Origin: Methanomassiliicoccales archaeon LGM-DZ1
GTDB lineage: Archaea > Thermoplasmatota > Thermoplasmata > Methanomassiliicoccales > Methanomethylophilaceae
Length of the DNA stretch: 64,000 bases
Assembly (NCBI GenBank): GCA_030168595.1
Contig: CP115556.1
Coordinates: 310,001 to 374,000 of the forward strand
Direction of reading: 5' to 3'
Shown: in pieces, positions 1-64,000 of the stretch
How the letters are laid out: every line of letters begins with the position of its first letter
Position numbering within the stretch: position 1 is the first letter of the stretch
Translations under genes and position numbers: made by a program
The notes under the pieces: model-generated
Database searches by the model: none
What the model saw: only the letters and a program-made list of their open reading frames with translations
What the model was told of the DNA's origin: nothing

Positions 1-2
1 CC

Positions 3-290
3 GCCCTCACCAAGAAGTGCATGGCGGACGAGAACCTGAGGAAGATGGGCAAATCCGTCTCCGAATTCGCCAAGAAGACCGCCATGGACCTGATGCGCTC
101 GAACCCCGAGGACAGGAAGGCCCTCGCCGGGCTCGACGAGGAATCCCTTCTGAAATCCGCCGTCGGCTTCATCGCGGCCGAGACCGGGATGGAGACCGAG
201 GTGTTCGGAGCCGACGAGGAGAACAAGTACGACCCGTCCGGGAAGGCGCGTGTAGCGGTCCCCGGAAGGCCTGCGATATACCTCAAGTGA
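3..290 (+). CDS. leuS: Leucyl-tRNA synthetase, C-terminal end (partial)
   Basis: Only the last 95 or so codons are present; the gene enters from the left and the frame is open back to base 3. The visible part is the archaeal/eukaryal-type LeuRS C-terminal domain, which helps recognise tRNA-Leu. The ending VFGADEENKYDPSGKAR followed by PGRPAIYLK matches the family's conserved terminal segment. The enzyme charges tRNA-Leu with leucine in the cytoplasm. The internal ATG at 21 is not the true start, because in-frame LeuRS-like sequence (ALTKKC) precedes it. A GC-rich hairpin with a T-run follows the stop at once. The assignment rests on recalled family sequence from a short fragment, so it is good but not certain. 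Confidence 0.75.
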   Translation, partial: ALTKKCMADENLRKMGKSVSEFAKKTAMDLMRSNPEDRKALAGLDEESLLKSAVGFIAAETGMETEVFGADEENKYDPSGKARVAVPGRPAIYLK

Positions 291-297
291 AACCTCT

Positions 298-326
298 GCG
301 GGGCTTTCCGCCCCGCTTTTCCTTTT
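298..326 (+). terminator. Hairpin plus T-run terminator after leuS
   Basis: GCGGGG at 298-303 pairs with CCCCGC at 311-316 around a 7-base loop, followed by TTTTCCTTTT. It starts 8 bases after the leuS stop. Archaeal intrinsic termination needs mainly the T-tract. Confidence 0.6.
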
Positions 327-613
327 GATCCGAGACGGGGTTTCCGCGTATCTCATGCGAGGTCTCTCGTCCGGCGGTCCTCCTGCCTGCCGAAGATGCC
401 CCGGCTGCCTCTTCCGAACATCTGGCACATTCGGAATGATGGGTCCGGAGAGACCGATTCGTATACGACAGCAGTTCTGCCCGTACGCGGCCGCTGCAGT
501 GCATCTGCGGGGCGCGGACGTCTGCCGAAGCCCTCTCTCCGCATTTACCGTAACTGGCCGGACGGGATGACAGCGCCATCCCTCCGGCGGCCCGCCCTGA
601 AGCAGTGCGGGCT
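327..613. other. Intergenic stretch without a supported gene
   Basis: The stretch lies between the leuS terminator and the 3' end of ubiX. Short overlapping ORFs on both strands look like noise, with Arg/Pro-rich composition and no conserved motif. I saw no tRNA, SRP RNA or RNase P signature. A small CTGAAG/CTTCAG hairpin near 598-614 could end the ubiX transcript. Confidence 0.4.
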
Positions 614-1165
614 TCAGTCGGAAGAGCCCCATCTCTCGAAGAGGTCCTGGTCTATGCCGGCCTGCATCAGGCATCTGCCGACAATGAAATCGACCATGTC
701 GGACACCGTCTTGGGGTTGGGGTAGAACGCAGGGTTGGCGTCGAGGATCACGACGCCCAGCCTGGCAAGCTTCAGCTCATTCTCCAGCATTATGGCGCTC
801 TTGGGGGTCTCCCTGGGAACGAGGACGGTCTTCCTCCCTTCCTTGAGAGCGCACATGAAGGCCCTGGAGATCAGGTCGTCGCCCATCCCGGCCGCGAACT
901 TCGCCACCGAGGACTCGGTGCAGGGAACGACGAACATTATGTCGTAATCGAACGTGCCGGACGCGATTGGTGCCATGAGGTCGTCCTGGGAATAGACCTC
1001 ATCGGCCATCTTCTCCACCTCCTCGACGGAATGCCCGGTCTCAGCGGGGATTATCTTCTTGGCGGTGTCCGACATTACCAGGATCTTCTCGCCCGGGAGC
1101 TCCTGCAGGAGCCTTATGCCGTAGATGGCGCCCGAGGCGCCCGTCATGGCGACGACGGACTTCAT
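614..1165 (-). CDS. ubiX: Flavin prenyltransferase UbiX/Pad1 family
   Basis: This 183-residue protein has the normal family length. It begins MKSVVAMTGASGAIYG, the flavin-binding N-terminal motif (G-A-S-G), with VPCTESSVAKFAAG and the late ALKEGRKTVLVPRETP segment typical of UbiX. The enzyme joins a dimethylallyl group to FMN to make prenylated FMN, the cofactor of UbiD-type decarboxylases. The start at 1165 was chosen because MKSVV is the family N-terminus; the frame is open upstream but that part lies inside fttA. Its ATG overlaps the fttA TGA (ATGA, 4 bp), so the two are translationally coupled. No UbiD partner is in view. Confidence 0.9.
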   Translation of the reverse strand: MKSVVAMTGASGAIYGIRLLQELPGEKILVMSDTAKKIIPAETGHSVEEVEKMADEVYSQDDLMAPIASGTFDYDIMFVVPCTESSVAKFAAGMGDDLISRAFMCALKEGRKTVLVPRETPKSAIMLENELKLARLGVVILDANPAFYPNPKTVSDMVDFIVGRCLMQAGIDQDLFERWGSSD

Positions 1166-3060
1166 CTCAGCCTCACCGTCTCGAGGTTCTGGGGAGCGAC
1201 CGTCGAGATCCTGAACTTCTGGGATATCGAAGATGCCAGATCGACGCACTTGCGGTCCTCTCCGTGGACGATGATGATCTTCTTCGGCCTCGGCTCGAGC
1301 TTCTTGATGTAGTCCATGAGCTGGTTGCGGTCCGAGTGCCCCGAGAAGCCGTCGACGGTCTCGCGGTTCATCTTGATCTGGACGGTCACCGGCTTGCCCT
1401 TGAAGGGCAGGGTGATGTCCGCCCTCCCGCGCTGGATCGTCCTTCCGAGGCTGTTCTCGCTCTGGTACCCGACGAACAGGAGCCAGTTGCGCTCATCGTC
1501 CGCCCATTCCCTGAAGTACTCCAGGACCGGCCCTCCGGACATCATACCGCCTGTCGCGAGGACGATGCACGGGTCGGGGGAGTGGCATATCTCCTCTCTC
1601 ATGGCCGCGGTCTCGACCCTGTGGAATATCGGCGACAGGAAGGGGTTCTCGTTCTTGTTGAAGATCTTCTCCTTCAGGGCGCTGTTCAGGTACTCCGGGT
1701 AGGCAGTATGGATGGCGGTGGCCTCCCATATCATACCGTCGAGATAGACCGGCAGCTGCGGGATCCTGCCTTCCCTTTCAAGCTCCTCTATGACGAGCAT
1801 GACCTCCTGTGAACGCCCGACGGCGAAGACGGGGATGAGGATCTTCCCGCCTTTGCTGCATCCTTCCTGGATGAACTCTCCGAGCTCGTCGGACGCATCT
1901 TTCCTGGAGGGCTGGAAGTCCTTCTTCCCTCCGTAGGTTGACTCGAGGACCATGGACTCGAGCCGGGGGAACTTGGTGTTCGCCGGGTTGAAGAGCCAGG
2001 TCTTCTCGAACTTGGTATCGCCGGTGAAGGCGATGTTGTGCAGGCCGTCGCCGATGTGGAAGTGGGCGATGGCCGAGCCCAGGATGTGCCCGGCGTTCTG
2101 GAAGGTGAGCTTGACATCAGGGGCGATATCGGTGGTCTCGCCGTACTTCAGGGTGATGGTGTGGAGGATCTCGTTCCTCACGTCCTCGCCCTTGTAGAGG
2201 TTCTTCTTGGCCTCTCCGTACGCGAGCTTGATGTTGTCGAGCTGCAGCAGGGCCATGAGGTCCCTGGTGGGCTCGGTGCAGTACACCGGCCCCTTGTAGC
2301 CGTACTTGAAGAGCGCAGGCAGGGTCCCGCAGTGGTCGAGGTGCGCGTGGGTGATGACCACGGCGTCGATGTCCGTGATGGGCATGGCCTCCGGGACGGA
2401 GAAGTACGGGGTGTTGTCGGACCCGGGGTCGAGGCCGCAGTCGATGAGGATCTTGGAGTTCCTGGTGGTGAGGAGGGAAGCCGACCTCCCGACCTGCCTG
2501 TAGCCTCCGAGAGCGGTGACGCGGACCCACTGCTCGCCTTCCACCACCGGGCGGAGGAGGTTCCTCGCGACCTTCTTGAGCATGCTCTGCCTCTCGTCCT
2601 TGCTGTAGCGGAGATATCCTCTCACGTCAGAGATCGTCTTGGAGGGTATCGGAGGGGAGCGCATGACCTTGACGTTCCAGCCCGTCTCCTTCTTCATGTT
2701 GTCGAGGACGTCGGTGTGGGTAACGGCCGCCGGGTTGATGGCCTCGACGTAGCAGACCCCGGTCTCCTCGATGAAGTTGATGTCGGTGAGGCCGGCGCTC
2801 TTCGGGATGAGCTTCCTGACGGCCTTCTCCGTCTCGTCAGTGTCCCCCAGCGTGGAGGGGTCGGGGCGGATGTCGACCCTCCTCTTGAGGGCGCTGACTA
2901 TGTTCTTGGTCACATCCCTGTTGTCGGCGAACTTGTCGTAGTTCCTGACGTATATCACTACGACTGCCGCTTCGAACTCTACGGAGACGACCTCCATGTC
3001 CGAGGGGATCAGGCCCATTACCTGTTCCCGGAGGCTGTCGAAATACCTGTCTGCGTTCAT
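1162..3060 (-). CDS. fttA: Archaeal transcription termination factor FttA (aCPSF1), beta-CASP ribonuclease
   Basis: This 632-residue protein matches the full length of the archaeal CPSF family. Residues 1-175 form the KH-type RNA-binding region. The metallo-beta-lactamase fold follows, with the zinc motif HAHLDH at 238-243, a GHILGSA segment, TGDTKF, and the beta-CASP insert with VFAVGRSQE and VLATGGMMSGGP. A final VHGE sits near residue 600. The family cuts RNA 3' ends and, with the elongating polymerase, terminates transcription in archaea. It lies upstream of ubiX with a 4-bp overlap and 75 bases downstream of psmB on the same strand. Domain order and length are complete and nothing looks degenerate. 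Confidence 0.95.
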   Translation of the reverse strand: MNADRYFDSLREQVMGLIPSDMEVVSVEFEAAVVVIYVRNYDKFADNRDVTKNIVSALKRRVDIRPDPSTLGDTDETEKAVRKLIPKSAGLTDINFIEETGVCYVEAINPAAVTHTDVLDNMKKETGWNVKVMRSPPIPSKTISDVRGYLRYSKDERQSMLKKVARNLLRPVVEGEQWVRVTALGGYRQVGRSASLLTTRNSKILIDCGLDPGSDNTPYFSVPEAMPITDIDAVVITHAHLDHCGTLPALFKYGYKGPVYCTEPTRDLMALLQLDNIKLAYGEAKKNLYKGEDVRNEILHTITLKYGETTDIAPDVKLTFQNAGHILGSAIAHFHIGDGLHNIAFTGDTKFEKTWLFNPANTKFPRLESMVLESTYGGKKDFQPSRKDASDELGEFIQEGCSKGGKILIPVFAVGRSQEVMLVIEELEREGRIPQLPVYLDGMIWEATAIHTAYPEYLNSALKEKIFNKNENPFLSPIFHRVETAAMREEICHSPDPCIVLATGGMMSGGPVLEYFREWADDERNWLLFVGYQSENSLGRTIQRGRADITLPFKGKPVTVQIKMNRETVDGFSGHSDRNQLMDYIKKLEPRPKKIIIVHGEDRKCVDLASSISQKFRISTVAPQNLETVRLR

Positions 3061-3135
3061 GATGTTGGCTTCCTGAAAAGATAAGTGAACGAAAAATAGG
3101 GGAAGAAGTTTGAAAGGTCCGGCGATGCGCGGAAC

Positions 3136-3783
3136 TCAGTTGGGATACCTGAATCCCAGCTCCTCGCACCTCTTCTTGATCTTGCTCTGGTCTATCCAGT
3201 GGTACCCTTTCGAGTCGAACACGAGGATGAGCATGCCGTCGCCGGTGTAGTTGTCCCTCCTCCTGGCGGCGTTGAGGCCGGAGATGGCGACATCTATCGC
3301 CTCAGCCTCGGTCATGTCGGGCTTGTAGAGGGTCTCGAGGGCGCCGTACGCGGTGATGCTGCCGGAACCGGAAGAGGTGTAATCGTCCTCGATCACCCCT
3401 CCGGCGCCGTCGACGCTGAAGACGTGCCCGCCGGTGCGGTCGACTCCGGCCAGTATGGGGCCGAGGTAGAATCCCTGGCGGATGACGGAGCCCATGAGGG
3501 TGGCCGCGGTCTGCACAGAGATCTTCGCCCCTTTCTGCATCTCGTAGAGGGAGATCTGGCTGGACATGAACCTGACCATGAGCTGAGCGTCCCCGACGAG
3601 GCCGGAGATGGTCATGCCGATGTTGTCGGACAGGGGGTAGACCTTCTGAACATGGCTGTTCGCGATGAGGTTGCCCATTGTTGCCCTCTGGTCGGTGGCG
3701 AGCACCACGCCGTCCTTTATCTTCAGCCCGATGGTGGTCGTTCCTGTCTTCACGACGTTATCAGAATCAGCGTTAGCGTTCAT
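3136..3783 (-). CDS. psmB: 20S proteasome beta subunit
   Basis: This 215-residue peptidase forms the inner rings of the 20S core. A 13-residue propeptide ends ...KTG, so autocleavage exposes Thr14 as the nucleophile (mature TTTIGL). Counting from it, Asp17 and Lys33 of the catalytic set are both present (ATDQRATMG and VQK). The later motifs GLVGDAQ and SGSGS are also typical. It degrades unfolded proteins fed by the PAN or Cdc48 ATPases. The ATG at 3783 is the only start that leaves a normal short propeptide. A TATA-like box and a 9-bp palindrome lie upstream, suggesting regulated expression. Confidence 0.95.
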   Translation of the reverse strand: MNANADSDNVVKTGTTTIGLKIKDGVVLATDQRATMGNLIANSHVQKVYPLSDNIGMTISGLVGDAQLMVRFMSSQISLYEMQKGAKISVQTAATLMGSVIRQGFYLGPILAGVDRTGGHVFSVDGAGGVIEDDYTSSGSGSITAYGALETLYKPDMTEAEAIDVAISGLNAARRRDNYTGDGMLILVFDSKGYHWIDQSKIKKRCEELGFRYPN

Positions 3784-3825
3784 GAGATGCTCCTCGAAAA
3801 ACTCGATAGGCGGACTTGCGCCCGC

Positions 3826-3864
3826 AGAACAATGAGATGAACATTGTTCTTCTACATAAATATT
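3826..3864 (-). promoter_or_regulatory. psmB promoter with palindromic operator
   Basis: On the minus strand a TATA-like AATATTTATG (about 3853-3864) is followed by the perfect inverted repeat AGAACAATG / CATTGTTCT (3842-3850 and 3826-3834, 7-base spacer). The repeat sits at the expected transcription start, a typical repressor position in archaea. The regulator is unknown. Confidence 0.5.
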
Positions 3865-4026
3865 CAGGTCAGGCTAAACGGATGGCCCATCCATCCCTGC
3901 ATATGCGGGTCCGTGCTCCGAGGGGCGCGGGAAGGCCTTCCGGCCCGCTCGGCGCGCTTGTCCGCCTGGCACATCGAAAGCGCGTTCGGAGGCCGTTATA
4001 GCAGGAAAATATGTCCAATTCATTGG
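3865..4026. other. GC-rich spacer between psmB and nrdJ promoters
   Basis: The two divergent genes share about 310 bases. After removing the psmB operator and nrdJ promoter, the centre is GC-rich with no credible ORF. No B12-box consensus was seen, so a cobalamin riboswitch is not supported. Confidence 0.35.
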
Positions 4027-4057
4027 TTTTTAAAGTAGTCGCCTATGCTTTTTTAAT
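4027..4057 (+). promoter_or_regulatory. Candidate nrdJ promoter
   Basis: Two T/A-rich stretches (TTTTTAAAG at 4027-4035 and CTTTTTTAATC near 4048) lie 36-66 bases before the nrdJ ATG, the usual TATA-box range for a short leader. A purine-rich AGAAAGGGG stretch before the start may act as the ribosome binding site. Confidence 0.4.
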
Positions 4058-4092
4058 CTCCCCTGCGATAGCCCGAGAGAAAGGGGAACTCC

Positions 4093-6357
4093 ATGGAAAT
4101 CGAGCAATGGCTGGGGGCTGACAACAATCTCGGGATCGACATCTGGAACAAGAAATATTGTTACAACGGGGAGACGTTCGACCAGTGGCTGGACCGTGTC
4201 TCCGAGGGCGATGCCGAGCTCAGGCAGCTGATCATCGATAAGAAATTCCTGTTCGGCGGAAGGATCCTCGCGAACCGCGGCCTGCAGAAGACCGGCCTCA
4301 AGGTCACGTTCTCCAACTGCTACGTCCTCTCCCCGCCCGAAGATTCCATTGAATCCATATTCGATACTGCCAGCAAGGCCGCCAGGACATTCAGCTACGG
4401 CGGAGGGGTGGGGATCGACCTCTCCAAACTGGCCCCCCGCGGCGCGAAGATAAACAACACCGCCTCCGAGACCTCCGGCGCGGTATCGTTCACCGACCTG
4501 TACTCCATGGTCACCGGCCTCATCGGCCAGCACGGGAGGCGCGGGGCCCTGATGCTGACGCTCTCCTGCGAGCACCCCGACCTCGAGGAGTTCATGCAGG
4601 TCAAGATGGATGTCGACAGGGTCACCAAGGCCAATATGTCCATCCGCGTGACCGACAAGTTCATGGAGTGCGTGAGGGACCGCGAGACCTTCGTGCAGAC
4701 GTTCGTCAGGCCCGAGACGGACAGCACCGTCACTAAGAACCTCGATGCCTACGCGTTTTTCAAGAAGCTCTGCTACGCCAACTGGGACTTCGCCGAGCCC
4801 GGCTGCCTGTTCTGGGACAGGATCAGCTCGTGGAACCTCCTCTCCGAATTCCCTGATTATTCTTATGCCGGGACCAACCCCTGCGCCGAGGAGCCTCTCC
4901 CGGCAGGCGGGAGCTGCCTGCTCGGATCGATAAACCTCGCGGCGTTCGTCCATGACAAGAAGTTCGACGAGGAGGACTTCAGGAAGACCGTGAGGATCTG
5001 CGTCAGGGCGCTCAACGACGTCCTCGACGAGGGCCTCCCCCTCCACCCGCTGCAGGAGCAGCGCGATTCCGTCAGGAACTGGAGGCAGATCGGCCTCGGC
5101 ATCATGGGCCTCGCGGACATGCTCATCAGGATGGAGCTCGTGTACGGGACCAAAGAGGCCATGGACTTCTGCCACAGGCTCGGGTTCATCATGGCCGACA
5201 CCGCCATCGCCGCCTCGGCCGAGCTCGCCGCCGAGTTCGGAGCGTTCCCCAAGTGCAACATCGACGAGCTCATGGCCTCCCCGTACTTCCAGGAGAACAC
5301 CACGGAGGAGACCCGCGAGCTCGTCAGGAAGCACGGGCTCCGCAACTCCCAGCTGCTCACCATCGCACCCACCGGCACCCTCTCGACCATGCTCGGGATC
5401 TCCGGCGGGATCGAGCCCATCTTCGCCACCCACTTCGAGAGGAGGACCACGTCGCTCTCCGACCATGACGTGAGCTACACCGTCTACCCGGCGGTCGTCA
5501 AGGAGTACATGGACAGCCACGGGCTCAAGGACGATACCCAGCTCCCGCCGTGGTTCGTCACCTCCCAGAACCTCGACTACAAGCAGAGGCTCAACCAGCA
5601 GGGAACCTGGCAGATGCACATCGATGCGTCCATCTCCTCCACGGTCAACCTGCCCCAGGACTTCCCCGAGGAGGACGTCTACGGCCTCTACATGTACGCT
5701 TGGCAGATCGGATGCAAGGGCGTCACTGTCTTCCGCGACGGATGCAAGAGGCTAGGGATCCTCACCCCCAAGGAGAAGGAGGCGAAGAAGAAGGAGCAGG
5801 AGGCCAAGAAGGAGGAGGCCGTCGAGAAGAACGTCCCGAGGACCCGCGGCGTGATCAGGATCGTCGACGACAACGTCATCGGGAAGAAGAGGAAGCTCAT
5901 GACCGGCTGCGGCAGCCTCCACTGCACAGCGTTCTTCGACCCCAAGAGCGGCGACCTCATGGAGGTCTACCTCAACAAGGGATCCACCGGCGGATGCAAC
6001 AACTTCATGATCGGGCTCTCGAGGATGATCTCCCTGGCCGCCAGGAGCGGATGCCAGGTGGAGGACATCGTGGACCAGCTCAAGTCATGCGGCACCTGCC
6101 CCTCGTTCGCCGTCAGGAGCTTCACCAAGAAGGACACCAGCAAGGGCTCCTGCTGCCCCATGGCCGTCGGCTGGGCCCTGAGCGACATGTACGAGGAGAT
6201 GAAGACCCAGATCAAGACCTCGTCCCTGGTGGCGCCTCCGGCGGCCCCCAAGGAGAAGAAGAAGGTCCTCAACCCCTGCCCGAAGTGCGGCGACGAGCTC
6301 ACCTTCCAGGGCGGCTGCAACATCTGCAAGTCCTGCGGATGGACCAAGTGCGAGTGA
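4093..6357 (+). CDS. nrdJ: Adenosylcobalamin-dependent ribonucleotide reductase (class II)
   Basis: This 754-residue enzyme reduces ribonucleotides to deoxyribonucleotides using an AdoCbl-derived thiyl radical. Visible motifs are FSNC (Cys76, one of the reducible pair), the glycyl stretch FSYGGGVGIDLS, the active-site loop NPCAEEPLPAGGSC (262-275, radical Cys264 and Glu266), and the TSCPD-type tail with GCGSLHC and GGCNNFM. The last 26 residues are a Cys-rich zinc ribbon (CPKCG, CNIC, CKSCG) that probably relays reducing equivalents. A Lys/Glu-rich linker at about 557-577 joins catalytic and tail domains. No ATP-cone is present at the N-terminus, so dATP overall inhibition is unlikely. It is monocistronic, with its own terminator. 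Confidence 0.95.
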   Translation: MEIEQWLGADNNLGIDIWNKKYCYNGETFDQWLDRVSEGDAELRQLIIDKKFLFGGRILANRGLQKTGLKVTFSNCYVLSPPEDSIESIFDTASKAARTFSYGGGVGIDLSKLAPRGAKINNTASETSGAVSFTDLYSMVTGLIGQHGRRGALMLTLSCEHPDLEEFMQVKMDVDRVTKANMSIRVTDKFMECVRDRETFVQTFVRPETDSTVTKNLDAYAFFKKLCYANWDFAEPGCLFWDRISSWNLLSEFPDYSYAGTNPCAEEPLPAGGSCLLGSINLAAFVHDKKFDEEDFRKTVRICVRALNDVLDEGLPLHPLQEQRDSVRNWRQIGLGIMGLADMLIRMELVYGTKEAMDFCHRLGFIMADTAIAASAELAAEFGAFPKCNIDELMASPYFQENTTEETRELVRKHGLRNSQLLTIAPTGTLSTMLGISGGIEPIFATHFERRTTSLSDHDVSYTVYPAVVKEYMDSHGLKDDTQLPPWFVTSQNLDYKQRLNQQGTWQMHIDASISSTVNLPQDFPEEDVYGLYMYAWQIGCKGVTVFRDGCKRLGILTPKEKEAKKKEQEAKKEEAVEKNVPRTRGVIRIVDDNVIGKKRKLMTGCGSLHCTAFFDPKSGDLMEVYLNKGSTGGCNNFMIGLSRMISLAARSGCQVEDIVDQLKSCGTCPSFAVRSFTKKDTSKGSCCPMAVGWALSDMYEEMKTQIKTSSLVAPPAAPKEKKKVLNPCPKCGDELTFQGGCNICKSCGWTKCE

Positions 6358-6365
6358 AACCTTTC

Positions 6366-6397
6366 CGGGGGCGGGCATCCCGCCCCCGTTTATTTTT
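6366..6397. terminator. Strong hairpin terminator shared by convergent genes
   Basis: A 10-bp perfect stem CGGGGGCGGG / CCCGCCCCCG (6366-6375, 6379-6388, 3-base loop) is followed by a T-rich run. It lies 8 bases after the nrdJ stop and just before the 3' end of the minus-strand TadC-like gene, so it could serve both. Confidence 0.7.
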
Positions 6398-6405
6398 CTC
6401 GATTT

Positions 6406-7887
6406 TCAGAGCTGGATGCTCATCGACACCAGGAAGACCAGCGCCGACACCGGCAGGAACATCGAGATGCGGCGGGCCACGGTCTCCGGCCGGGCGTCGC
6501 CTTCCAGGAACGAGTTGAGCGCGGAGATCAGCACGCAGAGCTCCGCGAGGTAGAGGACCAGCACCGACGAGGTGCCGGAGATGTCGGACCCGGAAAGGGA
6601 GGATACAGGCGCCAGCATGGCGACCGATAGTCCCAGCACCATCGGCGCGAAGAACACGGCGGTGGCGGACATGGTGTCCGTCATGCTCCTGAGCTCGGCG
6701 CGGATGCCGTTCCTGACCGACCTCTGGTCCTTCATCTGCCTCCCGATGGAGATCGCCAGCTTCCCGGCGTCCCTGAGGTCCTTCGATGCCGCGCGGCATA
6801 TCGCGCGGAACGCATCGCTGACGGTCTCGGAGACAGGCGACAGGGCCCTCGCAACGGCGTCCTCCTCGTCGCCGCGGCATACGGCGAACTCCCTCCTGAG
6901 GGCCTCGGCGACCCCCGCGCATCCCTCCCTCGAGGCGATAGCACCGACGGCGGCGTCCTCGAAGGTCCCGCCGGAGAGCAGGCGGTTGCCGGCGTCGAAC
7001 ACCGCGTCCTCCAGGTGGACGGCGATCTTCTTCCTGGCCGATTCCCTCATGTAGGCTGGGAGCACGGCGGCGAAGGATGCCACTCCGCCTGCAATGCACC
7101 CGATGCACCCTGCGATGTCCGCTTCCATCCCTTCCCCCAAACAAACGGCGACCAGGACCGGGACGGACAGGAGTGGAGCGTAGTTCCTCAGCCAGGCGTC
7201 CCCGTTCCCCGGTTTGAGGAACGGGTTGCGCCGGCTTATCATGAGCACCACGCAGGCTACCGCCGCCGGTACGGCGACCAGCGTCAGGACGGCGATCTGC
7301 TCTATGCCTATGGGCGAAGAGCCGAACAGGCCCCCGAAACCCAGCATGGGGACGATGCACATGAGGACCATCGGTACCATGATGCCGAGGGCGAACACCG
7401 CCATGCAGGGGGCGTTCAAGGATGCGCTGAAGGACTTCCCGGCCTCCTTCAGGCCAGTCAGGGCGATCTCGGAGGCATCGCGGAGCGAACGCTCCCTCTC
7501 ATCCTCGGCGCGGGCCTCGGACGCCGAGACCGCCATATGGATCGCCATGGAGTACGGCGAGGCGGAATCCGGGAGCCGGGAGAGCTCCGATATGAGCGAC
7601 GCCCGCATGTCCGGCCTGACCCTGGTGTCGGCGAGGTCGGCCACCCTGCAGAATATCTTCTTGGAGATCTGCGGGCCGTCCTCCGCGACCGCGCGGACGG
7701 CCGAATCGAGGGACCCGCCGCCCGATATGGACGTCGACATGATGCCCACGACCCCGGGGGCCTCATTCAGGAGCTTCGGGACGTCCTCGCTGCGGACGGG
7801 CGGCCGGTCCTCGGTCTGCCGCGTCCGCATCCTCCTTTTGATATTCTCCCCGAACTCGGGCGCGTACGCCGCTCCGGCATCGTTCAT
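6406..7887 (-). CDS. Type II secretion/archaellum-type inner membrane platform protein (TadC/ArlJ-like)
   Basis: This 493-residue protein has two T2SSF-like halves. Each has a soluble helical segment followed by strongly hydrophobic helices: first near residues 165-230 (MAVFALGIMVPMVLMCIVPM), then at 258-300, and a final set near 410-490 (FFAPMVLGLSVAMLAPV and YLAELCVLISAL). Such proteins form the membrane platform that works with a hexameric ATPase to assemble type IV pili or archaella. The start at 7887 was chosen over an upstream one because it overlaps the ATPase stop by 4 bp (ATGA) and avoids an Arg-rich out-of-gene leader. No pilin gene is in view. Because its ATPase partner looks truncated, it may be non-functional here. 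Confidence 0.85.
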   Translation of the reverse strand: MNDAGAAYAPEFGENIKRRMRTRQTEDRPPVRSEDVPKLLNEAPGVVGIMSTSISGGGSLDSAVRAVAEDGPQISKKIFCRVADLADTRVRPDMRASLISELSRLPDSASPYSMAIHMAVSASEARAEDERERSLRDASEIALTGLKEAGKSFSASLNAPCMAVFALGIMVPMVLMCIVPMLGFGGLFGSSPIGIEQIAVLTLVAVPAAVACVVLMISRRNPFLKPGNGDAWLRNYAPLLSVPVLVAVCLGEGMEADIAGCIGCIAGGVASFAAVLPAYMRESARKKIAVHLEDAVFDAGNRLLSGGTFEDAAVGAIASREGCAGVAEALRREFAVCRGDEEDAVARALSPVSETVSDAFRAICRAASKDLRDAGKLAISIGRQMKDQRSVRNGIRAELRSMTDTMSATAVFFAPMVLGLSVAMLAPVSSLSGSDISGTSSVLVLYLAELCVLISALNSFLEGDARPETVARRISMFLPVSALVFLVSMSIQL

Positions 7888-9176
7888 GACCCGTCCCCCA
7901 TGTCCTTCCCGGTCTCCGCGAAGACCTTGTTCCGGAACGATGCGAGGATATCGTCGGGGTTCCTCCCGGCCATCCTCGACAGATGGTCGTTCGCGGCGCT
8001 GATCCATTCGGGGCTGAAGAACTGCTCCCCCCAGCGCCCGCCCATGGACGCCAGGTACCCGCGGAGCATGGACCTCGCCTTGATCTCGTTCCTGGCCTCT
8101 TCTTCTGTCTCCACAGACGAGGCCAGCGCTCTGCGCATGACCGGCACCGAGAAATCCAGGCGGTTGCCGGACAGATCGGCGAACTCCCCCGGCCTGTCGG
8201 TGGTGGCCGCCACCTCGCTGACCCTCCTGGACTGCGCCCCCGTCCTCCTGTCGCGGAACGAACCCAGCGTCACGAGTATATCGGTGGCCATGAACGCCTC
8301 AGGCGATATCCCCATGTCGTGGACCACCCTCTCGTACACGGTCCTCGCGCTGTCGCCGTGGATGGTCCCCAGGATCGAGCTCCCGGCGCGGCCGGTCCTC
8401 ATGCTCTGATACAGCGTCCTCGCCTCCTCCCCTCTGACCTCCCCGAGCACGATGGCGGACTCGCCGAGCCTCAGGGAGACCCTGAGGGCCTCGTTGGCCC
8501 TCGACAGGCTGTCCCCGTCCATGCGGTCGTCCACCAGCATGGACTGCACCTTGTACCCCATCTTCCTCATCTTCTCCCCCGGCAGCTCGATGGTGTCCTC
8601 GATGGTGAGGATCCTCTGGGACAATGGGAACTCGAACATCAGGGCCGAGAGCAGGGAGCTCTTCCCGGCCCCCCTCGCGCCGCAGATCATGAAGGTCGCA
8701 CGATTCTGTATGAGGAACGACAGAAGCCCGGCGGTGGCGGCGTCCATGGTGCCGTTGGAGATCAGGCGGGTGAGAGTCCACGGGTCGGAGGAATGCTTCC
8801 TTATGGCCACGGCATCGCCGTTGGGGCTCATGGGGTACCCCACCACCGTGGCCCTCGCCTCCTGCGCTTTCATATCCGTCTCCAGCACCGGCGACGATTC
8901 GCAGAACGGGAGCCCCGATTCCCTCTTGAGCACGTTGATGAGGTTGTCCACCTCCCTGCGGTCGACGATGAGGTTGGTGCGGCAGCGCACATGGGAGTTC
9001 CCGTCCCCTATCCCGCGCATGGTGACGTGGATCCTGTTCCTATCGCAGGGGGCATCGATGTAGATGTCGTGTAATCCGAAAACCGCATCTTTTTGCCGAA
9101 AACGCACCAAATCCGATGAACCGAATGATCTGGCTAGGCTCAGGTTGGTAACAACTTGGGACATCAAAACACACAA
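7884..9176 (-). CDS. Pilus assembly ATPase (TadA/ArlI/GspE-like), N-terminus replaced
   Basis: A 430-residue secretion ATPase with Walker A GARGAGKSS (166-174), an Asp box TIEDTIELP (191-199), Walker B AIVLGEVRG (241-249) and a His box TIHGD (271-275). Relatives usually have about 80-120 more residues at the N-terminus. From residue 36 on (HDIYIDAP) the sequence looks normal and GC-rich. Residues 1-35 are coded by visibly different, AT-richer DNA and match nothing I recognise. I infer that the gene was cut at about 9,071 by integration of the element to the right, and that this ORF is a chimeric remnant. A distal C-terminal domain extends past the motor core. Confidence 0.8.
   Translation of the reverse strand: MCVLMSQVVTNLSLARSFGSSDLVRFRQKDAVFGLHDIYIDAPCDRNRIHVTMRGIGDGNSHVRCRTNLIVDRREVDNLINVLKRESGLPFCESSPVLETDMKAQEARATVVGYPMSPNGDAVAIRKHSSDPWTLTRLISNGTMDAATAGLLSFLIQNRATFMICGARGAGKSSLLSALMFEFPLSQRILTIEDTIELPGEKMRKMGYKVQSMLVDDRMDGDSLSRANEALRVSLRLGESAIVLGEVRGEEARTLYQSMRTGRAGSSILGTIHGDSARTVYERVVHDMGISPEAFMATDILVTLGSFRDRRTGAQSRRVSEVAATTDRPGEFADLSGNRLDFSVPVMRRALASSVETEEEARNEIKARSMLRGYLASMGGRWGEQFFSPEWISAANDHLSRMAGRNPDDILASFRNKVFAETGKDMGDGS
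9072..9103. other. Candidate left attachment junction of the integrated element
   Basis: Host-like coding ends at about 9,071. Immediately beyond lie two CCGAAAAC repeats at 9076-9083 and 9096-9103, exactly 20 bp apart, in AT-richer DNA. Their position suggests recombinase half-sites. The right end is outside the window, so a shared core cannot be defined. Confidence 0.4.
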
Positions 9177-9236
9177 CGGAAGGGATGCGACCGCTTACGG
9201 GACGATCCCGATGCACTGATTATCGAACGCATAGCC

Positions 9237-9626
9237 ATGACGGGAGGCTACGAGAATCCAGTTCAGATCCCTCCTTCGGGCGATGGCGATTTCTGGTTCA
9301 GAAGTTACGATCCGAACATCGAATCATTCTATTCCGATAGTGCCGAAAAACTCGTCGGACGCCTGTACCTGAACATCGGTGCGGTGGACCTCGTGAGGAT
9401 GCACGGATATACCTGGTCCGTGGAACTCGGAGACGAGATCTGCGGCATCGTCCTCACAGGAAAGGATGCACAGATATTGCACAGCATCGAGGGGGTTACC
9501 GCACCCTTAATTCAAAGCCGCGCGCGTGAGGATGTGCAAGATTCGGTAACCCCCGGTAACGGGGGCTGCCAAACACTGCACTTTGCCATCTCCGTCCCTC
9601 TTCGGAGGTCCTGCCGATGTCGCTGA
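9237..9626 (+). CDS. Hypothetical protein at element edge
   Basis: This is a 129-codon ORF from ATG 9237; the frame is also open to an ATG at 9156. Residues 1-85 look protein-like (DGDFWFRSYDPN, GRLYLNIGAVDLV, WSVELGDEICGIVLTG). The last 40 residues read through a repeat-rich regulatory-looking stretch and are Arg/Cys-rich, so the tail may be non-native. No known family was recognised. The stop overlaps the start of the next gene (9617). Existence as a gene is uncertain; a regulatory region of 9480-9600 is the alternative for its 3' part. Confidence 0.4.
   Translation: MTGGYENPVQIPPSGDGDFWFRSYDPNIESFYSDSAEKLVGRLYLNIGAVDLVRMHGYTWSVELGDEICGIVLTGKDAQILHSIEGVTAPLIQSRAREDVQDSVTPGNGGCQTLHFAISVPLRRSCRCR
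9491..9565. promoter_or_regulatory. GGTAAC/GTTACC repeat cluster before the recombinase operon
   Basis: GTTACC at 9495 and GGTAAC at 9545 and 9555 are embedded in inverted G/C runs: GGGGGTTACC (9491-9500) against GGTAACCCCC (9545-9554), then a CCCCC/GGGGG hairpin at 9550-9565. A further GGTAAC lies at 9147. The cluster lies just before the winged-helix gene, so an autoregulatory operator is plausible. Confidence 0.45.
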
Positions 9627-10777
9627 GACTGACCGAGAAGGACCGCAAGGTCCTGGAGGCTTTCACCGCCAAGAACGGCGTATCGAACGTCCCCATGGCA
9701 GGTATCTGGCTGGAAGAGAACAGGAAGTTCTCGATTTCCAGGAGATCGCTGTACAACATCGTCTCCAAACTGGTGAAGATGCAGTACCTCCGCAAACTGC
9801 CTGGTGATGTCTCTCCGGCAACGTATGAGCCGGGGGTTATGTGTTATAAGGAAAAGAAAAAGGGCTGTGCAAAAAACGGTGCCAAAAGTACCGTCGTTGC
9901 TACCGGCGACACCCCCCTCTACCCCGCGCCTTATCCGTTGGACGGCGTGGTGGTAGCGAAGGAGTGCCCCGATGGGTACGGAGCACTGCACCTCAACGGG
10001 AGCATGAGCCTGAACGTTGTCAAAGAGGGAACGCTTGATGATATCCGCATAGGCAACCTCGACGTGGGGAGATGGAAACCCGAACACGGAACGCCCGGTG
10101 CGGTGAATCACGGAGGAGAGATCGACATCGACGGGCAGATCATCACCTTCAACTTCCGCAAGGGAACAAACACGGGAAACCTCACCTTTACCCTGTGGCC
10201 CGCGAGGATCTTCATCGACCCCGCCAAGTTCCAGACCAGGGACCAATTGGTCGACGTATTCCGCAGGAGGGCCATGAAGGTCTCTTCGATCCTCGCCAGA
10301 TACGGTTGGATGCTTACGGACCCCAAGTTCGACAGCAATTCGAAGATAGAGCTCGCATTCCCCGATTCTCCCTTGGTTACGATTCTTCCAAACGGACATT
10401 CCGATACCGGGTTCTATGCCGACGGTTCCAAAGGGCATCCCGAGGCGGAGCTGGTGATAAACGAGGACAGGGACCTTAAGAGAGCAGACATCGTGAACAA
10501 CTTCGACAGGTACATCCTGGAAGCCAAGGCGGATGCATCGGAAGCGAAGACGTCCTGTTCGGACGCGCACAGGCGCATAGACTCCCTCCTGGTGCTGGTG
10601 GACCGCATCATCGAGGTACAGGACAGGACCTCAGACGCGATACTCAGGAACTCCGAGAACATAGCGAACCTCGTCAAGGCGGATTCGGAACTGACCGCAC
10701 TGATCCTGTCTCAGCAGACCAGGTCGGTGTATTCCCCGGCAGATGTTCCCGGAAGGAAGCTGGAGGGATACCAATGA
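9617..10777 (+). CDS. Winged-helix DNA-binding protein with coiled-coil tail
   Basis: A 386-residue protein that heads the recombinase operon. Residues 1-62 form a winged helix-turn-helix (LTEKDRKVLEAF, SISRRSLYNIVSKLVKMQYLR). A low-complexity linker follows, then a mixed domain at about 105-280 with repeated beta-strands (ALHLNGSMSLNVV, GEIDIDGQIITFNF) that I do not recognise. Residues about 300-365 are a heptad-like helix (ADASEAKTSCSDAHRRIDSL onward) that could oligomerise. It is probably the element's master regulator or an initiator of replication/partition; the sequence cannot separate these. Its TGA overlaps the next ATG by 4 bp, so the whole operon is translationally coupled. Confidence 0.7.
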   Translation: MSLRLTEKDRKVLEAFTAKNGVSNVPMAGIWLEENRKFSISRRSLYNIVSKLVKMQYLRKLPGDVSPATYEPGVMCYKEKKKGCAKNGAKSTVVATGDTPLYPAPYPLDGVVVAKECPDGYGALHLNGSMSLNVVKEGTLDDIRIGNLDVGRWKPEHGTPGAVNHGGEIDIDGQIITFNFRKGTNTGNLTFTLWPARIFIDPAKFQTRDQLVDVFRRRAMKVSSILARYGWMLTDPKFDSNSKIELAFPDSPLVTILPNGHSDTGFYADGSKGHPEAELVINEDRDLKRADIVNNFDRYILEAKADASEAKTSCSDAHRRIDSLLVLVDRIIEVQDRTSDAILRNSENIANLVKADSELTALILSQQTRSVYSPADVPGRKLEGYQ

Positions 10778-10923
10778 ACTGCCGCCGCTGCGGGAAGGAC
10801 GGGAAGTATTGGAACGACACCATCGATCCCGAGACCGAGAGCAAGCACCTGTTCTACCTCTGCAAGGACTGTCAGAAGAAGCTGTTCTCCATGATCGGGG
10901 AATTCCTGGAGGCGAGGGAATGA
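10774..10923 (+). CDS. Small two-CxxC zinc-binding protein (49 aa)
   Basis: This short ORF (MNCRRCGKDG...) has two Cys pairs, Cys3-x2-Cys6 and Cys31-x2-Cys34, the spacing of a small treble-clef or zinc-ribbon knuckle. It overlaps both neighbours by 4 bp (ATGA at each end), which strongly supports its being a real translated gene. It may be a nucleic-acid or protein-binding accessory of the recombinase operon; no family was recognised. Confidence 0.7.
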   Translation: MNCRRCGKDGKYWNDTIDPETESKHLFYLCKDCQKKLFSMIGEFLEARE

Positions 10924-11156
10924 CGGATCCGTACGAAGGCCTTGCCACATACTCCGTCGAGCTTGGTGCCTGCGGGACCTGCGGCTACTGCATGGTTGAG
11001 GAAGTCGATTACCCCATATTCGTCAGGACCGACGGCAAAGAGTTCCGCATCCCCGAAGGATGCGCACCTCCCGTGATGCTCTGCACGGCCAAGGGCGGGA
11101 TACGTTCCTGTTCCTGTTCGGAGACCTGCCCCGACTACAGAGGTGGGGAGGAATGA
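10920..11156 (+). CDS. Small cysteine-rich protein (78 aa)
   Basis: It begins MTDPYEGLATYSVELGACG and holds eight Cys: the cluster CGTCGYC, a single one in PEGCAPP, then MLC and CSCSETC. This suggests one or two metal sites. ATG 10920 and TGA 11156 both sit in ATGA overlaps with the neighbours, which fixes the start. No homologous family was recognised. Placement directly before the recombinase suggests a partner such as a recombination directionality factor, but this is inference. Confidence 0.65.
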   Translation: MTDPYEGLATYSVELGACGTCGYCMVEEVDYPIFVRTDGKEFRIPEGCAPPVMLCTAKGGIRSCSCSETCPDYRGGEE

Positions 11157-12004
11157 CCGAGATCGACTTCCGTGGGAAGAAAGCGGTCATCTATGCCCGC
11201 GTATCGACGGATGAACAGACAATGGGTCAATCGCTGGACGTTCAGATAGCATCATGCAGGAGATGGTGCGAATCGAAGGGCGTGGAGGTCGCCAAGGTAT
11301 TCAACGAGGGGGACCACACCGGTACCACTCTGATGAGACCGATTCTGTCGCAGATGGTCCTGTTCTGCAACGTGGAGAAGATCAACCTCGCGGTTGCTTA
11401 CGATTCCTCCAGGTTCTCCAGGAACGATGAATTGGATGCTCTCAAGGAGATGATTCCCAAAACCATCCTGGTCTTCGCGGACATGGGGGCCACGTCGGAC
11501 GACTTTATGGGCGACATGACCACGGCCATCCTCGGCAAACTGAACAAACGCGAGGTGAAGCTCACCCACAAGAAAACATCGGATTCCCTTCAGAGGAAGA
11601 TGGACGAGGGGTTCCACGTGGCGAGGCCCGCGGCCTTCGCCATAAAGGAAGATCTCCCCAATCTTCCGAAAGGCCTTGTCAGGCTGGAACCCTACGAGGT
11701 GTTCGACGACAGGAAGAAGATCATCGTTCAGCGTAAGCCCACGACGATCAAGACCGAGACCGAGCTTTGGTTCATGGCGGCTTCCGGCTATTCCGTGCCG
11801 CAGTGTGCGAGGGAGTGGGGAATCAAGGTCACCACCCTCAAGGACTACCTCAGGGGCAGGACCAAAGAGAAGCACCGGTACGAGATCCCGGAACGTCTTA
11901 CGAGGTACAGGGAGCTGACGGAAAGGGTACGTGACGGAAAGGTATCGGGAATGCTTCCGATTCCCGATGAAAACCCCGACGGAAAGGGTGATTCCGATGA
12001 ATGA
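11153..12004 (+). CDS. Serine recombinase (resolvase/invertase family)
   Basis: A 283-residue protein. The N-terminal catalytic domain has AVIYARVSTDEQ with nucleophile Ser18, SLDVQIASCRRWCE, and YDSSRFSRN with Arg87 and Arg90 of the active site. After about residue 150 comes a basic region and a C-terminal helix-turn-helix (SVPQCAREWGIKVTTLKDYL). This is shorter than large phage serine integrases (450-700 aa) and lacks their zinc-ribbon and coiled-coil domains. It resembles archaeal or IS607-like small recombinases with a C-terminal DNA-binding domain. It is the best candidate for integrating the element into the ATPase gene. Start chosen by the 4-bp overlap with the preceding gene. Confidence 0.9.
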   Translation: MTEIDFRGKKAVIYARVSTDEQTMGQSLDVQIASCRRWCESKGVEVAKVFNEGDHTGTTLMRPILSQMVLFCNVEKINLAVAYDSSRFSRNDELDALKEMIPKTILVFADMGATSDDFMGDMTTAILGKLNKREVKLTHKKTSDSLQRKMDEGFHVARPAAFAIKEDLPNLPKGLVRLEPYEVFDDRKKIIVQRKPTTIKTETELWFMAASGYSVPQCAREWGIKVTTLKDYLRGRTKEKHRYEIPERLTRYRELTERVRDGKVSGMLPIPDENPDGKGDSDE

Positions 12005-12944
12005 CGGAAAGGGAACCGTTTCCGTCGGTTCGGGAACCTTACCGACGGGTGCCTGCCTGTACTGCGGGAAAATCTGCGAGACGAAGAACGGTGCCTGTGC
12101 GGAATGCATGGGTTCTCCTACAGTCATATCGGGAAAGTTCCCCACGGCCCTTGCGGAGAGGTTCAGATTGTACAGGGAGGAGAAATCCTACCCGACGTCG
12201 AACGCGCTGCTGACGGAGATACTGAACTCCTTCTTCGGGTACGGAAGATCGCAGAGGCCTCTGCCGAAAGATAAGGACGAAGCCTACCTGAGACTGATGG
12301 ACGATCTTTCCCTCTTCCCCGAATACTCGGATGTAGTCCTGAGGGTGAGGGAGGACTACGAGATGTTCAGGCTGCCGGACGCGGTGAGGAATCTGCTGCC
12401 GTCGCTGAAGGACTATCCGAAGGAGTACTCGGAGATCCTTTCTTTGGAAGCGAGGAGACCGTCGGAACTGAAGCTACTGACGGAGATGCCGCAGGATGTC
12501 CTGGAGACGCTGAACATATTCTCTTCGTATCCCGAAACCGTCAAATCATCGCTGCAGGTGATTACCGCATACCCCGAACTGGCGGAAAGACTGCTGGGTT
12601 ATCTGGATAAAGGTTCCCTGACAGGCGAGGTCCCGGATACGGAGCCTGAAGCATCCGAACCGGAACCTCAGGTGATCGAGGTACCGAAGGAACCGCCTAC
12701 CCCGAAAGAAGAACTGGGATTCGAGCCCCCTTCCGATCTTTCGGAGACTGAACTGAAGGTCCTGCTGCGTGTCAACTCCAAGGGCAACGTCCTTCCGTCC
12801 GATCTTGTCAGAGAAGAGAGGTTCAGGAACGCTTCAGCCGCCGCCTCGGTGCTGGTGGACCTGGAGAACAGGGGCCTCCTCGTATCGGAGGTGTCGGAGA
12901 CGGACTTCAGGCAGACCTCGTTCTCGGTCAGGAGGGATGCCTGA
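11997..12944 (+). CDS. Zinc-ribbon and winged-helix regulator-like protein
   Basis: A 315-residue protein. Residues 19-37 contain a Cys-x2-Cys...Cys-x2-Cys zinc knuckle (CLYCG, CAEC). The middle (about 60-210) is helical with repeated LP/YPE motifs. Residues 215-250 are an acidic, Pro-rich linker, and 255-315 form a winged helix (LSETELKVLLRVNSKG, AAASVLVDLENRGLLV). The layout suggests a sequence-specific regulator or a relaxosome-type accessory factor. It starts 8 bp inside the recombinase gene (ATGAATGA), so the two are co-translated. Family unknown. Confidence 0.65.
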   Translation: MNDGKGTVSVGSGTLPTGACLYCGKICETKNGACAECMGSPTVISGKFPTALAERFRLYREEKSYPTSNALLTEILNSFFGYGRSQRPLPKDKDEAYLRLMDDLSLFPEYSDVVLRVREDYEMFRLPDAVRNLLPSLKDYPKEYSEILSLEARRPSELKLLTEMPQDVLETLNIFSSYPETVKSSLQVITAYPELAERLLGYLDKGSLTGEVPDTEPEASEPEPQVIEVPKEPPTPKEELGFEPPSDLSETELKVLLRVNSKGNVLPSDLVREERFRNASAAASVLVDLENRGLLVSEVSETDFRQTSFSVRRDA

Positions 12945-13849
12945 TGGATGCGGGTATGCGCATGAGCAAACTCGCCGATGCCGTCGGGAATGTCGGGAAC
13001 CTTTCGGGTCTCGGCTATGCCGAGACCAGGAAGAGACTCCTGGAAACGGTCACTGCAATCGCACGCGATTCCCTGGAAGCCTACAGGCCGTTCCTGAACG
13101 AATCCAGAATCCAGTCGATAGCGGAACCGATGGAGGACGGGAAGAGACTGCCCGCAGGCTACCGCAAGAAGGTGAATCCGATGTTCGTCACCCGCGCACG
13201 CTCGTGCAGGGAACTGGGTTCCCCTTTCGAGACTTCGGTGGTGAGATCGGTAAGGGCGATGGAGGAGTATCTTTCCGTGTTCGAGGATTCCAAGACGGAC
13301 CCTGTACTGCTGGTGAGGAGCGTGGATTCCACCAGGATGGCGGGTATGCTGGAGACGATCCTTTCCAACTACGCCGAAGCGAAGGACGAACTGGATTCGT
13401 TCATCAACGGGGAGAAGGACGAGGATCCCGATCGGGAATTCAGGAACATAGCGTCGATATTCAACCACGTGTTCGAGACCGTGTACCGGAAGGTTTCCGA
13501 TTTCCTCTCGGCGTATCTGGGTATCTTCGACGGTAACGCCGGAAGAGTGTACAATCTGCTGGAGAAGATGCTTGCCGCCGACAGGACGGTCATATCCAAC
13601 GGATTCAGGTCGGATGTGAGGGCGGTAAGGAACGCGGTATCGCACAGCATCTTCGAGAGGAAAGGGGACGGATACAGACTGCACGACGATCCCGGGAAGT
13701 ACTCCAGGGAGTTCACGGCGGAGGAGCTTCATATCTTCGCAGTGAGGTGCCTGGAGAAGTCGGCGATCGTGCTGGATATGGTCGTGGCGATGATGTCCAT
13801 GACGCTGTACCATCTCCTGGTGACGGCATACCGGGGGGCGGAACAATGA
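12944..13849 (+). CDS. HEPN-like protein with RNxxxH motif
   Basis: A 301-residue, almost entirely helical protein. Residues 229-234 read RNAVSH inside FRSDVRAVRNAVSHSIFERK, the exact RNxxxH signature of HEPN nucleases, followed by a further helix and YRLHDDPGKYSREFT as in many HEPN proteins of the MAE_28990/Swt1 or Abi type. HEPN proteins are usually metal-independent RNases of toxin or abortive-infection modules. The N-terminal 160 residues are an unknown helical domain. It is joined to the preceding gene by a TGATG overlap and to the next by ATGA. If active, it would be a growth-arrest effector inside the mobility operon. Function is inferred from the motif only. Confidence 0.6.
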   Translation: MDAGMRMSKLADAVGNVGNLSGLGYAETRKRLLETVTAIARDSLEAYRPFLNESRIQSIAEPMEDGKRLPAGYRKKVNPMFVTRARSCRELGSPFETSVVRSVRAMEEYLSVFEDSKTDPVLLVRSVDSTRMAGMLETILSNYAEAKDELDSFINGEKDEDPDREFRNIASIFNHVFETVYRKVSDFLSAYLGIFDGNAGRVYNLLEKMLAADRTVISNGFRSDVRAVRNAVSHSIFERKGDGYRLHDDPGKYSREFTAEELHIFAVRCLEKSAIVLDMVVAMMSMTLYHLLVTAYRGAEQ

Positions 13850-14085
13850 CCGTTCCGTTACCTTGCAGGAGGATTCCGATTCCGAAGCTCACCGCTTACG
13901 AGAAAGAGATGCTGCGGCAGGGACAGTTCGTCTCTCTGACCCAGTTCCTCATGCCCGGCGACATGTTCGTCATAGAATCGGGAGGCGAGAGGTTCGCTAC
14001 GGTGTGCATATCATCGGAGTGGAGGAAATCGGCCATACGGAGGATAACCCCGGACGAGGTCGTCGCGGTGTTCTGCGGCGAATGA
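13846..14085 (+). CDS. Small protein following the HEPN gene (79 aa)
   Basis: A 79-residue protein with predicted beta strands (MPGDMFVIES, ERFATVCISS) and a helical N-terminus (LTAYEKEMLRQGQ). Its compact size and position right behind the HEPN gene, with a 4-bp overlap, fit an antitoxin role; a distant ASCH/PUA-like fold is another possibility. Neither can be shown from the sequence. The operon ends here with a strong hairpin. Confidence 0.55.
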   Translation: MTVPLPCRRIPIPKLTAYEKEMLRQGQFVSLTQFLMPGDMFVIESGGERFATVCISSEWRKSAIRRITPDEVVAVFCGE

Positions 14086-14088
14086 CCC

Positions 14089-14117
14089 TATCTCCGCCGG
14101 TTCCCCCGGCGGAGATA
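14089..14117 (+). terminator. 12-bp hairpin closing the recombinase operon
   Basis: TATCTCCGCCGG (14089-14100) pairs perfectly with CCGGCGGAGATA (14106-14117) around TTCCC. It lies 4 bases after the last stop. No T-run follows, so it may stabilise the mRNA end rather than terminate by itself. Confidence 0.5.
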
Positions 14118-14148
14118 CTAAAAGACAGTTACCGTATTATGTAACCGA

Positions 14149-14559
14149 ATGGAAGGAACCGAGAAGCTGAGCGAGATTATTTGGATCGCCCCCGAGGATT
14201 TCAAGACGGCGATGCTGATCCTGAAGAACGAATGGAAGTTCGAAGGGAAGGAAACATACGCGGAAGCCGAGGAACTCGAAGAGGACGAGATAGATCCCGA
14301 TGATGACGAGTACTACGAGATGGTGGAGTACTATGAGAAAGAGGACGGGAGCTCAGCCGAGGTGTACTATTCCGATTACGGAAAGAAGGAAGTGTCGGAC
14401 ATAAGGTTCTGGATGACCGTGGATGATGCGGAGAAGCAGAAGTTCATAGCCGCGTTCAAAGAGCTGAATCCGGATTGGATGCCTGACGGGGATGTTCTGA
14501 ACCTTGAGGATGCTCTGTATTTGGGATTCCTTTACCAGAAGGCCTTGGGAAGGTTTTGA
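14149..14559 (+). CDS. Acidic hypothetical protein
   Basis: A 136-residue protein with a strongly acidic centre (about residues 38-66, rich in Glu/Asp, including EELEEDEIDPDDDEYYEM) and an aromatic, more ordered C-terminus (FWMTVDDAEKQKFIAAF, LEDALYLGFLYQKAL). Such acidic proteins can be DNA mimics or antirestriction factors, which would fit an element with restriction genes, but no such family was recognised. A GTTAC / GTAAC inverted pair (14128-14132, 14141-14145) lies directly upstream and resembles the repeats before the 9617 operon. The next gene starts immediately after its stop. Confidence 0.55.
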   Translation: MEGTEKLSEIIWIAPEDFKTAMLILKNEWKFEGKETYAEAEELEEDEIDPDDDEYYEMVEYYEKEDGSSAEVYYSDYGKKEVSDIRFWMTVDDAEKQKFIAAFKELNPDWMPDGDVLNLEDALYLGFLYQKALGRF

Positions 14560-15090
14560 ATGAATCTGATGGAGATGGGATTGAGAAGGAGGTCCGTGAG
14601 GAGATATGGGCCCACCCCGATCCCGGACGATGTCCTGGACTACATATTGGATTTCGCCCTCACGGCACCGTCGTCCTTCGGACACCGTCCCGTGGAGTTC
14701 GTTGTCGTAAGGGATAGGGAGACCATAAGGAAGACGGGGGACTGCAAGAGCCTCGGCGGTTCCCAGATCGTCGGTGCGGATGCCGTCATAGTTGTCATGG
14801 CCGACACACACGACAAGAGGATGTCCGAGTTCTGGATAGAGGATGCTTCCATCGCTTCCACCTATATCCTCCTGGCCGCGGAAGAGAAGGGACTCGGTGC
14901 GTGCTGGGTCCACATCAGGAACCGTACCGGGAGAAGAGGGACTTCTGATGAGGAGATACGTTCGCTCCTAGGTGTTCCAGAGGGTTACACGGTGCTGAAC
15001 CTGGTGGCCCTGGGGGAGAAGGGAGAATCCAAGAAGCCCTATACTCCCGAGGACTTCGACAGGTCGAAGATCCATCGCGGGAGATTCTGA
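14560..15090 (+). CDS. Nitroreductase family protein
   Basis: A 176-residue FMN-dependent nitroreductase-fold protein. The N-terminal RRRSVRRYGPTPIPDDVL motif and the APSSFGHRP segment bind FMN. Residues 95-120 (SIASTYILLAAEEKGLGACW) match the family's central helix with the GLG/AC-W motif, and YTVLNLVALGEKGE is the usual final strand. Members reduce nitro compounds, quinones or act in cofactor metabolism with NAD(P)H. It directly abuts the previous stop. A metabolic enzyme here is probably cargo of the element; its substrate cannot be read from the sequence. Confidence 0.85.
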   Translation: MNLMEMGLRRRSVRRYGPTPIPDDVLDYILDFALTAPSSFGHRPVEFVVVRDRETIRKTGDCKSLGGSQIVGADAVIVVMADTHDKRMSEFWIEDASIASTYILLAAEEKGLGACWVHIRNRTGRRGTSDEEIRSLLGVPEGYTVLNLVALGEKGESKKPYTPEDFDRSKIHRGRF

Positions 15091-15096
15091 TCTCCC

Positions 15097-15720
15097 ATGG
15101 TCCTAATCATCGATACCGAGACTACGGGTCTTTCCGGTTATCCGAAGGACAGGGTGCTGGAGATAGGGATAGCGGAGCTGAAGGAAGGTTCCGTCAGACC
15201 GGTGTATTCGGAGATTATCAGGTACGAGGATATTGTCGAATTTGACAGGAAGTACGTGAACCTGGACGGTTCGGAAGGAATCTGGATCTACAGAAATTCC
15301 GACCTGAGGATGGAGGATACCCTGAATGCTTCCAAGGATGTGGAGAGGGTTGCCGCGGAGGTGAGGGAGATCGTCTCCGGGAGAGAGGTAACATCGTATA
15401 ACGTTCCGTTCGATTTCGGAAAGTTCCTGTACCATGAACCGTGGAACCTGAAGGAGCTGTGTTCCGTTCCCTATGACATCATGGAGCTGGCGACGAAGAG
15501 GGTGTACTCCCTGGCGGAGGACGATATGATCCCGGATAAGGTTCTTCAGGAGAGGCTGCTAAGGGAGAGGGAGGAATCCTACTATCCGGAGAAGTGGGTG
15601 AGGTCGATCGATGCTTACAGGGCATTGTGTCCCGAGGATCCGATGGGATTGGAGGGGATGAGGCACCGGGCGATTGATGATGCGGTGATGGAAGGGTGGG
15701 TACTGAAAACTCTGGTTTGA
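15097..15720 (+). CDS. DnaQ-like DEDDh 3'-5' exonuclease
   Basis: A 207-residue exonuclease with all five DEDDh residues: Asp6 and Glu8 in IIDTETTGL, Asp106 in SYNVPFDFGKF, and His190/Asp195 in RHRAIDDAVMEG. Enzymes of this fold remove nucleotides from 3' ends of DNA or RNA, as in proofreading or defence-linked nucleases. It follows the nitroreductase by 6 bases and precedes an AT-rich promoter region, so it is the last gene of this part. Stand-alone copies occur in phages and plasmids. Substrate (DNA or RNA) is not determined. Confidence 0.88.
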   Translation: MVLIIDTETTGLSGYPKDRVLEIGIAELKEGSVRPVYSEIIRYEDIVEFDRKYVNLDGSEGIWIYRNSDLRMEDTLNASKDVERVAAEVREIVSGREVTSYNVPFDFGKFLYHEPWNLKELCSVPYDIMELATKRVYSLAEDDMIPDKVLQERLLREREESYYPEKWVRSIDAYRALCPEDPMGLEGMRHRAIDDAVMEGWVLKTLV

Positions 15721-15724
15721 TTAT

Positions 15725-15754
15725 CTCAATTATAACATTGAGAGATTAATATAT
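15725..15754 (+). promoter_or_regulatory. Helicase promoter with operator palindrome
   Basis: The inverted repeat CTCAAT / ATTGAG (15725-15730, 15737-15742, spacer TATAAC) is followed by the TATA-like TTAATATATC (about 15746-15755). The helicase ATG at 15777 lies about 26 bases after the box centre, so the mRNA is probably leaderless and the operator overlaps the BRE position. Confidence 0.55.
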
Positions 15755-15776
15755 CGGCCAAGGGTTCTTTCTACGC

Positions 15777-18700
15777 ATGCAGAGCCTCTTAAACAGATTT
15801 ACATCTCTTGACAATCCGAATAATGTTTTACTGATACCTTTACCGACAGGTGTTGGGAAAACATACAATGTCATGAGTTTCGTTGCTGATTTAATCAATT
15901 CAGGAGATGAGAGGAAAGTATTCTATGTGACTCCGCTGAAAAAGAATCTAAAATCGGCAAAGAAGGATCTCGAATCAATGCTGAAGGACAAAGGAAGAGA
16001 TCCTTCTTCCATTGTCCTCAATATAGATTCGATTACAAATTACATTATTGAAAACTACACAAGGCTCTGCAAAGAATACCGGAATCTCAAAAGCGACATC
16101 AGAGATTGTTTTCAAAATCCGGAAGTGTTCGACGATTTCGACAGTAAAATGGAGTGCTTTATCGAATTGAAAGAATCGTCCAAGAAGGGTTACAAAGTCA
16201 CCGATAAACTGATAGAGAAATTCAAAAAAGATGTTCTAGAGGCAGAAAGAAAGTTCAGGCGTGCATTGCATTCGATGTTACCCCGCGTGGAACCAGAAGA
16301 AAAATTACAATGCATCGAAGAAGAGAAATCAAAATGGTACTGGATCCCTCTACTGTATCCTTCAGTCAATACCATAAGGAGACAGGTTTACTTCCTTTCA
16401 GTAGACAAATTCATCAGCATACATGATACAATCATTGACAGAGCCTACAAATTTTACGAATCGGCGACACTCAACAATTCGATTGTGATTTTCGATGAAT
16501 TTGACGCTTGCAAAGAGACGATGCTCAAACGCATAATCTCGGATGGACTTGATAGGATTGATTATCTAGGAATGTTCAAGACTATCCTGCTTGTCCTCCG
16601 TGATCGTCAGAACATTTATGTTGAATATTACAGGGATTCTGAGAACACCGTTTCTAGGAAAGGGGAAGGTCACCTCAGAAACAAATTAGAAGAGCTAACG
16701 GAAGTCGCGGAGACACTATGTAGAGAATACGATCTCGATTGGTCATTCAAATCCAAGGATCCAGCTCTTGGTAATTACATTTTCCACGACTTCCGCTCGA
16801 TGACTGTTGGAAAGAGTGGAGAATTTAAGATAAAGGTCGATACTGATCGCAAGGTCCACGACATTCTTTTCGAAAGGAATACCTATCAATCGGATTTCGC
16901 AATCACCACGCTCTTCTCCAGATTGTACAGTTTCTTCATGAAGTTCAATGGTTTCATACGTACCCAGGCAGAAAACTATGTAGAAATCAAAAGAGAAGAA
17001 GGGAAGACGATACCGCTCGATGCTGCATTGAATACGATGTTGGTACCTTTTAGATTCGACCGGGAGCAGACCGATTATGTGCTTGGAAATATTCGTATGA
17101 TGGGTAGGACGAAAAGAACCGACGAAACTCGCGGATATGATGCTAGCGTTTACAACACAGGTATAGCGTACTATGATTTCGAAGACGATCTTACTCACGA
17201 TCTCTCTACGACCGTTTGTTCTACAGCATTCAATGTCACGCCGGAGAAAATCCTTCTGAAGGTATTGGAAAGGAGTGATGTGAAAGTGATTGGCATATCC
17301 GCCACAGCGATTCTTGATTCATCTGTTGGAAACTTCCATCTATATTATCTCCGCCACAGAGCAGAATGGATGGAAGAAACAATCAACGAGGATGAATGGA
17401 AAAGCCTTAGGGGATTATGTGACAAATCCACATCTGGATATTCGAAAGTCAATCTCCTCCCAGCAATAATCAACGGTGACGATGATGCTTGGTATTCCGA
17501 AGATCCGGCCATAGATGCGGTTTTCCATGATGCTTCTGCGTATGCTAGAGTGAAAATGATCCTTATTGGAATAGATGAATTCGCTCGTAATAGGTATCTA
17601 AAGTTGGCGAAAGCTTACAAAATTTTCATCCAGAACGACGATATGAAATCCTGTCTGGCATTCTTTTCCAAATCAGCCAAGTGGAAGGAGAAGGAACAAT
17701 CACCTAACAATCCTTTTTCCATCGAGGATATCGATAAGATTACACGCAATATTGCAGAAGAGCAGGGTAAACCCCTAGAGATAGGTAAATTCGGATTTGA
17801 AATTCTGACCGGACTCAACGAATACGAATTCGACAAAAGAATGGATGAGCTGAGAATAAGACTGTACCAGGGGGAGAAGATATTCATCATCACCACTTAT
17901 GCGACCGTAGGTGCTGGGCAGAATCTGCAATATCCATGCCCTGAAAACGGCGATTTCATCGAAATCAACCAATTCAAACAGAAAGTTTCAACCCCTAAAT
18001 CTTTCGACATCGAAGATATGATGAAAGCTGCCCCCAAGAAGGACTTCGATGGAATTTATCTAGATGAACCCACAATGATCGCACCTGTAGTAAGAGAGCG
18101 GGATGAGGATTCGCTAGTTCGGGCGTTGTTTGTCATAGAATTCCTTATGGAGGGCCATGAGATTTCTGAACGTGAGGCTAGGGATGCCATAAAGAATGCT
18201 TTCAAGGCATACATCACTCCGATTGGCTACACAATAAAGACAAAAGACACCAGAAGCGTCAAGATGTCATACGCTAGACAGATCATACAGGCCATCGGGC
18301 GTATTTGTCGTACCAATCTAAAGAACCGCAACATCTATCTTCTTGCTGATGCGAATCTGAAGAAGGTGTTCAATGAGTCCATAGATTCGTATGGTAAACT
18401 GAGGAATCCGGAATTTGATGCTGTTTATAAGGCGCTAGATAACTACAGCGGAATACGTGTGGATGTAAGGCGTCAGGCAGACGGGACAGATTTGGCATCA
18501 TCTAGGAGTTATGCTGAGATCCAGAAGTATATCAAGAAGAAATACTGGGATGAACAGCTTGTAGCGGCGTGGAAGGATTTACGTCTGAATGTTCTCAAAG
18601 AACCGACCTGTGATGAGATTCCGGGGAACATGTTCTACTACAGTTACTATTGCAATGCGGATTCTCCAGTGGATTGCATCCGTTACGAGGAGAAATACGA

Positions 18701-19289
18701 TTATTTCGAAGTAACCCTGGATGACAACGGCAGCAAAGAAGTATCATCAATGGCTGCACGTTTAGATCGGTTATTGGCTATTCCAGGAGTGAAACAGTGG
18801 TTCGAAGAGAACGGATATGCTACTGTCTGGAATCCGAATTACCGCATCATGAGTCCCGTTCTTTTCCACAATATATATCTTGGAGCTCTAGGGGAGGAGT
18901 CAGGCAAGGCCATTCTTCAGAATTGGGGAATAAAACTGGAAGAACTCCCGCCAGAGATCTATGAGAGATTCGATTATCGCATCGATAAGGATACGTACGT
19001 AGATTTTAAGCACCATGCAGGGATAATGAACTCTTTAGACTACGAATCAGAATTGAATCACATTTGTGACAAGCTGCGTTTCATCAATGAAGTGAACGGA
19101 GAAAACAGCGAGAAGAAGGTATACGTTATCAATATCCTAGAAAACGATGGCAAATTCCTACCAATGAAAACTACCGTCAGAGACGGTTTCACAATAATAG
19201 AAATACCGTATCTTTACGACAAAAACAATGTCCGGAACAAGGATGCCTACTCCGAATTAATGTCCACATTTTCAAAGAGAGGATACTGA
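15777..19289 (+). CDS. Large SF2 helicase of a putative two-gene defence system
   Basis: A 1170-residue protein with DEAD/DEAH-type motor motifs: Walker A LPTGVGKTY (22-30), DEFD box (240-243), SAT (508-510), TYATVGAGQNLQYP as motif V, and QAIGRICR (838-845) as motif VI. A long insert (about 80-235) separates motif I from II. The C-terminal 300 residues form an unknown domain. Motif V/VI style resembles Cas3/DinG-like defence helicases. It overlaps the next gene by 1 bp (TGATG), so the two are coupled. Codon use is AT-rich compared with flanking operons, a sign of separate transfer. It probably translocates on DNA to feed or control its partner. I could not match the pair to a named system. 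Confidence 0.75.
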   Translation: MQSLLNRFTSLDNPNNVLLIPLPTGVGKTYNVMSFVADLINSGDERKVFYVTPLKKNLKSAKKDLESMLKDKGRDPSSIVLNIDSITNYIIENYTRLCKEYRNLKSDIRDCFQNPEVFDDFDSKMECFIELKESSKKGYKVTDKLIEKFKKDVLEAERKFRRALHSMLPRVEPEEKLQCIEEEKSKWYWIPLLYPSVNTIRRQVYFLSVDKFISIHDTIIDRAYKFYESATLNNSIVIFDEFDACKETMLKRIISDGLDRIDYLGMFKTILLVLRDRQNIYVEYYRDSENTVSRKGEGHLRNKLEELTEVAETLCREYDLDWSFKSKDPALGNYIFHDFRSMTVGKSGEFKIKVDTDRKVHDILFERNTYQSDFAITTLFSRLYSFFMKFNGFIRTQAENYVEIKREEGKTIPLDAALNTMLVPFRFDREQTDYVLGNIRMMGRTKRTDETRGYDASVYNTGIAYYDFEDDLTHDLSTTVCSTAFNVTPEKILLKVLERSDVKVIGISATAILDSSVGNFHLYYLRHRAEWMEETINEDEWKSLRGLCDKSTSGYSKVNLLPAIINGDDDAWYSEDPAIDAVFHDASAYARVKMILIGIDEFARNRYLKLAKAYKIFIQNDDMKSCLAFFSKSAKWKEKEQSPNNPFSIEDIDKITRNIAEEQGKPLEIGKFGFEILTGLNEYEFDKRMDELRIRLYQGEKIFIITTYATVGAGQNLQYPCPENGDFIEINQFKQKVSTPKSFDIEDMMKAAPKKDFDGIYLDEPTMIAPVVRERDEDSLVRALFVIEFLMEGHEISEREARDAIKNAFKAYITPIGYTIKTKDTRSVKMSYARQIIQAIGRICRTNLKNRNIYLLADANLKKVFNESIDSYGKLRNPEFDAVYKALDNYSGIRVDVRRQADGTDLASSRSYAEIQKYIKKKYWDEQLVAAWKDLRLNVLKEPTCDEIPGNMFYYSYYCNADSPVDCIRYEEKYDYFEVTLDDNGSKEVSSMAARLDRLLAIPGVKQWFEENGYATVWNPNYRIMSPVLFHNIYLGALGEESGKAILQNWGIKLEELPPEIYERFDYRIDKDTYVDFKHHAGIMNSLDYESELNHICDKLRFINEVNGENSEKKVYVINILENDGKFLPMKTTVRDGFTIIEIPYLYDKNNVRNKDAYSELMSTFSKRGY

Positions 19290-21151
19290 TGAGGCTGAAC
19301 AAAATCGCCGATCCATGTTTTGATTACGGTAAAATCAACGAACGTTTTGCATTCTATCGTTTCGAATGCAAAAGTTATCGCCAGCGTGCGAACATCTGCG
19401 ATCATCTGAAAGCATATGCCCCAATAATGTCAGTAAGAAATGGAAGTCGCGGTGAAGGATACAGTGTAGACGTGATGGCGAAAAGCGATCCAACAATCGA
19501 TGAGAATGTGAAATCGATAGGATTGACTGAAGAATCGTCCAAGGAAAACGTATCGCTCAGAACAATGTCTGCAGAGGATTTACCGACATCAGTCTTGTTA
19601 CAACTATTGGTAGCAGCTCTGAACAAGGATGAATTGGAGAATGGTCCGAGCAATGCATCCGGTAATTTCTACCTCATAATCGACGAGAAACAGGACAAGA
19701 AAAGAAGCATAACTTCAGAAATCGTGGCATTGGAGTTTAGGGTGATAGAGCGCGACTATTCTGGTACTGGTACAATGGATTGCTACCTTGCTATGAATGT
19801 GAGGACGTTCACTAATTACAAGCTAAAAGATTACATCCGTTTCACCAAAAAGAATCCCGCAGAATCGTATCCGAGGTATGTCAAGGACGGCCCATGTATC
19901 AGGAGATTAGTCAAAGGTGATCAGGGAGATTCATTCATACTGCGTCGTATTGGGAATAAGAAATCGAAGGTCCAGTTCTTTTCGTTCCAGGATTATGAGA
20001 AGATGTCCAAATCCAAGGTCTGGATTCTTTCTGAGATTCAAGAAGCTTTCAATCTGAAGTATTCTAGGTTAGCTAAGTTGGAGTTTTCAGATGAAACTAG
20101 CTCCAAATCGATTAGACCTAATAATACTCAGATGAGGAAAACTTACGAATCTCGTATAAATGACGTCCTGAGAACAAAACCGATCCACATCATCAACACT
20201 CTCGGGGATGACGGCAAAGATATCCAGGAAGCAATCATCAATCGTTTCAAGGAACGTGGATTCGATGTAAGAGAAGATAGTACTCAGAGTTTCGATTCTT
20301 TCATTGTAAAACTGATTCACAACAAAGAGTACTATTCTAGCGGAGAGATTCACGATCCTCACTCCCCTGCTACATATAGCTCATTACAGCATGTGACTTT
20401 AGAGGATTTCAAAAAGTCCAAAGCCGCGATCGATGTCGTCGCTACCAATCTGGCTATCAAATCAGACATCAATGAAGGAAGGATAACGATAGCAGATTGG
20501 TCCCTTGGAAATTTGACCTTTTCCTTGAAACTCGATGATAAGGAGGATCTGGATGCGGAATATGTCTCGCTTTCAATCGACTCCAATGGATCATTAAGAT
20601 TTGACAAGTTCCGGGCTGGGGATTCCACCAATATGCGTCTGGGTTCAGCAATGATGGTAAAGAACGTAATCGGAGCAATATCCAAAGGCAAGGATGTGAA
20701 TGTCATTCGCGATACAGACATTTTTACCCTTCCAGACATAAAAAGAATCCGTTCACAGATGAAAAAGAACGAATCTAGTGGAATCGGCCTGGGTACAGGA
20801 ATACGCGATGAAGGCGGCCGCCAAGACTTTCTAGAGGAGATGATCGATATCAACACCTTGACGCTGAACGATTCCCATCTACTGTATGCCGTCGGGTATG
20901 TCGGTTCCGGAGTGTCGTCGACTCTTGAAAGGGCAATCAATGTACGTCTAGTCGAAGCTTGGGAAGGTTCAAATCTCTTTTTCAATGATATTCTCGAATT
21001 GATGGATGTTTATTTCGTCAAACACAAACAGCTGACGGTTATGCCATATCCTTTCAAGTATCTCAGAGAATGGTGTTATTTGAACGAACTGCTGGATGAA
21101 GAGGATGATTCTGAACAAATATCTGAAGAGGATTCAGAAGATGAGGATTGA
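19289..21151 (+). CDS. Unrecognised 620-residue helicase partner
   Basis: No standard nuclease motif was seen. An N-terminal part (1-150) has beta strands ending VALEFRVIERD and CYLAMNVRTFTNY. A middle domain starts near 290 with KPIHIINTLGDDGKDIQEAI, Rossmann-like in pattern. The C-terminal domain (about 410-600) ends HKQLTVMPYPFKYLREWCYL, then an acidic tail. The N-strand/linker/MID/PIWI-like order and the Pro-rich ending are faintly reminiscent of divergent Argonaute-fold proteins associated with helicases, but no catalytic tetrad could be assigned and I do not claim homology. It is translationally coupled to the helicase and ends 3 bases from the convergent dpdA-like gene. Confidence 0.6.
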   Translation: MRLNKIADPCFDYGKINERFAFYRFECKSYRQRANICDHLKAYAPIMSVRNGSRGEGYSVDVMAKSDPTIDENVKSIGLTEESSKENVSLRTMSAEDLPTSVLLQLLVAALNKDELENGPSNASGNFYLIIDEKQDKKRSITSEIVALEFRVIERDYSGTGTMDCYLAMNVRTFTNYKLKDYIRFTKKNPAESYPRYVKDGPCIRRLVKGDQGDSFILRRIGNKKSKVQFFSFQDYEKMSKSKVWILSEIQEAFNLKYSRLAKLEFSDETSSKSIRPNNTQMRKTYESRINDVLRTKPIHIINTLGDDGKDIQEAIINRFKERGFDVREDSTQSFDSFIVKLIHNKEYYSSGEIHDPHSPATYSSLQHVTLEDFKKSKAAIDVVATNLAIKSDINEGRITIADWSLGNLTFSLKLDDKEDLDAEYVSLSIDSNGSLRFDKFRAGDSTNMRLGSAMMVKNVIGAISKGKDVNVIRDTDIFTLPDIKRIRSQMKKNESSGIGLGTGIRDEGGRQDFLEEMIDINTLTLNDSHLLYAVGYVGSGVSSTLERAINVRLVEAWEGSNLFFNDILELMDVYFVKHKQLTVMPYPFKYLREWCYLNELLDEEDDSEQISEEDSEDED

Positions 21152-21154
21152 TTT

Positions 21155-22093
21155 TCAATACTCATCTTCTTTAATCTTTAACTGGGATTTGCGAGATTTA
21201 TAGATTCCAGGGAGATAATCATCAGATGGGTCTTCTAGCATAGCCATGTTGTTCCAATAGTCCGTAATCATCTTCACATTGAACATCGCTAGATTTGCGG
21301 GCACATACCCATCCATCTTGTGCACCTTGCTGAAGACCGTAGCCATTTGTCCTTCGACGGGATTGAAACTTTTCCCGAATACGGAATTGAGTTCGGGGGA
21401 GCTCGTATCATAACTGCACTCGATGCCCGTTTTACGGGCATATAATTCTGCTTGAACCAGGACGCGAAATACGCCCATGCCGAATATGTGAACACGGCTG
21501 TTCCCGTAATCATGGATTAATGGGAAACCTTTGTTCACGACTTCATAGAATTCGGTTTCATATTTCACAGACTTTGATAGGATGCAGAATCCTCCGAATC
21601 CTATGATGTCTTCAGGCGATGCGATATCTAGTATCGCTTTGAGACATCCCATGTACTGAGGAGCGGTCGCACCCTGGCAACTAAGAACTAATTTTCTTCC
21701 CTTAAGGCGGTTCCTTTGAGAAACAAGGTATTTTGCGGATTCGATCGTTTCTTCCACATACTCTTTTCCGAGGGATTCGGAGACCCTTTCTTTAAATTGA
21801 ACTCCGTCTTCGATTTGTTCATCGACCAGACGATCATATGAAACAATGGCTTCTGCCTTGCGACCCACTTTCTTTTCAAAATCCAATTGACGCTGGAGAG
21901 CGGCCTGTGGAGTTAACCTGTTCTCGGTTTTTACATCCTGGAATGCCCCGGAATCTAGGATATAACTGACGCGGCTGTGTTTTTTGAGAGAAGCGTTATA
22001 ATAGGGGTTCAGACAAAGATAGGGTGTAATCGTCTCGGGAGAGTATTCCTTTCCGTTCAGCGTATCGTGGCATTTCGAAACGTAGAACCTCAT
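21155..22093 (-). CDS. dpdA: DpdA-like DNA/tRNA-guanine transglycosylase
   Basis: A 312-residue protein of the TGT superfamily. SYILDSGAFQ carries the general-base Asp47 of the DSGxFQ motif; VSYDRLV, LSCQGATAPQY and IIGFGGF follow the TIM-barrel order, VHIFGMG is at 201-207, and SYDTSS has Asp229 in the nucleophile position. It lacks the PUA domain and length of archaeal tRNA TGT (about 480-640 aa) and the bacterial TGT zinc site is not apparent. Its size and sparse motifs fit DpdA, which exchanges guanine for preQ0 in DNA. The host would supply preQ0 from archaeosine synthesis. It converges on the helicase pair. A tRNA-modifying paralogue remains possible. Confidence 0.7.
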   Translation of the reverse strand: MRFYVSKCHDTLNGKEYSPETITPYLCLNPYYNASLKKHSRVSYILDSGAFQDVKTENRLTPQAALQRQLDFEKKVGRKAEAIVSYDRLVDEQIEDGVQFKERVSESLGKEYVEETIESAKYLVSQRNRLKGRKLVLSCQGATAPQYMGCLKAILDIASPEDIIGFGGFCILSKSVKYETEFYEVVNKGFPLIHDYGNSRVHIFGMGVFRVLVQAELYARKTGIECSYDTSSPELNSVFGKSFNPVEGQMATVFSKVHKMDGYVPANLAMFNVKMITDYWNNMAMLEDPSDDYLPGIYKSRKSQLKIKEDEY

Positions 22094-22100
22094 CAGGATT

Positions 22101-22139
22101 TCCTCCTCAGAATGATGTCTCCAGTATCTATTATAAATT
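22101..22139 (-). promoter_or_regulatory. dpdA promoter and ribosome binding site
   Basis: On the minus strand AGGAGGA (22107-22101) lies 7 bases before the ATG at 22093. AATTTATAA (22139-22131) is a TATA-like box about 40 bases upstream, so the transcript carries a short leader. Confidence 0.55.
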
Positions 22140-22194
22140 CGCCCTTATTCCATTCAGGCAGCGCCCGCCAACCACATTATCAGCCCCGTTTTGG

Positions 22195-22454
22195 TTAAAC
22201 TTTGCGTAGCTTCCGCTGTGCGACCGCCTTCTGCAGGTGCTGTGCCTCAGCTCTCGTGCGGGCGGGATCTCCGCCGGGCCGCCATCTTATTCACGCCCAT
22301 CCGCCCCTCCGGGACGGAGGACCTCACCGCGTATCCGGCTGTCCCTCGGCTTTGCGCCATCTTTTGCTTCGGCCTGCCGCTGATGCGGCGGCCAAATGGT
22401 GCTCGGCGATTAAGGCCCCGGGATGCCCGCGCTCGGCGCCCGCATATCAGGGGT
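22195..22454 (-). ncRNA. Candidate bridge RNA of the IS110 element
   Basis: This 260-base flank downstream of the transposase has no convincing ORF on the minus strand but many nested hairpins: GGCGG/CCGCC near 22264-22278, CTCCG/CGGAG near 22312-22324, and GCCGC/GCGGC near 22377-22390. IS110-family elements encode a structured bridge RNA in a non-coding end; in the IS1111 group it lies 3' of the recombinase, as here. The target- and donor-binding loops were not mapped. Confidence 0.45.
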
Positions 22455-23576
22455 TCAGTCCGCCGCCGGATCCCCCTCCGCTTCCTCCGCCATCTCGGCG
22501 GAGCGTTCCAGGAGCTCCCTGTCGGTGCTGAAGGGCCTGCGGTTCCTCAGCACCGACCAGACCACGGTCACCAGCTTGCGCGCGGCCGCCACCTGGGCCT
22601 CCCGGTGGGAGACCCCCCTCGCCCTCAGCCTGTTGTAGAGGGCCGAGACCACCGAGTCCTCGGCGGTGCGGACGTGGACGATCGCCGACTGGCACAGCAG
22701 CCTGCGCATCTCTCTGTCGCCGCGGTGCGTGGTCGCGCACCGGTGCGAGGTCTCCGCCGATTCGCGCACCTTCGGCACCAGGCCGAAGTACGCCGCCAGC
22801 TGGGCCGACGACCCGAAGCGCTTCACGTCGATGATCATAGAGACCGCGTACGCGGCCGAGACCGCGCCGAACCCCGGGATGCTCATCACCAGGTCGAAGT
22901 CGGTGATGTGCCCGAACGTCGCCCGGATCAGCCTGGCCTCCTCGTCGGTGCGGGCCTTTATCGACCTCGCCTCCGACACGAGGAGCCTCAGGCAGGTGTC
23001 CCTCGAGTCCCACATCTCCTTCATCGCCTTCTTCGAGAAGATGTCGGAGTAATCCTTGCTCAGCCTGATCCCGTGGAGGAGCATGTGCATCCTGGCCCGG
23101 CGCTTGAGGTCCGCCAGGTGCCTCTTCTCCGCGAGGACCGCGCGGCATATCTCGCGCCGCTCCATCCAGACCGGGGACGGCATCTTGCAGACGGCGAACT
23201 CGCGCTCGCCGTTCAGCCTCCGCCGCATGTACCCCGCGAGCTCGGCCGCATCGTTGGCGTCGGTCTTCTTCACGGACTTGGTGATCCGGTAGAGGTCCTG
23301 GGCCTGCGCCACGACCGTGTCGATCCCGAGGTTGGTCAGGACCCAGTAGGTCTCGTGCGTCTTCGTGGAGTTCTCGATGAGGACATGCGCCTCATGCCCG
23401 CGGAGCGCCTCCGCGATCCGCGCTATGTCCTCGGGCTCCGACGGCTGCGTGCCGTGGTCCCTGTTGAAGCGCCTCAGGAACTCCTCCTCGTCTTCGCTCG
23501 GCTTCCCCGGGCCCGCATGGACCGCGCAGCATACCGCGGTCTTCTTGTGCAGGTCCATCCCGATCGCTATCCTCAA
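22455..23576 (-). CDS. IS110-family transposase (DEDD recombinase)
   Basis: A 373-residue recombinase. The RuvC-like N-terminal domain has the first acidic residue in IGMDLHKKT, IENSTKTHETYW, and KTDANDAAELAGYM carrying the last Asp pair. The C-terminal transposase-20 domain has SIPGFGAVSA and QLAAYFGLVP, with the likely nucleophilic serine in the segment after it (RESAETSHR). The TTG at 23576 is chosen as start because MRIAIGMDLHKK matches typical family N-termini and GGGAGG lies 10 bases before it. The frame stays open upstream to a TAG at 23682. IS110 enzymes move DNA under guidance of a bridge RNA. Confidence 0.88.
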   Translation of the reverse strand: MRIAIGMDLHKKTAVCCAVHAGPGKPSEDEEEFLRRFNRDHGTQPSEPEDIARIAEALRGHEAHVLIENSTKTHETYWVLTNLGIDTVVAQAQDLYRITKSVKKTDANDAAELAGYMRRRLNGEREFAVCKMPSPVWMERREICRAVLAEKRHLADLKRRARMHMLLHGIRLSKDYSDIFSKKAMKEMWDSRDTCLRLLVSEARSIKARTDEEARLIRATFGHITDFDLVMSIPGFGAVSAAYAVSMIIDVKRFGSSAQLAAYFGLVPKVRESAETSHRCATTHRGDREMRRLLCQSAIVHVRTAEDSVVSALYNRLRARGVSHREAQVAAARKLVTVVWSVLRNRRPFSTDRELLERSAEMAEEAEGDPAAD

Positions 23577-23681
23577 GCTTTCCTTGCCTCCCTGCCGCAA
23601 CCTTCCCCGGAGGCCTGCCGAGGCGCCAATCTTTATCTCAGGTCGGCGATATTCCTCTCGGCCTGCGGTTTTTTGTTGCAA

Positions 23682-23843
23682 CTATGAATCAGCAGGTCGC
23701 TTTTTGAATGGGGCGGTCTTTTCAGAATAGAATTCGAATACCGTCCCCTTGTCAATATGGTTGATCTCGGCGAAATCTTTGGGGATTGTTATGGTCAATT
23801 GCCCGGAATCTTTCCGTTTCTGAACTTTGGTCGTCAATACCAT
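23682..23843 (-). CDS. SpoVT/AbrB-like small DNA-binding protein
   Basis: A 53-residue protein missed by long-ORF searches. VQKRKDSGQLTITIPKDFA followed by KGTVFEFY is the swapped-hairpin AbrB/MazE fold pattern. Such proteins are often antitoxins or autorepressors that bind their own promoter. The last residues (KKRPADS) run into the IS110 border, so the native C-terminus or a downstream toxin gene may have been removed. The stop is TAG, and the next codons continue in frame into the transposase ORF. A palindromic operator lies 12 bases upstream. Confidence 0.7.
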   Translation of the reverse strand: MVLTTKVQKRKDSGQLTITIPKDFAEINHIDKGTVFEFYSEKTAPFKKRPADS

Positions 23844-23854
23844 TCTATTCCTTA

Positions 23855-23884
23855 ACTAGTAATAATACTAGTAATTTATATAAT
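23855..23884 (-). promoter_or_regulatory. Operator and TATA box of the AbrB-like gene
   Basis: A perfect inverted repeat ACTAGTA / TACTAGT (23855-23861, 23866-23872, 4-base spacer) sits between a TATA-like TTATATAAAT (about 23884-23874, minus strand) and the gene start. This is the classic layout of antitoxin autorepression. Confidence 0.55.
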
Positions 23885-23995
23885 CGTCTATTGCTCGCGT
23901 AGAACTCGGCAAAGAACGAAACTTATGTCGTCAAAAACGAATAACATCCGTTCATTTATGTATCAGACAACAGTATACGATAACCGGATGCGGCA

Positions 23996-26794
23996 ATGTT
24001 CCGGAATATGATTTTGAAATGCTCTGAAGCGTGGCATAAGAGTTCCGACTGTCCTGTCAGTGAAATGATCTCATACATCTCAATGAGGGGTGCGATGAGG
24101 GATGCTCAAATTGAAGCAATAAAGATCTATCTTTTTCTGAAAATTGCTTGTAATAATGAGCCTTTGGCTCAATTGTTTCTCGAGGGACGTTTCAACACTC
24201 TTGATCTTGAAGAGGAGGAACTCAAAAAGAGCACGAGAGAATACCTTATGGATCATCCCGGCGCTGCTGCCCTGTATGAATATTGTATCACAACCCCGGT
24301 TGCAAACGACGATAAATCAAATCTGGAAAAGATATTGAAGATCCTGAAAAATGACCCCGCATCAGTTGATTATCAGAAAGTCTTTACAGACATATTTTAC
24401 GGAGTTACATACTCTGATTACATCTTTAGCTTACCGATGGGTGCAGGCAAAACCTTCTTGATGGCCGCATTCATTTACCTTGACCTGTATTTTTCCTCAC
24501 TGGATTCTGAAAACAAGGCATTCGCACAGAATTTCATCGTACTTGCACCTTCTGGGCTGAAGAGTTCTATTATTCCGAGTCTTAAAACAATTAGAAACTT
24601 TGACCCTTCATGGATATTGCCGGATAATGTTGCCAGTTCAATACGCAAAGAAATTACATTCGAACCTCTGGAATCAAATTCATCAGCATCGAAATCAAAT
24701 CGTACGAAAAATCCCAACGCACGCAAGGTGGGATTATACCTAAGGCGCTCGATGAGGGGTGTTGTTTTTGTGACCAACGCTGAGAAGGTCATATTGGATC
24801 GCCTCGGAGCAAAAAAAGGGCCATCCCAAAGAACACTGGACGATGAGAAACTAGACGAGATGTCAAACGAATTAAGAAGAATGATTGGATTAATACCTCG
24901 CCTATCCATATTCATCGATGAAGTCCACCATGCCTCGGATGATTCCATCAAATTAAGACAGGTTGTCGCAGGCTGGGCCGAACGGGATTCTGTGGTGACA
25001 GTGGTTGGTTTCTCTGGAACTCCATACCTTCAAAAAGCGGAGAAGATTCCGATCGCAGCCGGAGTCAACTATTCCAGTACTGAAATCAACAATGTAGTCT
25101 ATTACTACCCACTAATCCAAGGTATTGGGAATTTCCTCAAGAAACCTTCGGTTACTCAATACGAGAACCGTGAGGCATACACCGAAATCGTTGAAAACGG
25201 ATTAAGGGAATTCTTTTCAGAATCCAGAGATACTGTTTACAAAAACAACACTTGTTCAAAGATTGCCATTTATTGTAACAGTATCGAAGAATTAGAGAAT
25301 GATGTTTATGCTTCGGCTTCCAAAATATGCGAGGAAGTTGGGCTCAACCCATCTGAATCCATTTTGAAATATCACGAAGATCACAATGAATACAAATTAT
25401 CGCCTGACGCAAAAATGGAATTCGAGACGCTTGACACTCCTCAATCCAAAGTACGTGTTGTGCTTCTAGTCCAGATAGGTAAAGAGGGCTGGGATTGCAG
25501 AAGCCTAACGGGAGTCATTCTAGCCAAAGAGAATAAGAGTACACGTAACATGGTTCTGCAGACCTGCTGCAGATGCTTGAGGCAAGTGGACAAGTATGAT
25601 TACGATGAGAAGGCGTACATCTACCTGTGCAAATCAAATGCGGAATTACTTGAGGCTCAACTGAAAGCAGAGCAGCACATCACTCTTAAAGAATTCCAGG
25701 AGGGTAAGCAAAAACCAAAGACTGCATTGGATTTCTATAATCGCAAAGTTATCTTGAATCTCCCCCCAATAGACTATTATCAGTTCCTGGTAAAATATAA
25801 CGTAGTTTCAGAGGACGAACCCGATGTGGATGCAAACCTCCGGTCGATTCCCCTGGAAGATCTGAGAATAGTTAGGCAGGCAATCACCAAGGATTTCGAG
25901 AACAAAATCCTAGATCGTTCAGACGAAGATATCGAACGCGGAAAAGAGAATCTTGATGTAGCAACGTTCGAGACATGGATAGGACTAATTTCAAAAGAGA
26001 GTTTTGGGTTTGTACCCACAAAACAATTACAAGAACACGCAGAAGAATTGAAGAATATCTATTCCACCATTACCTTTGTAGTTGATGGAATAGCTTACTA
26101 CAGCTCCAAATTCGAGCAACCAAAGATACGTTCCCTGATTCGCCAGGCATTCTATGCCAAGCGCAGACTCGATATGACATCTGAACTCATCGAAAACACA
26201 GGAGAACTGTTGCTTGATGCGTATTTTGAAAAACATAAGGAAGTAACTGATCCGGAATTGCACTACCCGAATCAGGATTTCGTTCACAAAACAATGGAAG
26301 ATGATTTGAATGGTTTCGAAGGGCGTGATTTGATGAAGCGTCGCTACCACTACATGCCCTACCATTTCGACAGTAATTTCGAAATGAACATTTTGAAACA
26401 TATTCAAGAGTTGTCCATGATAAAACAGTCTAATCTCGAGGTTTATTACAATGGAAATCGTTTCCTAACGGAATTCCATATCAAGTGTTATGAGAAGATC
26501 GGAACTCGTTGGAATTTCGTAGGACAATATACGCCGGACTTCCTTATCGTAGAGCGTAGAGATGATGAAATCTACAAAGCACTCATAATTGAAACCAAAG
26601 GTCAGATCTACGCACAGGACAAGAATTTCTTGAAAAGAAAAGAGTTCGTCGAGAATCATTTCTTAATTGAGAATGAAAAACAGTATGGCTATCGCAAATT
26701 TGATTACCTCTACATCGAAGATACAATGGCAGAATCCGAACAACATAGCAAGATAATGAAGGCAATCAAACAATTCTTTGAGGTGGAAACATGA
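23996..26794 (+). CDS. res: Type III restriction-like helicase-nuclease (Res)
   Basis: A 932-residue protein. Motor motifs: Walker A PMGAGKTF (147-154), DEVHH (308-312), GFSGTP, and a C-terminal helicase lobe with KEGWDCRSLTGVI and TCCRCLRQ. The C-terminal nuclease shows the PD-(D/E)xK pattern TPDFLIV (Asp848) and IIETKG (Glu866, Lys868). Type III Res subunits cut DNA after ATP-driven communication between two unmethylated sites. It is a normal size for Res. It overlaps the mod gene by 4 bp (ATGA). The order res-mod is reversed relative to the classical mod-res. A weakly similar family is the BREX or defence helicase group, but the endonuclease tail favours type III. Confidence 0.88.
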   Translation: MFRNMILKCSEAWHKSSDCPVSEMISYISMRGAMRDAQIEAIKIYLFLKIACNNEPLAQLFLEGRFNTLDLEEEELKKSTREYLMDHPGAAALYEYCITTPVANDDKSNLEKILKILKNDPASVDYQKVFTDIFYGVTYSDYIFSLPMGAGKTFLMAAFIYLDLYFSSLDSENKAFAQNFIVLAPSGLKSSIIPSLKTIRNFDPSWILPDNVASSIRKEITFEPLESNSSASKSNRTKNPNARKVGLYLRRSMRGVVFVTNAEKVILDRLGAKKGPSQRTLDDEKLDEMSNELRRMIGLIPRLSIFIDEVHHASDDSIKLRQVVAGWAERDSVVTVVGFSGTPYLQKAEKIPIAAGVNYSSTEINNVVYYYPLIQGIGNFLKKPSVTQYENREAYTEIVENGLREFFSESRDTVYKNNTCSKIAIYCNSIEELENDVYASASKICEEVGLNPSESILKYHEDHNEYKLSPDAKMEFETLDTPQSKVRVVLLVQIGKEGWDCRSLTGVILAKENKSTRNMVLQTCCRCLRQVDKYDYDEKAYIYLCKSNAELLEAQLKAEQHITLKEFQEGKQKPKTALDFYNRKVILNLPPIDYYQFLVKYNVVSEDEPDVDANLRSIPLEDLRIVRQAITKDFENKILDRSDEDIERGKENLDVATFETWIGLISKESFGFVPTKQLQEHAEELKNIYSTITFVVDGIAYYSSKFEQPKIRSLIRQAFYAKRRLDMTSELIENTGELLLDAYFEKHKEVTDPELHYPNQDFVHKTMEDDLNGFEGRDLMKRRYHYMPYHFDSNFEMNILKHIQELSMIKQSNLEVYYNGNRFLTEFHIKCYEKIGTRWNFVGQYTPDFLIVERRDDEIYKALIIETKGQIYAQDKNFLKRKEFVENHFLIENEKQYGYRKFDYLYIEDTMAESEQHSKIMKAIKQFFEVET

Positions 26795-28788
26795 CTATCA
26801 GATACATTCCGTATCAGCCCGAACCAGTTACTGGTCAAGCGGTTCTTTCAAATTTCAATCGCGTGTTAAAATACAAAGGATCCAATGATCTTGAATCCAG
26901 AATCGTCAGAGGAATGCCTCTGTATGAAGCAGAATTGATCGAAACCGTTGGAAATCCAGACAGTGGAAACATGGTATTTCGTGGAGATTGTATCTCCACT
27001 TGTGCTTATCTGAGGGACAAGGGAATCAAAGTCGATCTGGTTTACATAGATCCTCCATTTGCATCTGGCGCAGATTATGCCAAGAAGGTATTTTTGCGTA
27101 AAAATCCTAAGATTGCAGAAGCAATAGAAAAAGCAGAATCAGAATTGGATATGGAGGATTTTAAGCAATTCGAAGAGAAGATGTATGGGGATATCTGGGA
27201 TAAGGAAAAGTACCTTAGTTGGATGTATGAAAATCTTCTAGCCATTCGCTCCGTAATGTCTGAGAATGCTTCGATTTACGTACATCTTGATTGGCACATC
27301 GGCCACTATGTAAAAATTATGCTAGATGAGATTTTTGGCGAAGATTGTTTTAAAAATGAAATAATCTGGAAAAGATCCACTGCTCACAGCGATAATTCTA
27401 CATTTGGAAACCTTCACGATTCAATATATTATTATGTAAAAGATCCCGAATCATATGTTTTTAATCCACAATATGCTCCATATTCTCAAGAATATATTGA
27501 TACATACTATCGTCACGAAAACGATGATGGGCGTAGGTTCTTAGATCGGGATTTGTCTGCTAAGGGATTGAAAGGGTCGGGGTATACCTATACTTGGAAA
27601 GGAAAAGAAGGGTATTGGAGATGTCCTTACGAAACAATGTTGAAGTATGAACAAGAAGATAGACTATACTATACATCCAATGGAACTCCAAGGTATAAAC
27701 AGTATTTGGATGAAATGCCAGGCGTCCCTTTACAAGATATATGGGCAGATATCTATGCTGTCAATTCTCAGGCAGAAGAAAGAGTTAGCTATACTACCCA
27801 AAAACCCGAATCTCTTTTGGAACGCATCATTAATGCTTCTTCAAATCCCAATATGATGGTAGCTGATTTCTTTGGCGGCAGTGGGGCCTCATCGGTCACA
27901 GCGAGCAAATTGAATCGCAAATTCATCCATTCAGATGTGGGCATTAACAGCATTCAGATAACACGTGACCGCTTAAAAAATGTTTCAGCTGATTTTGATA
28001 TATATGAAATACGCGACGGGATTTCTCTATATCGCAACCCTGTCCAAACTATGGATAAGCTAAAGGCGCTTATACCGGGACTTAAAAATGAGGATTCGCT
28101 TGATAAATTTTGGGAAGGTGTCATAAACGATCCGCGGTATGGAGTTGTTCCGGTTTATGTACCCAATTTAATGGATTCCACTACACGTATCTTGGATGAG
28201 GTTTTGATGCGTAGAATCCTATACGAGGCCATACCCGAACTCACAGACTTGCCTTCAGTCAAAAGGGTTATCGTTTACTACATCGACGTGTCCGATATGG
28301 ACAAGATTAACGAAATGATTTCCAAGGACAAGGAACTAAACGTAGAAATTGAATTCCGCGACCTTAAAGACATCCTCGATGACGTATCTTTAGAAGATGA
28401 AATGGATTATTCAATCAAAGAAGATCATTCCAAGATCGACGGCGGCTTTGTAATAGACATAAACAAGTTCTATAGTGATGCAGTCATCCGTCGTATCAAT
28501 TCATTCAATCTTAAATCTGCACAGAATGATAAAAAAGGTAAATTTAAACCCATCACAATCTCCGACAACGGATTAGAATTGATAGAATACATTTCGTTGG
28601 ATTGCACAAAAGACGATGGTGTTTGGAATTCTGATACCGAAATTAAGATTGAATATACCAGTAAACTTACTGTAGATGGAAAGAAAACAGACAATTACTG
28701 GAATGGTAAGATTTGCTCTTATCAGAAACCACTGCGTATTAAGGTACGTAACATCTGCGGTGATGAGACCATATTCAAAATTGAGTGA
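26791..28788 (+). CDS. mod: DNA methyltransferase, type III Mod-like (beta class)
   Basis: A 665-residue amino-methyltransferase. Motif IV is DPPF (87-90, in VDLVYIDPPFASGADYAKK) and the SAM-binding motif I FFGGSG lies at 360-365, so catalytic before SAM region, the beta-class order. Between them is a variable target-recognition stretch (about 180-330) with many aromatic residues. Motif DPPF rather than NPPY/DPPY variants is compatible with N6-adenine or N4-cytosine methylation. The C-terminal 250 residues probably contact Res. It would protect the host from the Res nuclease encoded 4 bp upstream. Confidence 0.9.
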   Translation: MTIRYIPYQPEPVTGQAVLSNFNRVLKYKGSNDLESRIVRGMPLYEAELIETVGNPDSGNMVFRGDCISTCAYLRDKGIKVDLVYIDPPFASGADYAKKVFLRKNPKIAEAIEKAESELDMEDFKQFEEKMYGDIWDKEKYLSWMYENLLAIRSVMSENASIYVHLDWHIGHYVKIMLDEIFGEDCFKNEIIWKRSTAHSDNSTFGNLHDSIYYYVKDPESYVFNPQYAPYSQEYIDTYYRHENDDGRRFLDRDLSAKGLKGSGYTYTWKGKEGYWRCPYETMLKYEQEDRLYYTSNGTPRYKQYLDEMPGVPLQDIWADIYAVNSQAEERVSYTTQKPESLLERIINASSNPNMMVADFFGGSGASSVTASKLNRKFIHSDVGINSIQITRDRLKNVSADFDIYEIRDGISLYRNPVQTMDKLKALIPGLKNEDSLDKFWEGVINDPRYGVVPVYVPNLMDSTTRILDEVLMRRILYEAIPELTDLPSVKRVIVYYIDVSDMDKINEMISKDKELNVEIEFRDLKDILDDVSLEDEMDYSIKEDHSKIDGGFVIDINKFYSDAVIRRINSFNLKSAQNDKKGKFKPITISDNGLELIEYISLDCTKDDGVWNSDTEIKIEYTSKLTVDGKKTDNYWNGKICSYQKPLRIKVRNICGDETIFKIE

Positions 28789-28803
28789 GTGAAAGGGAAC
28801 AAA

Positions 28804-31152
28804 ATGGTCAGCTATGATCTCTTCCTGAAATGTGTAACACCAGCTACCGGGCGCGATATAGAATCCAATTCGGATCAAAAGTCTATAGTGTCTTCGCCAG
28901 TGAACAGGTCCATAAAAGTAATCGCCGGCCCCGGTAGCGGTAAAACAACAGTCATTGCACTAAGATTGATGAAACTCATCTTTGTTGATGGGATTGACCC
29001 TCAGGAAATTGTAGCGACCACATTCACCGTCAAAGCATCTAAGGAGCTCAAATCGAGAATCCTTTCCTGGGGAATAGCGATAAGGAAAGAGATACTGCCA
29101 CTTCTCACTGGCCTAGGCGATTTCGAGGAACGCGAACGTGTAAAACGTTTGAATTTCGATCAGATAAAAATCGGAACCCTTGATGCTATAGCTCAGGAGA
29201 CACTCACCGACGAATGCAGGGCAGATCAGGATCCGCCGATCGTAATCCAAGACTTCATTGCTAAGCACTTCATGGTTTCGGAATGGTTCAATCATCACGA
29301 TATTCAAGGAGGCATAGTTGAAGAATTACTGAAGATTGGATTCAACTCGTTCGGACTCGGTACACCTGACAGACCTGTAGTTGCCGGTGCTGTGAAACAC
29401 CTTATGGACTTCCATAACAGGATGATGGAGAATGGAATCGACCCGATTCAGATGAAGGGTGACTATCCCAATCTGGCTGCCATTCTTTCAGATTACAATG
29501 AAAAGTTGATTGGTAAAAAACTACTGGATTTTCCCGCTCTGGAGCAAAGATTCCTGAGTTTTGTCTCCACATCCGAATCAGATCATTTCTTCGAGAAGAT
29601 TAAGGTTCTCATGGTGGATGAATATCAGGACACCAACCTTCTTCAAGAAAAGATATACGGGCAGTTTGTAAAACGTATCGTCCAGAAAAACGGGTGCTTT
29701 ATTGTTGTCGGTGACGATGACCAGTCGATATACAGGTTCCGCGGATCACGCGTACATCTGTTCTCTGAAATCGAACATCGTTTCGAGAAATACGGGGTGA
29801 AGATGGAGACGGAATATCTCTCTGTCAACTATCGTTCAACACAGAATATCGTCGAGTTCTGCAATGACTATGTCGGTTTGGACCCGATCTACCAGGAAGT
29901 TCGTGCCGGAGACAAACCTGACATGTCCGTGTCTAGGAAGGATGGTGACAATTTTCCCGTATTCGGAATATTCCGTGACAAGCTGAGTGATCTGGCAAAA
30001 GACATAGCAGATATCGTCCACCAGTTTTCATACAATGGTTCGTACACCTTTGTGGATGAAGACGGTGAGGAATACGTATTTGAAAAGTCCCCTGGTGGCG
30101 GGCCGGGGGATGCCGTTTTATTGATGTCTTCAACAGCCAACAAAACTTATTCCGACAATCCACGTTCACGCTTGCCAGAGTTTCTGGCTAAAGAATTATC
30201 AGAACGGTCTCCGCAGATAATACCATTCAATCCTCGTGGGAATAGACTTTGCGACGACCCCGATGTCGTTAAACTCGTGGGCACATTAATTTGGTGCATC
30301 GATCCTGGTTATCAATTACTTTCCAAGATAAAGCTCGATAAGAGAGCATCGAAAACGAGAGACTATTGGAAAACCGAATCAGAGTATTACATCAATCACG
30401 CTCCAGATTATGCGGGCATACGTTTGAAAGACATCGTTCATTCATGGGCCACGGGAACATCTTATCCTACTCCTGGAAAATGGACTAAAAACAAAGTTAC
30501 AGTACTGGATATTCTTTACAATCTTTTGCCTTGGTTCTGTAATAACCGCTGCAATGCAGAATCCATGGTATCAACGCAGGCGATATTCAACGCAATCGCA
30601 TCGGCCGCAATTATAAAGGGTGACGAGCTAGTAATCAAGTTCAACAAAGATAACCACAGGCCTGTGTCGACCACTGTTAATGAGTTTTATCGTTTAGTCG
30701 TTCGTCCACTTCTGGAAGATTCGTTGGAGATTGATGAGTCTTTATTTTTCTCGATTTCATCCGATCATCGTTTCAATATTATGACTATTCACCAGGCCAA
30801 GGGGTTAGAGTTTCCGATTACTTTTGTCGACGTATGCTCTGATTTTGAACGTAATTACGTTATGCAGCGTCTCAAGAGATTCCCTGATAAATTCGATGAC
30901 ACCTCACTAATCGAACGGGTCATGGCAAAATACTGCCCAGATATCGTAACCGATCGTTCTGAGATTGATATGCAGTTTGATGATTTGACCCGCAAACATT
31001 TTGTTGCATTCAGCAGAGCTCAAGACGTATTGATTTTAGTCGGATTATCGCAGTCATTGGTAAACAAGGAATTGAAGAATATCGCCCTTGGTTACACCAG
31101 GGACGGCAATTGGGCGTGGAAAGGAATGGACAATTTGAAAATCATGAGGTGA
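28804..31152 (+). CDS. UvrD/Rep-like SF1 helicase
   Basis: A 782-residue SF1A helicase: Walker A AGPGSGKTT with Lys47, DEYQD (272-276), GDDDQSIYRFRGS (motif III), NYRST (motif IV), TIHQAKGLEFP (motif V) and a final HFVAFSRAQ (motif VI). It is longest between motifs IV and V, with an insert near 400-560. ATG 28804 is preferred to GTG 28789 because the latter would abut the mod stop with no binding site. Such helicases unwind from 3' tails; next to a RecB-like nuclease it can form an AddAB-like end-processing machine, here attached to a restriction operon. Confidence 0.88.
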   Translation: MVSYDLFLKCVTPATGRDIESNSDQKSIVSSPVNRSIKVIAGPGSGKTTVIALRLMKLIFVDGIDPQEIVATTFTVKASKELKSRILSWGIAIRKEILPLLTGLGDFEERERVKRLNFDQIKIGTLDAIAQETLTDECRADQDPPIVIQDFIAKHFMVSEWFNHHDIQGGIVEELLKIGFNSFGLGTPDRPVVAGAVKHLMDFHNRMMENGIDPIQMKGDYPNLAAILSDYNEKLIGKKLLDFPALEQRFLSFVSTSESDHFFEKIKVLMVDEYQDTNLLQEKIYGQFVKRIVQKNGCFIVVGDDDQSIYRFRGSRVHLFSEIEHRFEKYGVKMETEYLSVNYRSTQNIVEFCNDYVGLDPIYQEVRAGDKPDMSVSRKDGDNFPVFGIFRDKLSDLAKDIADIVHQFSYNGSYTFVDEDGEEYVFEKSPGGGPGDAVLLMSSTANKTYSDNPRSRLPEFLAKELSERSPQIIPFNPRGNRLCDDPDVVKLVGTLIWCIDPGYQLLSKIKLDKRASKTRDYWKTESEYYINHAPDYAGIRLKDIVHSWATGTSYPTPGKWTKNKVTVLDILYNLLPWFCNNRCNAESMVSTQAIFNAIASAAIIKGDELVIKFNKDNHRPVSTTVNEFYRLVVRPLLEDSLEIDESLFFSISSDHRFNIMTIHQAKGLEFPITFVDVCSDFERNYVMQRLKRFPDKFDDTSLIERVMAKYCPDIVTDRSEIDMQFDDLTRKHFVAFSRAQDVLILVGLSQSLVNKELKNIALGYTRDGNWAWKGMDNLKIMR

Positions 31153-31156
31153 AAAG

Positions 31157-32305
31157 ATGGCAATCAAGACAAAAGGACAACCTTATGAAATTCCACGCTA
31201 CAGTCTGACTGGGGATCTTCTGTCATTCCTGGAATGTGAAATCCAGTATCGTTTCAATTCTAAAGGTTCGATGCCTCCATCGACTCCCGTCCAAAGATGG
31301 TTCGGAGACTTCATTCATGGAGTAATGGAAGTAGGATTTTCCGAATGGAAAGATGGCCGTCTTGACCTCAACAATATGGATTTCGAAGATACTCAACGTA
31401 TCGCTAAAATCGTTGCCGAAAGGCTGGAGGATAGGGGCCTACACCCTTACGGCAGTCTGTACATTAAAGAAGATTCCGGAAATAACAAACGCAAGGATTA
31501 CAACGGCAACATGATCGCCCACTTTTCTTTATCCAGATGGGCCCCCTATCTGTATCCTCTTATTAACGATAATGAGGTCAAAATGGAGGATCTTAGGCCG
31601 ATGTTGGGATACGGTCAGGGCCTGAGCAATTCAGAATATTATGCCGTCCAGGGCATAGTCGATGTTATATCGACATTCGATGTACGCAAATTCCAAGCCA
31701 ACAATCCCTTGGTAAAAGCCTTGATGCTCAAAGAGGAAGTTAGTGATCTAATCAGTAATCAGGATGAATATGAGATTATCATCGATTACAAGGGAATGGA
31801 GAGGCCTCCAACAGATTCTGATACTTGGAAACATCACGAATGGCAGCTGAACACATATATGTGGCTTAGAGATCAGCAGATTAAAGCCGAAGGTAGAAAA
31901 ACTCCGATTCTGGCAGGTGTGCTACTTTATCTAAACGAATTACACCTCTCAAAGGCCGCCATTGAGAGGCTGCAGAAGGTAGTAAATGAAGGCAGAACGG
32001 ATTTGATGCCTAAGGAACAGGATCTGCACCGGTTGCAAAATGGGAACAGATTCAACGAGAGTTTCCGTATTAAACGTAGCATAAGAGTGGTTGCGTACAA
32101 TCCGGAACAAATCCAGTCCTCCCTAGAGCACTTTGATAACGTCGTGAAGTGCATCGAGTCAAATCTCATTTCTGAACAATCCGATTCAACAGACGTCTGG
32201 AAACATTGGACAGGGAAATACAGTAAAGATCGTTGTGTCGCATGTGATTTAAAGACATTCTGTCCACATGCAAAGGAGGGTAATTTCTCCATTCAGGTGC
32301 CATGA
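31157..32305 (+). CDS. Cas4/RecB-like nuclease with probable Fe-S cluster
   Basis: A 382-residue PD-(D/E)xK nuclease. Catalytic residues are Asp169 (GIVDVI), Asp210 and Lys212 in IIIDYKG, and the QxxxY motif at Gln230-Tyr234 (QLNTYMWL). Cys27 plus the C-terminal trio Cys360-x2-Cys363-x5-Cys369 match the four-cysteine iron-sulphur layout of Cas4 and AddB. These enzymes trim DNA ends. It starts 4 bases after the UvrD-like gene, and its stop overlaps the next gene by 4 bp, so helicase and nuclease are made together and probably act on the same end. Confidence 0.82.
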   Translation: MAIKTKGQPYEIPRYSLTGDLLSFLECEIQYRFNSKGSMPPSTPVQRWFGDFIHGVMEVGFSEWKDGRLDLNNMDFEDTQRIAKIVAERLEDRGLHPYGSLYIKEDSGNNKRKDYNGNMIAHFSLSRWAPYLYPLINDNEVKMEDLRPMLGYGQGLSNSEYYAVQGIVDVISTFDVRKFQANNPLVKALMLKEEVSDLISNQDEYEIIIDYKGMERPPTDSDTWKHHEWQLNTYMWLRDQQIKAEGRKTPILAGVLLYLNELHLSKAAIERLQKVVNEGRTDLMPKEQDLHRLQNGNRFNESFRIKRSIRVVAYNPEQIQSSLEHFDNVVKCIESNLISEQSDSTDVWKHWTGKYSKDRCVACDLKTFCPHAKEGNFSIQVP

Positions 32306-33366
32306 TGACTTCTGTTTCGCTGCCACTCACTAAAAGGCAGATAATTGCCTCATTATCTAAGGTCAAATCCGACCCCTATGTGCAGGAAGTTTTCAGGAAG
32401 CATCCGAAGGCTGAGCAGGTTGCAAAGCAACAACTTGACGATTGCTCTACTTTGATCATTGAGAACGTCAAACGTCTAAAAAAAGATCGTAATTTGAGAC
32501 CAAGCAAAATAATGGATTACGTATTGCATAACATGGAGATGGAGATACACAATCTTCCTCCGGATTCACCACATATTGAGTATTTGAGCAATTATCTAGA
32601 AAAACCGCCCCATCTCCTTTACAAATATGTCTCTAGAGAGGTCACGCAAAAAGATCTCGAGGGTCAGAATTTTCGTTTTGGTTTGGTTGAGGAATATCGT
32701 GTAGAAGATGAACATGAACTGGACCTAATCTCTGCCCTGAAAAAGGTTTCAATCAATGAAAAACGGTTCAGTTTTACCCGTATTCTTTACAATGCATTAG
32801 GCACCCAGGTGCTCAGTCTAGAAAAGTTTAGCAAGGCCACACATACTACTATTGGCAAACACTTTTTTGTAGGCTGCATTTCAGAGGCGAAGTATTCTGC
32901 CAAGTTGTGGGAGAAACGTGCAGGCGATTATGGATCGCGCCTAACATTCGATATCTCTGAATCAAAATTTGAATTTCATAAAGTCGTCTATTGTAATCAT
33001 CCCATTAACACGAAATACATCGAAGATAAGGAAAGCAGTTTGTGTGAACGGTTATCCAAAGAACAATACGATGATGTTCGGGCCGATTTGGAATCGTTCC
33101 TCAAAGAATTGGCACTTCTAGGCATAATGTCAGCTTTTCGTAAGGATACAAAGTGGAAATGGGAACGTGAATGGAGAGCAATAAAACCAAAGCGTGGCCT
33201 ATCTAGAAAATTAATTTGGATGACAAAAACAGGTCTAGGTTATTTTCCTAAAGAAGTCGGCAAAATAATTCAGGTTTATAGTAAAATGCCATTGGCAGAA
33301 ACGAATGATGTGAAGAAGTATTGCAGAAAGAATCACATAACGTTTAGGCATTATCGCTATAATTGA
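32302..33366 (+). CDS. DUF2971-like protein of the restriction operon
   Basis: A 354-residue protein, last gene of the five-gene operon. LLYKYVSREV (about 108-117), VGCISEAKYSAKLWEKRAG near residue 196 and KWKWEREWRAIKP near 280 reproduce the DUF2971 pattern (K-Y-R/V, C/S-F-S-E...LW..Y, E-WR). The usual core is about 250 residues; here a 100-residue helical N-terminus precedes it. DUF2971 proteins recur in defence islands; their chemistry is not settled, and an enzymatic toxin or sensor role is suggested by context only. The overlap with the nuclease gene indicates it belongs to the same system. Confidence 0.65.
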   Translation: MMTSVSLPLTKRQIIASLSKVKSDPYVQEVFRKHPKAEQVAKQQLDDCSTLIIENVKRLKKDRNLRPSKIMDYVLHNMEMEIHNLPPDSPHIEYLSNYLEKPPHLLYKYVSREVTQKDLEGQNFRFGLVEEYRVEDEHELDLISALKKVSINEKRFSFTRILYNALGTQVLSLEKFSKATHTTIGKHFFVGCISEAKYSAKLWEKRAGDYGSRLTFDISESKFEFHKVVYCNHPINTKYIEDKESSLCERLSKEQYDDVRADLESFLKELALLGIMSAFRKDTKWKWEREWRAIKPKRGLSRKLIWMTKTGLGYFPKEVGKIIQVYSKMPLAETNDVKKYCRKNHITFRHYRYN

Positions 33367-33391
33367 AATCTGGCTAAATGTCCCCATTTGG

Positions 33392-33421
33392 TATACACTT
33401 GTATATCGCTTTTATTATATC
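33392..33421 (+). promoter_or_regulatory. Promoter and palindrome of the interrupted AbrB-like gene
   Basis: TATACA / TGTATA (33392-33397, 33400-33405) is followed by a T/A-rich box TTTTATTATAT (33411-33421), 25 bases before the original ATG at 33446. The palindrome is a likely operator for the AbrB-like product. Confidence 0.5.
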
Positions 33422-33445
33422 CGCAACGCCTATTTACTACGCTTG

Positions 33446-33470
33446 ATGTTTTATATCAAGACCCCGAAAC
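33446..33470 (+). pseudogene. 5' fragment of AbrB-like gene split by an IS
   Basis: ATG 33446 starts eight codons and one base (MFYIKTPK plus c) that end exactly at the IS target duplication. Joining base 33470 to 35173 restores one open frame of 136 residues, MFYIKTPKQITKTGRKRI and onward. This proves the IS entered codon 9 of a once intact gene. Confidence 0.85.
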
Positions 33471-35166
33471 CCTGACCTCGCCACTTTGTGATTGTTGAAC
33501 GAAGTCCGATCCATTCGCCACTTGGCGGTTTCCATAGCTTACGCTGCCAGTTGACCCGATGATCTCGGCCCGGGATGACCGTTTTCAGGCCGTAATCGCA
33601 AGATCCTTCTCGATATCGGCACGCATATTGCCGAAGATCTCCTTGGAAACGGGGTTCCAATTGCTGTAGACGGCCTCTTTCCTGTTCCCGTTCTCCATCA
33701 TCCTCGTAAGTGTCAAATGGCCCAAAGACCAGACGATGGATTCGGTGTTCGGTTTCTCGATGACGGTCTTCTTCCTTCCCCGTTTGCCCTTTATCCTCTC
33801 CCTGCCCTTCATCTCGTATCTCGCCATGGCTATCGCTGTTTCAGAAAGGAGAGCCAGCATCATGGATCCGCGGATGGACGGTTCGCTCCACACCCTCAGA
33901 GGTTTGAGCCCCGTGACCCTCTTCAGGGAATGGATCAGGTGCTCCACGGTGGCCCTCGCGCGGTACTTCTCAAGAGCTTCCAATGGTGTCAATTGCTCCG
34001 AGGATTCCAGTTTGAAAATCCCTGCACGGGTGCCCATGATCTCCCGGATTATGCCATCCCTCTCACTCTCGTCGAATGCGAATTTCGTCTGAAGGCTCAC
34101 CTTCACCTCCACATCCGCGAGAACGTTCCTCTTCACCGTTACGAAATCCGATTTTCTGAAATGCCCGTCCTCGTAGGTCCTCACCGCCTCCACCATACGG
34201 TCGAAGCTCTTCGATGCGGAATGATACGAACGGTTCCAATTGTCTAAGGAGAAGAACAGATACGTCGTCCTCCCGGAAGAGTCGAAGGTGTGTTTCTTAC
34301 AACACACCCCTTCCTCCACATACTCCCATTCGCATTCGGGATCGTTTATCCGTTTGTCATCGGATACGTTCATCTTCACCCTCGTGAGATATTTATGCCC
34401 CGCATCGACGATGGAATCCAGGATGTCCCCCGATGCACCTCCGTTGTCCACGATTATCCACGAACCCTCCCGTATCATGGAGAAGATGTCCGGGAGCGCA
34501 TCCCTGTACTGCTCGGGATCGGATGTGTTCCCCTTGTACGCCCTCATGAAGAAAGGGATCTTAGACTTCTGGAGTTCCGCTGTCAGGAACTCCACCTGTT
34601 TCCTGCTCTGGTCCCTGAAATCCCTGGGATAACCTACCGCACCCAATTCGGCTTCCGGACCGTTGACCACTACCGCTGAACCGTCGATGTTCACATCGGT
34701 GTTCTCGAAATGGTATCTTGCATCGAGCCCTTCCCACAGCTTCACTATGATCTCGTCGCTGTGTTTCCCCAACAGCGATATCGCACGGTTGATGGTCCTC
34801 TGCGATAGACCCGAATCCAATCCGAGCTCCTTCCGCACATCCTTGTTCTTCAGCCAATCGGAACACCTGCTCATTGAATTGCTGCCCATGAGGATGTGCG
34901 TGCACATCGCCACCAGTATCCTGCTCATGGGGACCCCGCGTCCTTTGAACGTATCCACGAACTCCAGAACGCCTGCAGAACCGAGATAATGCTCCACGGT
35001 TTTCACGAGACCGATAGGAACCGATATATTGTCGTTAGGACTGGGAAGTTCCGTCCCAGTCGCGATTAGTTTTTGTGTCACAGCTGAACATCGGACCGGG
35101 ACACTTTTCGTTTTCGCCTCATGCCCCTGAATCCGTGTTCAGTTTACCCCTGGTGGCGAGGTCAGG
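33471..35166 (-). mobile_element. IS4-superfamily (IS1634-like) insertion sequence with defined ends
   Basis: The element is bounded by perfect 14-bp inverted repeats CCTGACCTCGCCAC (33471-33484) and its complement (35153-35166). A 6-bp target duplication CGAAAC flanks it at 33465-33470 and 35167-35172. It carries one transposase on the minus strand. Intact ends and duplication imply a recent insertion. Confidence 0.92.
33585..35081 (-). CDS. DDE transposase, IS4/IS1634-like
   Basis: A 498-residue transposase from a GTG start. DDE residues are visible in DVNIDGSAVVV, WIIVDNGGASGDI, and YRARATVEHLIHSLKRVTGL (the YREK-like helix with catalytic Glu). An N-terminal region (1-120) has helix-turn-helix character (LSQRTINRAISLLGKH), suited to binding the inverted repeats. 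The length is normal for the group and no frameshift is seen. It lies wholly inside the 33471-35166 element. A basic C-terminal segment (KGRERIKGKRGRKK) probably aids DNA binding. Confidence 0.88.
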   Translation of the reverse strand: MTQKLIATGTELPSPNDNISVPIGLVKTVEHYLGSAGVLEFVDTFKGRGVPMSRILVAMCTHILMGSNSMSRCSDWLKNKDVRKELGLDSGLSQRTINRAISLLGKHSDEIIVKLWEGLDARYHFENTDVNIDGSAVVVNGPEAELGAVGYPRDFRDQSRKQVEFLTAELQKSKIPFFMRAYKGNTSDPEQYRDALPDIFSMIREGSWIIVDNGGASGDILDSIVDAGHKYLTRVKMNVSDDKRINDPECEWEYVEEGVCCKKHTFDSSGRTTYLFFSLDNWNRSYHSASKSFDRMVEAVRTYEDGHFRKSDFVTVKRNVLADVEVKVSLQTKFAFDESERDGIIREIMGTRAGIFKLESSEQLTPLEALEKYRARATVEHLIHSLKRVTGLKPLRVWSEPSIRGSMMLALLSETAIAMARYEMKGRERIKGKRGRKKTVIEKPNTESIVWSLGHLTLTRMMENGNRKEAVYSNWNPVSKEIFGNMRADIEKDLAITA

Positions 35167-35558
35167 CGAAACAGATTACCAAGACTGGGAGAAAGCGGAT
35201 CCTGGCCGTTGGTACCGAAGTGAAGAAGCTCGGTCTTGATGACGGCGACGATGTCATCGTTTACATCATGCGCCCGGAAGACGAGCTCTCCATGGACATG
35301 CTCATACAGAAAGCCGGAAGCAAGTTCTATCTTGTGATTTCAGAGAATCCCGACATCATCGTCGCCCGCAGCCTTTCAGAGGCCAAGGACATAGCGTCCG
35401 AGACCGAGAAGGGAGAACACATCGTCGTCGGATCCTTCACCAGCCAGTCCAAAGCACTGAGGTACAAGCGCATAATCCTCGACGAACTGAAGAAGGGACT
35501 GCCGCGGGAAGAGAAAGCCATACAGGAGAGGCTGGACAAACTTCTCCAATACGACTGA
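35121..35558 (+). CDS. AbrB-like protein, 3' part with IS-derived start
   Basis: The present ORF begins with an ATG in the IS end; codons 1-17 (MPLNPCSVYPWWRGQ) are IS sequence and residue 18 on is the original gene: KQITKTGRKRI, LGLDDGDDVIVYI (AbrB-like swapped hairpin), then an alpha/beta C-terminal half (FYLVISENPDIIVA, EHIVVGSFTSQSKA). The IS removed the native promoter and first eight codons, but could supply new ones. The next gene starts 4 bases later, so the AbrB-like and CARF-like proteins form a pair. It was probably the autorepressor or partner of that regulator. Confidence 0.72.
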   Translation: MPLNPCSVYPWWRGQAKQITKTGRKRILAVGTEVKKLGLDDGDDVIVYIMRPEDELSMDMLIQKAGSKFYLVISENPDIIVARSLSEAKDIASETEKGEHIVVGSFTSQSKALRYKRIILDELKKGLPREEKAIQERLDKLLQYD

Positions 35559-35562
35559 TACC

Positions 35563-36378
35563 ATGCCCCGCGACATCATGATCGCCTGCGTCACCGTCGA
35601 AGTAGCCATGGTAGTATCCCCCGTTCTTAGGTACAAACCTCAGGAACTCCATCTCTTCCGTTTCATCCGCGATCCCGGGAGCAAGAAATCAAAACTCTAC
35701 AGAGACCACTACAACGAAGTGGTCAGAAAAGTGAGCACATCCCTCCCGTCCTGCAGGATAATCGAACACTCGGACGAACCCGTGTACGAAGTCAACAGGA
35801 TGGCCAGGAGCCTCGACAAGCTCTACTACCGCATATCAAAGGACAATGACGATTTCCGGATCCTCGCCAATTTGTCCTCCGGACCGTCCGAGTTCGCCGC
35901 CGCTTTAGGCATATTCTCATACGTCCACCCCCGCGTGGTCCTGTTCAAAGTCCCCACACGTGAATACGCCGTGTCCCAGGCCATGCTGGAGGAGTTCTAC
36001 TACGACAACGGCGTACCCGTAGGGCTCACCAGGAAGACGTATCCCCCCAAGGAGATCGCCGGCATCCGTCTGGAACTGCCGGACGAGAGGCGGCTCCGTG
36101 CACTCAGATTATACCATTCGATGATGGAGAGCGGTACGGAACCCTATCTCAGCAGGATGGTGCCCGCCCTGAAGGAACAGGGGCTGTGGGAGTACGAACC
36201 CGCGAAAGAGGACCTCGGTTCCGATCTTGCCCTGAGGGAGAAGATGTACTACTTCCGCCACTACCGCCAGTACTGGAAGGAGATGGGCTGGATCGAAGAG
36301 GAGAAGAGAAGATGCCCCAGGCTGACGGCTTCGGGTATCGCGGCCATCGAGATGTTCTTCACCGAGCCGGACGAGTGA
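35563..36378 (+). CDS. CARF-like/HFX_2341-type winged-helix regulator
   Basis: A 271-residue protein. The N-terminal 150 residues are Rossmann-like: IMIACVTVEVAMVVSPVL, HLFRFIRD, and the loop FRILANLSSGPSEFAAALG, which resembles the ligand loop of CARF proteins and of the HFX_2341/DUF6293 family. The C-terminal 110 residues form a winged helix (PYLSRMVPALKEQGLWEY, CPRLTASGIAAIEMFF). CARF domains bind cyclic oligonucleotides or related signals, so this may be a ligand-responsive transcription factor of the island, similar in layout to Csa3. No CRISPR genes or array are in the window. Confidence in the fold is moderate and in the ligand low. Confidence 0.6.
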   Translation: MPRDIMIACVTVEVAMVVSPVLRYKPQELHLFRFIRDPGSKKSKLYRDHYNEVVRKVSTSLPSCRIIEHSDEPVYEVNRMARSLDKLYYRISKDNDDFRILANLSSGPSEFAAALGIFSYVHPRVVLFKVPTREYAVSQAMLEEFYYDNGVPVGLTRKTYPPKEIAGIRLELPDERRLRALRLYHSMMESGTEPYLSRMVPALKEQGLWEYEPAKEDLGSDLALREKMYYFRHYRQYWKEMGWIEEEKRRCPRLTASGIAAIEMFFTEPDE

Positions 36379-36418
36379 TTCTGTTCTGATGGTTTTGGTA
36401 AAGGTCGTTTTTGTATGA

Positions 36419-36439
36419 TTCGTAAAAGGTTTTTACGAA
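36419..36439. promoter_or_regulatory. Palindrome TTCGTAAAA/TTTTACGAA
   Basis: A 9-bp perfect inverted repeat with a 3-base spacer, followed at once by AT-rich ATTATAATG and CTTTTTAAG. It has the look of an operator overlapping a promoter, in the 240-base gap after the CARF-like gene. Confidence 0.45.
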
Positions 36440-36515
36440 TTATAATGAAACCTTTTTAAGCCAGAATGTGCATCGGATTATCAAGAGGAAATCAATCTTT
36501 CCTTTATGTCCCATA

Positions 36516-36565
36516 GCAGGACGCTTCCGCAAGTGCATCCCATTCTTTCCCTGGAAGCGTCCTGC
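36516..36565. repeat. 13-bp inverted repeat with 24-base loop
   Basis: GCAGGACGCTTCC (36516-36528) and its exact complement (36553-36565) enclose a 24-base loop in an otherwise AT-rich gap. It could be an RNA stem, a protein-binding site or a remnant of a small mobile element. Confidence 0.5.
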
Positions 36566-36618
36566 GAATCTTTATTTAAGTCAAAAGACTATTTACCAAT
36601 CGCAGAAGCGGAGGGTCC

Positions 36619-36843
36619 ATGGACAGATTTTCATTCAGGGTCACAGAGGAGAACAGGCGCCGCCTTGAGATTCTGAAGGCCTTTGCCGTTTTGGGAGGGA
36701 AGGACCCGACCTACCGCGATCTCGTGAATGAGAGCATCGAGAGGTTCTTCGTGGAAGCATACGACATCTACTGCAAACAGATGCCCGAATCTGATTATCT
36801 GAAGGAGATCATGGAGAAAGTGCTGCCGGGGAAGGTCGCGTAA
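36619..36843 (+). CDS. Small ribbon-helix-helix-like protein
   Basis: A 74-residue protein: MDRFSFRVTEENRRRLEILKA at the start is a short basic strand followed by an amphipathic helix, then PTYRDLVNESIERFFVEAY as the second helix, the typical RHH/Arc repressor order. It probably binds DNA as a dimer and may recognise one of the inverted repeats just upstream. A short helical tail follows (SDYLKEIMEKVLPG). An ATG preceded by GCGGAGG gives a clear ribosome binding site. Confidence 0.65.
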   Translation: MDRFSFRVTEENRRRLEILKAFAVLGGKDPTYRDLVNESIERFFVEAYDIYCKQMPESDYLKEIMEKVLPGKVA

Positions 36844-36928
36844 TCGCGTTCTCGGTAGTCGAAATAATACTGTGACCGATACATCCATTTCCGTAATTTT
36901 GAAATGGCTCTGTGACATTCTTACATTA

Positions 36929-38203
36929 ATGACAATTGTTTCTTTGACCTGTCCCAAGTGTGGAGGTTCCCTGAAATTTGATGATTCTCGTGAATTCGGA
37001 TTCTGCGAATATTGTGGAAATAAAATAATGATACAACAGGAAATAAATCACATTCACGTCAATCAGAATTTCGACAAACAAGTAGATCGTTTGCTTGTCC
37101 AAGCATCTGAGCATATTAAGCTGAAAAAAGCCGATGAAGCGTTAAAACTTTTGAATGATATTAAAAAGATTGACTCTACAAGACCTGAACAATATCTTTT
37201 GATGGCCCAAGCCACTGTACTTAAAAAGATTAAAAATGGAAAACTAAGTGGTAAGGTCGAAGATGAAGTCCAAAAATATCTTTCAGACTATGCTGCATAT
37301 TCGGGAGTCACAATTACCGTCAATGAATTAATGTCTGGACTCGGATTCAGTACAACCTCTTTCAAAAGCAGCTTCAATGCAGCTTTGGAGAAACATGACT
37401 ACTCTGAATGCGTTCGTCTTCTCAACCAAGAGTCCGGCTCTAAGTTCGATATGAAAGATAGAAATCATTATGCCCCTTATATCTGGGACTTGATGAAGGC
37501 TTGTTTGGCGAACAATCATCATTTGGATAAATCTCTTACCGAATTACAGTTTTTCAAAAACCCTTTCAATGAATCTGAGGTTGAGGACCAATTAGAGAAC
37601 CTTTGCACAGAGGAGTTTTATGAATTCGTAAAAACCCTGAACATTCCTAAAGAGGAAATAGTTTCTATGATTCGTAAATCACTTGATTATGTCTGTACTC
37701 ATCCAGACATGTTGATTCCCGGTAAGAGTATGCCCAATCTTTCGGATCGTGATTTATGTTTCGGTTTAATTCTCGACCTTTGCCTTGATGTTACGGATTA
37801 TAAAAACGATAAAACCGTTGTTTATGCAGAACTATATCCCGCGTTTGACAATGTCCACTTCCCTGATTCTTATAACAAAAACCAGGAGGATATGGATTTA
37901 TTCAAGATTAATCGGGCTCGTACGGCATTCTTCATCAAGCAAGCATTGGATGAAGGAACGAAAGCCGATAAAAATTCGCTAATGCAGGCAGTTAAGAAGA
38001 AAATAAAAGAGAATTATGAAAAAACTCATCCCCCTGTTGCAAAAAAGGGTCTTTTCGGTACAAAAATGGTATCACAGCCTGTTCCGCCAGAACAATATTC
38101 TGATCTGGAGTTCCATCTAGATGGGTATTTGTCAGAAGAATACGAAATCAGAGATTTCAAACTGAAGGATAATACAAACGTTCTCATGTATCTATTCTAT
38201 TGA
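36929..38203 (+). CDS. Zinc-ribbon protein with helical repeats
   Basis: A 424-residue protein. The start at 36929 was chosen because MTIVSLTCPKCGG is the common beginning of this type; an upstream start would add a hydrophobic leader of unlikely relevance. A zinc ribbon (CPKC ... CEYCGNKI) occupies residues 1-35. A tetratricopeptide-like helical region follows (KKADEALKLLNDIKKI near residue 70 and several more helices). The last 120 residues are mixed, with a Lys-rich stretch. Proteins of this layout are often adaptors. Codon use is AT-rich like the restriction operon. Its job is unknown. Confidence 0.65.
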   Translation: MTIVSLTCPKCGGSLKFDDSREFGFCEYCGNKIMIQQEINHIHVNQNFDKQVDRLLVQASEHIKLKKADEALKLLNDIKKIDSTRPEQYLLMAQATVLKKIKNGKLSGKVEDEVQKYLSDYAAYSGVTITVNELMSGLGFSTTSFKSSFNAALEKHDYSECVRLLNQESGSKFDMKDRNHYAPYIWDLMKACLANNHHLDKSLTELQFFKNPFNESEVEDQLENLCTEEFYEFVKTLNIPKEEIVSMIRKSLDYVCTHPDMLIPGKSMPNLSDRDLCFGLILDLCLDVTDYKNDKTVVYAELYPAFDNVHFPDSYNKNQEDMDLFKINRARTAFFIKQALDEGTKADKNSLMQAVKKKIKENYEKTHPPVAKKGLFGTKMVSQPVPPEQYSDLEFHLDGYLSEEYEIRDFKLKDNTNVLMYLFY

Positions 38204-38209
38204 GAGCAA

Positions 38210-38229
38210 GGGCGGGGTCTCCCCCGCCC
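38210..38229. terminator. GC-rich hairpin between convergent genes
   Basis: GGGCGGGG (38210-38217) pairs with CCCCGCCC (38222-38229) over a 4-base loop, between the stop of the zinc-ribbon gene (38203) and the stop of the minus-strand small gene (38239). Confidence 0.6.
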
Positions 38230-38236
38230 CTAAACC

Positions 38237-38419
38237 TCAATCCTTCACAACCGTGAGCCTCCTCCCCAGGGTATCGACCATGTCGTTCAGGGTCGCCAGC
38301 ACCTCGTTGATGTACCCCTGTGTGTCAGGCATCATCTACAGGAACAGCATCGCCTGATCCCTCATGTTGTAAAGCTGCTCGTATTCAAGCTCTAGTTTTT
38401 CCATGTCGTTTTCGGACAT
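38237..38419 (-). CDS. Small protein with in-frame TAG (possible pyrrolysine codon)
   Basis: From ATG 38419 the frame reads MSENDMEKLELEYEQLYNM..., meets TAG at codon 28 (38338-38336), and continues as an equally protein-like helix (MMPDTQGYINEV, LNDMVDTLGRRLTVV) to TGA at 38237. Read through, it gives a 60-residue, mostly helical coiled-coil-like protein. A TATA box sits about 25 bases before the ATG, fitting a leaderless mRNA. In Methanomassiliicoccales UAG can encode pyrrolysine, so readthrough is credible; the alternative is a recent nonsense mutation. All other stops I checked nearby are TGA or TAA except one. Confidence 0.6.
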
Positions 38420-38439
38420 GGTTCACATAAGCGTTTCAG

Positions 38440-38452
38440 ATTCAATATAAAA
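38440..38452 (-). promoter_or_regulatory. TATA box of the TAG-containing small gene
   Basis: GTTTTATATTGA on the minus strand centres about 26 bases upstream of the ATG at 38419, the spacing of a leaderless archaeal promoter. Confidence 0.5.
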
Positions 38453-38588
38453 CCTCGCTGAAGAGTAAATCCCTGGGTAACGATAATGACTGTTTCTTTT
38501 AAGCTGGATACGTTTTGATATAACACTCCCCGCGACGTGTTAAAAACACCCCGCAACTGATTAAATACGACCAGAAGGAGTATTCCCC

Positions 38589-38945
38589 ATGGATCCGTCC
38601 AAACCCAGGAAACACCGTTTCAATCTGCCCCTCAGCGGGTTCTCGGACGAGCAGTTACGCCGTCTCCAGACCATCATCGTATTCGCCGGGTTCGACACAA
38701 CCCTAATCACCGCAGACGGCAGCAGACTGATGTTCAGCGACGAGTATGCCAGGGACGGTTATCTCAGGAAGGCCGAGGTCAGGTTCCGCGGAGGAAAGCA
38801 CACCCTCCGCTACGAGATCCCCTACGTCGTCAGGGATCCCAGAGGCGGCGTATACGTCGTGGGGAGGATACACGGACTTGAAGTATTCAGGATCGGGGTA
38901 GTGACGCTCTTCTCATCGAGGGTCAGCACCGAATTCCCCAACTGA
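38589..38945 (+). CDS. Hypothetical 118-residue protein
   Basis: A basic, strand-rich protein: HRFNLPLSGFSDEQLRRLQT at the start, then TTLITADGSRLMFSD, AEVRFRGGKHTLRYEIPYVV and YVVGRIHGLEVFRIGVV. The amphipathic strands suggest a small beta-barrel or OB-like fold, but no family was recognised. AGAAGGAG precedes the ATG as a good ribosome binding site. Upstream lie a GTGTT/AACAC inverted repeat (38538-38550) and the TATA-like ATTAAATAC. GC content is like the element's control operon rather than the AT-rich restriction genes. It converges on the GmrSD-like gene. Confidence 0.55.
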   Translation: MDPSKPRKHRFNLPLSGFSDEQLRRLQTIIVFAGFDTTLITADGSRLMFSDEYARDGYLRKAEVRFRGGKHTLRYEIPYVVRDPRGGVYVVGRIHGLEVFRIGVVTLFSSRVSTEFPN

Positions 38946-38960
38946 TCTGCCCGATATAGT

Positions 38961-40844
38961 TCAATTCGCATCCGATGAATCTATACCGTTAATCCTGTGT
39001 ATTATGGATTTCAAATCCTCGTCAGTAAGAGAAAACTCTTCACTGGCGAATTTGAATTGACTTATCGCTTCTTTTACCAATTTGACGGTTCTGTTTTCGA
39101 TTGATTCTATAGTCCATTCGTCAACAGAAACTAGATCATCGTTTAACCACAGTCCGTTGTTGTACCCCATTTTTGCTCCATCGACTACATAGTCTCTTTT
39201 TTGGACGAATGGGCGGGTTCCGAGACTGCTGTTGTTACCAGACAATGTCAGATTACCGAGTAAATGAAGATGAGTGTCCTGGTATGACTGTGCCAGCTCC
39301 GAATCTCCACCGGCAATCATCTTTGTCCATTCGCGGGATATTTTTGGTGTCTGCGGGAAAATATGTTCGATGGTCCAAACCAGTTTTCCATTCACCTTTT
39401 CCCAAGGCCCTTTGGTTTCATTCTTGTTTAGATGCTGCGAACAGAGGTAGGATAGGATGAATCTCGTAGCATCGGTATTGTTTTCATATATCTGGCCGCA
39501 TAGACATTCTATAAGAGGATCCAGTGAAGTCGTTGTCTTCATCAGGGTTTCCTTTATCTTTTCCGTTACCGCACGAGATTTCAAGCCATTGATTTTTGAA
39601 ATCAAATCGATGAATATGCGTATGAGATCGCGGGTCGGGGGTTCATCTGTTATGTTCCTCCTAAGGAAGAATTTGGTGAGGAACATAACAATCTCAGTAA
39701 GATCCTCATCCTTCAATTCATAATCCTCTTTGTGTTTGAACAAATTGAGTAACAAGATATGGGATGGAGCACCGCCCACTTTCCAAAGATTGAAGATTGA
39801 TTCGTTCAGTTTCTTATCTTCGAATGTTGAATTGGTAATCAATTTGGAATAATCCTTCCCAGAGGCATATAGCTCGCTTAGGAATACATCGGTTTTCCCG
39901 GATTTGGTAAGCATCCATTCATAATTGTGATACACATTCGAGGATGTGACAATCGGATCGAACTGATGGTTGAACCGCTGCTTGTATTCGAGTTTGAAAG
40001 CGTTCATGTATTGTCTGAAGAATCTGTCAGTAACCTTGTCATCCTCTACACGAATATTGTCGATAAGAGCACTCCATTTCGAGTATGCGTCATCAATGGT
40101 GTCCTGTTTTTCTTTCAGCACAATCATTTTGATAAGATCCACCGCAGTCAACGGAACACCGGTATTGTTCAGGGTTCCGAAGATCTCCAGGGCATCGCTC
40201 ATATTGGATACGGTAACATCGATCAAACACAGGGAACAGATTTTATCATAAAGCTCCAGCAGAGCTTTATTGGCATCTTTATCCGTGTCTGGGTATGTGA
40301 GATATTCCTCCAATCTTTTCTGATAGTGTCTGAAGCAACTATAAATCAGGCAGTTACCCGCATTTTTGTATTTTGATTCATTTTCGAATCCGATATCATT
40401 GAGCAATTGCTGGTAAATCAGAATATTTTTGCCTTGGGTCTGTAAGACCATGCGGGGTACGAACGGTTCTTTGCTCAATACCACCGCTTTCTTCAACTGG
40501 AGATACAGTTGCATCAGTCTTTCATTATCGATGGTAATTGATTTGCTGTCTATCTTTGAATATATGGCACAAAACAGAAGCGATATTGTTACAAGTCTCT
40601 GTTGACCGTCAATTACATCGAATTTTTTAGTGGTCGACCCCTTATCGTTGTTCTCTTCATGGGCCATTGTGATTATGGATCCAATAAAGTGTTCATTGGA
40701 TTCTATAACATCATCGAATAGTGCATCCCAATCTTTTCTGGACCAGGAGTATTCTCTCTGATATTGAGGTATGAAATATTGGTTATCCCCCCTCGCATCG
40801 AAAACATTTCCAATTGAACTTTTAGGGCTGCTGATAATTCCCAT
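38961..40844 (-). CDS. GmrSD-like type IV restriction protein (DUF262 + HNH)
   Basis: A 627-residue protein with both GmrSD parts in one chain. The DUF262/ParB-like NTPase domain shows PQYQREYSW (26-34) and the DGQQR motif (79-83). A helical region spans about 200-470. The C-terminal DUF1524 HNH nuclease has WTIEHIFPQ (490-498) and LLGNLTLSG (His and Asn of the HNH). GmrSD enzymes cut DNA carrying modified bases such as glucosylated cytosine. Here an IS sits 23 bases upstream of its ATG, which removes its own promoter. Its AT-rich codon use matches the other defence genes. Confidence 0.85.
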   Translation of the reverse strand: MGIISSPKSSIGNVFDARGDNQYFIPQYQREYSWSRKDWDALFDDVIESNEHFIGSIITMAHEENNDKGSTTKKFDVIDGQQRLVTISLLFCAIYSKIDSKSITIDNERLMQLYLQLKKAVVLSKEPFVPRMVLQTQGKNILIYQQLLNDIGFENESKYKNAGNCLIYSCFRHYQKRLEEYLTYPDTDKDANKALLELYDKICSLCLIDVTVSNMSDALEIFGTLNNTGVPLTAVDLIKMIVLKEKQDTIDDAYSKWSALIDNIRVEDDKVTDRFFRQYMNAFKLEYKQRFNHQFDPIVTSSNVYHNYEWMLTKSGKTDVFLSELYASGKDYSKLITNSTFEDKKLNESIFNLWKVGGAPSHILLLNLFKHKEDYELKDEDLTEIVMFLTKFFLRRNITDEPPTRDLIRIFIDLISKINGLKSRAVTEKIKETLMKTTTSLDPLIECLCGQIYENNTDATRFILSYLCSQHLNKNETKGPWEKVNGKLVWTIEHIFPQTPKISREWTKMIAGGDSELAQSYQDTHLHLLGNLTLSGNNSSLGTRPFVQKRDYVVDGAKMGYNNGLWLNDDLVSVDEWTIESIENRTVKLVKEAISQFKFASEEFSLTDEDLKSIIHRINGIDSSDAN

Positions 40845-40866
40845 TATTTCGCCTCAGTGATTGAGA

Positions 40867-42739
40867 GATTGTAACTGAAATTCTCGGATCTTTGTAGGTA
40901 CACCTGTAAGGGTACATTTTTCTTTATAAACTGATTTTGTTTCTTTAAATACGCTTTATATATCGATGAGTTTTTATAATATACCTACAATATAGGTATA
41001 TGCCCGAAATATATTACGTTCAGAGGGGTAACAGGAAATATGCTTACAGAAGCACCTCTGTGTACGAGCCAGGAAGCAAGTATCCGAAGACCGTGAATGA
41101 ATATATCGGGATTCTTGACGAAGAGAGCGGAAAAATAATTCCCAAGAAAAATCGTGCTCGGACGGATTCTTTCCTGTCGGATGAGGACATAACCGGGAAG
41201 AGATTCGGGGGTTCGCATATGCTCAAGAGCATATCTGAACGCATCGGGCTGAGGGAGGATCTCTTCTATTGTTTCGGTCCTGAAGGGGACCGGATACTCG
41301 CCTGTGCCGTGGCACAGGCATTATCCGGAGGACCGTTCTCGTCCGTGGAGGATACCGTCGACGGCTGCCTGATCGGGGAGATGCTGGGGCTGGAAGGGAG
41401 ATTCTCCTCTCCCAGATTGTCGGAATTCACAAAGTTCCTGGGAGAGAGCCTGGGCAGCCTCGAGAACCTGTTCGAAAGGAGACTGGCAAGGGCCGAAGGC
41501 ACTCTGACATTCGATCTAACATCGGTTTCCAGCCACAGCAGGATGAGGGAATGGGCGGAATGGGGATACAACCGCGATAAAGAGAAGATGAAACAGCTGA
41601 ACTTCGGACTTGTCACCGACAAGTCCGGCATACCGGTGATGTTCGAACTGTATCCGGGGTCGATTCCCGATCTAAGGACACTGGAAAGGACGGTGGAACG
41701 TGTGGGGGAACTGAAGGAAGGCGATTGTTCTCTCATCATGGACAGGGGATTCGGTTCCGCATCCAATCTGAAGTATCTGCTGGAGAAGGAGGTATCCTTC
41801 GTGATCCCCGGGAAGAAGGCAACCAGGTGTGTTAAGGCCCTCCTTTCCAGACTCGTGAAGGAGAAGCACCATGCCGATTCGCTGAGGCTGCATGATGAAC
41901 ATACATATTCCGTGCTGGAATCGGAAGTGGCCATAGTCCCCAGAGCGGAACCCGAAACGGAGGATGAGGACTCCAATGATACTGCGGAATACGAACTCAT
42001 CCTGCCGGAGGATCCGCGTTTCGCGGATGCTCCGGAGAACATGAGGATGAAGGCGTATGCCTGCTACGACAGGCAGAAGGCGGCAGAGGATGCGGATACG
42101 GTGTACAAAGCGATCCTGGACATAGAGAAGAGATTGTCCGAGACCAATCCGTACACGGCGGTGAAGGAAGCGAAGAGACTCGCGGGACCGTATGCGAAAT
42201 ACTTCGACCTGAGCGTGGATGGGGAAGGGAAACTCAGGATAGAGCGCAGGAAGAATGCCATGTCGTTCTCCATGAACCGCAACGGCATGTTCGTGATGTT
42301 CTGCAAAGGGATAGAGGATTGGGAGGACATGATGTCCTGCTACGACTGCAGGACATATGTGGAACAAGCATTCGATGTGATGAAGAACGAATTGGACGGG
42401 AACAGGTTCAGGACTAAGGATCCGCAGACGGCCAAGGGCCGTCTGCTGATCAAGTTCGTTGCTCTGATATTATGGTGCACCATGGCGAAAGAGCTTCGGG
42501 ACAGCAGGCACGGGGAACCCGTGCGGACCGTCCTCCAGTCCATGGACAACATACTGGCAATCGGAAAGAAGGGGGAATGGAGGGTATTGGAGATCACCAA
42601 ACGGAACCGCAGGTTCATGGATGATCTCAAGGTGCCGCATCCGCCAAAGACCCTGGTCCTGAAACCGTACACTTACATTCCGGAATCAGCTTTGGCGGAT
42701 TCCTGATGTACCTACAAATCCGAGAATTTCAGATTGTAA
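40867..42739 (+). mobile_element. IS1634-like insertion sequence upstream of the GmrSD-like gene
   Basis: Terminal inverted repeats TGAAATTCTCGGAT...TTGTAGGTACA start at 40876 and end at 42731; the left copy has two extra bases. An 8-bp direct repeat GATTGTAA flanks the element (40867-40874 and 42732-42739), with one extra C on the left. One intact transposase is inside. Removing it joins the GmrSD-like start region to the T/A-rich sequence at 42,740-42,770. Confidence 0.88.
41000..42706 (+). CDS. IS1634-like DDE transposase
   Basis: A 568-residue transposase. DDE motifs: LTFDLTSVSS, SLIMDRGFGSASN, and YVEQAFDVMKNEL (catalytic Glu helix), followed by the usual KGRLLIKFVALILW membrane-like helix of this family. 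The N-terminus (MPEIYYVQRGNRKYAYRS) with VYEPGSKYPKTVNEYIG is the common beta-rich IS1634 beginning. The frame is intact. It lies between the inverted repeats of the 40867-42739 element. Codon use is GC-richer than the neighbouring GmrSD-like gene. Confidence 0.9.
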   Translation: MPEIYYVQRGNRKYAYRSTSVYEPGSKYPKTVNEYIGILDEESGKIIPKKNRARTDSFLSDEDITGKRFGGSHMLKSISERIGLREDLFYCFGPEGDRILACAVAQALSGGPFSSVEDTVDGCLIGEMLGLEGRFSSPRLSEFTKFLGESLGSLENLFERRLARAEGTLTFDLTSVSSHSRMREWAEWGYNRDKEKMKQLNFGLVTDKSGIPVMFELYPGSIPDLRTLERTVERVGELKEGDCSLIMDRGFGSASNLKYLLEKEVSFVIPGKKATRCVKALLSRLVKEKHHADSLRLHDEHTYSVLESEVAIVPRAEPETEDEDSNDTAEYELILPEDPRFADAPENMRMKAYACYDRQKAAEDADTVYKAILDIEKRLSETNPYTAVKEAKRLAGPYAKYFDLSVDGEGKLRIERRKNAMSFSMNRNGMFVMFCKGIEDWEDMMSCYDCRTYVEQAFDVMKNELDGNRFRTKDPQTAKGRLLIKFVALILWCTMAKELRDSRHGEPVRTVLQSMDNILAIGKKGEWRVLEITKRNRRFMDDLKVPHPPKTLVLKPYTYIPESALADS

Positions 42740-42817
42740 AGAATAGGAGCAATAAATAGTCTTGATTTGGGATTTACACAAAACTCCTTAATCTAGACTG
42801 CTGAGTACAAAAAATGA

Positions 42818-42871
42818 GGTACCCTTCGGTACCCTATGATACCCCCGTGTACGCACGTACCCCCGCGTACC
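42818..42871. promoter_or_regulatory. Phased TAC(C) repeat array before the surface operon
   Basis: TAC occurs at 42820, 42830, 42840, 42850, 42858 and 42868; four of the five steps are exactly 10 bp. Most are part of GTACCC, including the palindromic pair GGTACC-cttc-GGTACC (42818-42833). The 10-bp phase puts all copies on one face of the helix, suggesting a cooperatively bound regulator. Confidence 0.5.
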
Positions 42872-43034
42872 TGAATGCACATTTTCGGAGCTTCATATTC
42901 TGACTTTCGATAACATACAGCATGGAACGTCACTGCCGCCACTCCGATTCCGATCTTCGTTACGGTATCCGTTCCAAGGCGGTCCGCCCCTGGATTCCTT
43001 CGTTTCTGCACTCGGAGGTAATACCCTGAGAACA

Positions 43035-43787
43035 TTGGGCGTGACCGCCGCGATCTCCCTCCTGGCCCTGGCGAGCTTCGGTGCCGTCCTGGTCATGGAG
43101 GTACCCTATACGGCCCACGACGCTTCCTCCGTAGCCTTTGAGAAGGGCACCAGTGACATTTACGCCTGGAAGTGTCCCGACGGGAAAGGCGGGTTCACCG
43201 ACGAGATCCTTGTCATGAACATCCCGGTCGACTCTTTCCAGCGGTCGATGGAAAGGGACGTCATCAGATCCTCCAACGTGTTCGAGTCCTGCCCCGTTTC
43301 GTTCATAGAATCCGACTACTACGTTCAGAAGGTGGCGGAACACATCCTGTCCAAGACGGGGGACTGTTCCGATCTCCTGAAAGCGGAGGCGGTTCTCACA
43401 TTCGTCCAGAGTTCGATACGTTATTCCTATGACGATCGGACCTACGGGACCAGCGACTTCTGGGCATACCCCATAGAGACGCTGTTCCTTCACAGGGGTG
43501 ACTGCGAGGACACTTCCGTTCTCTTCTGTTCGATAGCTTCGGAGATGGGTCTGGATTGCGTGCTTCTCGACTACGACGGCCATGTCGCCGCCGGAATTCG
43601 GGAGGGGGATTGTTACCTGTTCTGCGAGACCACCTATGATTCTCCGCATCCGATCGGAGGGAATCACCTTGATATTGGCGGGGAGGAACCCGCCGTCTAT
43701 CACATGGGCGACACCTCCGCACTAATGTTTCTGGATCACGGGGTCGCAGGCTACAGGAATCTCATACAAAGGTTGGCGGGAGCCTGA
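43035..43787 (+). CDS. Membrane-anchored transglutaminase-like protein
   Basis: About 250 residues. A single N-terminal hydrophobic segment (GVTAAISLLALASFGAVLVM) anchors or exports it. The papain-like transglutaminase core has Cys157 in FLHRGDCEDTSVLFC and His183 in DYDGHVAAG, with a third acidic position soon after (FCETTYDS). Such archaeal domains act as proteases or cross-linking enzymes outside the cell. The start is uncertain: TTG 43035 is in frame, but GGAGGT at 43014-43019 is better spaced for a CTG at 43026; no in-frame ATG exists nearby. It heads the surface-protein operon and may process those proteins. Confidence 0.75.
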   Translation: MGVTAAISLLALASFGAVLVMEVPYTAHDASSVAFEKGTSDIYAWKCPDGKGGFTDEILVMNIPVDSFQRSMERDVIRSSNVFESCPVSFIESDYYVQKVAEHILSKTGDCSDLLKAEAVLTFVQSSIRYSYDDRTYGTSDFWAYPIETLFLHRGDCEDTSVLFCSIASEMGLDCVLLDYDGHVAAGIREGDCYLFCETTYDSPHPIGGNHLDIGGEEPAVYHMGDTSALMFLDHGVAGYRNLIQRLAGA

Positions 43788-43807
43788 AACCCCGCAGGAA
43801 AGATACC

Positions 43808-45133
43808 ATGAACGCTATCAAAAGCAAGCACATCGGAGTCCTCTCCGTGTTTGCCGTGGCCATGCTGATGGCCGTCTGCGTTTCGCCCATGCTCTTCAAC
43901 GACGAGAGCGATGCGGCGACAGGGGACGGAACCATCTACCTCAGGCCCGGTGACACGTACACCTGGACACCGACGTTCAACATCGATTCCGGCAGGGTTT
44001 CCCTGACCGTGAATGCCAGCACTTCGACCACCGCAGGAACGTTCTCTTCCACTTCTACCGCAGGAGGGGTCACTGCATCCGTTTCCAACAAGGTCGTCTC
44101 GATCTCTGTTGCGGATGACACCGCAGCTTCCACCGTCTACGTGAAGGTCAAGGCCACCACCACTTCCGGAGTGAGCCAGACCGCCACCGCCACCATTACC
44201 GTGAAGGTCATCGTTCCCACCATCTCACAGGGAACCGTGAACACCTATCAGGGCGGTACCGTGAGCATCCAGCCCACCATAGCCGGTCAGAGCATCGACG
44301 GTAAGACCGTCACCTACACCATGACAGGAGCACCTTCCGGACTGAGCATCAACGCCACCAACGGTAAGATCACCGGTACCGTAGCATCCAGCGCACAGGC
44401 CAAGACCTACACCGTCAAGGTCACCGGAACCATCGGAACCACCCCTACCCAGACATTCTCCACCACATTCTCTATGGTCGTGGCTGCATCAATGAGCCTC
44501 GCCGCCCCCGGAGCGCAGTACACCGCACAGGGAACCGCTAAAGAAATTACTCTCAGCGGAACCAACACCACATCGACCACCACCTGGGCAATCACCTCCC
44601 AGGCAGTGAGCGGAATCTCCATGTCCACCGCCACCGGAACCAGCGGTAAGATTACCGTTGCTTCCTCCGTTGCGGCAGGAACCTACGTCATCGATTACAA
44701 GGCGACCAACCCCACTTCCGGACAGGTTGTTACCCAGTCCGTGACCGTCACCGTCGGTAACGTCGCCATCAACAGCGTCACCGCCGCCGGCGGAGTCGGA
44801 GGCAACGTCTCCGGCGGCAAGATCACCCTGTACGCAGTTCAGGGAACCGCCGCGGAGTTCACCGTTTCCGCAGCTTCCAATCCCAGCGCGGCCAACCTTG
44901 CTCTTACCATGACCAAGACCGGAACCAACGCCGACAAGGTCTCCCTGAGCGGACAGAAGGTCACCGTGGCCAACACCGTTGAAGCGGGAACATACAACTT
45001 CACCCTGACCGAGACCCAGGCATCCACCGGTGCCACCGCATCCGTCCAGGTCACTCTGATCGTCGACCCCGTCTTCGACTTCAGCAACAGCGTCACTTCC
45101 GGATCCCTTTCAGTAAAGGGAGCGGGCAACTGA
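43808..45133 (+). CDS. Secreted Ser/Thr-rich beta-repeat protein with SLSVKGA tail
   Basis: A 441-residue protein. A signal peptide (residues 1-30, KHIGVLSVFAVAMLMAVC) is followed by NDESDAATGD. The rest is Ser/Thr/Ala-rich beta structure in several Ig-like repeats (for example GLSINATNGKITGTV, a putative-Ig motif). There is no C-terminal membrane helix; the chain ends VDPVFDF...SGSLSVKGAGN, a tail shared with two later genes. Low charge and heavy Thr content suggest O-glycosylated filament or capsid-like packing. It is probably the main surface or particle subunit of the element, but no known capsid family was recognised. Confidence 0.7.
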   Translation: MNAIKSKHIGVLSVFAVAMLMAVCVSPMLFNDESDAATGDGTIYLRPGDTYTWTPTFNIDSGRVSLTVNASTSTTAGTFSSTSTAGGVTASVSNKVVSISVADDTAASTVYVKVKATTTSGVSQTATATITVKVIVPTISQGTVNTYQGGTVSIQPTIAGQSIDGKTVTYTMTGAPSGLSINATNGKITGTVASSAQAKTYTVKVTGTIGTTPTQTFSTTFSMVVAASMSLAAPGAQYTAQGTAKEITLSGTNTTSTTTWAITSQAVSGISMSTATGTSGKITVASSVAAGTYVIDYKATNPTSGQVVTQSVTVTVGNVAINSVTAAGGVGGNVSGGKITLYAVQGTAAEFTVSAASNPSAANLALTMTKTGTNADKVSLSGQKVTVANTVEAGTYNFTLTETQASTGATASVQVTLIVDPVFDFSNSVTSGSLSVKGAGN

Positions 45134-45142
45134 GGCGGTAAC

Positions 45143-46198
45143 ATGAACAGCAACATAACAAAGGGGGTGAGCATCATGACGGCCGTCATCCTGGCGGCCT
45201 GCCTTACCCCCATCCTGTTCATGGATTCCTTGGATGCCAATCCAGGAGACACAGAATCCGACCCCCTTGTCTGGTGGAACAACACCATCATCCTCCTGCC
45301 CGAAGTCGTGGCAGGCGAGATCACCGACCCCGATTCCGAAGTCCTCGAACCCCCGGAGTCCCTTGTCATCGACTGGGGCGACGGACAGTCCGAGGTGAAG
45401 GAAGTGGACGGTTACGTCACGAAGGGAAGCGTGGAGATCGTTCATACCTACGAGAACACCGGTTCCTACCACATCACCTGCACTCCTCAGAAGTCGGGAT
45501 TCACCTACGAGACCTACGAGCTCTTCATGGAGATCAGCGGAGCCCCCACCGTCTACTTCTATGACGGAGAGGACGAGATCTCCCATGTTGTCGCCGAGAA
45601 CGGCTACGGAGTCGGAGCATACGAGGACAACTACTTCTCGAAAATCTCCGCACCCGCAGTACCCACCAAAGAGGGAAAGACCTTCGCTGGATGGTTCTAC
45701 AACGGCGCCGAGTTCGATTTCGACACCGTAATCACATCTCCTACCGTGCTCCAGGCACACTGGACCGATGCGACCTCACCCGACCAGCCTGATACACCTG
45801 TCAATCCCGATACTCCCGACACTCCTTCTGAGACCGTCACCGTGACTATTAATGGTAAAGAAGTGACCGTAGCTGCCGGACAGAAGCTCTCCGACATCAA
45901 GGTCGAGCCCGGAGAGGGCCAGGAGTTCGTCGGATGGTACGCGGACAAGGATTGCACCGTCGCTCTGGATTCCGATACCGTCCTGACCTCGGGTATGCAC
46001 GCATACGCCAAGTACGCGCCCGCACAGGAGGACAAGGACGACGGTTCCGATATTCCCGTCGTGGCGATAATCGTCACCGCTTTGGGAGCTGTCATTGCAG
46101 TAGTCGGTCTCAGGTACCACCCCGCGATCCTCATCATCGGAGTTCTCGTAGCAGCAGTCGGAGGCCTCGACATCGGGGGCATAATCAGCCTGTTCTGA
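45143..46198 (+). CDS. Secreted InlB-repeat protein with C-terminal membrane anchor
   Basis: A 351-residue protein: signal peptide (SIMTAVILAACLTPILF), a PKD-like domain (VIDWGDGQSEVKE, HTYENTGSYHITC), then two InlB B-repeat-like units with GKTFAGWFYNGAEFDF and QEFVGWYADKDC joined by a Pro/Asp/Thr linker. Two hydrophobic helices (VVAIIVTALGAVIAVVGL and ILIIGVLVAAVGGL) close the chain. It should be displayed on the cell surface as an adhesin or as an anchor for other secreted products. It follows the previous stop by 9 bases with GAGGCGG as binding site. Confidence 0.75.
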   Translation: MNSNITKGVSIMTAVILAACLTPILFMDSLDANPGDTESDPLVWWNNTIILLPEVVAGEITDPDSEVLEPPESLVIDWGDGQSEVKEVDGYVTKGSVEIVHTYENTGSYHITCTPQKSGFTYETYELFMEISGAPTVYFYDGEDEISHVVAENGYGVGAYEDNYFSKISAPAVPTKEGKTFAGWFYNGAEFDFDTVITSPTVLQAHWTDATSPDQPDTPVNPDTPDTPSETVTVTINGKEVTVAAGQKLSDIKVEPGEGQEFVGWYADKDCTVALDSDTVLTSGMHAYAKYAPAQEDKDDGSDIPVVAIIVTALGAVIAVVGLRYHPAILIIGVLVAAVGGLDIGGIISLF

Positions 46199-46208
46199 GG
46201 TGATTCCA

Positions 46209-47798
46209 GTGAATCTTACCAAGAACAGGACGGTCGCCATCGGTGCCGTTCTCGCCATGTGCATGACCGCTTTCGCGGGGATGTGCCTCGTAACGGACGA
46301 ATCGGATGCGGCGAATGCCACACCAGGTTCCACCGTATCGTTCACATGGTACAATTTCGAGGGCGATGATGTGATTACCGCCACCGAATCGCTGCGTGTG
46401 AACACCATATTCGGATGGGAAGTACATCTCAATCCCGTCCACAGCGGTTCTACGACATACTTCACCATTCCGAACTACGTAGCGAACGGTACGTACACCT
46501 ACGTCCAGAGCCTCTTCAACGAAGAAGCGGGGGAGGAGATGGATTACAAGGCCCAGACCTTAACCGTAACAGGACAGAAGGGAACCTCGGCTTCGAACTA
46601 CTACCAGGGAAACATCGTTACTTCATCCAGTGTCGGAGCATATCAGAACAAGACCATAGAAGTCTGGGTCAAAGCCGATTGCCACGTCGATTTCGATGTG
46701 CTCCAGTGGAATCGCGAGAACAGGGATATCCTCACCGTCACCCCGTACGCCGGTCTCGAGATCAGTACCGTGAACAGCTACACAAAGCAGGTCTCGGGAA
46801 CCCTGATTGGTGACTGTACGGTCACCGCAATGACGTGGGACAACGGGTCGTACGACACCCTCAAGTACGTTTTCCATGTCGTAGGCGCACACCCCAATGG
46901 TACCGCCGAACAGCCCCTCACCTCTCTGAGCAGGGATGCTGACGACATCATCGACAAGACGTACTACGTCGCGGTCGGAAGCTATGTCGAGCTGAGAACG
47001 GTTGCCGACGCAGGAGGATTCGACGAATTCTGGTATCAGATTACCGGCGTTACCCCCGGGTTCGGACTGACTTACGATTCAAGTGCCAACCCCAACGGAG
47101 GATTCGTCGGGGGAGTGGTGTCGGGAACCATATCCAAGCCCGGAACCATCACGATCAGCGGAGATTATCTGAACGGATCCCTCGAAGGGGACCTGAATTG
47201 CAGAATCATCGCGGTCGGCGATCCCGTGACCGTGGACCACACCGTCACCTATGCCGCAAACGGAGGAACAGGCACCACGGCTTCCACCGTTGTCACGGAT
47301 GAGAACGACGGCAATTCCAACGTCACCCTTGCACAGTGCGGATTCACCAAGACCGGATATTCATTCGTCGGATGGAAGATCGGCAACACCGTCTACCAGC
47401 CCGGACAAAAGGTATCGGTCGGAGCTAACGCCACCGTCACCGCGACCGCACAGTGGAGTCAGAACACCCTGTCAGTTTCCGCGAACAACATCTCGGGCGT
47501 ATCCGGACAAGCTTACAGCAACCAGATCGGAGCCTCCGCCAACAACGGGGGAACCGTCTCGTATGCGGTCAAGTCCTGCACTGGGGGAACCGCCACAGTC
47601 AATTCCAACGGATTGGTGACCTACACCGCTCCACACGTGAGTTCGACCACATCGTTCACAGTTACCGTGACTGTAACGGGAACGTTCGCCCAGGGAGGCA
47701 ATCTGACCCGTGATGTGTCCTTCACCGTGACCGTGGATCCCGTCCTGTCGTTCACCAATGCGGCGACCAGCGGAACGCTTTCCGTCAAGGGGGCCTGA
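46209..47798 (+). CDS. Secreted beta-repeat protein with duplicated C-terminal module
   Basis: A 529-residue protein. GTG 46209 is chosen over GTG 46200 because GAGGTGAT ends just upstream of it. A signal peptide (VAIGAVLAMCMTAFAGMC) precedes TDESDAANA. Residues about 30-340 are unique beta structure. The last 185 residues contain one InlB repeat (ANGGTGTT, GYSFVGWKIGNTVYQPG), a 7-strand-like domain, and the tail VDPVLSFTNAATSGTLSVKGA. This whole 185-residue module is nearly repeated in the next gene, so one arose by duplication. No membrane anchor is present. Confidence 0.7.
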   Translation: MNLTKNRTVAIGAVLAMCMTAFAGMCLVTDESDAANATPGSTVSFTWYNFEGDDVITATESLRVNTIFGWEVHLNPVHSGSTTYFTIPNYVANGTYTYVQSLFNEEAGEEMDYKAQTLTVTGQKGTSASNYYQGNIVTSSSVGAYQNKTIEVWVKADCHVDFDVLQWNRENRDILTVTPYAGLEISTVNSYTKQVSGTLIGDCTVTAMTWDNGSYDTLKYVFHVVGAHPNGTAEQPLTSLSRDADDIIDKTYYVAVGSYVELRTVADAGGFDEFWYQITGVTPGFGLTYDSSANPNGGFVGGVVSGTISKPGTITISGDYLNGSLEGDLNCRIIAVGDPVTVDHTVTYAANGGTGTTASTVVTDENDGNSNVTLAQCGFTKTGYSFVGWKIGNTVYQPGQKVSVGANATVTATAQWSQNTLSVSANNISGVSGQAYSNQIGASANNGGTVSYAVKSCTGGTATVNSNGLVTYTAPHVSSTTSFTVTVTVTGTFAQGGNLTRDVSFTVTVDPVLSFTNAATSGTLSVKGA

Positions 47799-47800
47799 GG

Positions 47801-48982
47801 ATGAGATCCAAATCCTTCGCCCTGGGAGCCGTCCTGCTCATGTGCATGACCGCCCTGGGAGGCCTCACCATAGTCGGTTCGGACCAATCGGATGCGGCAG
47901 ACGTGAGCTATACCGTCAGGACCGGGGATTGGATGATGACCGAGATGGACGAGTCGGCATTCGACGCGTCCACATCGGCCAGTATCTATCTTTCCGGCCT
48001 GTCGTCCCAGTACTACTATGCGGAACTGGATCCCCCGGGAATAAACGCATACTTCTATGCCGACTGCCCCACGGGAACATACTCCGGATCCTGGTTCGCC
48101 GTAAACGACGAATCAGGGGAAGAGACGTTCTACGAGAGGATTACGGTAACAGTCGTCGCTGGCGGACCGTACAGGACGGGCATTACGCATCTGGTAATGG
48201 GGGCCAGCAACGTTCCCGAAAGCCAGGTCGTACAGAACTACGACACAAGCCCCCAGACGTTCACAATCTCGTCGGCCATCCCCACCAAATCGGGCATGGC
48301 TTTCCTGGGGTATTCGACCTCATACAGTTCGAAAGAGGTGGTCTATCAGCCTGGTGACAGCGTAACCGTACGTGCAGGCACAACGGTTTACCTGGTCCCG
48401 GTCTTCGGAACCTTGTACAGCCATACCGTCGCGTACGATGCCAATGGAGGGGCAGGATCCACGGAGAGTACCGTCGTTTCCGACTCGAACAACGGGAACA
48501 CTTCCGTGACTCTCGCATCCTGCGGATTCACCAAGACAGGATACACCTTCGCCGGATGGAAGATCGGCAACACGACCTACCAGCCCGGACAGACGGTTTC
48601 CGTGGGAGCGAACGCCACCGTCACGGCTACCGCACAGTGGAGTCAGAACACCCTCAGTGTTTCTGCCAACAACATCTCCGGGGTCTCCAAACTGACCTAC
48701 TCGAACCAGATCGGAGCCTCTGCGAACAACGGAGCGGACCTGTCCTTTGCGGTTAAGTCCTGCACCGGCGGAACTGCAACGGTCAACTCCAGCGGTCTCG
48801 TCACCTACAAGGCACCCACCGTCAGCTCGACCACCTCGTACACCGTGACCGTCACGGCCACCGCTACCTACGGCGACGGCCAGACCATGTCAAGGGACGT
48901 CTCGTTCACGGTCTCCGTGGATCCCGTACTGTCCTTCACCAATGCGGCGACCAGCGGAACGCTGTCCGTCAAGGGGGCCTGA
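47801..48982 (+). CDS. Secreted beta-repeat protein, paralogue of the preceding one
   Basis: A 393-residue protein with signal peptide (FALGAVLLMCMTALGGL) and SDQSDAADV at the mature start. Its N-terminal half is unrelated to the preceding protein, while the C-terminal 185 residues are highly similar, including GWKIGNTTYQPGQ, the following beta domain and the identical last 20 residues ending TSGTLSVKGA. Even the sequence across the stop and next start is repeated (GGGGGCCTGAGGATGAG). Different heads on a common base suggest interchangeable spike or binding modules. Confidence 0.72.
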   Translation: MRSKSFALGAVLLMCMTALGGLTIVGSDQSDAADVSYTVRTGDWMMTEMDESAFDASTSASIYLSGLSSQYYYAELDPPGINAYFYADCPTGTYSGSWFAVNDESGEETFYERITVTVVAGGPYRTGITHLVMGASNVPESQVVQNYDTSPQTFTISSAIPTKSGMAFLGYSTSYSSKEVVYQPGDSVTVRAGTTVYLVPVFGTLYSHTVAYDANGGAGSTESTVVSDSNNGNTSVTLASCGFTKTGYTFAGWKIGNTTYQPGQTVSVGANATVTATAQWSQNTLSVSANNISGVSKLTYSNQIGASANNGADLSFAVKSCTGGTATVNSSGLVTYKAPTVSSTTSYTVTVTATATYGDGQTMSRDVSFTVSVDPVLSFTNAATSGTLSVKGA

Positions 48983-48984
48983 GG

Positions 48985-51567
48985 ATGAGGGGAGCGATCC
49001 TGTCCGTCGGCCTGCTGGCTGTTCTTTCCGTAATGTTCGGCTTCGCCGTCCTTTCCGAGGATTCGGATGCCTCATACGCATCCACCTTCGGTTCGGATTC
49101 CGTCGGGGCGGACAGGATCGTGTTCGATGCCAACGGCGGTTCGGGAGGCTATGCGCAGTATGTCATCAACGGCAACAGCGTGTACTTCCCCACCGAATAC
49201 AAGGCAACGGGAACATCGAACAGCACCTACCAGCAGATCTCCAGGAACGGCTACGTACTGATGGGATGGAGCGAGAACAGCGGAGCCTCTTCGCCCTCTT
49301 ACCATCCCGGTCAGGCGTACACCGTCACGGGGAACAAGACGTTCTACGCAGTGTGGAAATCCACCGCTTACGACTTCTCGTACGCTGACGGGCCGTTATC
49401 CACCAAGAACGTCTCGGGCAATTCGGTACGCGATCTCGCAGCAATAGGACAATCCTACAGATACAGTTCCGACGGGGACAAGTGCGAACCGCTGACATAT
49501 CTGGGACTGGACACTCTGAACCACGACGATTACGATGTTGTTCTTACCGGACCCAACGGGTACACGGCATCGTTCAACACCTCCAGCGGATCCTCCTGGC
49601 CCTTGGGGTGGCTGACCGTCTCGATGGAAAACTACTGCATGGTACTCTCGGGAACCCCGACCACAGCGGGAACGTACGAGATCCACTTCGAACCCAGAAC
49701 GTATCCCAACGGAGGTATCAGGCAGGCACACAGTAATGCCGAGGGATTGTTCTTCATCCAGGTCTATGACCCGAACAACGATCCTTCCAACATCATGCAC
49801 GCGACCTACAACGGGAACGATGTGGGTTACGGGCCTTACCACACCGCCGTGAAGTTACCTGATTCTGTAACCACCAAGCAGAAGGGATGGAACGTCACCG
49901 TTGATGGTTCCCCTGCAATCTTCCCCGTCGGAGGCTCCTACACCCTGGTGAAGAAGGAAACCGTCCTCACCGTGAACGAGTACACCTACGACGAGATTGC
50001 CGCCACCGGCATTGTCGGAGTGATTGCATACAACGCCAACGGAGGGACCTACAACGGCACCTTCGCCGAGCTTGTTCCCTCGGAGGGCTACACCGGCTTG
50101 AAGGACGGTTCCATCGTCACGAAAGCGGGTTACGTGTTCCTCGGATGGAATCCTACGGGGAATCCCTCCGACGTAATCTATCCCGCAGGCCATCTGTACG
50201 GCCTTGCTTCGCAGTATACGGAACTCAAGGCGGTATGGGGTACATCGGGTAGCACCGCGAGGATTTACTTCGTCAATCCCGCCGACGGCTCTCAGAACGT
50301 ATCCTTCAACGGAGCGGTAGGATTCAGGTACGCGGTACCCGAGAACGGCTTCGCCCTTTCGGGTTACGACTTCCTAGGTTGGAGCGAAACGAGATACGAT
50401 GTAGGCATGGGTGCTCCCGATGTCGGATCTTCAATTACCGTTTCATCAACCAAAACGTACTACGCCGTGTTCAAGCCCAAGGTGTACGAATGCACCATCC
50501 GTTACGACGGCAACGGCGGAACGGGAACGATGGGCGTTCAGACGGAAACAGCATCTTCCGTACCCCATTACATGACCGTGGCGGGGTGCGCTTACGCATA
50601 TCCCGGCTACACATTCGCGGGATGGTCCGAGAACAGATACTCCGAATCCCCGTCCTATGCGGCGGGAAGCTCCTACTGCTTCACCGATTCGGGGGATGTC
50701 ACCCTGTATGCAATATGGACCGAGAAGGTCGAATCACCGTACAACAGGTTCTACCTAGTATTCAACGGGAACGGGGACTCCGTGACCAATGTACCGCCTC
50801 AGGTATATCGGATTACCTCCGAGACCTCCGTAGCATTCTACGTGCCTTCTACGGCCCCTGCGAGGGAAGGATATTCCTTCAGGGGATGGTCCGACACCGC
50901 ATACGGTTCGGTTCAGTACGATCCCGGGCAGAAGATCGTCCTCTCCCTTGACGAAGGGCAGAAGTCGAAGATACTGACACTGTTCGCCGTTTGGGAACAG
51001 AAGGTCATCGGCGGCGACGGTACTTCCGTGACCGTTACCTTCGTGGGCGATTCGGGAACTCTTCGTTCCGTTTCCGTTCCCTCGGGTAATGCGGTGACGC
51101 AGATCTCCGCACCGTCCGTCGAGGGAAGGGCGTTCCTCGGCTGGTTTACGACCGACGGGAAATGGGATTTCTCATCCCCCGTAATCTCGGACATGACCCT
51201 GACCGCGAAGTATCTGCCCGTGTTCCATCTGGATATCGAGAGTGTTTCCGTGAAGGTGATGCTGGACTGCACCAGCTCGTCCACGAAGGTCTCCTTCTCG
51301 GACGGATTCTCAGCAACCTATGATTCCTCCTCGATCCCGGCACATACCGTGGCTAACAGCACCAGCGGTTCTGTCACCGTCACCGTGACAACGGAGGACG
51401 GCACTTACACTGCGGTCTGCCATTACACCGTGTCCTATCCCGGAAACGGTAACGGCGAAGACGAGGAAAAGAAGAGGACGTTGCAAATCGACAGCACCGT
51501 ATTCTACGTCGCCGGAGGCATCGTCGGAATACTGGCCCTGTTCGTCGTGGGGAGGATGTTCCTATGA
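48985..51567 (+). CDS. Large InlB-repeat surface protein with C-terminal anchor
   Basis: An 860-residue protein. Signal peptide (1-28) then SEDSDASYAS. At least six Listeria-Bacteroides/InlB B-repeats are visible by their G-W pairs and endings: NGYVLMGWSENSG, GYVFLGWNPTGN, GYDFLGWSETRY, GYTFAGWSENRY, GYSFRGWSDTAY, and RAFLGWFTTDG. A unique domain lies at about 130-270. The C-terminus has Glu/Asp/Lys linker and a single membrane helix (FYVAGGIVGILALFVVG). It would be a rod-like surface adhesin or receptor anchored in the membrane. The stop overlaps the next gene by 4 bp. Confidence 0.78.
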   Translation: MRGAILSVGLLAVLSVMFGFAVLSEDSDASYASTFGSDSVGADRIVFDANGGSGGYAQYVINGNSVYFPTEYKATGTSNSTYQQISRNGYVLMGWSENSGASSPSYHPGQAYTVTGNKTFYAVWKSTAYDFSYADGPLSTKNVSGNSVRDLAAIGQSYRYSSDGDKCEPLTYLGLDTLNHDDYDVVLTGPNGYTASFNTSSGSSWPLGWLTVSMENYCMVLSGTPTTAGTYEIHFEPRTYPNGGIRQAHSNAEGLFFIQVYDPNNDPSNIMHATYNGNDVGYGPYHTAVKLPDSVTTKQKGWNVTVDGSPAIFPVGGSYTLVKKETVLTVNEYTYDEIAATGIVGVIAYNANGGTYNGTFAELVPSEGYTGLKDGSIVTKAGYVFLGWNPTGNPSDVIYPAGHLYGLASQYTELKAVWGTSGSTARIYFVNPADGSQNVSFNGAVGFRYAVPENGFALSGYDFLGWSETRYDVGMGAPDVGSSITVSSTKTYYAVFKPKVYECTIRYDGNGGTGTMGVQTETASSVPHYMTVAGCAYAYPGYTFAGWSENRYSESPSYAAGSSYCFTDSGDVTLYAIWTEKVESPYNRFYLVFNGNGDSVTNVPPQVYRITSETSVAFYVPSTAPAREGYSFRGWSDTAYGSVQYDPGQKIVLSLDEGQKSKILTLFAVWEQKVIGGDGTSVTVTFVGDSGTLRSVSVPSGNAVTQISAPSVEGRAFLGWFTTDGKWDFSSPVISDMTLTAKYLPVFHLDIESVSVKVMLDCTSSSTKVSFSDGFSATYDSSSIPAHTVANSTSGSVTVTVTTEDGTYTAVCHYTVSYPGNGNGEDEEKKRTLQIDSTVFYVAGGIVGILALFVVGRMFL

Positions 51568-53453
51568 ACGGCAAGACCTTTGCGATTGCCGCAGTTCTGA
51601 CGATCCTCTGTGCTTCCTGTGCCGGATTCGCCTGCACCGAGAAGCAGGAGGAAGAGGACGGATTCCCTCCGCTCGTTATCGCTCTGATGGTGGCGGGATC
51701 CGCTGGAGCCGGAGGCGTGGCGGGATGGTTCCTGAACGACTACTTCGATTCCCCCGAAGCGGATGTACAGTCCCATCTGAGATTAGCGGCTGCGAACAAC
51801 GTCACCGACGTGATGTCCGTGGCCTCCGTGTTCACCGCCAATGCCAACACCAACTACGCCCAGCTGTGGTCGATGACCAAGGAGCACTGGATAAGGCAGG
51901 CGGAACTGGAAGCGTACACCGAATGGTCCTCGGGAAAGAGTTACGACGGTAACTCCGTCCTCCTGGGCGCACGCGCCTACGAGAACAACTCGACCATGAC
52001 CGCCAATGCGGTAGCCCAGATCGATTCGTTCTTCAACGAGTTATCCGAGAAGATCGCCGACTGGGGTACCAAGGATGCCTACTCCGGCAGTATGTCCGTG
52101 GGATTCGTGTTCGACAACACTCCCGTGATGTCCACCGGTTGCTCCTGGAACGCCGATCTAATCTCCGTGGCGGATGCTTCGGGTAAGACCTCCAAGGTCT
52201 ACATCGGCACCGTGGGGGAGGACTACATCGTGACTTCTGAAAGTTACAAACCCGCCTACGTCTGCAACTTCGGGGGAAGGACCACCATAACCTCCGAGGA
52301 CGGGACGACCTACACGCTGGAAAGCGGCAAGACATACCTGTCCTCTCTGAAGTCCAACGTGGGCAACAAACCGTTCCAGTCAGGTATCTACACCGTGACG
52401 AACTCCATCATCGGCGGCGATTCCCTGTCCTCCGTGATGGGCGAATCCTACGTTCCCCTCAAAGCGGGACTGTCCTTCCAGACCGACGGCCAGAGCAGGT
52501 ATGCCGTGCTGGATAACGGAAAAATGTTATTCGGCAACGGAACCTACAACGGAGTCTCATTCAAGGTCGTACCTTCCGACATACCTTCGGGAGAGGATGC
52601 ACCAGAGGCCGTGGATCTCACTCCGATCCTGAAAGCCTACCAGAAGCTCCTCGACAGGATATACTGGACATCCGTTTCGGCGAACAACTCCGCCTCGGCG
52701 GTATGGAACATCTACGACCGTGCGGACCAGAAGGACTACGGTGTCACGACGCTCATGGCAAGCAACGTCTACGATTCCGTGGTGCTGTCGGAGGGGATGA
52801 ACGAAATACTCACCCTCTCGGCCATGCAGCAGCTCGCGACCTACTACGATGCCAACGGGGACGATCTGGACGATCTCCAGATAGGTCTCTACGGAAACGG
52901 AATGGACGCTCCTTTCGTCAGAGGATCCATTCTTGACGAGTTTGGCAACAAGGTGTACGACGACGTCATCTTCACTCCGTTCTTCCAGTCCGATTCCGTG
53001 ACCCTGGAAAGGGGAATGGACCATTCCGTGAAACAGAACACCCTGGTAGCGGTATGGACCGATGGAAAGGATCTGACATCGTGGTATGCGGATGCCATGC
53101 AGACCGACGGTTACGAGACGCTGTTCATCGAGGAAGGGTACACGCTCCAGATCTCCCAGTTGGGGGTATGCGACGATGCCGGAATGCACACCGAACCCAA
53201 GGTGGAATTCAAGGTAACCAAGGTGGACTACGTCAGCCCCGGTCTAACGAATCTCCATAAGGACCACGATGCCGACGAAGGAACGAAGAACTGGGTTAAG
53301 GGGATCTGCATCGTAATCGGTGCCGTCCTCGCCCTGTATGGTCTCCTGACCCGCAGGTACGTCCTCGTCATCGGCAGTGCCGCTCTGATTGTGTTCGGTC
53401 TGTTCCTCTCCGATTACGTCGTGAACTGGATTGCAGGGAAGGTGAGACTGTGA
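51564..53453 (+). CDS. Large membrane protein of the surface operon
   Basis: A 629-residue protein with two N-terminal hydrophobic segments (FAIAAVLTILCASCAGFAC, a possible lipoprotein-like signal with Cys, and VIALMVAGSAGAGGVAGWFL). A long extracellular domain (about 65-570) of mixed helices and strands follows, rich in Asn/Thr/Ser. Two or three C-terminal helices (GICIVIGAVLALYGLLT, YVLVIGSAALIVFGLFL) end the chain. No enzyme motif was found. By position it could be the membrane-spanning part of a secretion, fusion or particle-assembly device. It overlaps both neighbours by 4 bp. Confidence 0.65.
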   Translation: MNGKTFAIAAVLTILCASCAGFACTEKQEEEDGFPPLVIALMVAGSAGAGGVAGWFLNDYFDSPEADVQSHLRLAAANNVTDVMSVASVFTANANTNYAQLWSMTKEHWIRQAELEAYTEWSSGKSYDGNSVLLGARAYENNSTMTANAVAQIDSFFNELSEKIADWGTKDAYSGSMSVGFVFDNTPVMSTGCSWNADLISVADASGKTSKVYIGTVGEDYIVTSESYKPAYVCNFGGRTTITSEDGTTYTLESGKTYLSSLKSNVGNKPFQSGIYTVTNSIIGGDSLSSVMGESYVPLKAGLSFQTDGQSRYAVLDNGKMLFGNGTYNGVSFKVVPSDIPSGEDAPEAVDLTPILKAYQKLLDRIYWTSVSANNSASAVWNIYDRADQKDYGVTTLMASNVYDSVVLSEGMNEILTLSAMQQLATYYDANGDDLDDLQIGLYGNGMDAPFVRGSILDEFGNKVYDDVIFTPFFQSDSVTLERGMDHSVKQNTLVAVWTDGKDLTSWYADAMQTDGYETLFIEEGYTLQISQLGVCDDAGMHTEPKVEFKVTKVDYVSPGLTNLHKDHDADEGTKNWVKGICIVIGAVLALYGLLTRRYVLVIGSAALIVFGLFLSDYVVNWIAGKVRL

Positions 53454-53692
53454 AGGAACTCGGCTTCGCTGTCAACCGCCCCCAGGACATCCTCGACGGC
53501 ATACGGGAACACCCTACGCTGATGACCTGGGAGCTGTGCCCTGTATGCGAGGAGGAGGTCCGGATACGCGCATACGGGAGAAGCATCTGTCCCTCGTGCG
53601 GTGCCCCGATCATTCCGTGCTCCATGTGCGGAACTTGCAGGGAACCGTGCGTGTACGATGTCCTTCAGAAGGAATTGGAGGCCGGAAGATGA
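53450..53692 (+). CDS. Double zinc-ribbon small protein
   Basis: An 80-residue protein from a GTG start. Three or four Cys knuckles are visible: LCPVCEEE, ICPSCGAP, PCSMCGTCREPC. This is a double zinc-ribbon layout (two CxxC pairs plus a second cluster) often used as a protein-interaction scaffold. Its GTGA overlap with the large membrane protein gene and ATGA overlap with the next gene show that it belongs to the same operon. No further function can be read. Confidence 0.65.
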   Translation: MKELGFAVNRPQDILDGIREHPTLMTWELCPVCEEEVRIRAYGRSICPSCGAPIIPCSMCGTCREPCVYDVLQKELEAGR

Positions 53693-53907
53693 ACCCGTCG
53701 GACATCCAATCCCTGGCGGAATACTTCAAGGAATTCTCCGAGAAGGTCTCGCCTTACGTCGAATGGCTTCAGGGCAACTGGTTCCCTCTCGTTCTTTCGG
53801 GTGAGATCGTCGGTGCCGTCATAGCCGTGAAACTCGGAAGGTACCGCAGGGGAATAGGATGGCTGGCGGCGGCTCTTGCCACGATCTGGTTGGGAGGCAC
53901 CGTATGA
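53689..53907 (+). CDS. Small membrane protein
   Basis: A 72-residue protein with an amphipathic helix at the N-terminus (IQSLAEYFKEFSEKVSPYVEW) and two short hydrophobic helices (WFPLVLSGEIVGAVIAVKLG and IGWLAAALATIWLGG) separated by a basic turn (RYRRG). This is the pattern of a hairpin membrane protein such as a holin or a small particle-membrane protein. ATGA overlaps on both sides fix its limits. Confidence 0.6.
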   Translation: MNPSDIQSLAEYFKEFSEKVSPYVEWLQGNWFPLVLSGEIVGAVIAVKLGRYRRGIGWLAAALATIWLGGTV

Positions 53908-54128
53908 TTATCGAGTTCAGGAACAGGGATGCTCCGAAGAACCCTGGGAGATGGTACACGTTCACCTACGACAACGGTCTGCGTGTGACCTTCGCGGAGT
54001 ATCAGGGCACTTTGTCCGAGATAGAGGAACTTGGGAGACAGCTCTCAAGGGAGAAGAAGCGGGAGATCAGGATGCGTGTCCATGACATAAACGGATTGGA
54101 CAGGATCCATGCGATTTTCCGTTACTGA
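53904..54128 (+). CDS. Small hypothetical protein (74 aa)
   Basis: MIIEFRNRDAPKNPGRWYTF starts a strand-rich half (FTYDNGLRVTFAEYQGT), followed by a basic helix (LSEIEELGRQLSREKKREIR). The alpha/beta layout may bind nucleic acid. The start at 53904 is fixed by an ATGA overlap with the membrane protein gene. No family was recognised. A repeated promoter-like element begins at its stop codon. Confidence 0.55.
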   Translation: MIIEFRNRDAPKNPGRWYTFTYDNGLRVTFAEYQGTLSEIEELGRQLSREKKREIRMRVHDINGLDRIHAIFRY

Positions 54129-54164
54129 AACGATTTCTAAAAACCCTTTACAAATCAAAAGAGG
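54128..54164 (+). promoter_or_regulatory. Repeated promoter and binding site cassette, copy 1
   Basis: AAACGATTTCTAAAAACC then TTTACAAATCAAAAG and GAGG. Nearly the same 37 bases recur at 57685-57722. The TCTAAAAACC core could be a TATA box with CGA-type BRE, and the AAGAGG end is the ribosome binding site of the next gene (8 bases before its ATG). Confidence 0.55.
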
Positions 54165-54171
54165 TAAGAAA

Positions 54172-54510
54172 ATGCTGAGAAAGAAGAAATGCGGAGGCGA
54201 CTGCGACAGCTGCCGCCGCGGATGCGGGGAGCATTGTTCCCCCAACGTGAAACCCAGGACAGAGTACGGCTCCGACCTTGAGGAGATCAGGAAGCTCGGG
54301 AACTACCTTTCCGAGAGGTACACCGCCCGTTCCCTGATAGATGAGATAAGCAGGGTCTACGACCCCAACTACCTGGCGTTCTTCGGTATCTCCGGTGCCA
54401 CGGAATCCTACCTGACCCACTTCAACGACAGTCTGGGTCTGCACATAGCCAGGGAGGACATCAGGAAGATGGCGGAGAAGATCGTCGAACGCGGAGACAT
54501 CACATTCTGA
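54172..54510 (+). CDS. Cys-rich N-terminus protein of the late operon
   Basis: A 112-residue protein. Residues 7-21 contain KKCGGDCDSCRRGCGEHC, a six-Cys metal-binding stretch. The rest is helical (DLEEIRKLGNYLSERY, LHIAREDIRKMAEKIV). The start at 54172 follows the GAGG of the repeated cassette with an 7-base gap, and excludes codons that read the cassette itself. Metal may serve folding; the function is unknown. It is the first gene after copy 1 of the duplicated promoter. Confidence 0.6.
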   Translation: MLRKKKCGGDCDSCRRGCGEHCSPNVKPRTEYGSDLEEIRKLGNYLSERYTARSLIDEISRVYDPNYLAFFGISGATESYLTHFNDSLGLHIAREDIRKMAEKIVERGDITF

Positions 54511-54519
54511 GGTGAAGAC

Positions 54520-55245
54520 ATGAGCACAAGGAGCAACATCATAGTGGGGAACCAGCAGTTCTATCACCACTGGGACGGTTATCCGGAAGGAGTGGGGGCG
54601 GATCTCGCTTATTTCCTCGCCAACATCAACGCGGGCTACCTTCCCGCTTGGAACAAGAGCATCGACAAGCTCGCCGAGTACATGAGATACAACGGCATCC
54701 CCGGGAGACTGGCATCCGAAAGGGGAATGGACAAAGCCTACGAATTCGAGGACGAAGGCCTCCACGGGGACATCGAGTTCCTGTATATCGTCCAGGGGAG
54801 CCAGGGCAACTACCGTCTGTACTGCGTGGACGTGTGGAAGTACTGCAAATCCACCCCATTCGAGGGCGATATGTGGGACCATCCCTTCTTCGGCATGAAG
54901 ACGAAGGATCTCATCAAAAAGTTCTGCAAGCCCGAGTATGAAGTGAATCTCCCGCCTGCCGACATCCCTCCCGAACAGAGGATGTACATGAGTACGGGAA
55001 TCTTCAATCACGCTGAAGCGAAACAATGCGGGATGGAGAAGGACATCGGATACGGGGAACACGACTACAGTTCCGGATTCGTCAGGATAAGGAACGAGAA
55101 GAGGCGTATCTGCCCCGTCTGCGGCAACCCCATCATCGGCTACCCCGCTCTCTCCAGAAGGGATGGAAAAACGGAGATCTGTTCCGCCTGCGGAGAGAGG
55201 GAAGCGTGGGAGGACTACGCAAGAGCCAGGAGGTTCCGCAGATGA
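54520..55245 (+). CDS. Virus/plasmid-type conserved protein with zinc ribbon
   Basis: A 241-residue protein. It begins STRSNIIVGNQQFYHHWDGY, a signature seen in small proteins of phages and plasmids (STRS...HHWDGYPxGVG), whose function is not known. Residues about 1-140 form this alpha/beta domain. The C-terminus holds a zinc ribbon with CPVCGNPIIGYPALS and CSACGERE. The fusion of the two parts is notable. GAGGTGAAG 8 bases before the ATG gives a good binding site. The domain supports a virus-like origin of the long operon. Confidence 0.65.
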   Translation: MSTRSNIIVGNQQFYHHWDGYPEGVGADLAYFLANINAGYLPAWNKSIDKLAEYMRYNGIPGRLASERGMDKAYEFEDEGLHGDIEFLYIVQGSQGNYRLYCVDVWKYCKSTPFEGDMWDHPFFGMKTKDLIKKFCKPEYEVNLPPADIPPEQRMYMSTGIFNHAEAKQCGMEKDIGYGEHDYSSGFVRIRNEKRRICPVCGNPIIGYPALSRRDGKTEICSACGEREAWEDYARARRFRR

Positions 55246-55625
55246 GCGTCTACACCACCCTTGGAGTTACAGTCTCCCCAGAAGCCGGCATTTACTTCCT
55301 CAGGTTCCTCAAGACCCTGAGGGACAGGCCCGACAGGGTCACCCAGGACAACGACGGAACCGTTTCCGCCCTGTGGGAGGACAGGAACCACTTCGACGAG
55401 TACTCCGACTGCGACTACTCCACGATCCTCGACTTCCTGGACAACCTGGGCGAGGAGAACTACATCTCCGAATCCATCACCGAGGACGGGGAGCCGGAGA
55501 TCAGGGGAGGCTACTACTTCGGATTCGCCAGGAGGATCACCTACGACCTCTACGGCGACCCCGTGGACCTCAACACTGTTATGTCCGGCAACCGCAAGAG
55601 AAGATTCTTCGGAAGGAGGCGGTAA
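55242..55625 (+). CDS. Hypothetical protein (127 aa)
   Basis: It reads MSVYTTLGVTVSPEAGIYFL at the start, with an acidic middle (DEYSDCDYSTILDFLDNLG) and a basic tail (SGNRKRRFFGRRR). The ATG at 55242 overlaps the previous stop by 4 bp. The pattern of an alternating strand, an acidic helix and a very basic end suggests binding to a nucleic acid or a membrane surface. No family was recognised. Confidence 0.55.
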   Translation: MSVYTTLGVTVSPEAGIYFLRFLKTLRDRPDRVTQDNDGTVSALWEDRNHFDEYSDCDYSTILDFLDNLGEENYISESITEDGEPEIRGGYYFGFARRITYDLYGDPVDLNTVMSGNRKRRFFGRRR

Positions 55626-55626
55626 A

Positions 55627-55815
55627 ATGGCCCTTCTGATGAAAGTCACCGACAGCATGGATGACGATGTACCGACCATCTACGACCTGGACGACCCGAA
55701 GCAGAACGCGGATTTCAGGCAGTACTGCCATGACGTAGGAAGAATGGCGGAGGGCAGAGATGGATATTATCCCGGCGACAGGGTTACCATCGAGTGCATC
55801 AGGAGGGATGACTGA
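55627..55815 (+). CDS. Small acidic protein (62 aa)
   Basis: MALLMKVTDSMDDDVPTIYD leads a short acidic protein with a helix (NADFRQYCHDVGRMAE) and a final strand (YYPGDRVTIECIRRDD). It starts just after the previous TAA and overlaps the next ATG by 1 bp (TGATG). Function unknown. Confidence 0.5.
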   Translation: MALLMKVTDSMDDDVPTIYDLDDPKQNADFRQYCHDVGRMAEGRDGYYPGDRVTIECIRRDD

Positions 55816-56087
55816 TGTCCTGTCCTTATTGCGGTTCCAGGAAGGTGGCGGAGGAGTACACCGTCCAGACCTACGACCTGAAGGAGGACTGGATAGCGAT
55901 AAACCATGTCCAGTGCGGCAAATGCGGAGCGTACTACTCCAAGACGATCCGTGAGAATCCCCGGACCGGTAAGAGGAAGGTGTTCTGCACCAAGGGTTCC
56001 TACCTCACGGGCAATCCCCCTCAGGTATCGGAGAACAGGACCCGTCCCCTGAAGGACAGGCTTATCCGCATATTCAGGAGGCACTGA
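55815..56087 (+). CDS. Zinc-ribbon protein (90 aa)
   Basis: MSCPYCGSRKVAEEYTVQTY and VQCGKCGAYYSKT make a two-knuckle zinc ribbon (CPYC ... CGKC) with beta strands between. The tail is basic (LKDRLIRIFRRH). Such ribbons occur in many virus and plasmid proteins as nucleic-acid or protein adaptors. TGATG overlap with the preceding gene and a 1-base gap to the next show tight coupling. Confidence 0.6.
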   Translation: MSCPYCGSRKVAEEYTVQTYDLKEDWIAINHVQCGKCGAYYSKTIRENPRTGKRKVFCTKGSYLTGNPPQVSENRTRPLKDRLIRIFRRH

Positions 56088-56088
56088 G

Positions 56089-57402
56089 ATGTACTGTCCT
56101 ATGTGCGGAGCGCCCGACCACCAGATGTATATCGGGAAACTGGGTCCGGATGCGGTAATCAGATGCGGATTCTGCGGCACCCAATACTACCGCGACATCG
56201 ACGACGATCCCGTCCTCTCCATGAGCGAATGGGGTTCCTACCGTTATGATGGTGAAACGGACATGAAGGTCCTCAGGAAGAGGGCCGAAGGTGCGGTGAG
56301 ATACTTCAACAACGGAAGACCCAGGAAGGAGATGGAGACCCACGTGTTCGGCTATCCTTTCTCGATCATCGACAACGGGAAGCTCGCCGATGTGGACCGT
56401 GCCTACAAGGGCAACGTCATCATCCGTGCCCTGTCCTACGGCGGCGGAATCTACGAGGGGAAGACCACCCTGTCCTACAACGACGATTACAACGACGGCA
56501 GGGGACAGGGAGGGGCAGGATGCGTCCTCATCGGGGATGTGAAGGATGTCCGCATCGAGAACGGGTACCTGGTGATCTCCGGGCTGGACCTGAACAAGCC
56601 CATCGAGTACCGCTACCTCATCCAGGAGAGACCTGACGACAAGAAGGTGGTGTTTCCCATCCCCAAGGGCGGGAAGGTGCCTCCGGAGAAGCCGGTTCCC
56701 AAGAGACAGCCGACAATCGAGGAGTTCGGCCATACGCCCAAGCCTGCACCGAAATCCGTTCCCAAAGCACCCGTGGCAAGGAAGAACCTCACCGTTGCCG
56801 AGATGATTAACGGTTCGGTGATTGAGTTCTGCACTCTTCTTGAGATGCTGGAGAGGGGGATGGAACGTGCCGGTCAGTGGTACTACGAACCCTACGACGG
56901 CAGGAAGATCCCAGTGTACACCGCTTCTGAAATGGAGATCATGCTCAGGGACCCGGACAGGGGAAGGGAGCTGATTGACATCTTCAGGGACTGCTACCTC
57001 ACCCGTTACTCCGAATACTGGAGTTACTGGAAGGATTTCGGCATCACCTATCAGGAGTTCAAACTGGTTCAGAAGAGGCTCCGCGTGATGTCCCAGGGTT
57101 ACCCCCCGAAACCCAAGACCCAGACTCCTTCCAAGCCTGCGGAGGAACCAGCACCCAAACCCGCTCCGAAGCCCGTTCCCAAACCCGCTCCGAAGAAGGA
57201 GGCACCGAAGCCGATCCCGAAGAAACCCGAACCGAAGAAGGCCCCCAAACCAGTCCCGAGGAAGAAGGGCGAACAGGTGTTCGAGGTCAGGGTGGACGGT
57301 GCCGTGATGGGGAGCTTCTCGTCCAAGTCCAAGGCGGAATCCCTGAAGAGGCAGCTCAAGGCCGAGGGCAAGAAAGCGAAGATTGTGGGGGTGTTCTGCT
57401 GA
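56089..57402 (+). CDS. Zinc-ribbon protein with Pro/Lys-rich rod
   Basis: A 437-residue protein. The N-terminal zinc ribbon (MYCPMCGAP, IRCGFCGTQYY) is followed by a beta domain (about 45-185). A first Pro/Lys linker lies near residue 205-230, then a helical domain (about 235-335), then a second, longer repeat of P-A/V/I-P-K units (about 345-397; PKPAPKPVPKPAPKK is part of it). The last 40 residues are a small strand-helix unit (VFEVRVDGAVMGSF, KAESLKRQLKAEG). The rod-like linkers suggest a spanning structural protein, as with TonB-like or tail-fibre spacers. No enzyme motif. Confidence 0.6.
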   Translation: MYCPMCGAPDHQMYIGKLGPDAVIRCGFCGTQYYRDIDDDPVLSMSEWGSYRYDGETDMKVLRKRAEGAVRYFNNGRPRKEMETHVFGYPFSIIDNGKLADVDRAYKGNVIIRALSYGGGIYEGKTTLSYNDDYNDGRGQGGAGCVLIGDVKDVRIENGYLVISGLDLNKPIEYRYLIQERPDDKKVVFPIPKGGKVPPEKPVPKRQPTIEEFGHTPKPAPKSVPKAPVARKNLTVAEMINGSVIEFCTLLEMLERGMERAGQWYYEPYDGRKIPVYTASEMEIMLRDPDRGRELIDIFRDCYLTRYSEYWSYWKDFGITYQEFKLVQKRLRVMSQGYPPKPKTQTPSKPAEEPAPKPAPKPVPKPAPKKEAPKPIPKKPEPKKAPKPVPRKKGEQVFEVRVDGAVMGSFSSKSKAESLKRQLKAEGKKAKIVGVFC

Positions 57403-57422
57403 ACGCTGCCGAAAGGAGGGCC

Positions 57423-57740
57423 ATGCAGATGCTCTCCTACAGGATCGCCCGCTTCATGGACGATTACGACCCCTACGGATTCATGGATGCGCTGGAGACC
57501 GGGGAGAGCATCAACGACGGCATCGAAAGGGCCGCGAGGGAAGCATATTCCGTGATGCTCGAAGGGGATTTCGGACAGATCAGGGAATGGATCTACGACC
57601 CCGACCTTGACGAACCCGCGAAGCTGAAAGCGGAGATGGATTCGATAATGTCGGAACTGAAGAGGCTCGAAGACCTTCACGCACAAACGATTTCTAAAAA
57701 CCTTTTACAAATCAAAAGGAGGACGAACAGATGCAGCTGA
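57423..57740 (+). CDS. Helical hypothetical protein (105 aa)
   Basis: A mostly helical protein (LSYRIARFMDDYDPYGFMDA, AEMDSIMSELKRLEDLHAQ). AAAGGAGGG precedes the ATG. Its last 18 codons are read through the repeated promoter cassette (TISKNLLQIKRRTNRCS), so the cassette landed or arose inside the gene end, and the stop overlaps the next gene by 10 bp. The native C-terminus may have been different. Confidence 0.5.
   Translation: MQMLSYRIARFMDDYDPYGFMDALETGESINDGIERAAREAYSVMLEGDFGQIREWIYDPDLDEPAKLKAEMDSIMSELKRLEDLHAQTISKNLLQIKRRTNRCS
57685..57722 (+). promoter_or_regulatory. Repeated promoter and binding site cassette, copy 2
   Basis: AAACGATTTCTAAAAACC and TTTTACAAATCAAAAG then GAGG: almost identical to 54128-54164. 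It lies 9 bases before the DUF2958-like ATG and overlaps the end of the preceding gene, which shows it is a functional unit rather than chance. Confidence 0.55.
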
Positions 57741-58102
57741 TGACCGCAGAGATCGAGAAAGCACTGAAGAAGAACCCGCTCTACTCACAGGACGGGAAGG
57801 GCGGGGATTCCAAGATCGTGGTGAAATACTTCGGAGGTTCCGCCGCCACATGGCTCATCACCGAAGGGGAACCAGAACCAGGTGGAGATTGGCTCCTCTA
57901 CGGATTCGTCACCCTCGGTCTCCCCGATGAATTCGCCCCCGGCAAACTGCTCTGGGAGTGGGGTTACGTAAGACTCAGCGAACTCCAGTCCCTCAGGTTC
58001 CCGCCCTTCGGTCTGGGAGTGGAGAGGGACATCCTCGTGGAGCCCGGGAAGTACAAGGTCAAGGACGAGGTGTTCATGTGCCGCCAGTACGGGAGGGATT
58101 GA
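57731..58102 (+). CDS. DUF2958-like protein
   Basis: A 123-residue protein matching the DUF2958 pattern: LMTAEIEKALKKNPLYSQDG at the start, IVVKYFGGSAATWLITEGE, LYGFVTLGLPDEFAPG, the GY-x-L-S-E-L core in WGYVRLSELQS, and LGVERDILVEPG. DUF2958 proteins occur on conjugative plasmids and phages; their role is unknown. A GAGG site from copy 2 of the promoter cassette precedes the ATG. Presence of this family supports a mobile-element origin of the operon. Confidence 0.78.
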   Translation: MQLMTAEIEKALKKNPLYSQDGKGGDSKIVVKYFGGSAATWLITEGEPEPGGDWLLYGFVTLGLPDEFAPGKLLWEWGYVRLSELQSLRFPPFGLGVERDILVEPGKYKVKDEVFMCRQYGRD

Positions 58103-58336
58103 ATGGACTCCAAGACCTGGGTGTTCTCCCATACCGCCGACGAGGAATACCCGGTGACCTTCTGCGGATCCGAGGAGGAGATGGACAAGGCCGCTACCTC
58201 TCTCATGGAGAGGTACCGCGAGAGGGGGTACAAGCCCCCTCTCACAGTCTGGACAGGTTATTCCTGGATGAAGAAGAAAGGCCCATACTGCCAGTTCGAC
58301 GAACACGGGAAGCACATTCTGGGGGCTACGGCATGA
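58103..58336 (+). CDS. Hypothetical protein (77 aa)
   Basis: MDSKTWVFSHTADEEYPVTF begins a small alpha/beta protein with helix EEEMDKAATSLMERYRERGY and strand LTVWTGYSWMKKKG. It begins directly after the previous stop and overlaps the next by 4 bp. The strand-helix-strand order is compact and soluble. No family recognised. Confidence 0.5.
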   Translation: MDSKTWVFSHTADEEYPVTFCGSEEEMDKAATSLMERYRERGYKPPLTVWTGYSWMKKKGPYCQFDEHGKHILGATA

Positions 58337-58926
58337 AGCCCGGCATAATCTCCGAATGGGATTACGAGGAGTACATCGACCGCGCCTACGGAAGAGGTGC
58401 TGACCTCAAAGAAACGAAGCTGTGGAAACCCACGTATGAAAGAGGATTCGTCTGCCCCGACGACAACGGCGGATGGCTGGCATTCGCCTACGACGGCAGG
58501 AGATACAGATTCCTGGGAACCTACGGATTCGACGATGTATTCGAACCCGAGGAAGAGGATCCCTACGAGAAGAGGGACAGGATGCTGGCCGAGGCTGACA
58601 GGGCATCGGGTCCCGACGGCATAGACATCCTGAGGGAACTCTACCTCGATCCCGATTTCAGGCAGGACACCACTCCGATCGGACTGAGGATTGCGGAAGA
58701 TCCCGATTGCATCCGCTGGATCAAGGACTATTGGGCGTACGTCCAATGGAACGAACACGGCAACGAGGCTTCCCTCTCCGAGATAGAATTCGGCGGGTTC
58801 GTGCAGGATATCCTCGATCCTTCCTATGCGACGGAGTATCTGCTGTGCAACTTCCCCTTCTCCACGAAGAGGGAGATGGACCTGGCGGACAGGCTGAAGG
58901 TCCTTAGCCGGAGGTATTCGGGGTGA
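58333..58926 (+). CDS. Hypothetical acidic protein (197 aa)
   Basis: It starts MKPGIISEWDYEEYIDRAYG. A strand region (GFVCPDDNGGWLAFAYDGRR, YRFLGTYGFDDVF) precedes acidic helices (EEDPYEKRDRMLAEADRAS) and an all-helical C-terminal half with many aromatic residues (WIKDYWAYVQWNEHG). ATGA overlap fixes the start at 58333; the GTGA overlap at the stop leads into a micro-protein gene. No known domain was recognised. Confidence 0.55.
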   Translation: MKPGIISEWDYEEYIDRAYGRGADLKETKLWKPTYERGFVCPDDNGGWLAFAYDGRRYRFLGTYGFDDVFEPEEEDPYEKRDRMLAEADRASGPDGIDILRELYLDPDFRQDTTPIGLRIAEDPDCIRWIKDYWAYVQWNEHGNEASLSEIEFGGFVQDILDPSYATEYLLCNFPFSTKREMDLADRLKVLSRRYSG

Positions 58927-59018
58927 GGTTCCGCGACGTTCCTATATGCGTGTGCGTATGCGCATTGTTCGTGTGTGCCTGTGCATACTGCGTGTACTGG
59001 CTGGGGGTCGTGCTGTGA
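58923..59018 (+). CDS. Micro-membrane protein 1 (31 aa)
   Basis: GTG start inside the previous stop (GTGA). The peptide MRFRDVPICVCVCALFVCAC continues to a Tyr/Trp end; it is one Cys-rich membrane helix with seven Cys. It overlaps the next micro-gene by 4 bp (GTGA). Coupled overlaps on both sides make translation likely. It could be a holin-like or subunit-like peptide. Confidence 0.5.
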   Translation: MRFRDVPICVCVCALFVCACAYCVYWLGVVL

Positions 59019-59107
59019 ATAACTTGAAAATGTTATTCGACGGCCTGGCTGCGGTCGGTGCGGTGTACTGTCTAGCTGCGCTAATCAGAATGATCGGGGG
59101 GATGTGA
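59015..59107 (+). CDS. Micro-membrane protein 2 (30 aa)
   Basis: MNNLKMLFDGLAAVGAVYCL continues to ...IRMIGGM. One hydrophobic helix with a charged N-terminal cap. It starts with GTG in a 4-bp overlap and ends in a TGATG overlap with the next. Confidence 0.5.
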   Translation: MNNLKMLFDGLAAVGAVYCLAALIRMIGGM

Positions 59108-59235
59108 TGCTCCATCCAGCGATTGCCAAGGGAATCCGTTTCCTGCTGATTGTGTCGGGGTGCATCTTCGCTTCCCTGATGGCCATGACGGTTGCCGGTT
59201 TGATACTGATAGAACTCAACGGAGGGGTAGTATGA
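59107..59235 (+). CDS. Micro-membrane protein 3 (42 aa)
   Basis: MLHPAIAKGIRFLLIVSGCI continues as one long membrane helix to ...AGLILIELNGGVV. The ATG is inside the TGATG overlap of the preceding stop; its TGA overlaps the next ATG by 4 bp. Part of a run of four consecutive one-helix proteins. Confidence 0.55.
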   Translation: MLHPAIAKGIRFLLIVSGCIFASLMAMTVAGLILIELNGGVV

Positions 59236-59411
59236 ACTGGTATCTGGAACAGGTGCTGGGTCTTGTCCTTCTCGCTTTGATCTTCGCAGCGGTGGTATGG
59301 GAGGTGACCCACCTGTTCGAGTGGTCGGAATTCCTTTCGGAGGACCCTGCTAAATATCTGAGGGAACACGCTCGCGCGTACGCGGAATGGATGTTCGGCT
59401 GGATTTCGTGA
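59232..59411 (+). CDS. Micro-membrane protein 4 (59 aa)
   Basis: MNWYLEQVLGLVLLALIFAA is a membrane helix, followed by an amphipathic, aromatic cytoplasmic or external part (VTHLFEWSEFLSEDPAKYL, HARAYAEWMFGWIS). It closes the run of four small membrane proteins, all with overlapping ends. Such proteins in viruses form ion channels, pinholins or coat peptides; the sequence does not decide. Confidence 0.6.
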   Translation: MNWYLEQVLGLVLLALIFAAVVWEVTHLFEWSEFLSEDPAKYLREHARAYAEWMFGWIS

Positions 59412-59455
59412 TAACTGGTGAACACGAAACAATTTGCAATCAGGAGAATGAGAAT

Positions 59456-59563
59456 ATGAATGAGAAGAAAGTGAAACAGGAGAAGGAGGAATCCGAGGAT
59501 TACGGATTCGACATCACGGATATGGAACTGGACTACGGATTCGACGACAGGGAGGGAAAATGA
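59456..59563 (+). CDS. Small acidic peptide (35 aa)
   Basis: MNEKKVKQEKEESEDYGFDI is followed by a repeat of the YGFD motif (DYGFDI and DYGFDD). CAGGAGAA lies 10 bases before the ATG and its TGA overlaps the following ATG by 4 bp. The duplicated motif and high charge suggest a peptide that binds a partner protein. Confidence 0.5.
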   Translation: MNEKKVKQEKEESEDYGFDITDMELDYGFDDREGK

Positions 59564-60042
59564 TGTACCCGCTGGAATTCTACGGGGAGATGTATGACCT
59601 CTCCCTGTTCGTGACCGAATACACCAACAACGGCAGGCTGGCGATCATACTGATAGACCAGGACGGGGAGGACTTCGCCGACGTAACCGTGAACTTGCCG
59701 GGGGAGAGGTGCCCTGAGGGATGTGCCTTCGTGGACACCAACAACTCGCCCTGGCTGGAGGAATTCATCGTGAAGAACGGATTGGGGGAGTTCACGGGTG
59801 CCTACGGTTATTCGGGGTTCTGTTCGTACCCTCAGTACAGGTTCTATCCTCAGGTGATCTCCAGATCCCCGAAGAACACCTACAGGGTGGAATACCTCGA
59901 AAGGGGGAGATGGAAGAAGCTGGAGGATTTCAGTTCGGAGGACGAGGCTTACGAGTGCATGGAGGACCAGTACTACTTCGACAACAAGAACGGGGAACCG
60001 TTCGTGAAGTACAGAGTAAGCGAGATAGGGGGGAAGAAGTAA
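59560..60042 (+). CDS. DUF4313-like protein
   Basis: A 160-residue protein. LEFYGEMYDLSLFVTEYTNN, then GRLAIILIDQDGEDFADVTV and NLPGERCPEGCAFVDTNNSP, followed by LGEFTGAYGYSGFCSYPQYR: this is the DUF4313 pattern (TVNLP, D-T-NN, S-G-F...YPxYxF), found in plasmid and phage proteins of unknown role. A C-terminal 60-residue extension (VEYLERGRWKKLEDF) resembles another small domain. It overlaps the previous gene by 4 bp and the next by 1 bp. Confidence 0.72.
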   Translation: MMYPLEFYGEMYDLSLFVTEYTNNGRLAIILIDQDGEDFADVTVNLPGERCPEGCAFVDTNNSPWLEEFIVKNGLGEFTGAYGYSGFCSYPQYRFYPQVISRSPKNTYRVEYLERGRWKKLEDFSSEDEAYECMEDQYYFDNKNGEPFVKYRVSEIGGKK

Positions 60043-60533
60043 TGTTCAGGCTGTTCAACAAGAAGGAGGATCCCGCGGATTATGTGTTCAGGAGAGGACA
60101 CATACCCGGAGGAAGCTACCTGTTCGATGACGGAACCTTCGGGTACATCGCGGATCCCGAGTTCGATATCTCCGAGTTCATAGACTTCGAGGACTGGGAG
60201 ACCCAGGAATTCATCGAGAGCTACTGGTACGGTATGCTGGACGGCGAAGAGAAGGAGGAAGCCGAGAGGTATATCCGCAGCCACTTCGGAGGCAAGCTGC
60301 CGATTGGGAACATCTACATTGACAGATGGGGAACCGATGGGGAGTTCCATCAAGGCGGATGTTTCCTATATTTCGAAGGAGAGACCCTTAGAGACTATTG
60401 TTACAGGAATGGCGAGCCGTACCCGGTAAGGGAAGTTCCGGACGAGGTAATCGAGGCTTTCGAGGCAGGGGATCGGGAAGCCCTGTGGAAACTAAGGCAG
60501 AAAGTACCCGAATTGAAGAATCTCCGTTTTTAA
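60042..60533 (+). CDS. Acidic hypothetical protein (163 aa)
   Basis: MFRLFNKKEDPADYVFRRGH starts a protein with very acidic, aromatic central helices (FDISEFIDFEDWETQEFIE) and a final helix (DEVIEAFEAGDREALWKLRQ). TAATG overlap fixes the ATG at 60042. It ends the second part of the long operon; a 230-base gap follows. No domain was recognised. Confidence 0.55.
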   Translation: MFRLFNKKEDPADYVFRRGHIPGGSYLFDDGTFGYIADPEFDISEFIDFEDWETQEFIESYWYGMLDGEEKEEAERYIRSHFGGKLPIGNIYIDRWGTDGEFHQGGCFLYFEGETLRDYCYRNGEPYPVREVPDEVIEAFEAGDREALWKLRQKVPELKNLRF

Positions 60534-60764
60534 ACCACTTACATCCCCTTGTGGGATGATTGCAGTTTTGATTTCACTTATGTGGGCAGGTGGGACGGAT
60601 TCAACTGAGCATTTACACCCATTCTGTCCACTCCTTTACATTCTGTCATAAGCTACCTTGTAAAGTGTAAACTTCTGACCTCTCCCCTACCATTATAACC
60701 ACAAAAACCCCATAATCATCCGCAGAAACGAAAGGAATCCGTCTACCCCGCAGAGGAGATAAAG
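60534..60764 (+). promoter_or_regulatory. Intergenic region with inverted repeats and probable promoter
   Basis: The gap holds TTTACA (about 60640) and TGTAAA twice (about 60659 and 60666), an inverted set around CTTGTAAAG, then ACCATTATAACC (about 60690), a weak TATA candidate. A GAGGAGA site at 60752-60758 serves a 15-codon ORF. It probably starts a new transcript for the genes to the right. Confidence 0.4.
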
Positions 60765-60812
60765 ATGGAATCCGCAAACACCCAAATCACGATCCCGGAG
60801 GTCATCTCATGA
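60765..60812 (+). CDS. 15-residue leader ORF
   Basis: ATG after GAGGAGATAAAG encodes MESANTQITIPEVIS and its TGA overlaps the next ATG by 4 bp. It may exist only to bring ribosomes to the next start (translational coupling); the peptide itself has no recognised role. Confidence 0.4.
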   Translation: MESANTQITIPEVIS

Positions 60813-61489
60813 CCGTCCTGGACGAATTCTACGCAGGCTACCTTCATTATACCGTGGCCTTCAGATTATGGACCGACACCTGCCGCCAGCTCGCCGACTG
60901 CAAAGGCTCCCTCGATGAAAGACAGGCCCTCGTCGATGAGACGCTGCGCCTATCCATGTGCGTGGCCGACAACATCGACGAGGTGGAATCCCTCATAGCT
61001 GACACTCTCGAATACATTCAATCCGAAGATACGGGGGATCCCGATCTCCTCGGAGCCATATCCCTGATAACCAACAACCTGAAGGAGGACAGGGCGAGAG
61101 CTGATGACTACACCAGGTTCGTTATGCGCAGGAGATCGGGAGGGAAGGAGAAGAGACCAAGACGCCCCCAGATTGCCAATCCATTCGTCTATGTTCCCCA
61201 AGAAGATTCTGAGGAAGAACTCGAAGAGAACATCAACGTCGAAGAACCCGATTCCGTAGAGGAATCCCCAGAGGCTGAATCCCAAGCGGAATCCGTAACG
61301 GAAGAGGAGGAACAGGGATCTGATGCTGCAGAGGAACCCTCCGAAGAAACCGTTGAGGAACATTCGGACAATCCTCTTGCCGAAGAATCCGAGAGGATAG
61401 CTGAGGAACAGAAGAACCAACCTCCTGAAGTTCCCGAGGAACAGGAGGAACCCAAGAAGAAAAGCTTTTTCGGAAGGGGAAGGAAATGA
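60809..61489 (+). CDS. Protein with long acidic C-terminal tail
   Basis: A 226-residue protein. Residues 1-105 are helical (DEFYAGYLHYTVAFRLWTDT, LSMCVADNIDEVESLIADTL), then a basic patch (RRRSGGKEKRPRRP), and residues 130-215 are a Glu-rich disordered tail ending in a basic KKKSFFGRGRK. Charge-segregated layout suggests a scaffold or assembly protein. The next gene encodes a membrane protein with a similar basic end (KKGIFRKRKEGSE). Function unknown. Confidence 0.55.
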   Translation: MTVLDEFYAGYLHYTVAFRLWTDTCRQLADCKGSLDERQALVDETLRLSMCVADNIDEVESLIADTLEYIQSEDTGDPDLLGAISLITNNLKEDRARADDYTRFVMRRRSGGKEKRPRRPQIANPFVYVPQEDSEEELEENINVEEPDSVEESPEAESQAESVTEEEEQGSDAAEEPSEETVEEHSDNPLAEESERIAEEQKNQPPEVPEEQEEPKKKSFFGRGRK

Positions 61490-62397
61490 TCGAGGCCATC
61501 CTCCCCTTCCTCATAGCATTCGTCTCGCTGGGTGCATTCGAACTCGGAAGGAGGGTAAGGGACAGGGTACACGTGGTCATGCCCTACAAGGATCCCGTGA
61601 CGCTGCTGTTGTTCCTCGCTTCCCTCTCCCCCCTCATATTCTCCCTTGCCGGACACACGATCATCGAACCCACCGACATCTGGTACCTCTCCTTCGTAAT
61701 CGCATTCCTCGGCTGTTACTCCCTTGCCTACATCAGAGGGGAACTCGACCTTGTGTACGTGAACGTCCACACCCTCATCTCGGAACGTTTCCCCGGCGGT
61801 GCCCAGGAGATCAAGCCCGTGGTCTACTATTGGGACAGGGACGGTAACCAGTGTCTTCAGGAACAGTCCTTCAGGGAAATCCTGAAATCCGTTTTCCTCG
61901 GAATACGTTCCCCTCTCCGTCTGGATGTGGGATTGGTGAAGAGGACGAGACCCGTCTTCGTTCAGAAGGTACTCTTCCCTATGGTCACCGTTGATGCCAT
62001 AGATGTTGTCGAAGAGAAGATCGAAGAGACCCAGATCAAGAAGTGGATCTTCGGATTCAGGGTACGTTCCTACTCCTATACCCCCGCACCATCGTGCATA
62101 GACACGACACAGCAGTGGTTGGTTTCCGCTTATAACCAAGAACACCTCACCAAGGAACTCACCAGGAAGGAAGCGCAGCTCCTTGAATCGAAGACCTCGG
62201 CCATGTCGGCATTCTATGCGAAATCGGCAGACCTTCTTGTGGAGATGATCTCCGACCGCACCCCCGGAGCGGAAATCTATCAGGATGTCACCGACAGATT
62301 GGCTCCGAGGGAACCGCAGCGTCCCCCCGTACAGGAGAGGGAAACGCCGCCACCGAAGAAAGGGATCTTCAGGAAGAGGAAGGAGGGGAGCGAATGA
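61486..62397 (+). CDS. Membrane protein with soluble C-terminal domain
   Basis: A 303-residue protein with three hydrophobic helices in the first 85 residues (AILPFLIAFVSLGAFELG, LLLFLASLSPLIFSLAG, DIWYLSFVIAFLGCYSLAYI). The cytoplasmic part has strands and a coiled-coil-like helix (HLTKELTRKEAQLLESKTSA), and a Pro-rich basic tail. It overlaps both neighbours by 4 bp. With the Walker ATPase four genes downstream it may belong to a DNA-transfer or packaging complex. No family recognised. Confidence 0.55.
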   Translation: MIEAILPFLIAFVSLGAFELGRRVRDRVHVVMPYKDPVTLLLFLASLSPLIFSLAGHTIIEPTDIWYLSFVIAFLGCYSLAYIRGELDLVYVNVHTLISERFPGGAQEIKPVVYYWDRDGNQCLQEQSFREILKSVFLGIRSPLRLDVGLVKRTRPVFVQKVLFPMVTVDAIDVVEEKIEETQIKKWIFGFRVRSYSYTPAPSCIDTTQQWLVSAYNQEHLTKELTRKEAQLLESKTSAMSAFYAKSADLLVEMISDRTPGAEIYQDVTDRLAPREPQRPPVQERETPPPKKGIFRKRKEGSE

Positions 62398-63239
62398 TGT
62401 TCCCATTCCAGAACGAACCTCCTGTGGGGGACTCGGGTTCCCTTCCGGACATAAACACCTCGGAAGCGATACTCTACGGTCCCGCCTACTTCAGGATAAA
62501 ATCGATGCAGTGGGCCTGGGACGAGATGGAGGACTACCTCATCAGGAAGGCCGACTCCCTGGAGAGCCAGATCATGGACAGGGAGTGGTGCTATTCCGTC
62601 ATGAGGTACAACCGTTACCTCATCTTCGCCCGTTCACCTCCCGTGAACGATGTATCCAAACTCCAGGACCTTTTCACGCTGCGTTCCCTGTGTAAATGTG
62701 TTGCCGGTCTGAAGAAGATCGACGAGTACAGGAAGCAGAACAAGGCCTGGGCGAGGATGAAGGGTACCCAGAACTATGTGGAGAACATGAAGGGAAGGGG
62801 AATATCCGAAGCGGAATGGAAAGCTGCCACGGCAAGCTACAACAACGAACCCATCACCTATGATTACGTCCACGGCCTCAGACCTTCGATGATCCCGGGA
62901 GAGATATTCGACTGGAATGATGCTATGAGGGACCTCATGGGCGGGAAGGAATTCGATTCCCTCGTCTCCAAGATTTTCGGTGTCGATGTCTCCGACGTTC
63001 CTGTGGACGGAGAGGAGAGGGCGGTCACGCCCGAACCTCCCCCGGTACGGGAACAGGGTGACTTCTCCGACCTATCCGAACCTCTGGGTATCATGTTCCC
63101 CGATCCTATCGAAGATGCCAAACAATCCCTCGGGGAACTCACCGACGAATGTTCGGCCTGTGCGGATTACTGGGACATGATGGACATTGACCCAGTACGT
63201 CTGATAGACACTCTCATAGAATACGCGGAGGCGGTATGA
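62394..63239 (+). CDS. Hypothetical protein (281 aa)
   Basis: MMFPFQNEPPVGDSGSLPDI starts a mainly helical protein (YFRIKSMQWAWDEMEDYLIR, CKCVAGLKKIDEYRKQNKAW) with an acidic C-terminal part containing SDLSEPLGIMFPDPIEDAK. It overlaps the preceding and following genes by 4 bp. Position between a membrane protein and an ATPase suggests it joins the same complex; this is inference. Confidence 0.5.
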   Translation: MMFPFQNEPPVGDSGSLPDINTSEAILYGPAYFRIKSMQWAWDEMEDYLIRKADSLESQIMDREWCYSVMRYNRYLIFARSPPVNDVSKLQDLFTLRSLCKCVAGLKKIDEYRKQNKAWARMKGTQNYVENMKGRGISEAEWKAATASYNNEPITYDYVHGLRPSMIPGEIFDWNDAMRDLMGGKEFDSLVSKIFGVDVSDVPVDGEERAVTPEPPPVREQGDFSDLSEPLGIMFPDPIEDAKQSLGELTDECSACADYWDMMDIDPVRLIDTLIEYAEAV

Positions 63240-63589
63240 TGCAGCGTTTCGTACCCAAGTTCAAGGAAACAATCACGGACATGAACAACGAGTACCGCAA
63301 CCTCCTGCGGGCGTTCAAGGTCAAGGACACGAGGGTGGAATACCTGAACACCTTCGAACAGGCCCTGGCACTGAACTGCAACTTCCCCCTGTGGGAAAAC
63401 GAGCGGTACTTCAGGATAACGAACAAGTATCCCCTTCCCGAGGAAGGATACACCTCCCTAAAGAAGTTCAAGCTGTACCTGATGCTGTACTTCTACGTGA
63501 TGAGGGATGCCGGTCTTCTCAACCGTGAGGCGGAGATGGCCGAACAGGATTGGAACAAGAGAACCGATGCTTTCGGAGGGAGCGCATGA
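63236..63589 (+). CDS. Helical protein before the ATPase (117 aa)
   Basis: MMQRFVPKFKETITDMNNEY begins a basic helical protein (KFKLYLMLYFYVMRDAGLLN is a very hydrophobic, aromatic helix). Basic and aromatic content fits DNA or membrane contact. It overlaps neighbours by 4 bp on both sides. Function unknown. Confidence 0.5.
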   Translation: MMQRFVPKFKETITDMNNEYRNLLRAFKVKDTRVEYLNTFEQALALNCNFPLWENERYFRITNKYPLPEEGYTSLKKFKLYLMLYFYVMRDAGLLNREAEMAEQDWNKRTDAFGGSA

Positions 63590-64000
63590 AACTGAACAGC
63601 GATTTTATCAATGAATATCTGAAGGGGATCTTCAAGCCCGGTGCGGTATTGGTCTCCTACGGGATGAGGGGAGGGGGCAAGACTCACTGTGCCGTCTCCT
63701 ACTGCCAGAGACTGATAGAAGGATACTACCCGGACTGTCCGAAGCACGTGGTATTGATTACCAACGTGATCTTCGTGAAGAAGTCGAGGAAGGGATTCGT
63801 AACCGAATCCCCGCCGGGCGTGTACACCATCCATTCCATGAAGGAGATATTCCCGATCGTGGTGGAGACCCTGGAGAAATACGGTCGTAAGGACACGATG
63901 ATCGTCCTGCTTCTGGACGAGGCCCAGAACTTCCTTCTCGGAGATATGAACAACGTCGGCGACATGGCATCCTCGATGAAGAAGTTCTGCGGGATTATCA
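63586..64000 (+). CDS. Walker-type ATPase, DNA-transfer or packaging motor (cut by window edge)
   Basis: Only the first 138 codons are present. Walker A is YGMRGGGKTH with Lys32 and Thr33; Walker B is MIVLLLDEAQNF with Asp111 and Glu112. The short distance between them (about 80 residues) and the AQ after DE resemble Zot/FtsK/HerA-like and virus-packaging ATPases. In a particle-forming element this would package or export DNA; in a conjugative element it would be the coupling or assembly motor. The family cannot be fixed without the C-terminus. Confidence 0.65.
   Translation, partial: MKLNSDFINEYLKGIFKPGAVLVSYGMRGGGKTHCAVSYCQRLIEGYYPDCPKHVVLITNVIFVKKSRKGFVTESPPGVYTIHSMKEIFPIVVETLEKYGRKDTMIVLLLDEAQNFLLGDMNNVGDMASSMKKFCGII

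Follow-up and report, generated by a model that had tools for sequence, protein, structure and literature searches.

Gene content of the locus

We analyzed a 64,000-nucleotide stretch (the window) of a 1.77 Mb archaeal genome that consists of one contig. On its minus strand, an uninterrupted open reading frame (21155..22093) runs from ATG to stop and encodes a 312-residue protein, a putative DpdA-like DNA transglycosylase of viral lineage with the fold of the tRNA-guanine transglycosylases (TGT), as judged from homology, a structural model and a phylogenetic tree. Its DSGAFQ motif begins at residue 47 and the aspartate of the nucleophile region is D229, within SYDTS (residues 227-231). By alignment, D47 and D229 are the predicted catalytic residues, while Q140 and G167-G168 would form the base pocket.

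Two plus-strand genes converge on the transglycosylase. The preliminary description had taken them for an unrecognized helicase pair and, perhaps, for its restriction part; the pair is in fact recognizable as DdmD, a helicase-nuclease (15777..19289), and DdmE, a prokaryotic Argonaute (19289..21151), lying in tandem on an archaeal chromosome and abutting at nucleotide 19289. DdmD is matched by PADLOC (2.8e-31) and over its full length by PDB 9ix4 (E 1.7e-48), and DdmE by PADLOC (7.8e-8) and, mainly at its C-terminus, by PDB 8u3k (E 7e-7). DdmDE is a stand-alone plasmid-defence system, and we regard it here as a separate neighbour. The stop codons of DdmE and the transglycosylase lie a few nucleotides apart (21151 and 21155) and all three genes are of the defence type, as would be expected if they formed one restriction-modification unit, but the convergent orientation gives no hint of co-transcription, the pair matches the known stand-alone system, and no DdmDE was found on either flank of the TGT gene in two other TGT-bearing genomes (G028 and G143). 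We therefore rejected DdmDE as a partner, as it is not conserved with the TGT, and give hardly any credence to a common unit.

Only 52 bp upstream of the transglycosylase gene, an IS110-type insertion sequence (22145..23722, give or take a few bases, minus strand; transposase at 22455-23681) separates it from the genes beyond. Seven near-identical copies of the element occur in the genome, which points to a recent insertion. The element has cut a minus-strand AbrB/MazE-like regulator gene into a 5′ part (23682..23843) and a 3′ end (22090-22144) that shared bases with the start codon of the TGT gene; in G028 the TGT is immediately preceded by an unbroken homologue (L004 14876-15067). The family assignment of this regulator is weak, with a Pfam PF04014 score of 21.2 bits, under the 24.7 cut-off. 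Since the insertion cuts the transglycosylase off from its old upstream region, the gene may be poorly expressed. At the extreme it would be a silenced and now inactive relic, as the recent element and the broken regulator might suggest; we consider this quite improbable, given that the reading frame and all the catalytic residues are intact and that the upstream region still has a TATA-like sequence, TTTATAAT, as well as a ribosome site, GAGGAGG.

Across the insertion sequence lies a tightly packed plus-strand cassette of four genes (23996-32305), joined by a 4-nt overlap or by gaps of at most 4 nt. It encodes Res, a type III-like SF2 helicase-endonuclease (23996..26794; GAGKT 149, DEVH 308, PDF 847...ETKG 866); Mod, an N6/N4 DNA methyltransferase of the type III Mod-like kind (26791..28788; DPPF 87, FGGSG 361); a UvrD-like SF1 helicase (28789..31152); and a RecB/Cas4-like PD-(D/E)XK nuclease (31157..32305; D169, D210-K212). 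The catalytic motifs are complete in all four proteins, and the first two carry the features of type III restriction-modification enzymes, namely DPPF and FxGxG in Mod and DEVH and PD...ExK in Res. Four cysteines of the nuclease (27, 360, 363 and 369) are invariant among ten homologues and, to judge from this pattern, probably hold an Fe-S cluster. As detailed below, the UvrD helicase and the nuclease are the core partners of the transglycosylase. The preliminary description was right that the usual dpd neighbours are absent, but the cassette across the insertion sequence supplies a different, conserved set of partners.

DpdB is required in the bacterial Dpd system. We sought DpdB, DpdC and QueC in the cassette and found none; the window as a whole gave no DpdB or DUF6884 match, and PADLOC returned no dpd match among ten window proteins.

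Two further genes lie downstream. A DUF2971-like gene (32302-33366) overlaps the stop codon of the nuclease by 4 nt and may join the operon; it had no homologue in the other loci compared. At 35563-36378 lies a CARF/HFX_2341-like gene, recognized by weak Pfam matches, whose product is possibly a cyclic-nucleotide sensor.

Fold and active site of the transglycosylase

As a single query, the window TGT gave no match in Pfam, NCBIfam or PHROGs, no meaningful match in the PDB and none among phage records; the only plasmid match was a weak one from Paraburkholderia (23.5% identity over half of the query, E 0.05). Homologues sharing its motifs were found in three other archaeal genomes, at 56%, 43% and ~40% identity. 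A viral scan with the single sequence returned nothing, and a three-sequence profile then recovered homologues with the same motifs from 11 viral contigs. PHROG 887 (queuine tRNA-ribosyltransferase) matches seven of 14 family members.

Across all 14 members D47, Q140, G167-G168 and D229 are invariant, and these positions (in DSGAFQ, QG, GG and SYDTS, respectively) align with their counterparts in the E. coli TGT, the arcTGT of the host and the DpdAs. A few proteins in the comparison differ at the pocket glutamine or the second glycine, with H in the phage 9g DpdA and S or A in two archaeal DpdAs. Asp47 and Asp229, whose structural alignment had been proposed earlier as a check on the enzyme, thus both align with the catalytic aspartates of the three groups. 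The zinc-binding CxCxxC motif present in the E. coli TGT, the arcTGT and five DpdAs is missing from the window protein and, at that position, also from the phage 9g DpdA. With 312 residues against the 653 of the host arcTGT, the protein lacks the C-terminal domains (PUA) of the latter.

An AlphaFold model built with 13 relatives as the alignment is a TIM barrel (pLDDT 85.1, pTM 0.86). Its top PDB matches are tRNA-guanine transglycosylases (E ~1e-9), and it also matches the DNA preQ0 insertase DpdA (7ui4, E 4.4e-8) and, in a comparison with viral models, R9TGF0 of Vibrio phage nt-1 (4.9e-8). Profile-profile comparison with hhalign gave 96% probability (E 2.9e-9) against a set of five DpdAs and 42% (E 2.6e-4) against a set of tRNA TGTs. 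Judged by its modelled fold and predicted active site, the protein is a member of the TGT superfamily. Congruently, reading frame, alignment and model all agree with what had been noted at the outset, a TGT-fold protein with DSGAFQ and a nucleophile-region aspartate but without the C-terminal domains of the arcTGTs. The protein gave no hit with the DpdA profiles of NCBIfam (NF041059) and PADLOC, and the proven phage 9g DpdA does not pass them either. Hence, by profile tests it is no member of the DpdA equivalog, while by its presumed function we place it with the Dpd kind.

Phylogenetic position

The preliminary description had proposed a phylogeny with DpdA and tRNA TGT. In a maximum-likelihood tree of 24 proteins, whose branches are long and whose rooting is unknown, the window TGT family and the viral proteins form one clade (97/99), apart from the clades of the tRNA TGTs (99/97) and the DpdAs (99/97). 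The nearest outsider to the window/viral clade is the phage 9g DpdA, on a long branch (end branch 2.2). AU tests rejected a tree in which the window/viral clade joins the arcTGTs (p = 0.003), as well as one in which the four archaeal members alone do so (2e-32), whereas joining the clade to DpdA was not rejected (0.13). The window protein thus falls outside the tRNA TGTs, and on these results we rejected the reading as an arcTGT paralogue. Of the viral TGTs, the one closest to it (61% identity over the best-matching segment) is broken into two reading frames on its contig (L015 7269-8145).

Supply of preQ0 and pathway context

That the archaeal host makes preQ0, as had been assumed, is borne out by its own QueC (G000:C1:712010, 249 bits), and a separate canonical arcTGT (653 aa, 274 bits) is also encoded. 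An extra TGT like the one in the window is present in three of 400 genomes of the class, a rarity not expected of a housekeeping tRNA enzyme. With preQ0 at hand and the tRNA role already filled, dPreQ0 would be the expected product of the extra enzyme. A genome-wide search for DUF6884 in the three TGT genomes (G000, G028 and G143) detected none, and because no such DpdC-type gene was detected in the genome, dPreQ0 is probably also the final product.

The window locus itself is without preQ0-pathway genes; relatives of its TGT that have such neighbours are those of viruses and of one Paenibacillus genome. In a 152-kb viral record (phage L016) the genes for QueD (PF01242, 3e-33), a radical-SAM protein that we read as QueE, QueC (6e-77), a DUF6884 protein (6e-43) and the TGT (9995-10804) follow one another on one strand. 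DUF6884, identified with the DpdC domain by GATOR-GC (PMC11888242), is also encoded directly upstream of the TGT in L010 and L022. Directly downstream of the TGT in L010, L017 and L012-L014 lies a gene for a Vut_1/YhhQ-like transporter, called by Pfam in L010, L012 and L017 and by sequence likeness only in L013 and L014; YhhQ is the preQ0 transporter of E. coli (PMC11888242).

Taken with fold and lineage, this context of the relatives upholds the initial suggestion of a DpdA-like enzyme that probably puts preQ0 into DNA, and we consider DNA modification by the window TGT likely. The accompanying idea that one gene could suffice is plausible too, as in E. coli the DpdA of phage 9g suffices by itself to place dPreQ0 in plasmid DNA (PMC6884629). 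A haloarchaeal host DpdA has been mentioned in passing in the same work (PMC6884629). Were the enzyme instead to act on RNA, whether tRNA or some other, as a diverged paralogue of the arcTGT, its tRNA-TGT fold and the tRNA enzymes at the top of its PDB matches would be accounted for. Against this stand the canonical arcTGT in the same genome, the scarcity of the extra gene, the missing PUA domains and zinc motif, the AU tests and the DpdC-like genes adjoining the phage relatives, and we find an RNA substrate very unlikely.

Linkage to a UvrD helicase and a nuclease

The transglycosylase, the UvrD helicase and the nuclease are encoded together at all four archaeal TGT loci, in differing arrangements. 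The order in G028 is TGT, UvrD, nuclease, Mod and Res, with TGT and UvrD divergent and the Res gene in three pieces, and in G143 it is TGT, nuclease, UvrD, Res and Mod, with Res and Mod diverged. At the window locus, transcription of the TGT gene leads away from the Res operon, and in L009 TGT, UvrD and nuclease lie on one strand as a single operon, with a gap of ~12 nt between the first two.

As an independent test, we used the nuclease alone as the query, leaving the TGT unused. Beyond the TGT genomes this search led to three further genomes (G323, G345 and G347), four plasmids (of Picosynechococcus, Rhizobium, Bradyrhizobium and Halobaculum) and one viral contig, all of which encode the UvrD-nuclease pair; a phylum-wide scan added no further genome. 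A DpdA is present at each of these eight loci. It lies beside the pair or within ~3 kb of it in G323, G345, G347, Rhizobium and Bradyrhizobium, and ~5-9 kb away in Halobaculum and Picosynechococcus; on the viral contig the distance is ~18 kb. The DpdAs of L049, L051 and L050 score 519, 413 and 266 bits, all above the NF041059 cut-off of 200, and DUF6884 genes or domains lie alongside most of the eight. A rough estimate of the chance of finding the linkage at six of six genomic loci is ~2e-10; because it was the TGT that first led to three of the six, the cleaner evidence comes from the eight nuclease-derived loci. As a negative control, the weak nuclease match of G306 (L069) is a UvrD-nuclease fusion, of the type reported by Hudaiberdiev et al. 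together with type III restriction-modification genes (PMC5704561), without a TGT in the 20 kb examined.

The viral locus (L046) is an 86-kb contig on which one virus carries a restriction set of the host type, with both the UvrD helicase and its RecB/Cas4-like nuclease alongside a DpdA and a DUF6884 (DpdC-like) gene. The pair is, therefore, not strictly a part of host defence, and this viral set perhaps fits the destruction of unmarked host DNA.

Two of the plasmids hold further features. The DpdA of the Halobaculum plasmid (L050 15438-18344) is a 968-aa protein with a fused DUF6884 (DpdC-like) domain, and its gene adjoins those for FolE, QueD, QueE and QueC as well as the UvrD-nuclease pair. 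On the Picosynechococcus plasmid (L047 14180-19751), a second TGT-family protein of 307 aa is encoded between two related DEAD-box helicases, beside the DpdA, in what looks like another TGT-based unit.

The linkage bears on a further explanation, in which the window TGT modifies DNA but, instead of forming one system with UvrD and the nuclease, stands alone as an orphan or as a counter-defence gene captured from a virus; it would shield the DNA of the host or of an element from restriction, including that by the neighbouring Res/Mod. The nearest relatives of the TGT are viral genes, a gene of this kind might be oriented as the TGT is, pointing away from Res in the window and diverging from UvrD in G028, and phage 7-deazaguanines shield DNA against restriction (PMC6884629). 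However, the adjacency to UvrD and the nuclease is kept over a split of ~40% TGT identity and takes the form of a tight operon in L009, and canonical DpdAs keep the same pair at the eight independently found loci. We regard counter-defence as possible but unlikely.

Discussion

Built on the observed fold, active-site residues, lineage, context and partner linkage, the reading that we favour, with somewhat better than even confidence, is a minimal archaeal Dpd-like restriction-modification system in which a TGT of viral lineage marks self DNA with dPreQ0 and the UvrD helicase and nuclease destroy DNA that is unmarked. With D229 as the nucleophile and D47 as the general acid/base, the transglycosylase would break the glycosidic bond at selected DNA guanines and insert preQ0 taken from the archaeosine pathway of the host, leaving dPreQ0 as the self mark; the DNA substrate, the base and the mark are all predicted from sequence comparison. 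The UvrD-type helicase and the Fe-S nuclease would jointly degrade DNA without the mark, as an AddAB-like effector, so that restriction would fall to the helicase-nuclease set. The type III-like Res/Mod pair would add a second, methylation-based layer, as it may usually do in the archaeal loci.

To our knowledge, the restriction mechanism of dpdD-K is unexplored, and the Dpd systems in the literature that we searched are bacterial and need several modification genes. The window locus resembles them in having a TGT-fold enzyme fed by preQ0 beside helicase and nuclease genes, in a defence island. In bacteria, dpd islands comprise dpdA-C for modification and dpdD-K for restriction (PMC11888242), whereas the window, on an archaeal chromosome, has a 312-aa TGT of viral lineage with neither a zinc site nor DpdB or DpdC, and a UvrD helicase, a RecB/Cas4-like nuclease and a type III-like Res/Mod pair in place of dpdD-K. 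The DpdA of phage 9g (Hutinet 2019, PMC6884629) is likewise a short, zinc-less TGT and works as a single gene, but it is very distant and its phage encodes the full set of G+ synthesis genes; no UvrD-nuclease pair is annotated in 45 kb of phage 9g. Hudaiberdiev 2017 described a UvrD-Cas4 fusion with type III Mod and Res (PMC5704561), that is, a UvrD helicase and a pfam12705 nuclease in similar company; there the two are fused, while in the window they are separate genes linked to a DpdA or TGT, and the text of that paper mentions no transglycosylase or queuosine gene (PMC5704561). Finally, BREX-related capture (BRC) systems, archaeal ones included, are composite defences in which a TGT-type enzyme is proposed as the source of a self mark, and they are built on PglZ, DUF6079 and HerA/FtsK (PMC12839542); we saw none of these three in the window cassette. 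In the literature searched we found no description of the pairing of UvrD-nuclease with DpdA, nor any of archaeal chromosomes that carry this TGT family, and an earlier mention is possible.

More widely, we put at about even the chances that these loci represent a cross-domain class of 7-deazaguanine restriction-modification, with UvrD and a RecB/Cas4-like nuclease as the effector, paired either with a canonical DpdA, in bacteria, archaea and viruses, or with a one-gene viral-type transglycosylase that draws on the archaeosine pathway; viruses carrying the same set would perhaps use it to destroy unmarked host DNA. The work also defines a family of putative DNA transglycosylases of viruses that largely escape the profile libraries we used. 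The two-gene helicase-nuclease, recognizably AddAB/Cas4-like in composition, accompanies DpdA repeatedly in hosts ranging from cyanobacteria to haloarchaea and is a concrete, small and testable candidate effector for self recognition based on 7-deazaguanines. If our reading is true, a single small enzyme taps the archaeal preQ0 pool, and this suggests that the DNA of some relatives of methanogens carries dPreQ0.
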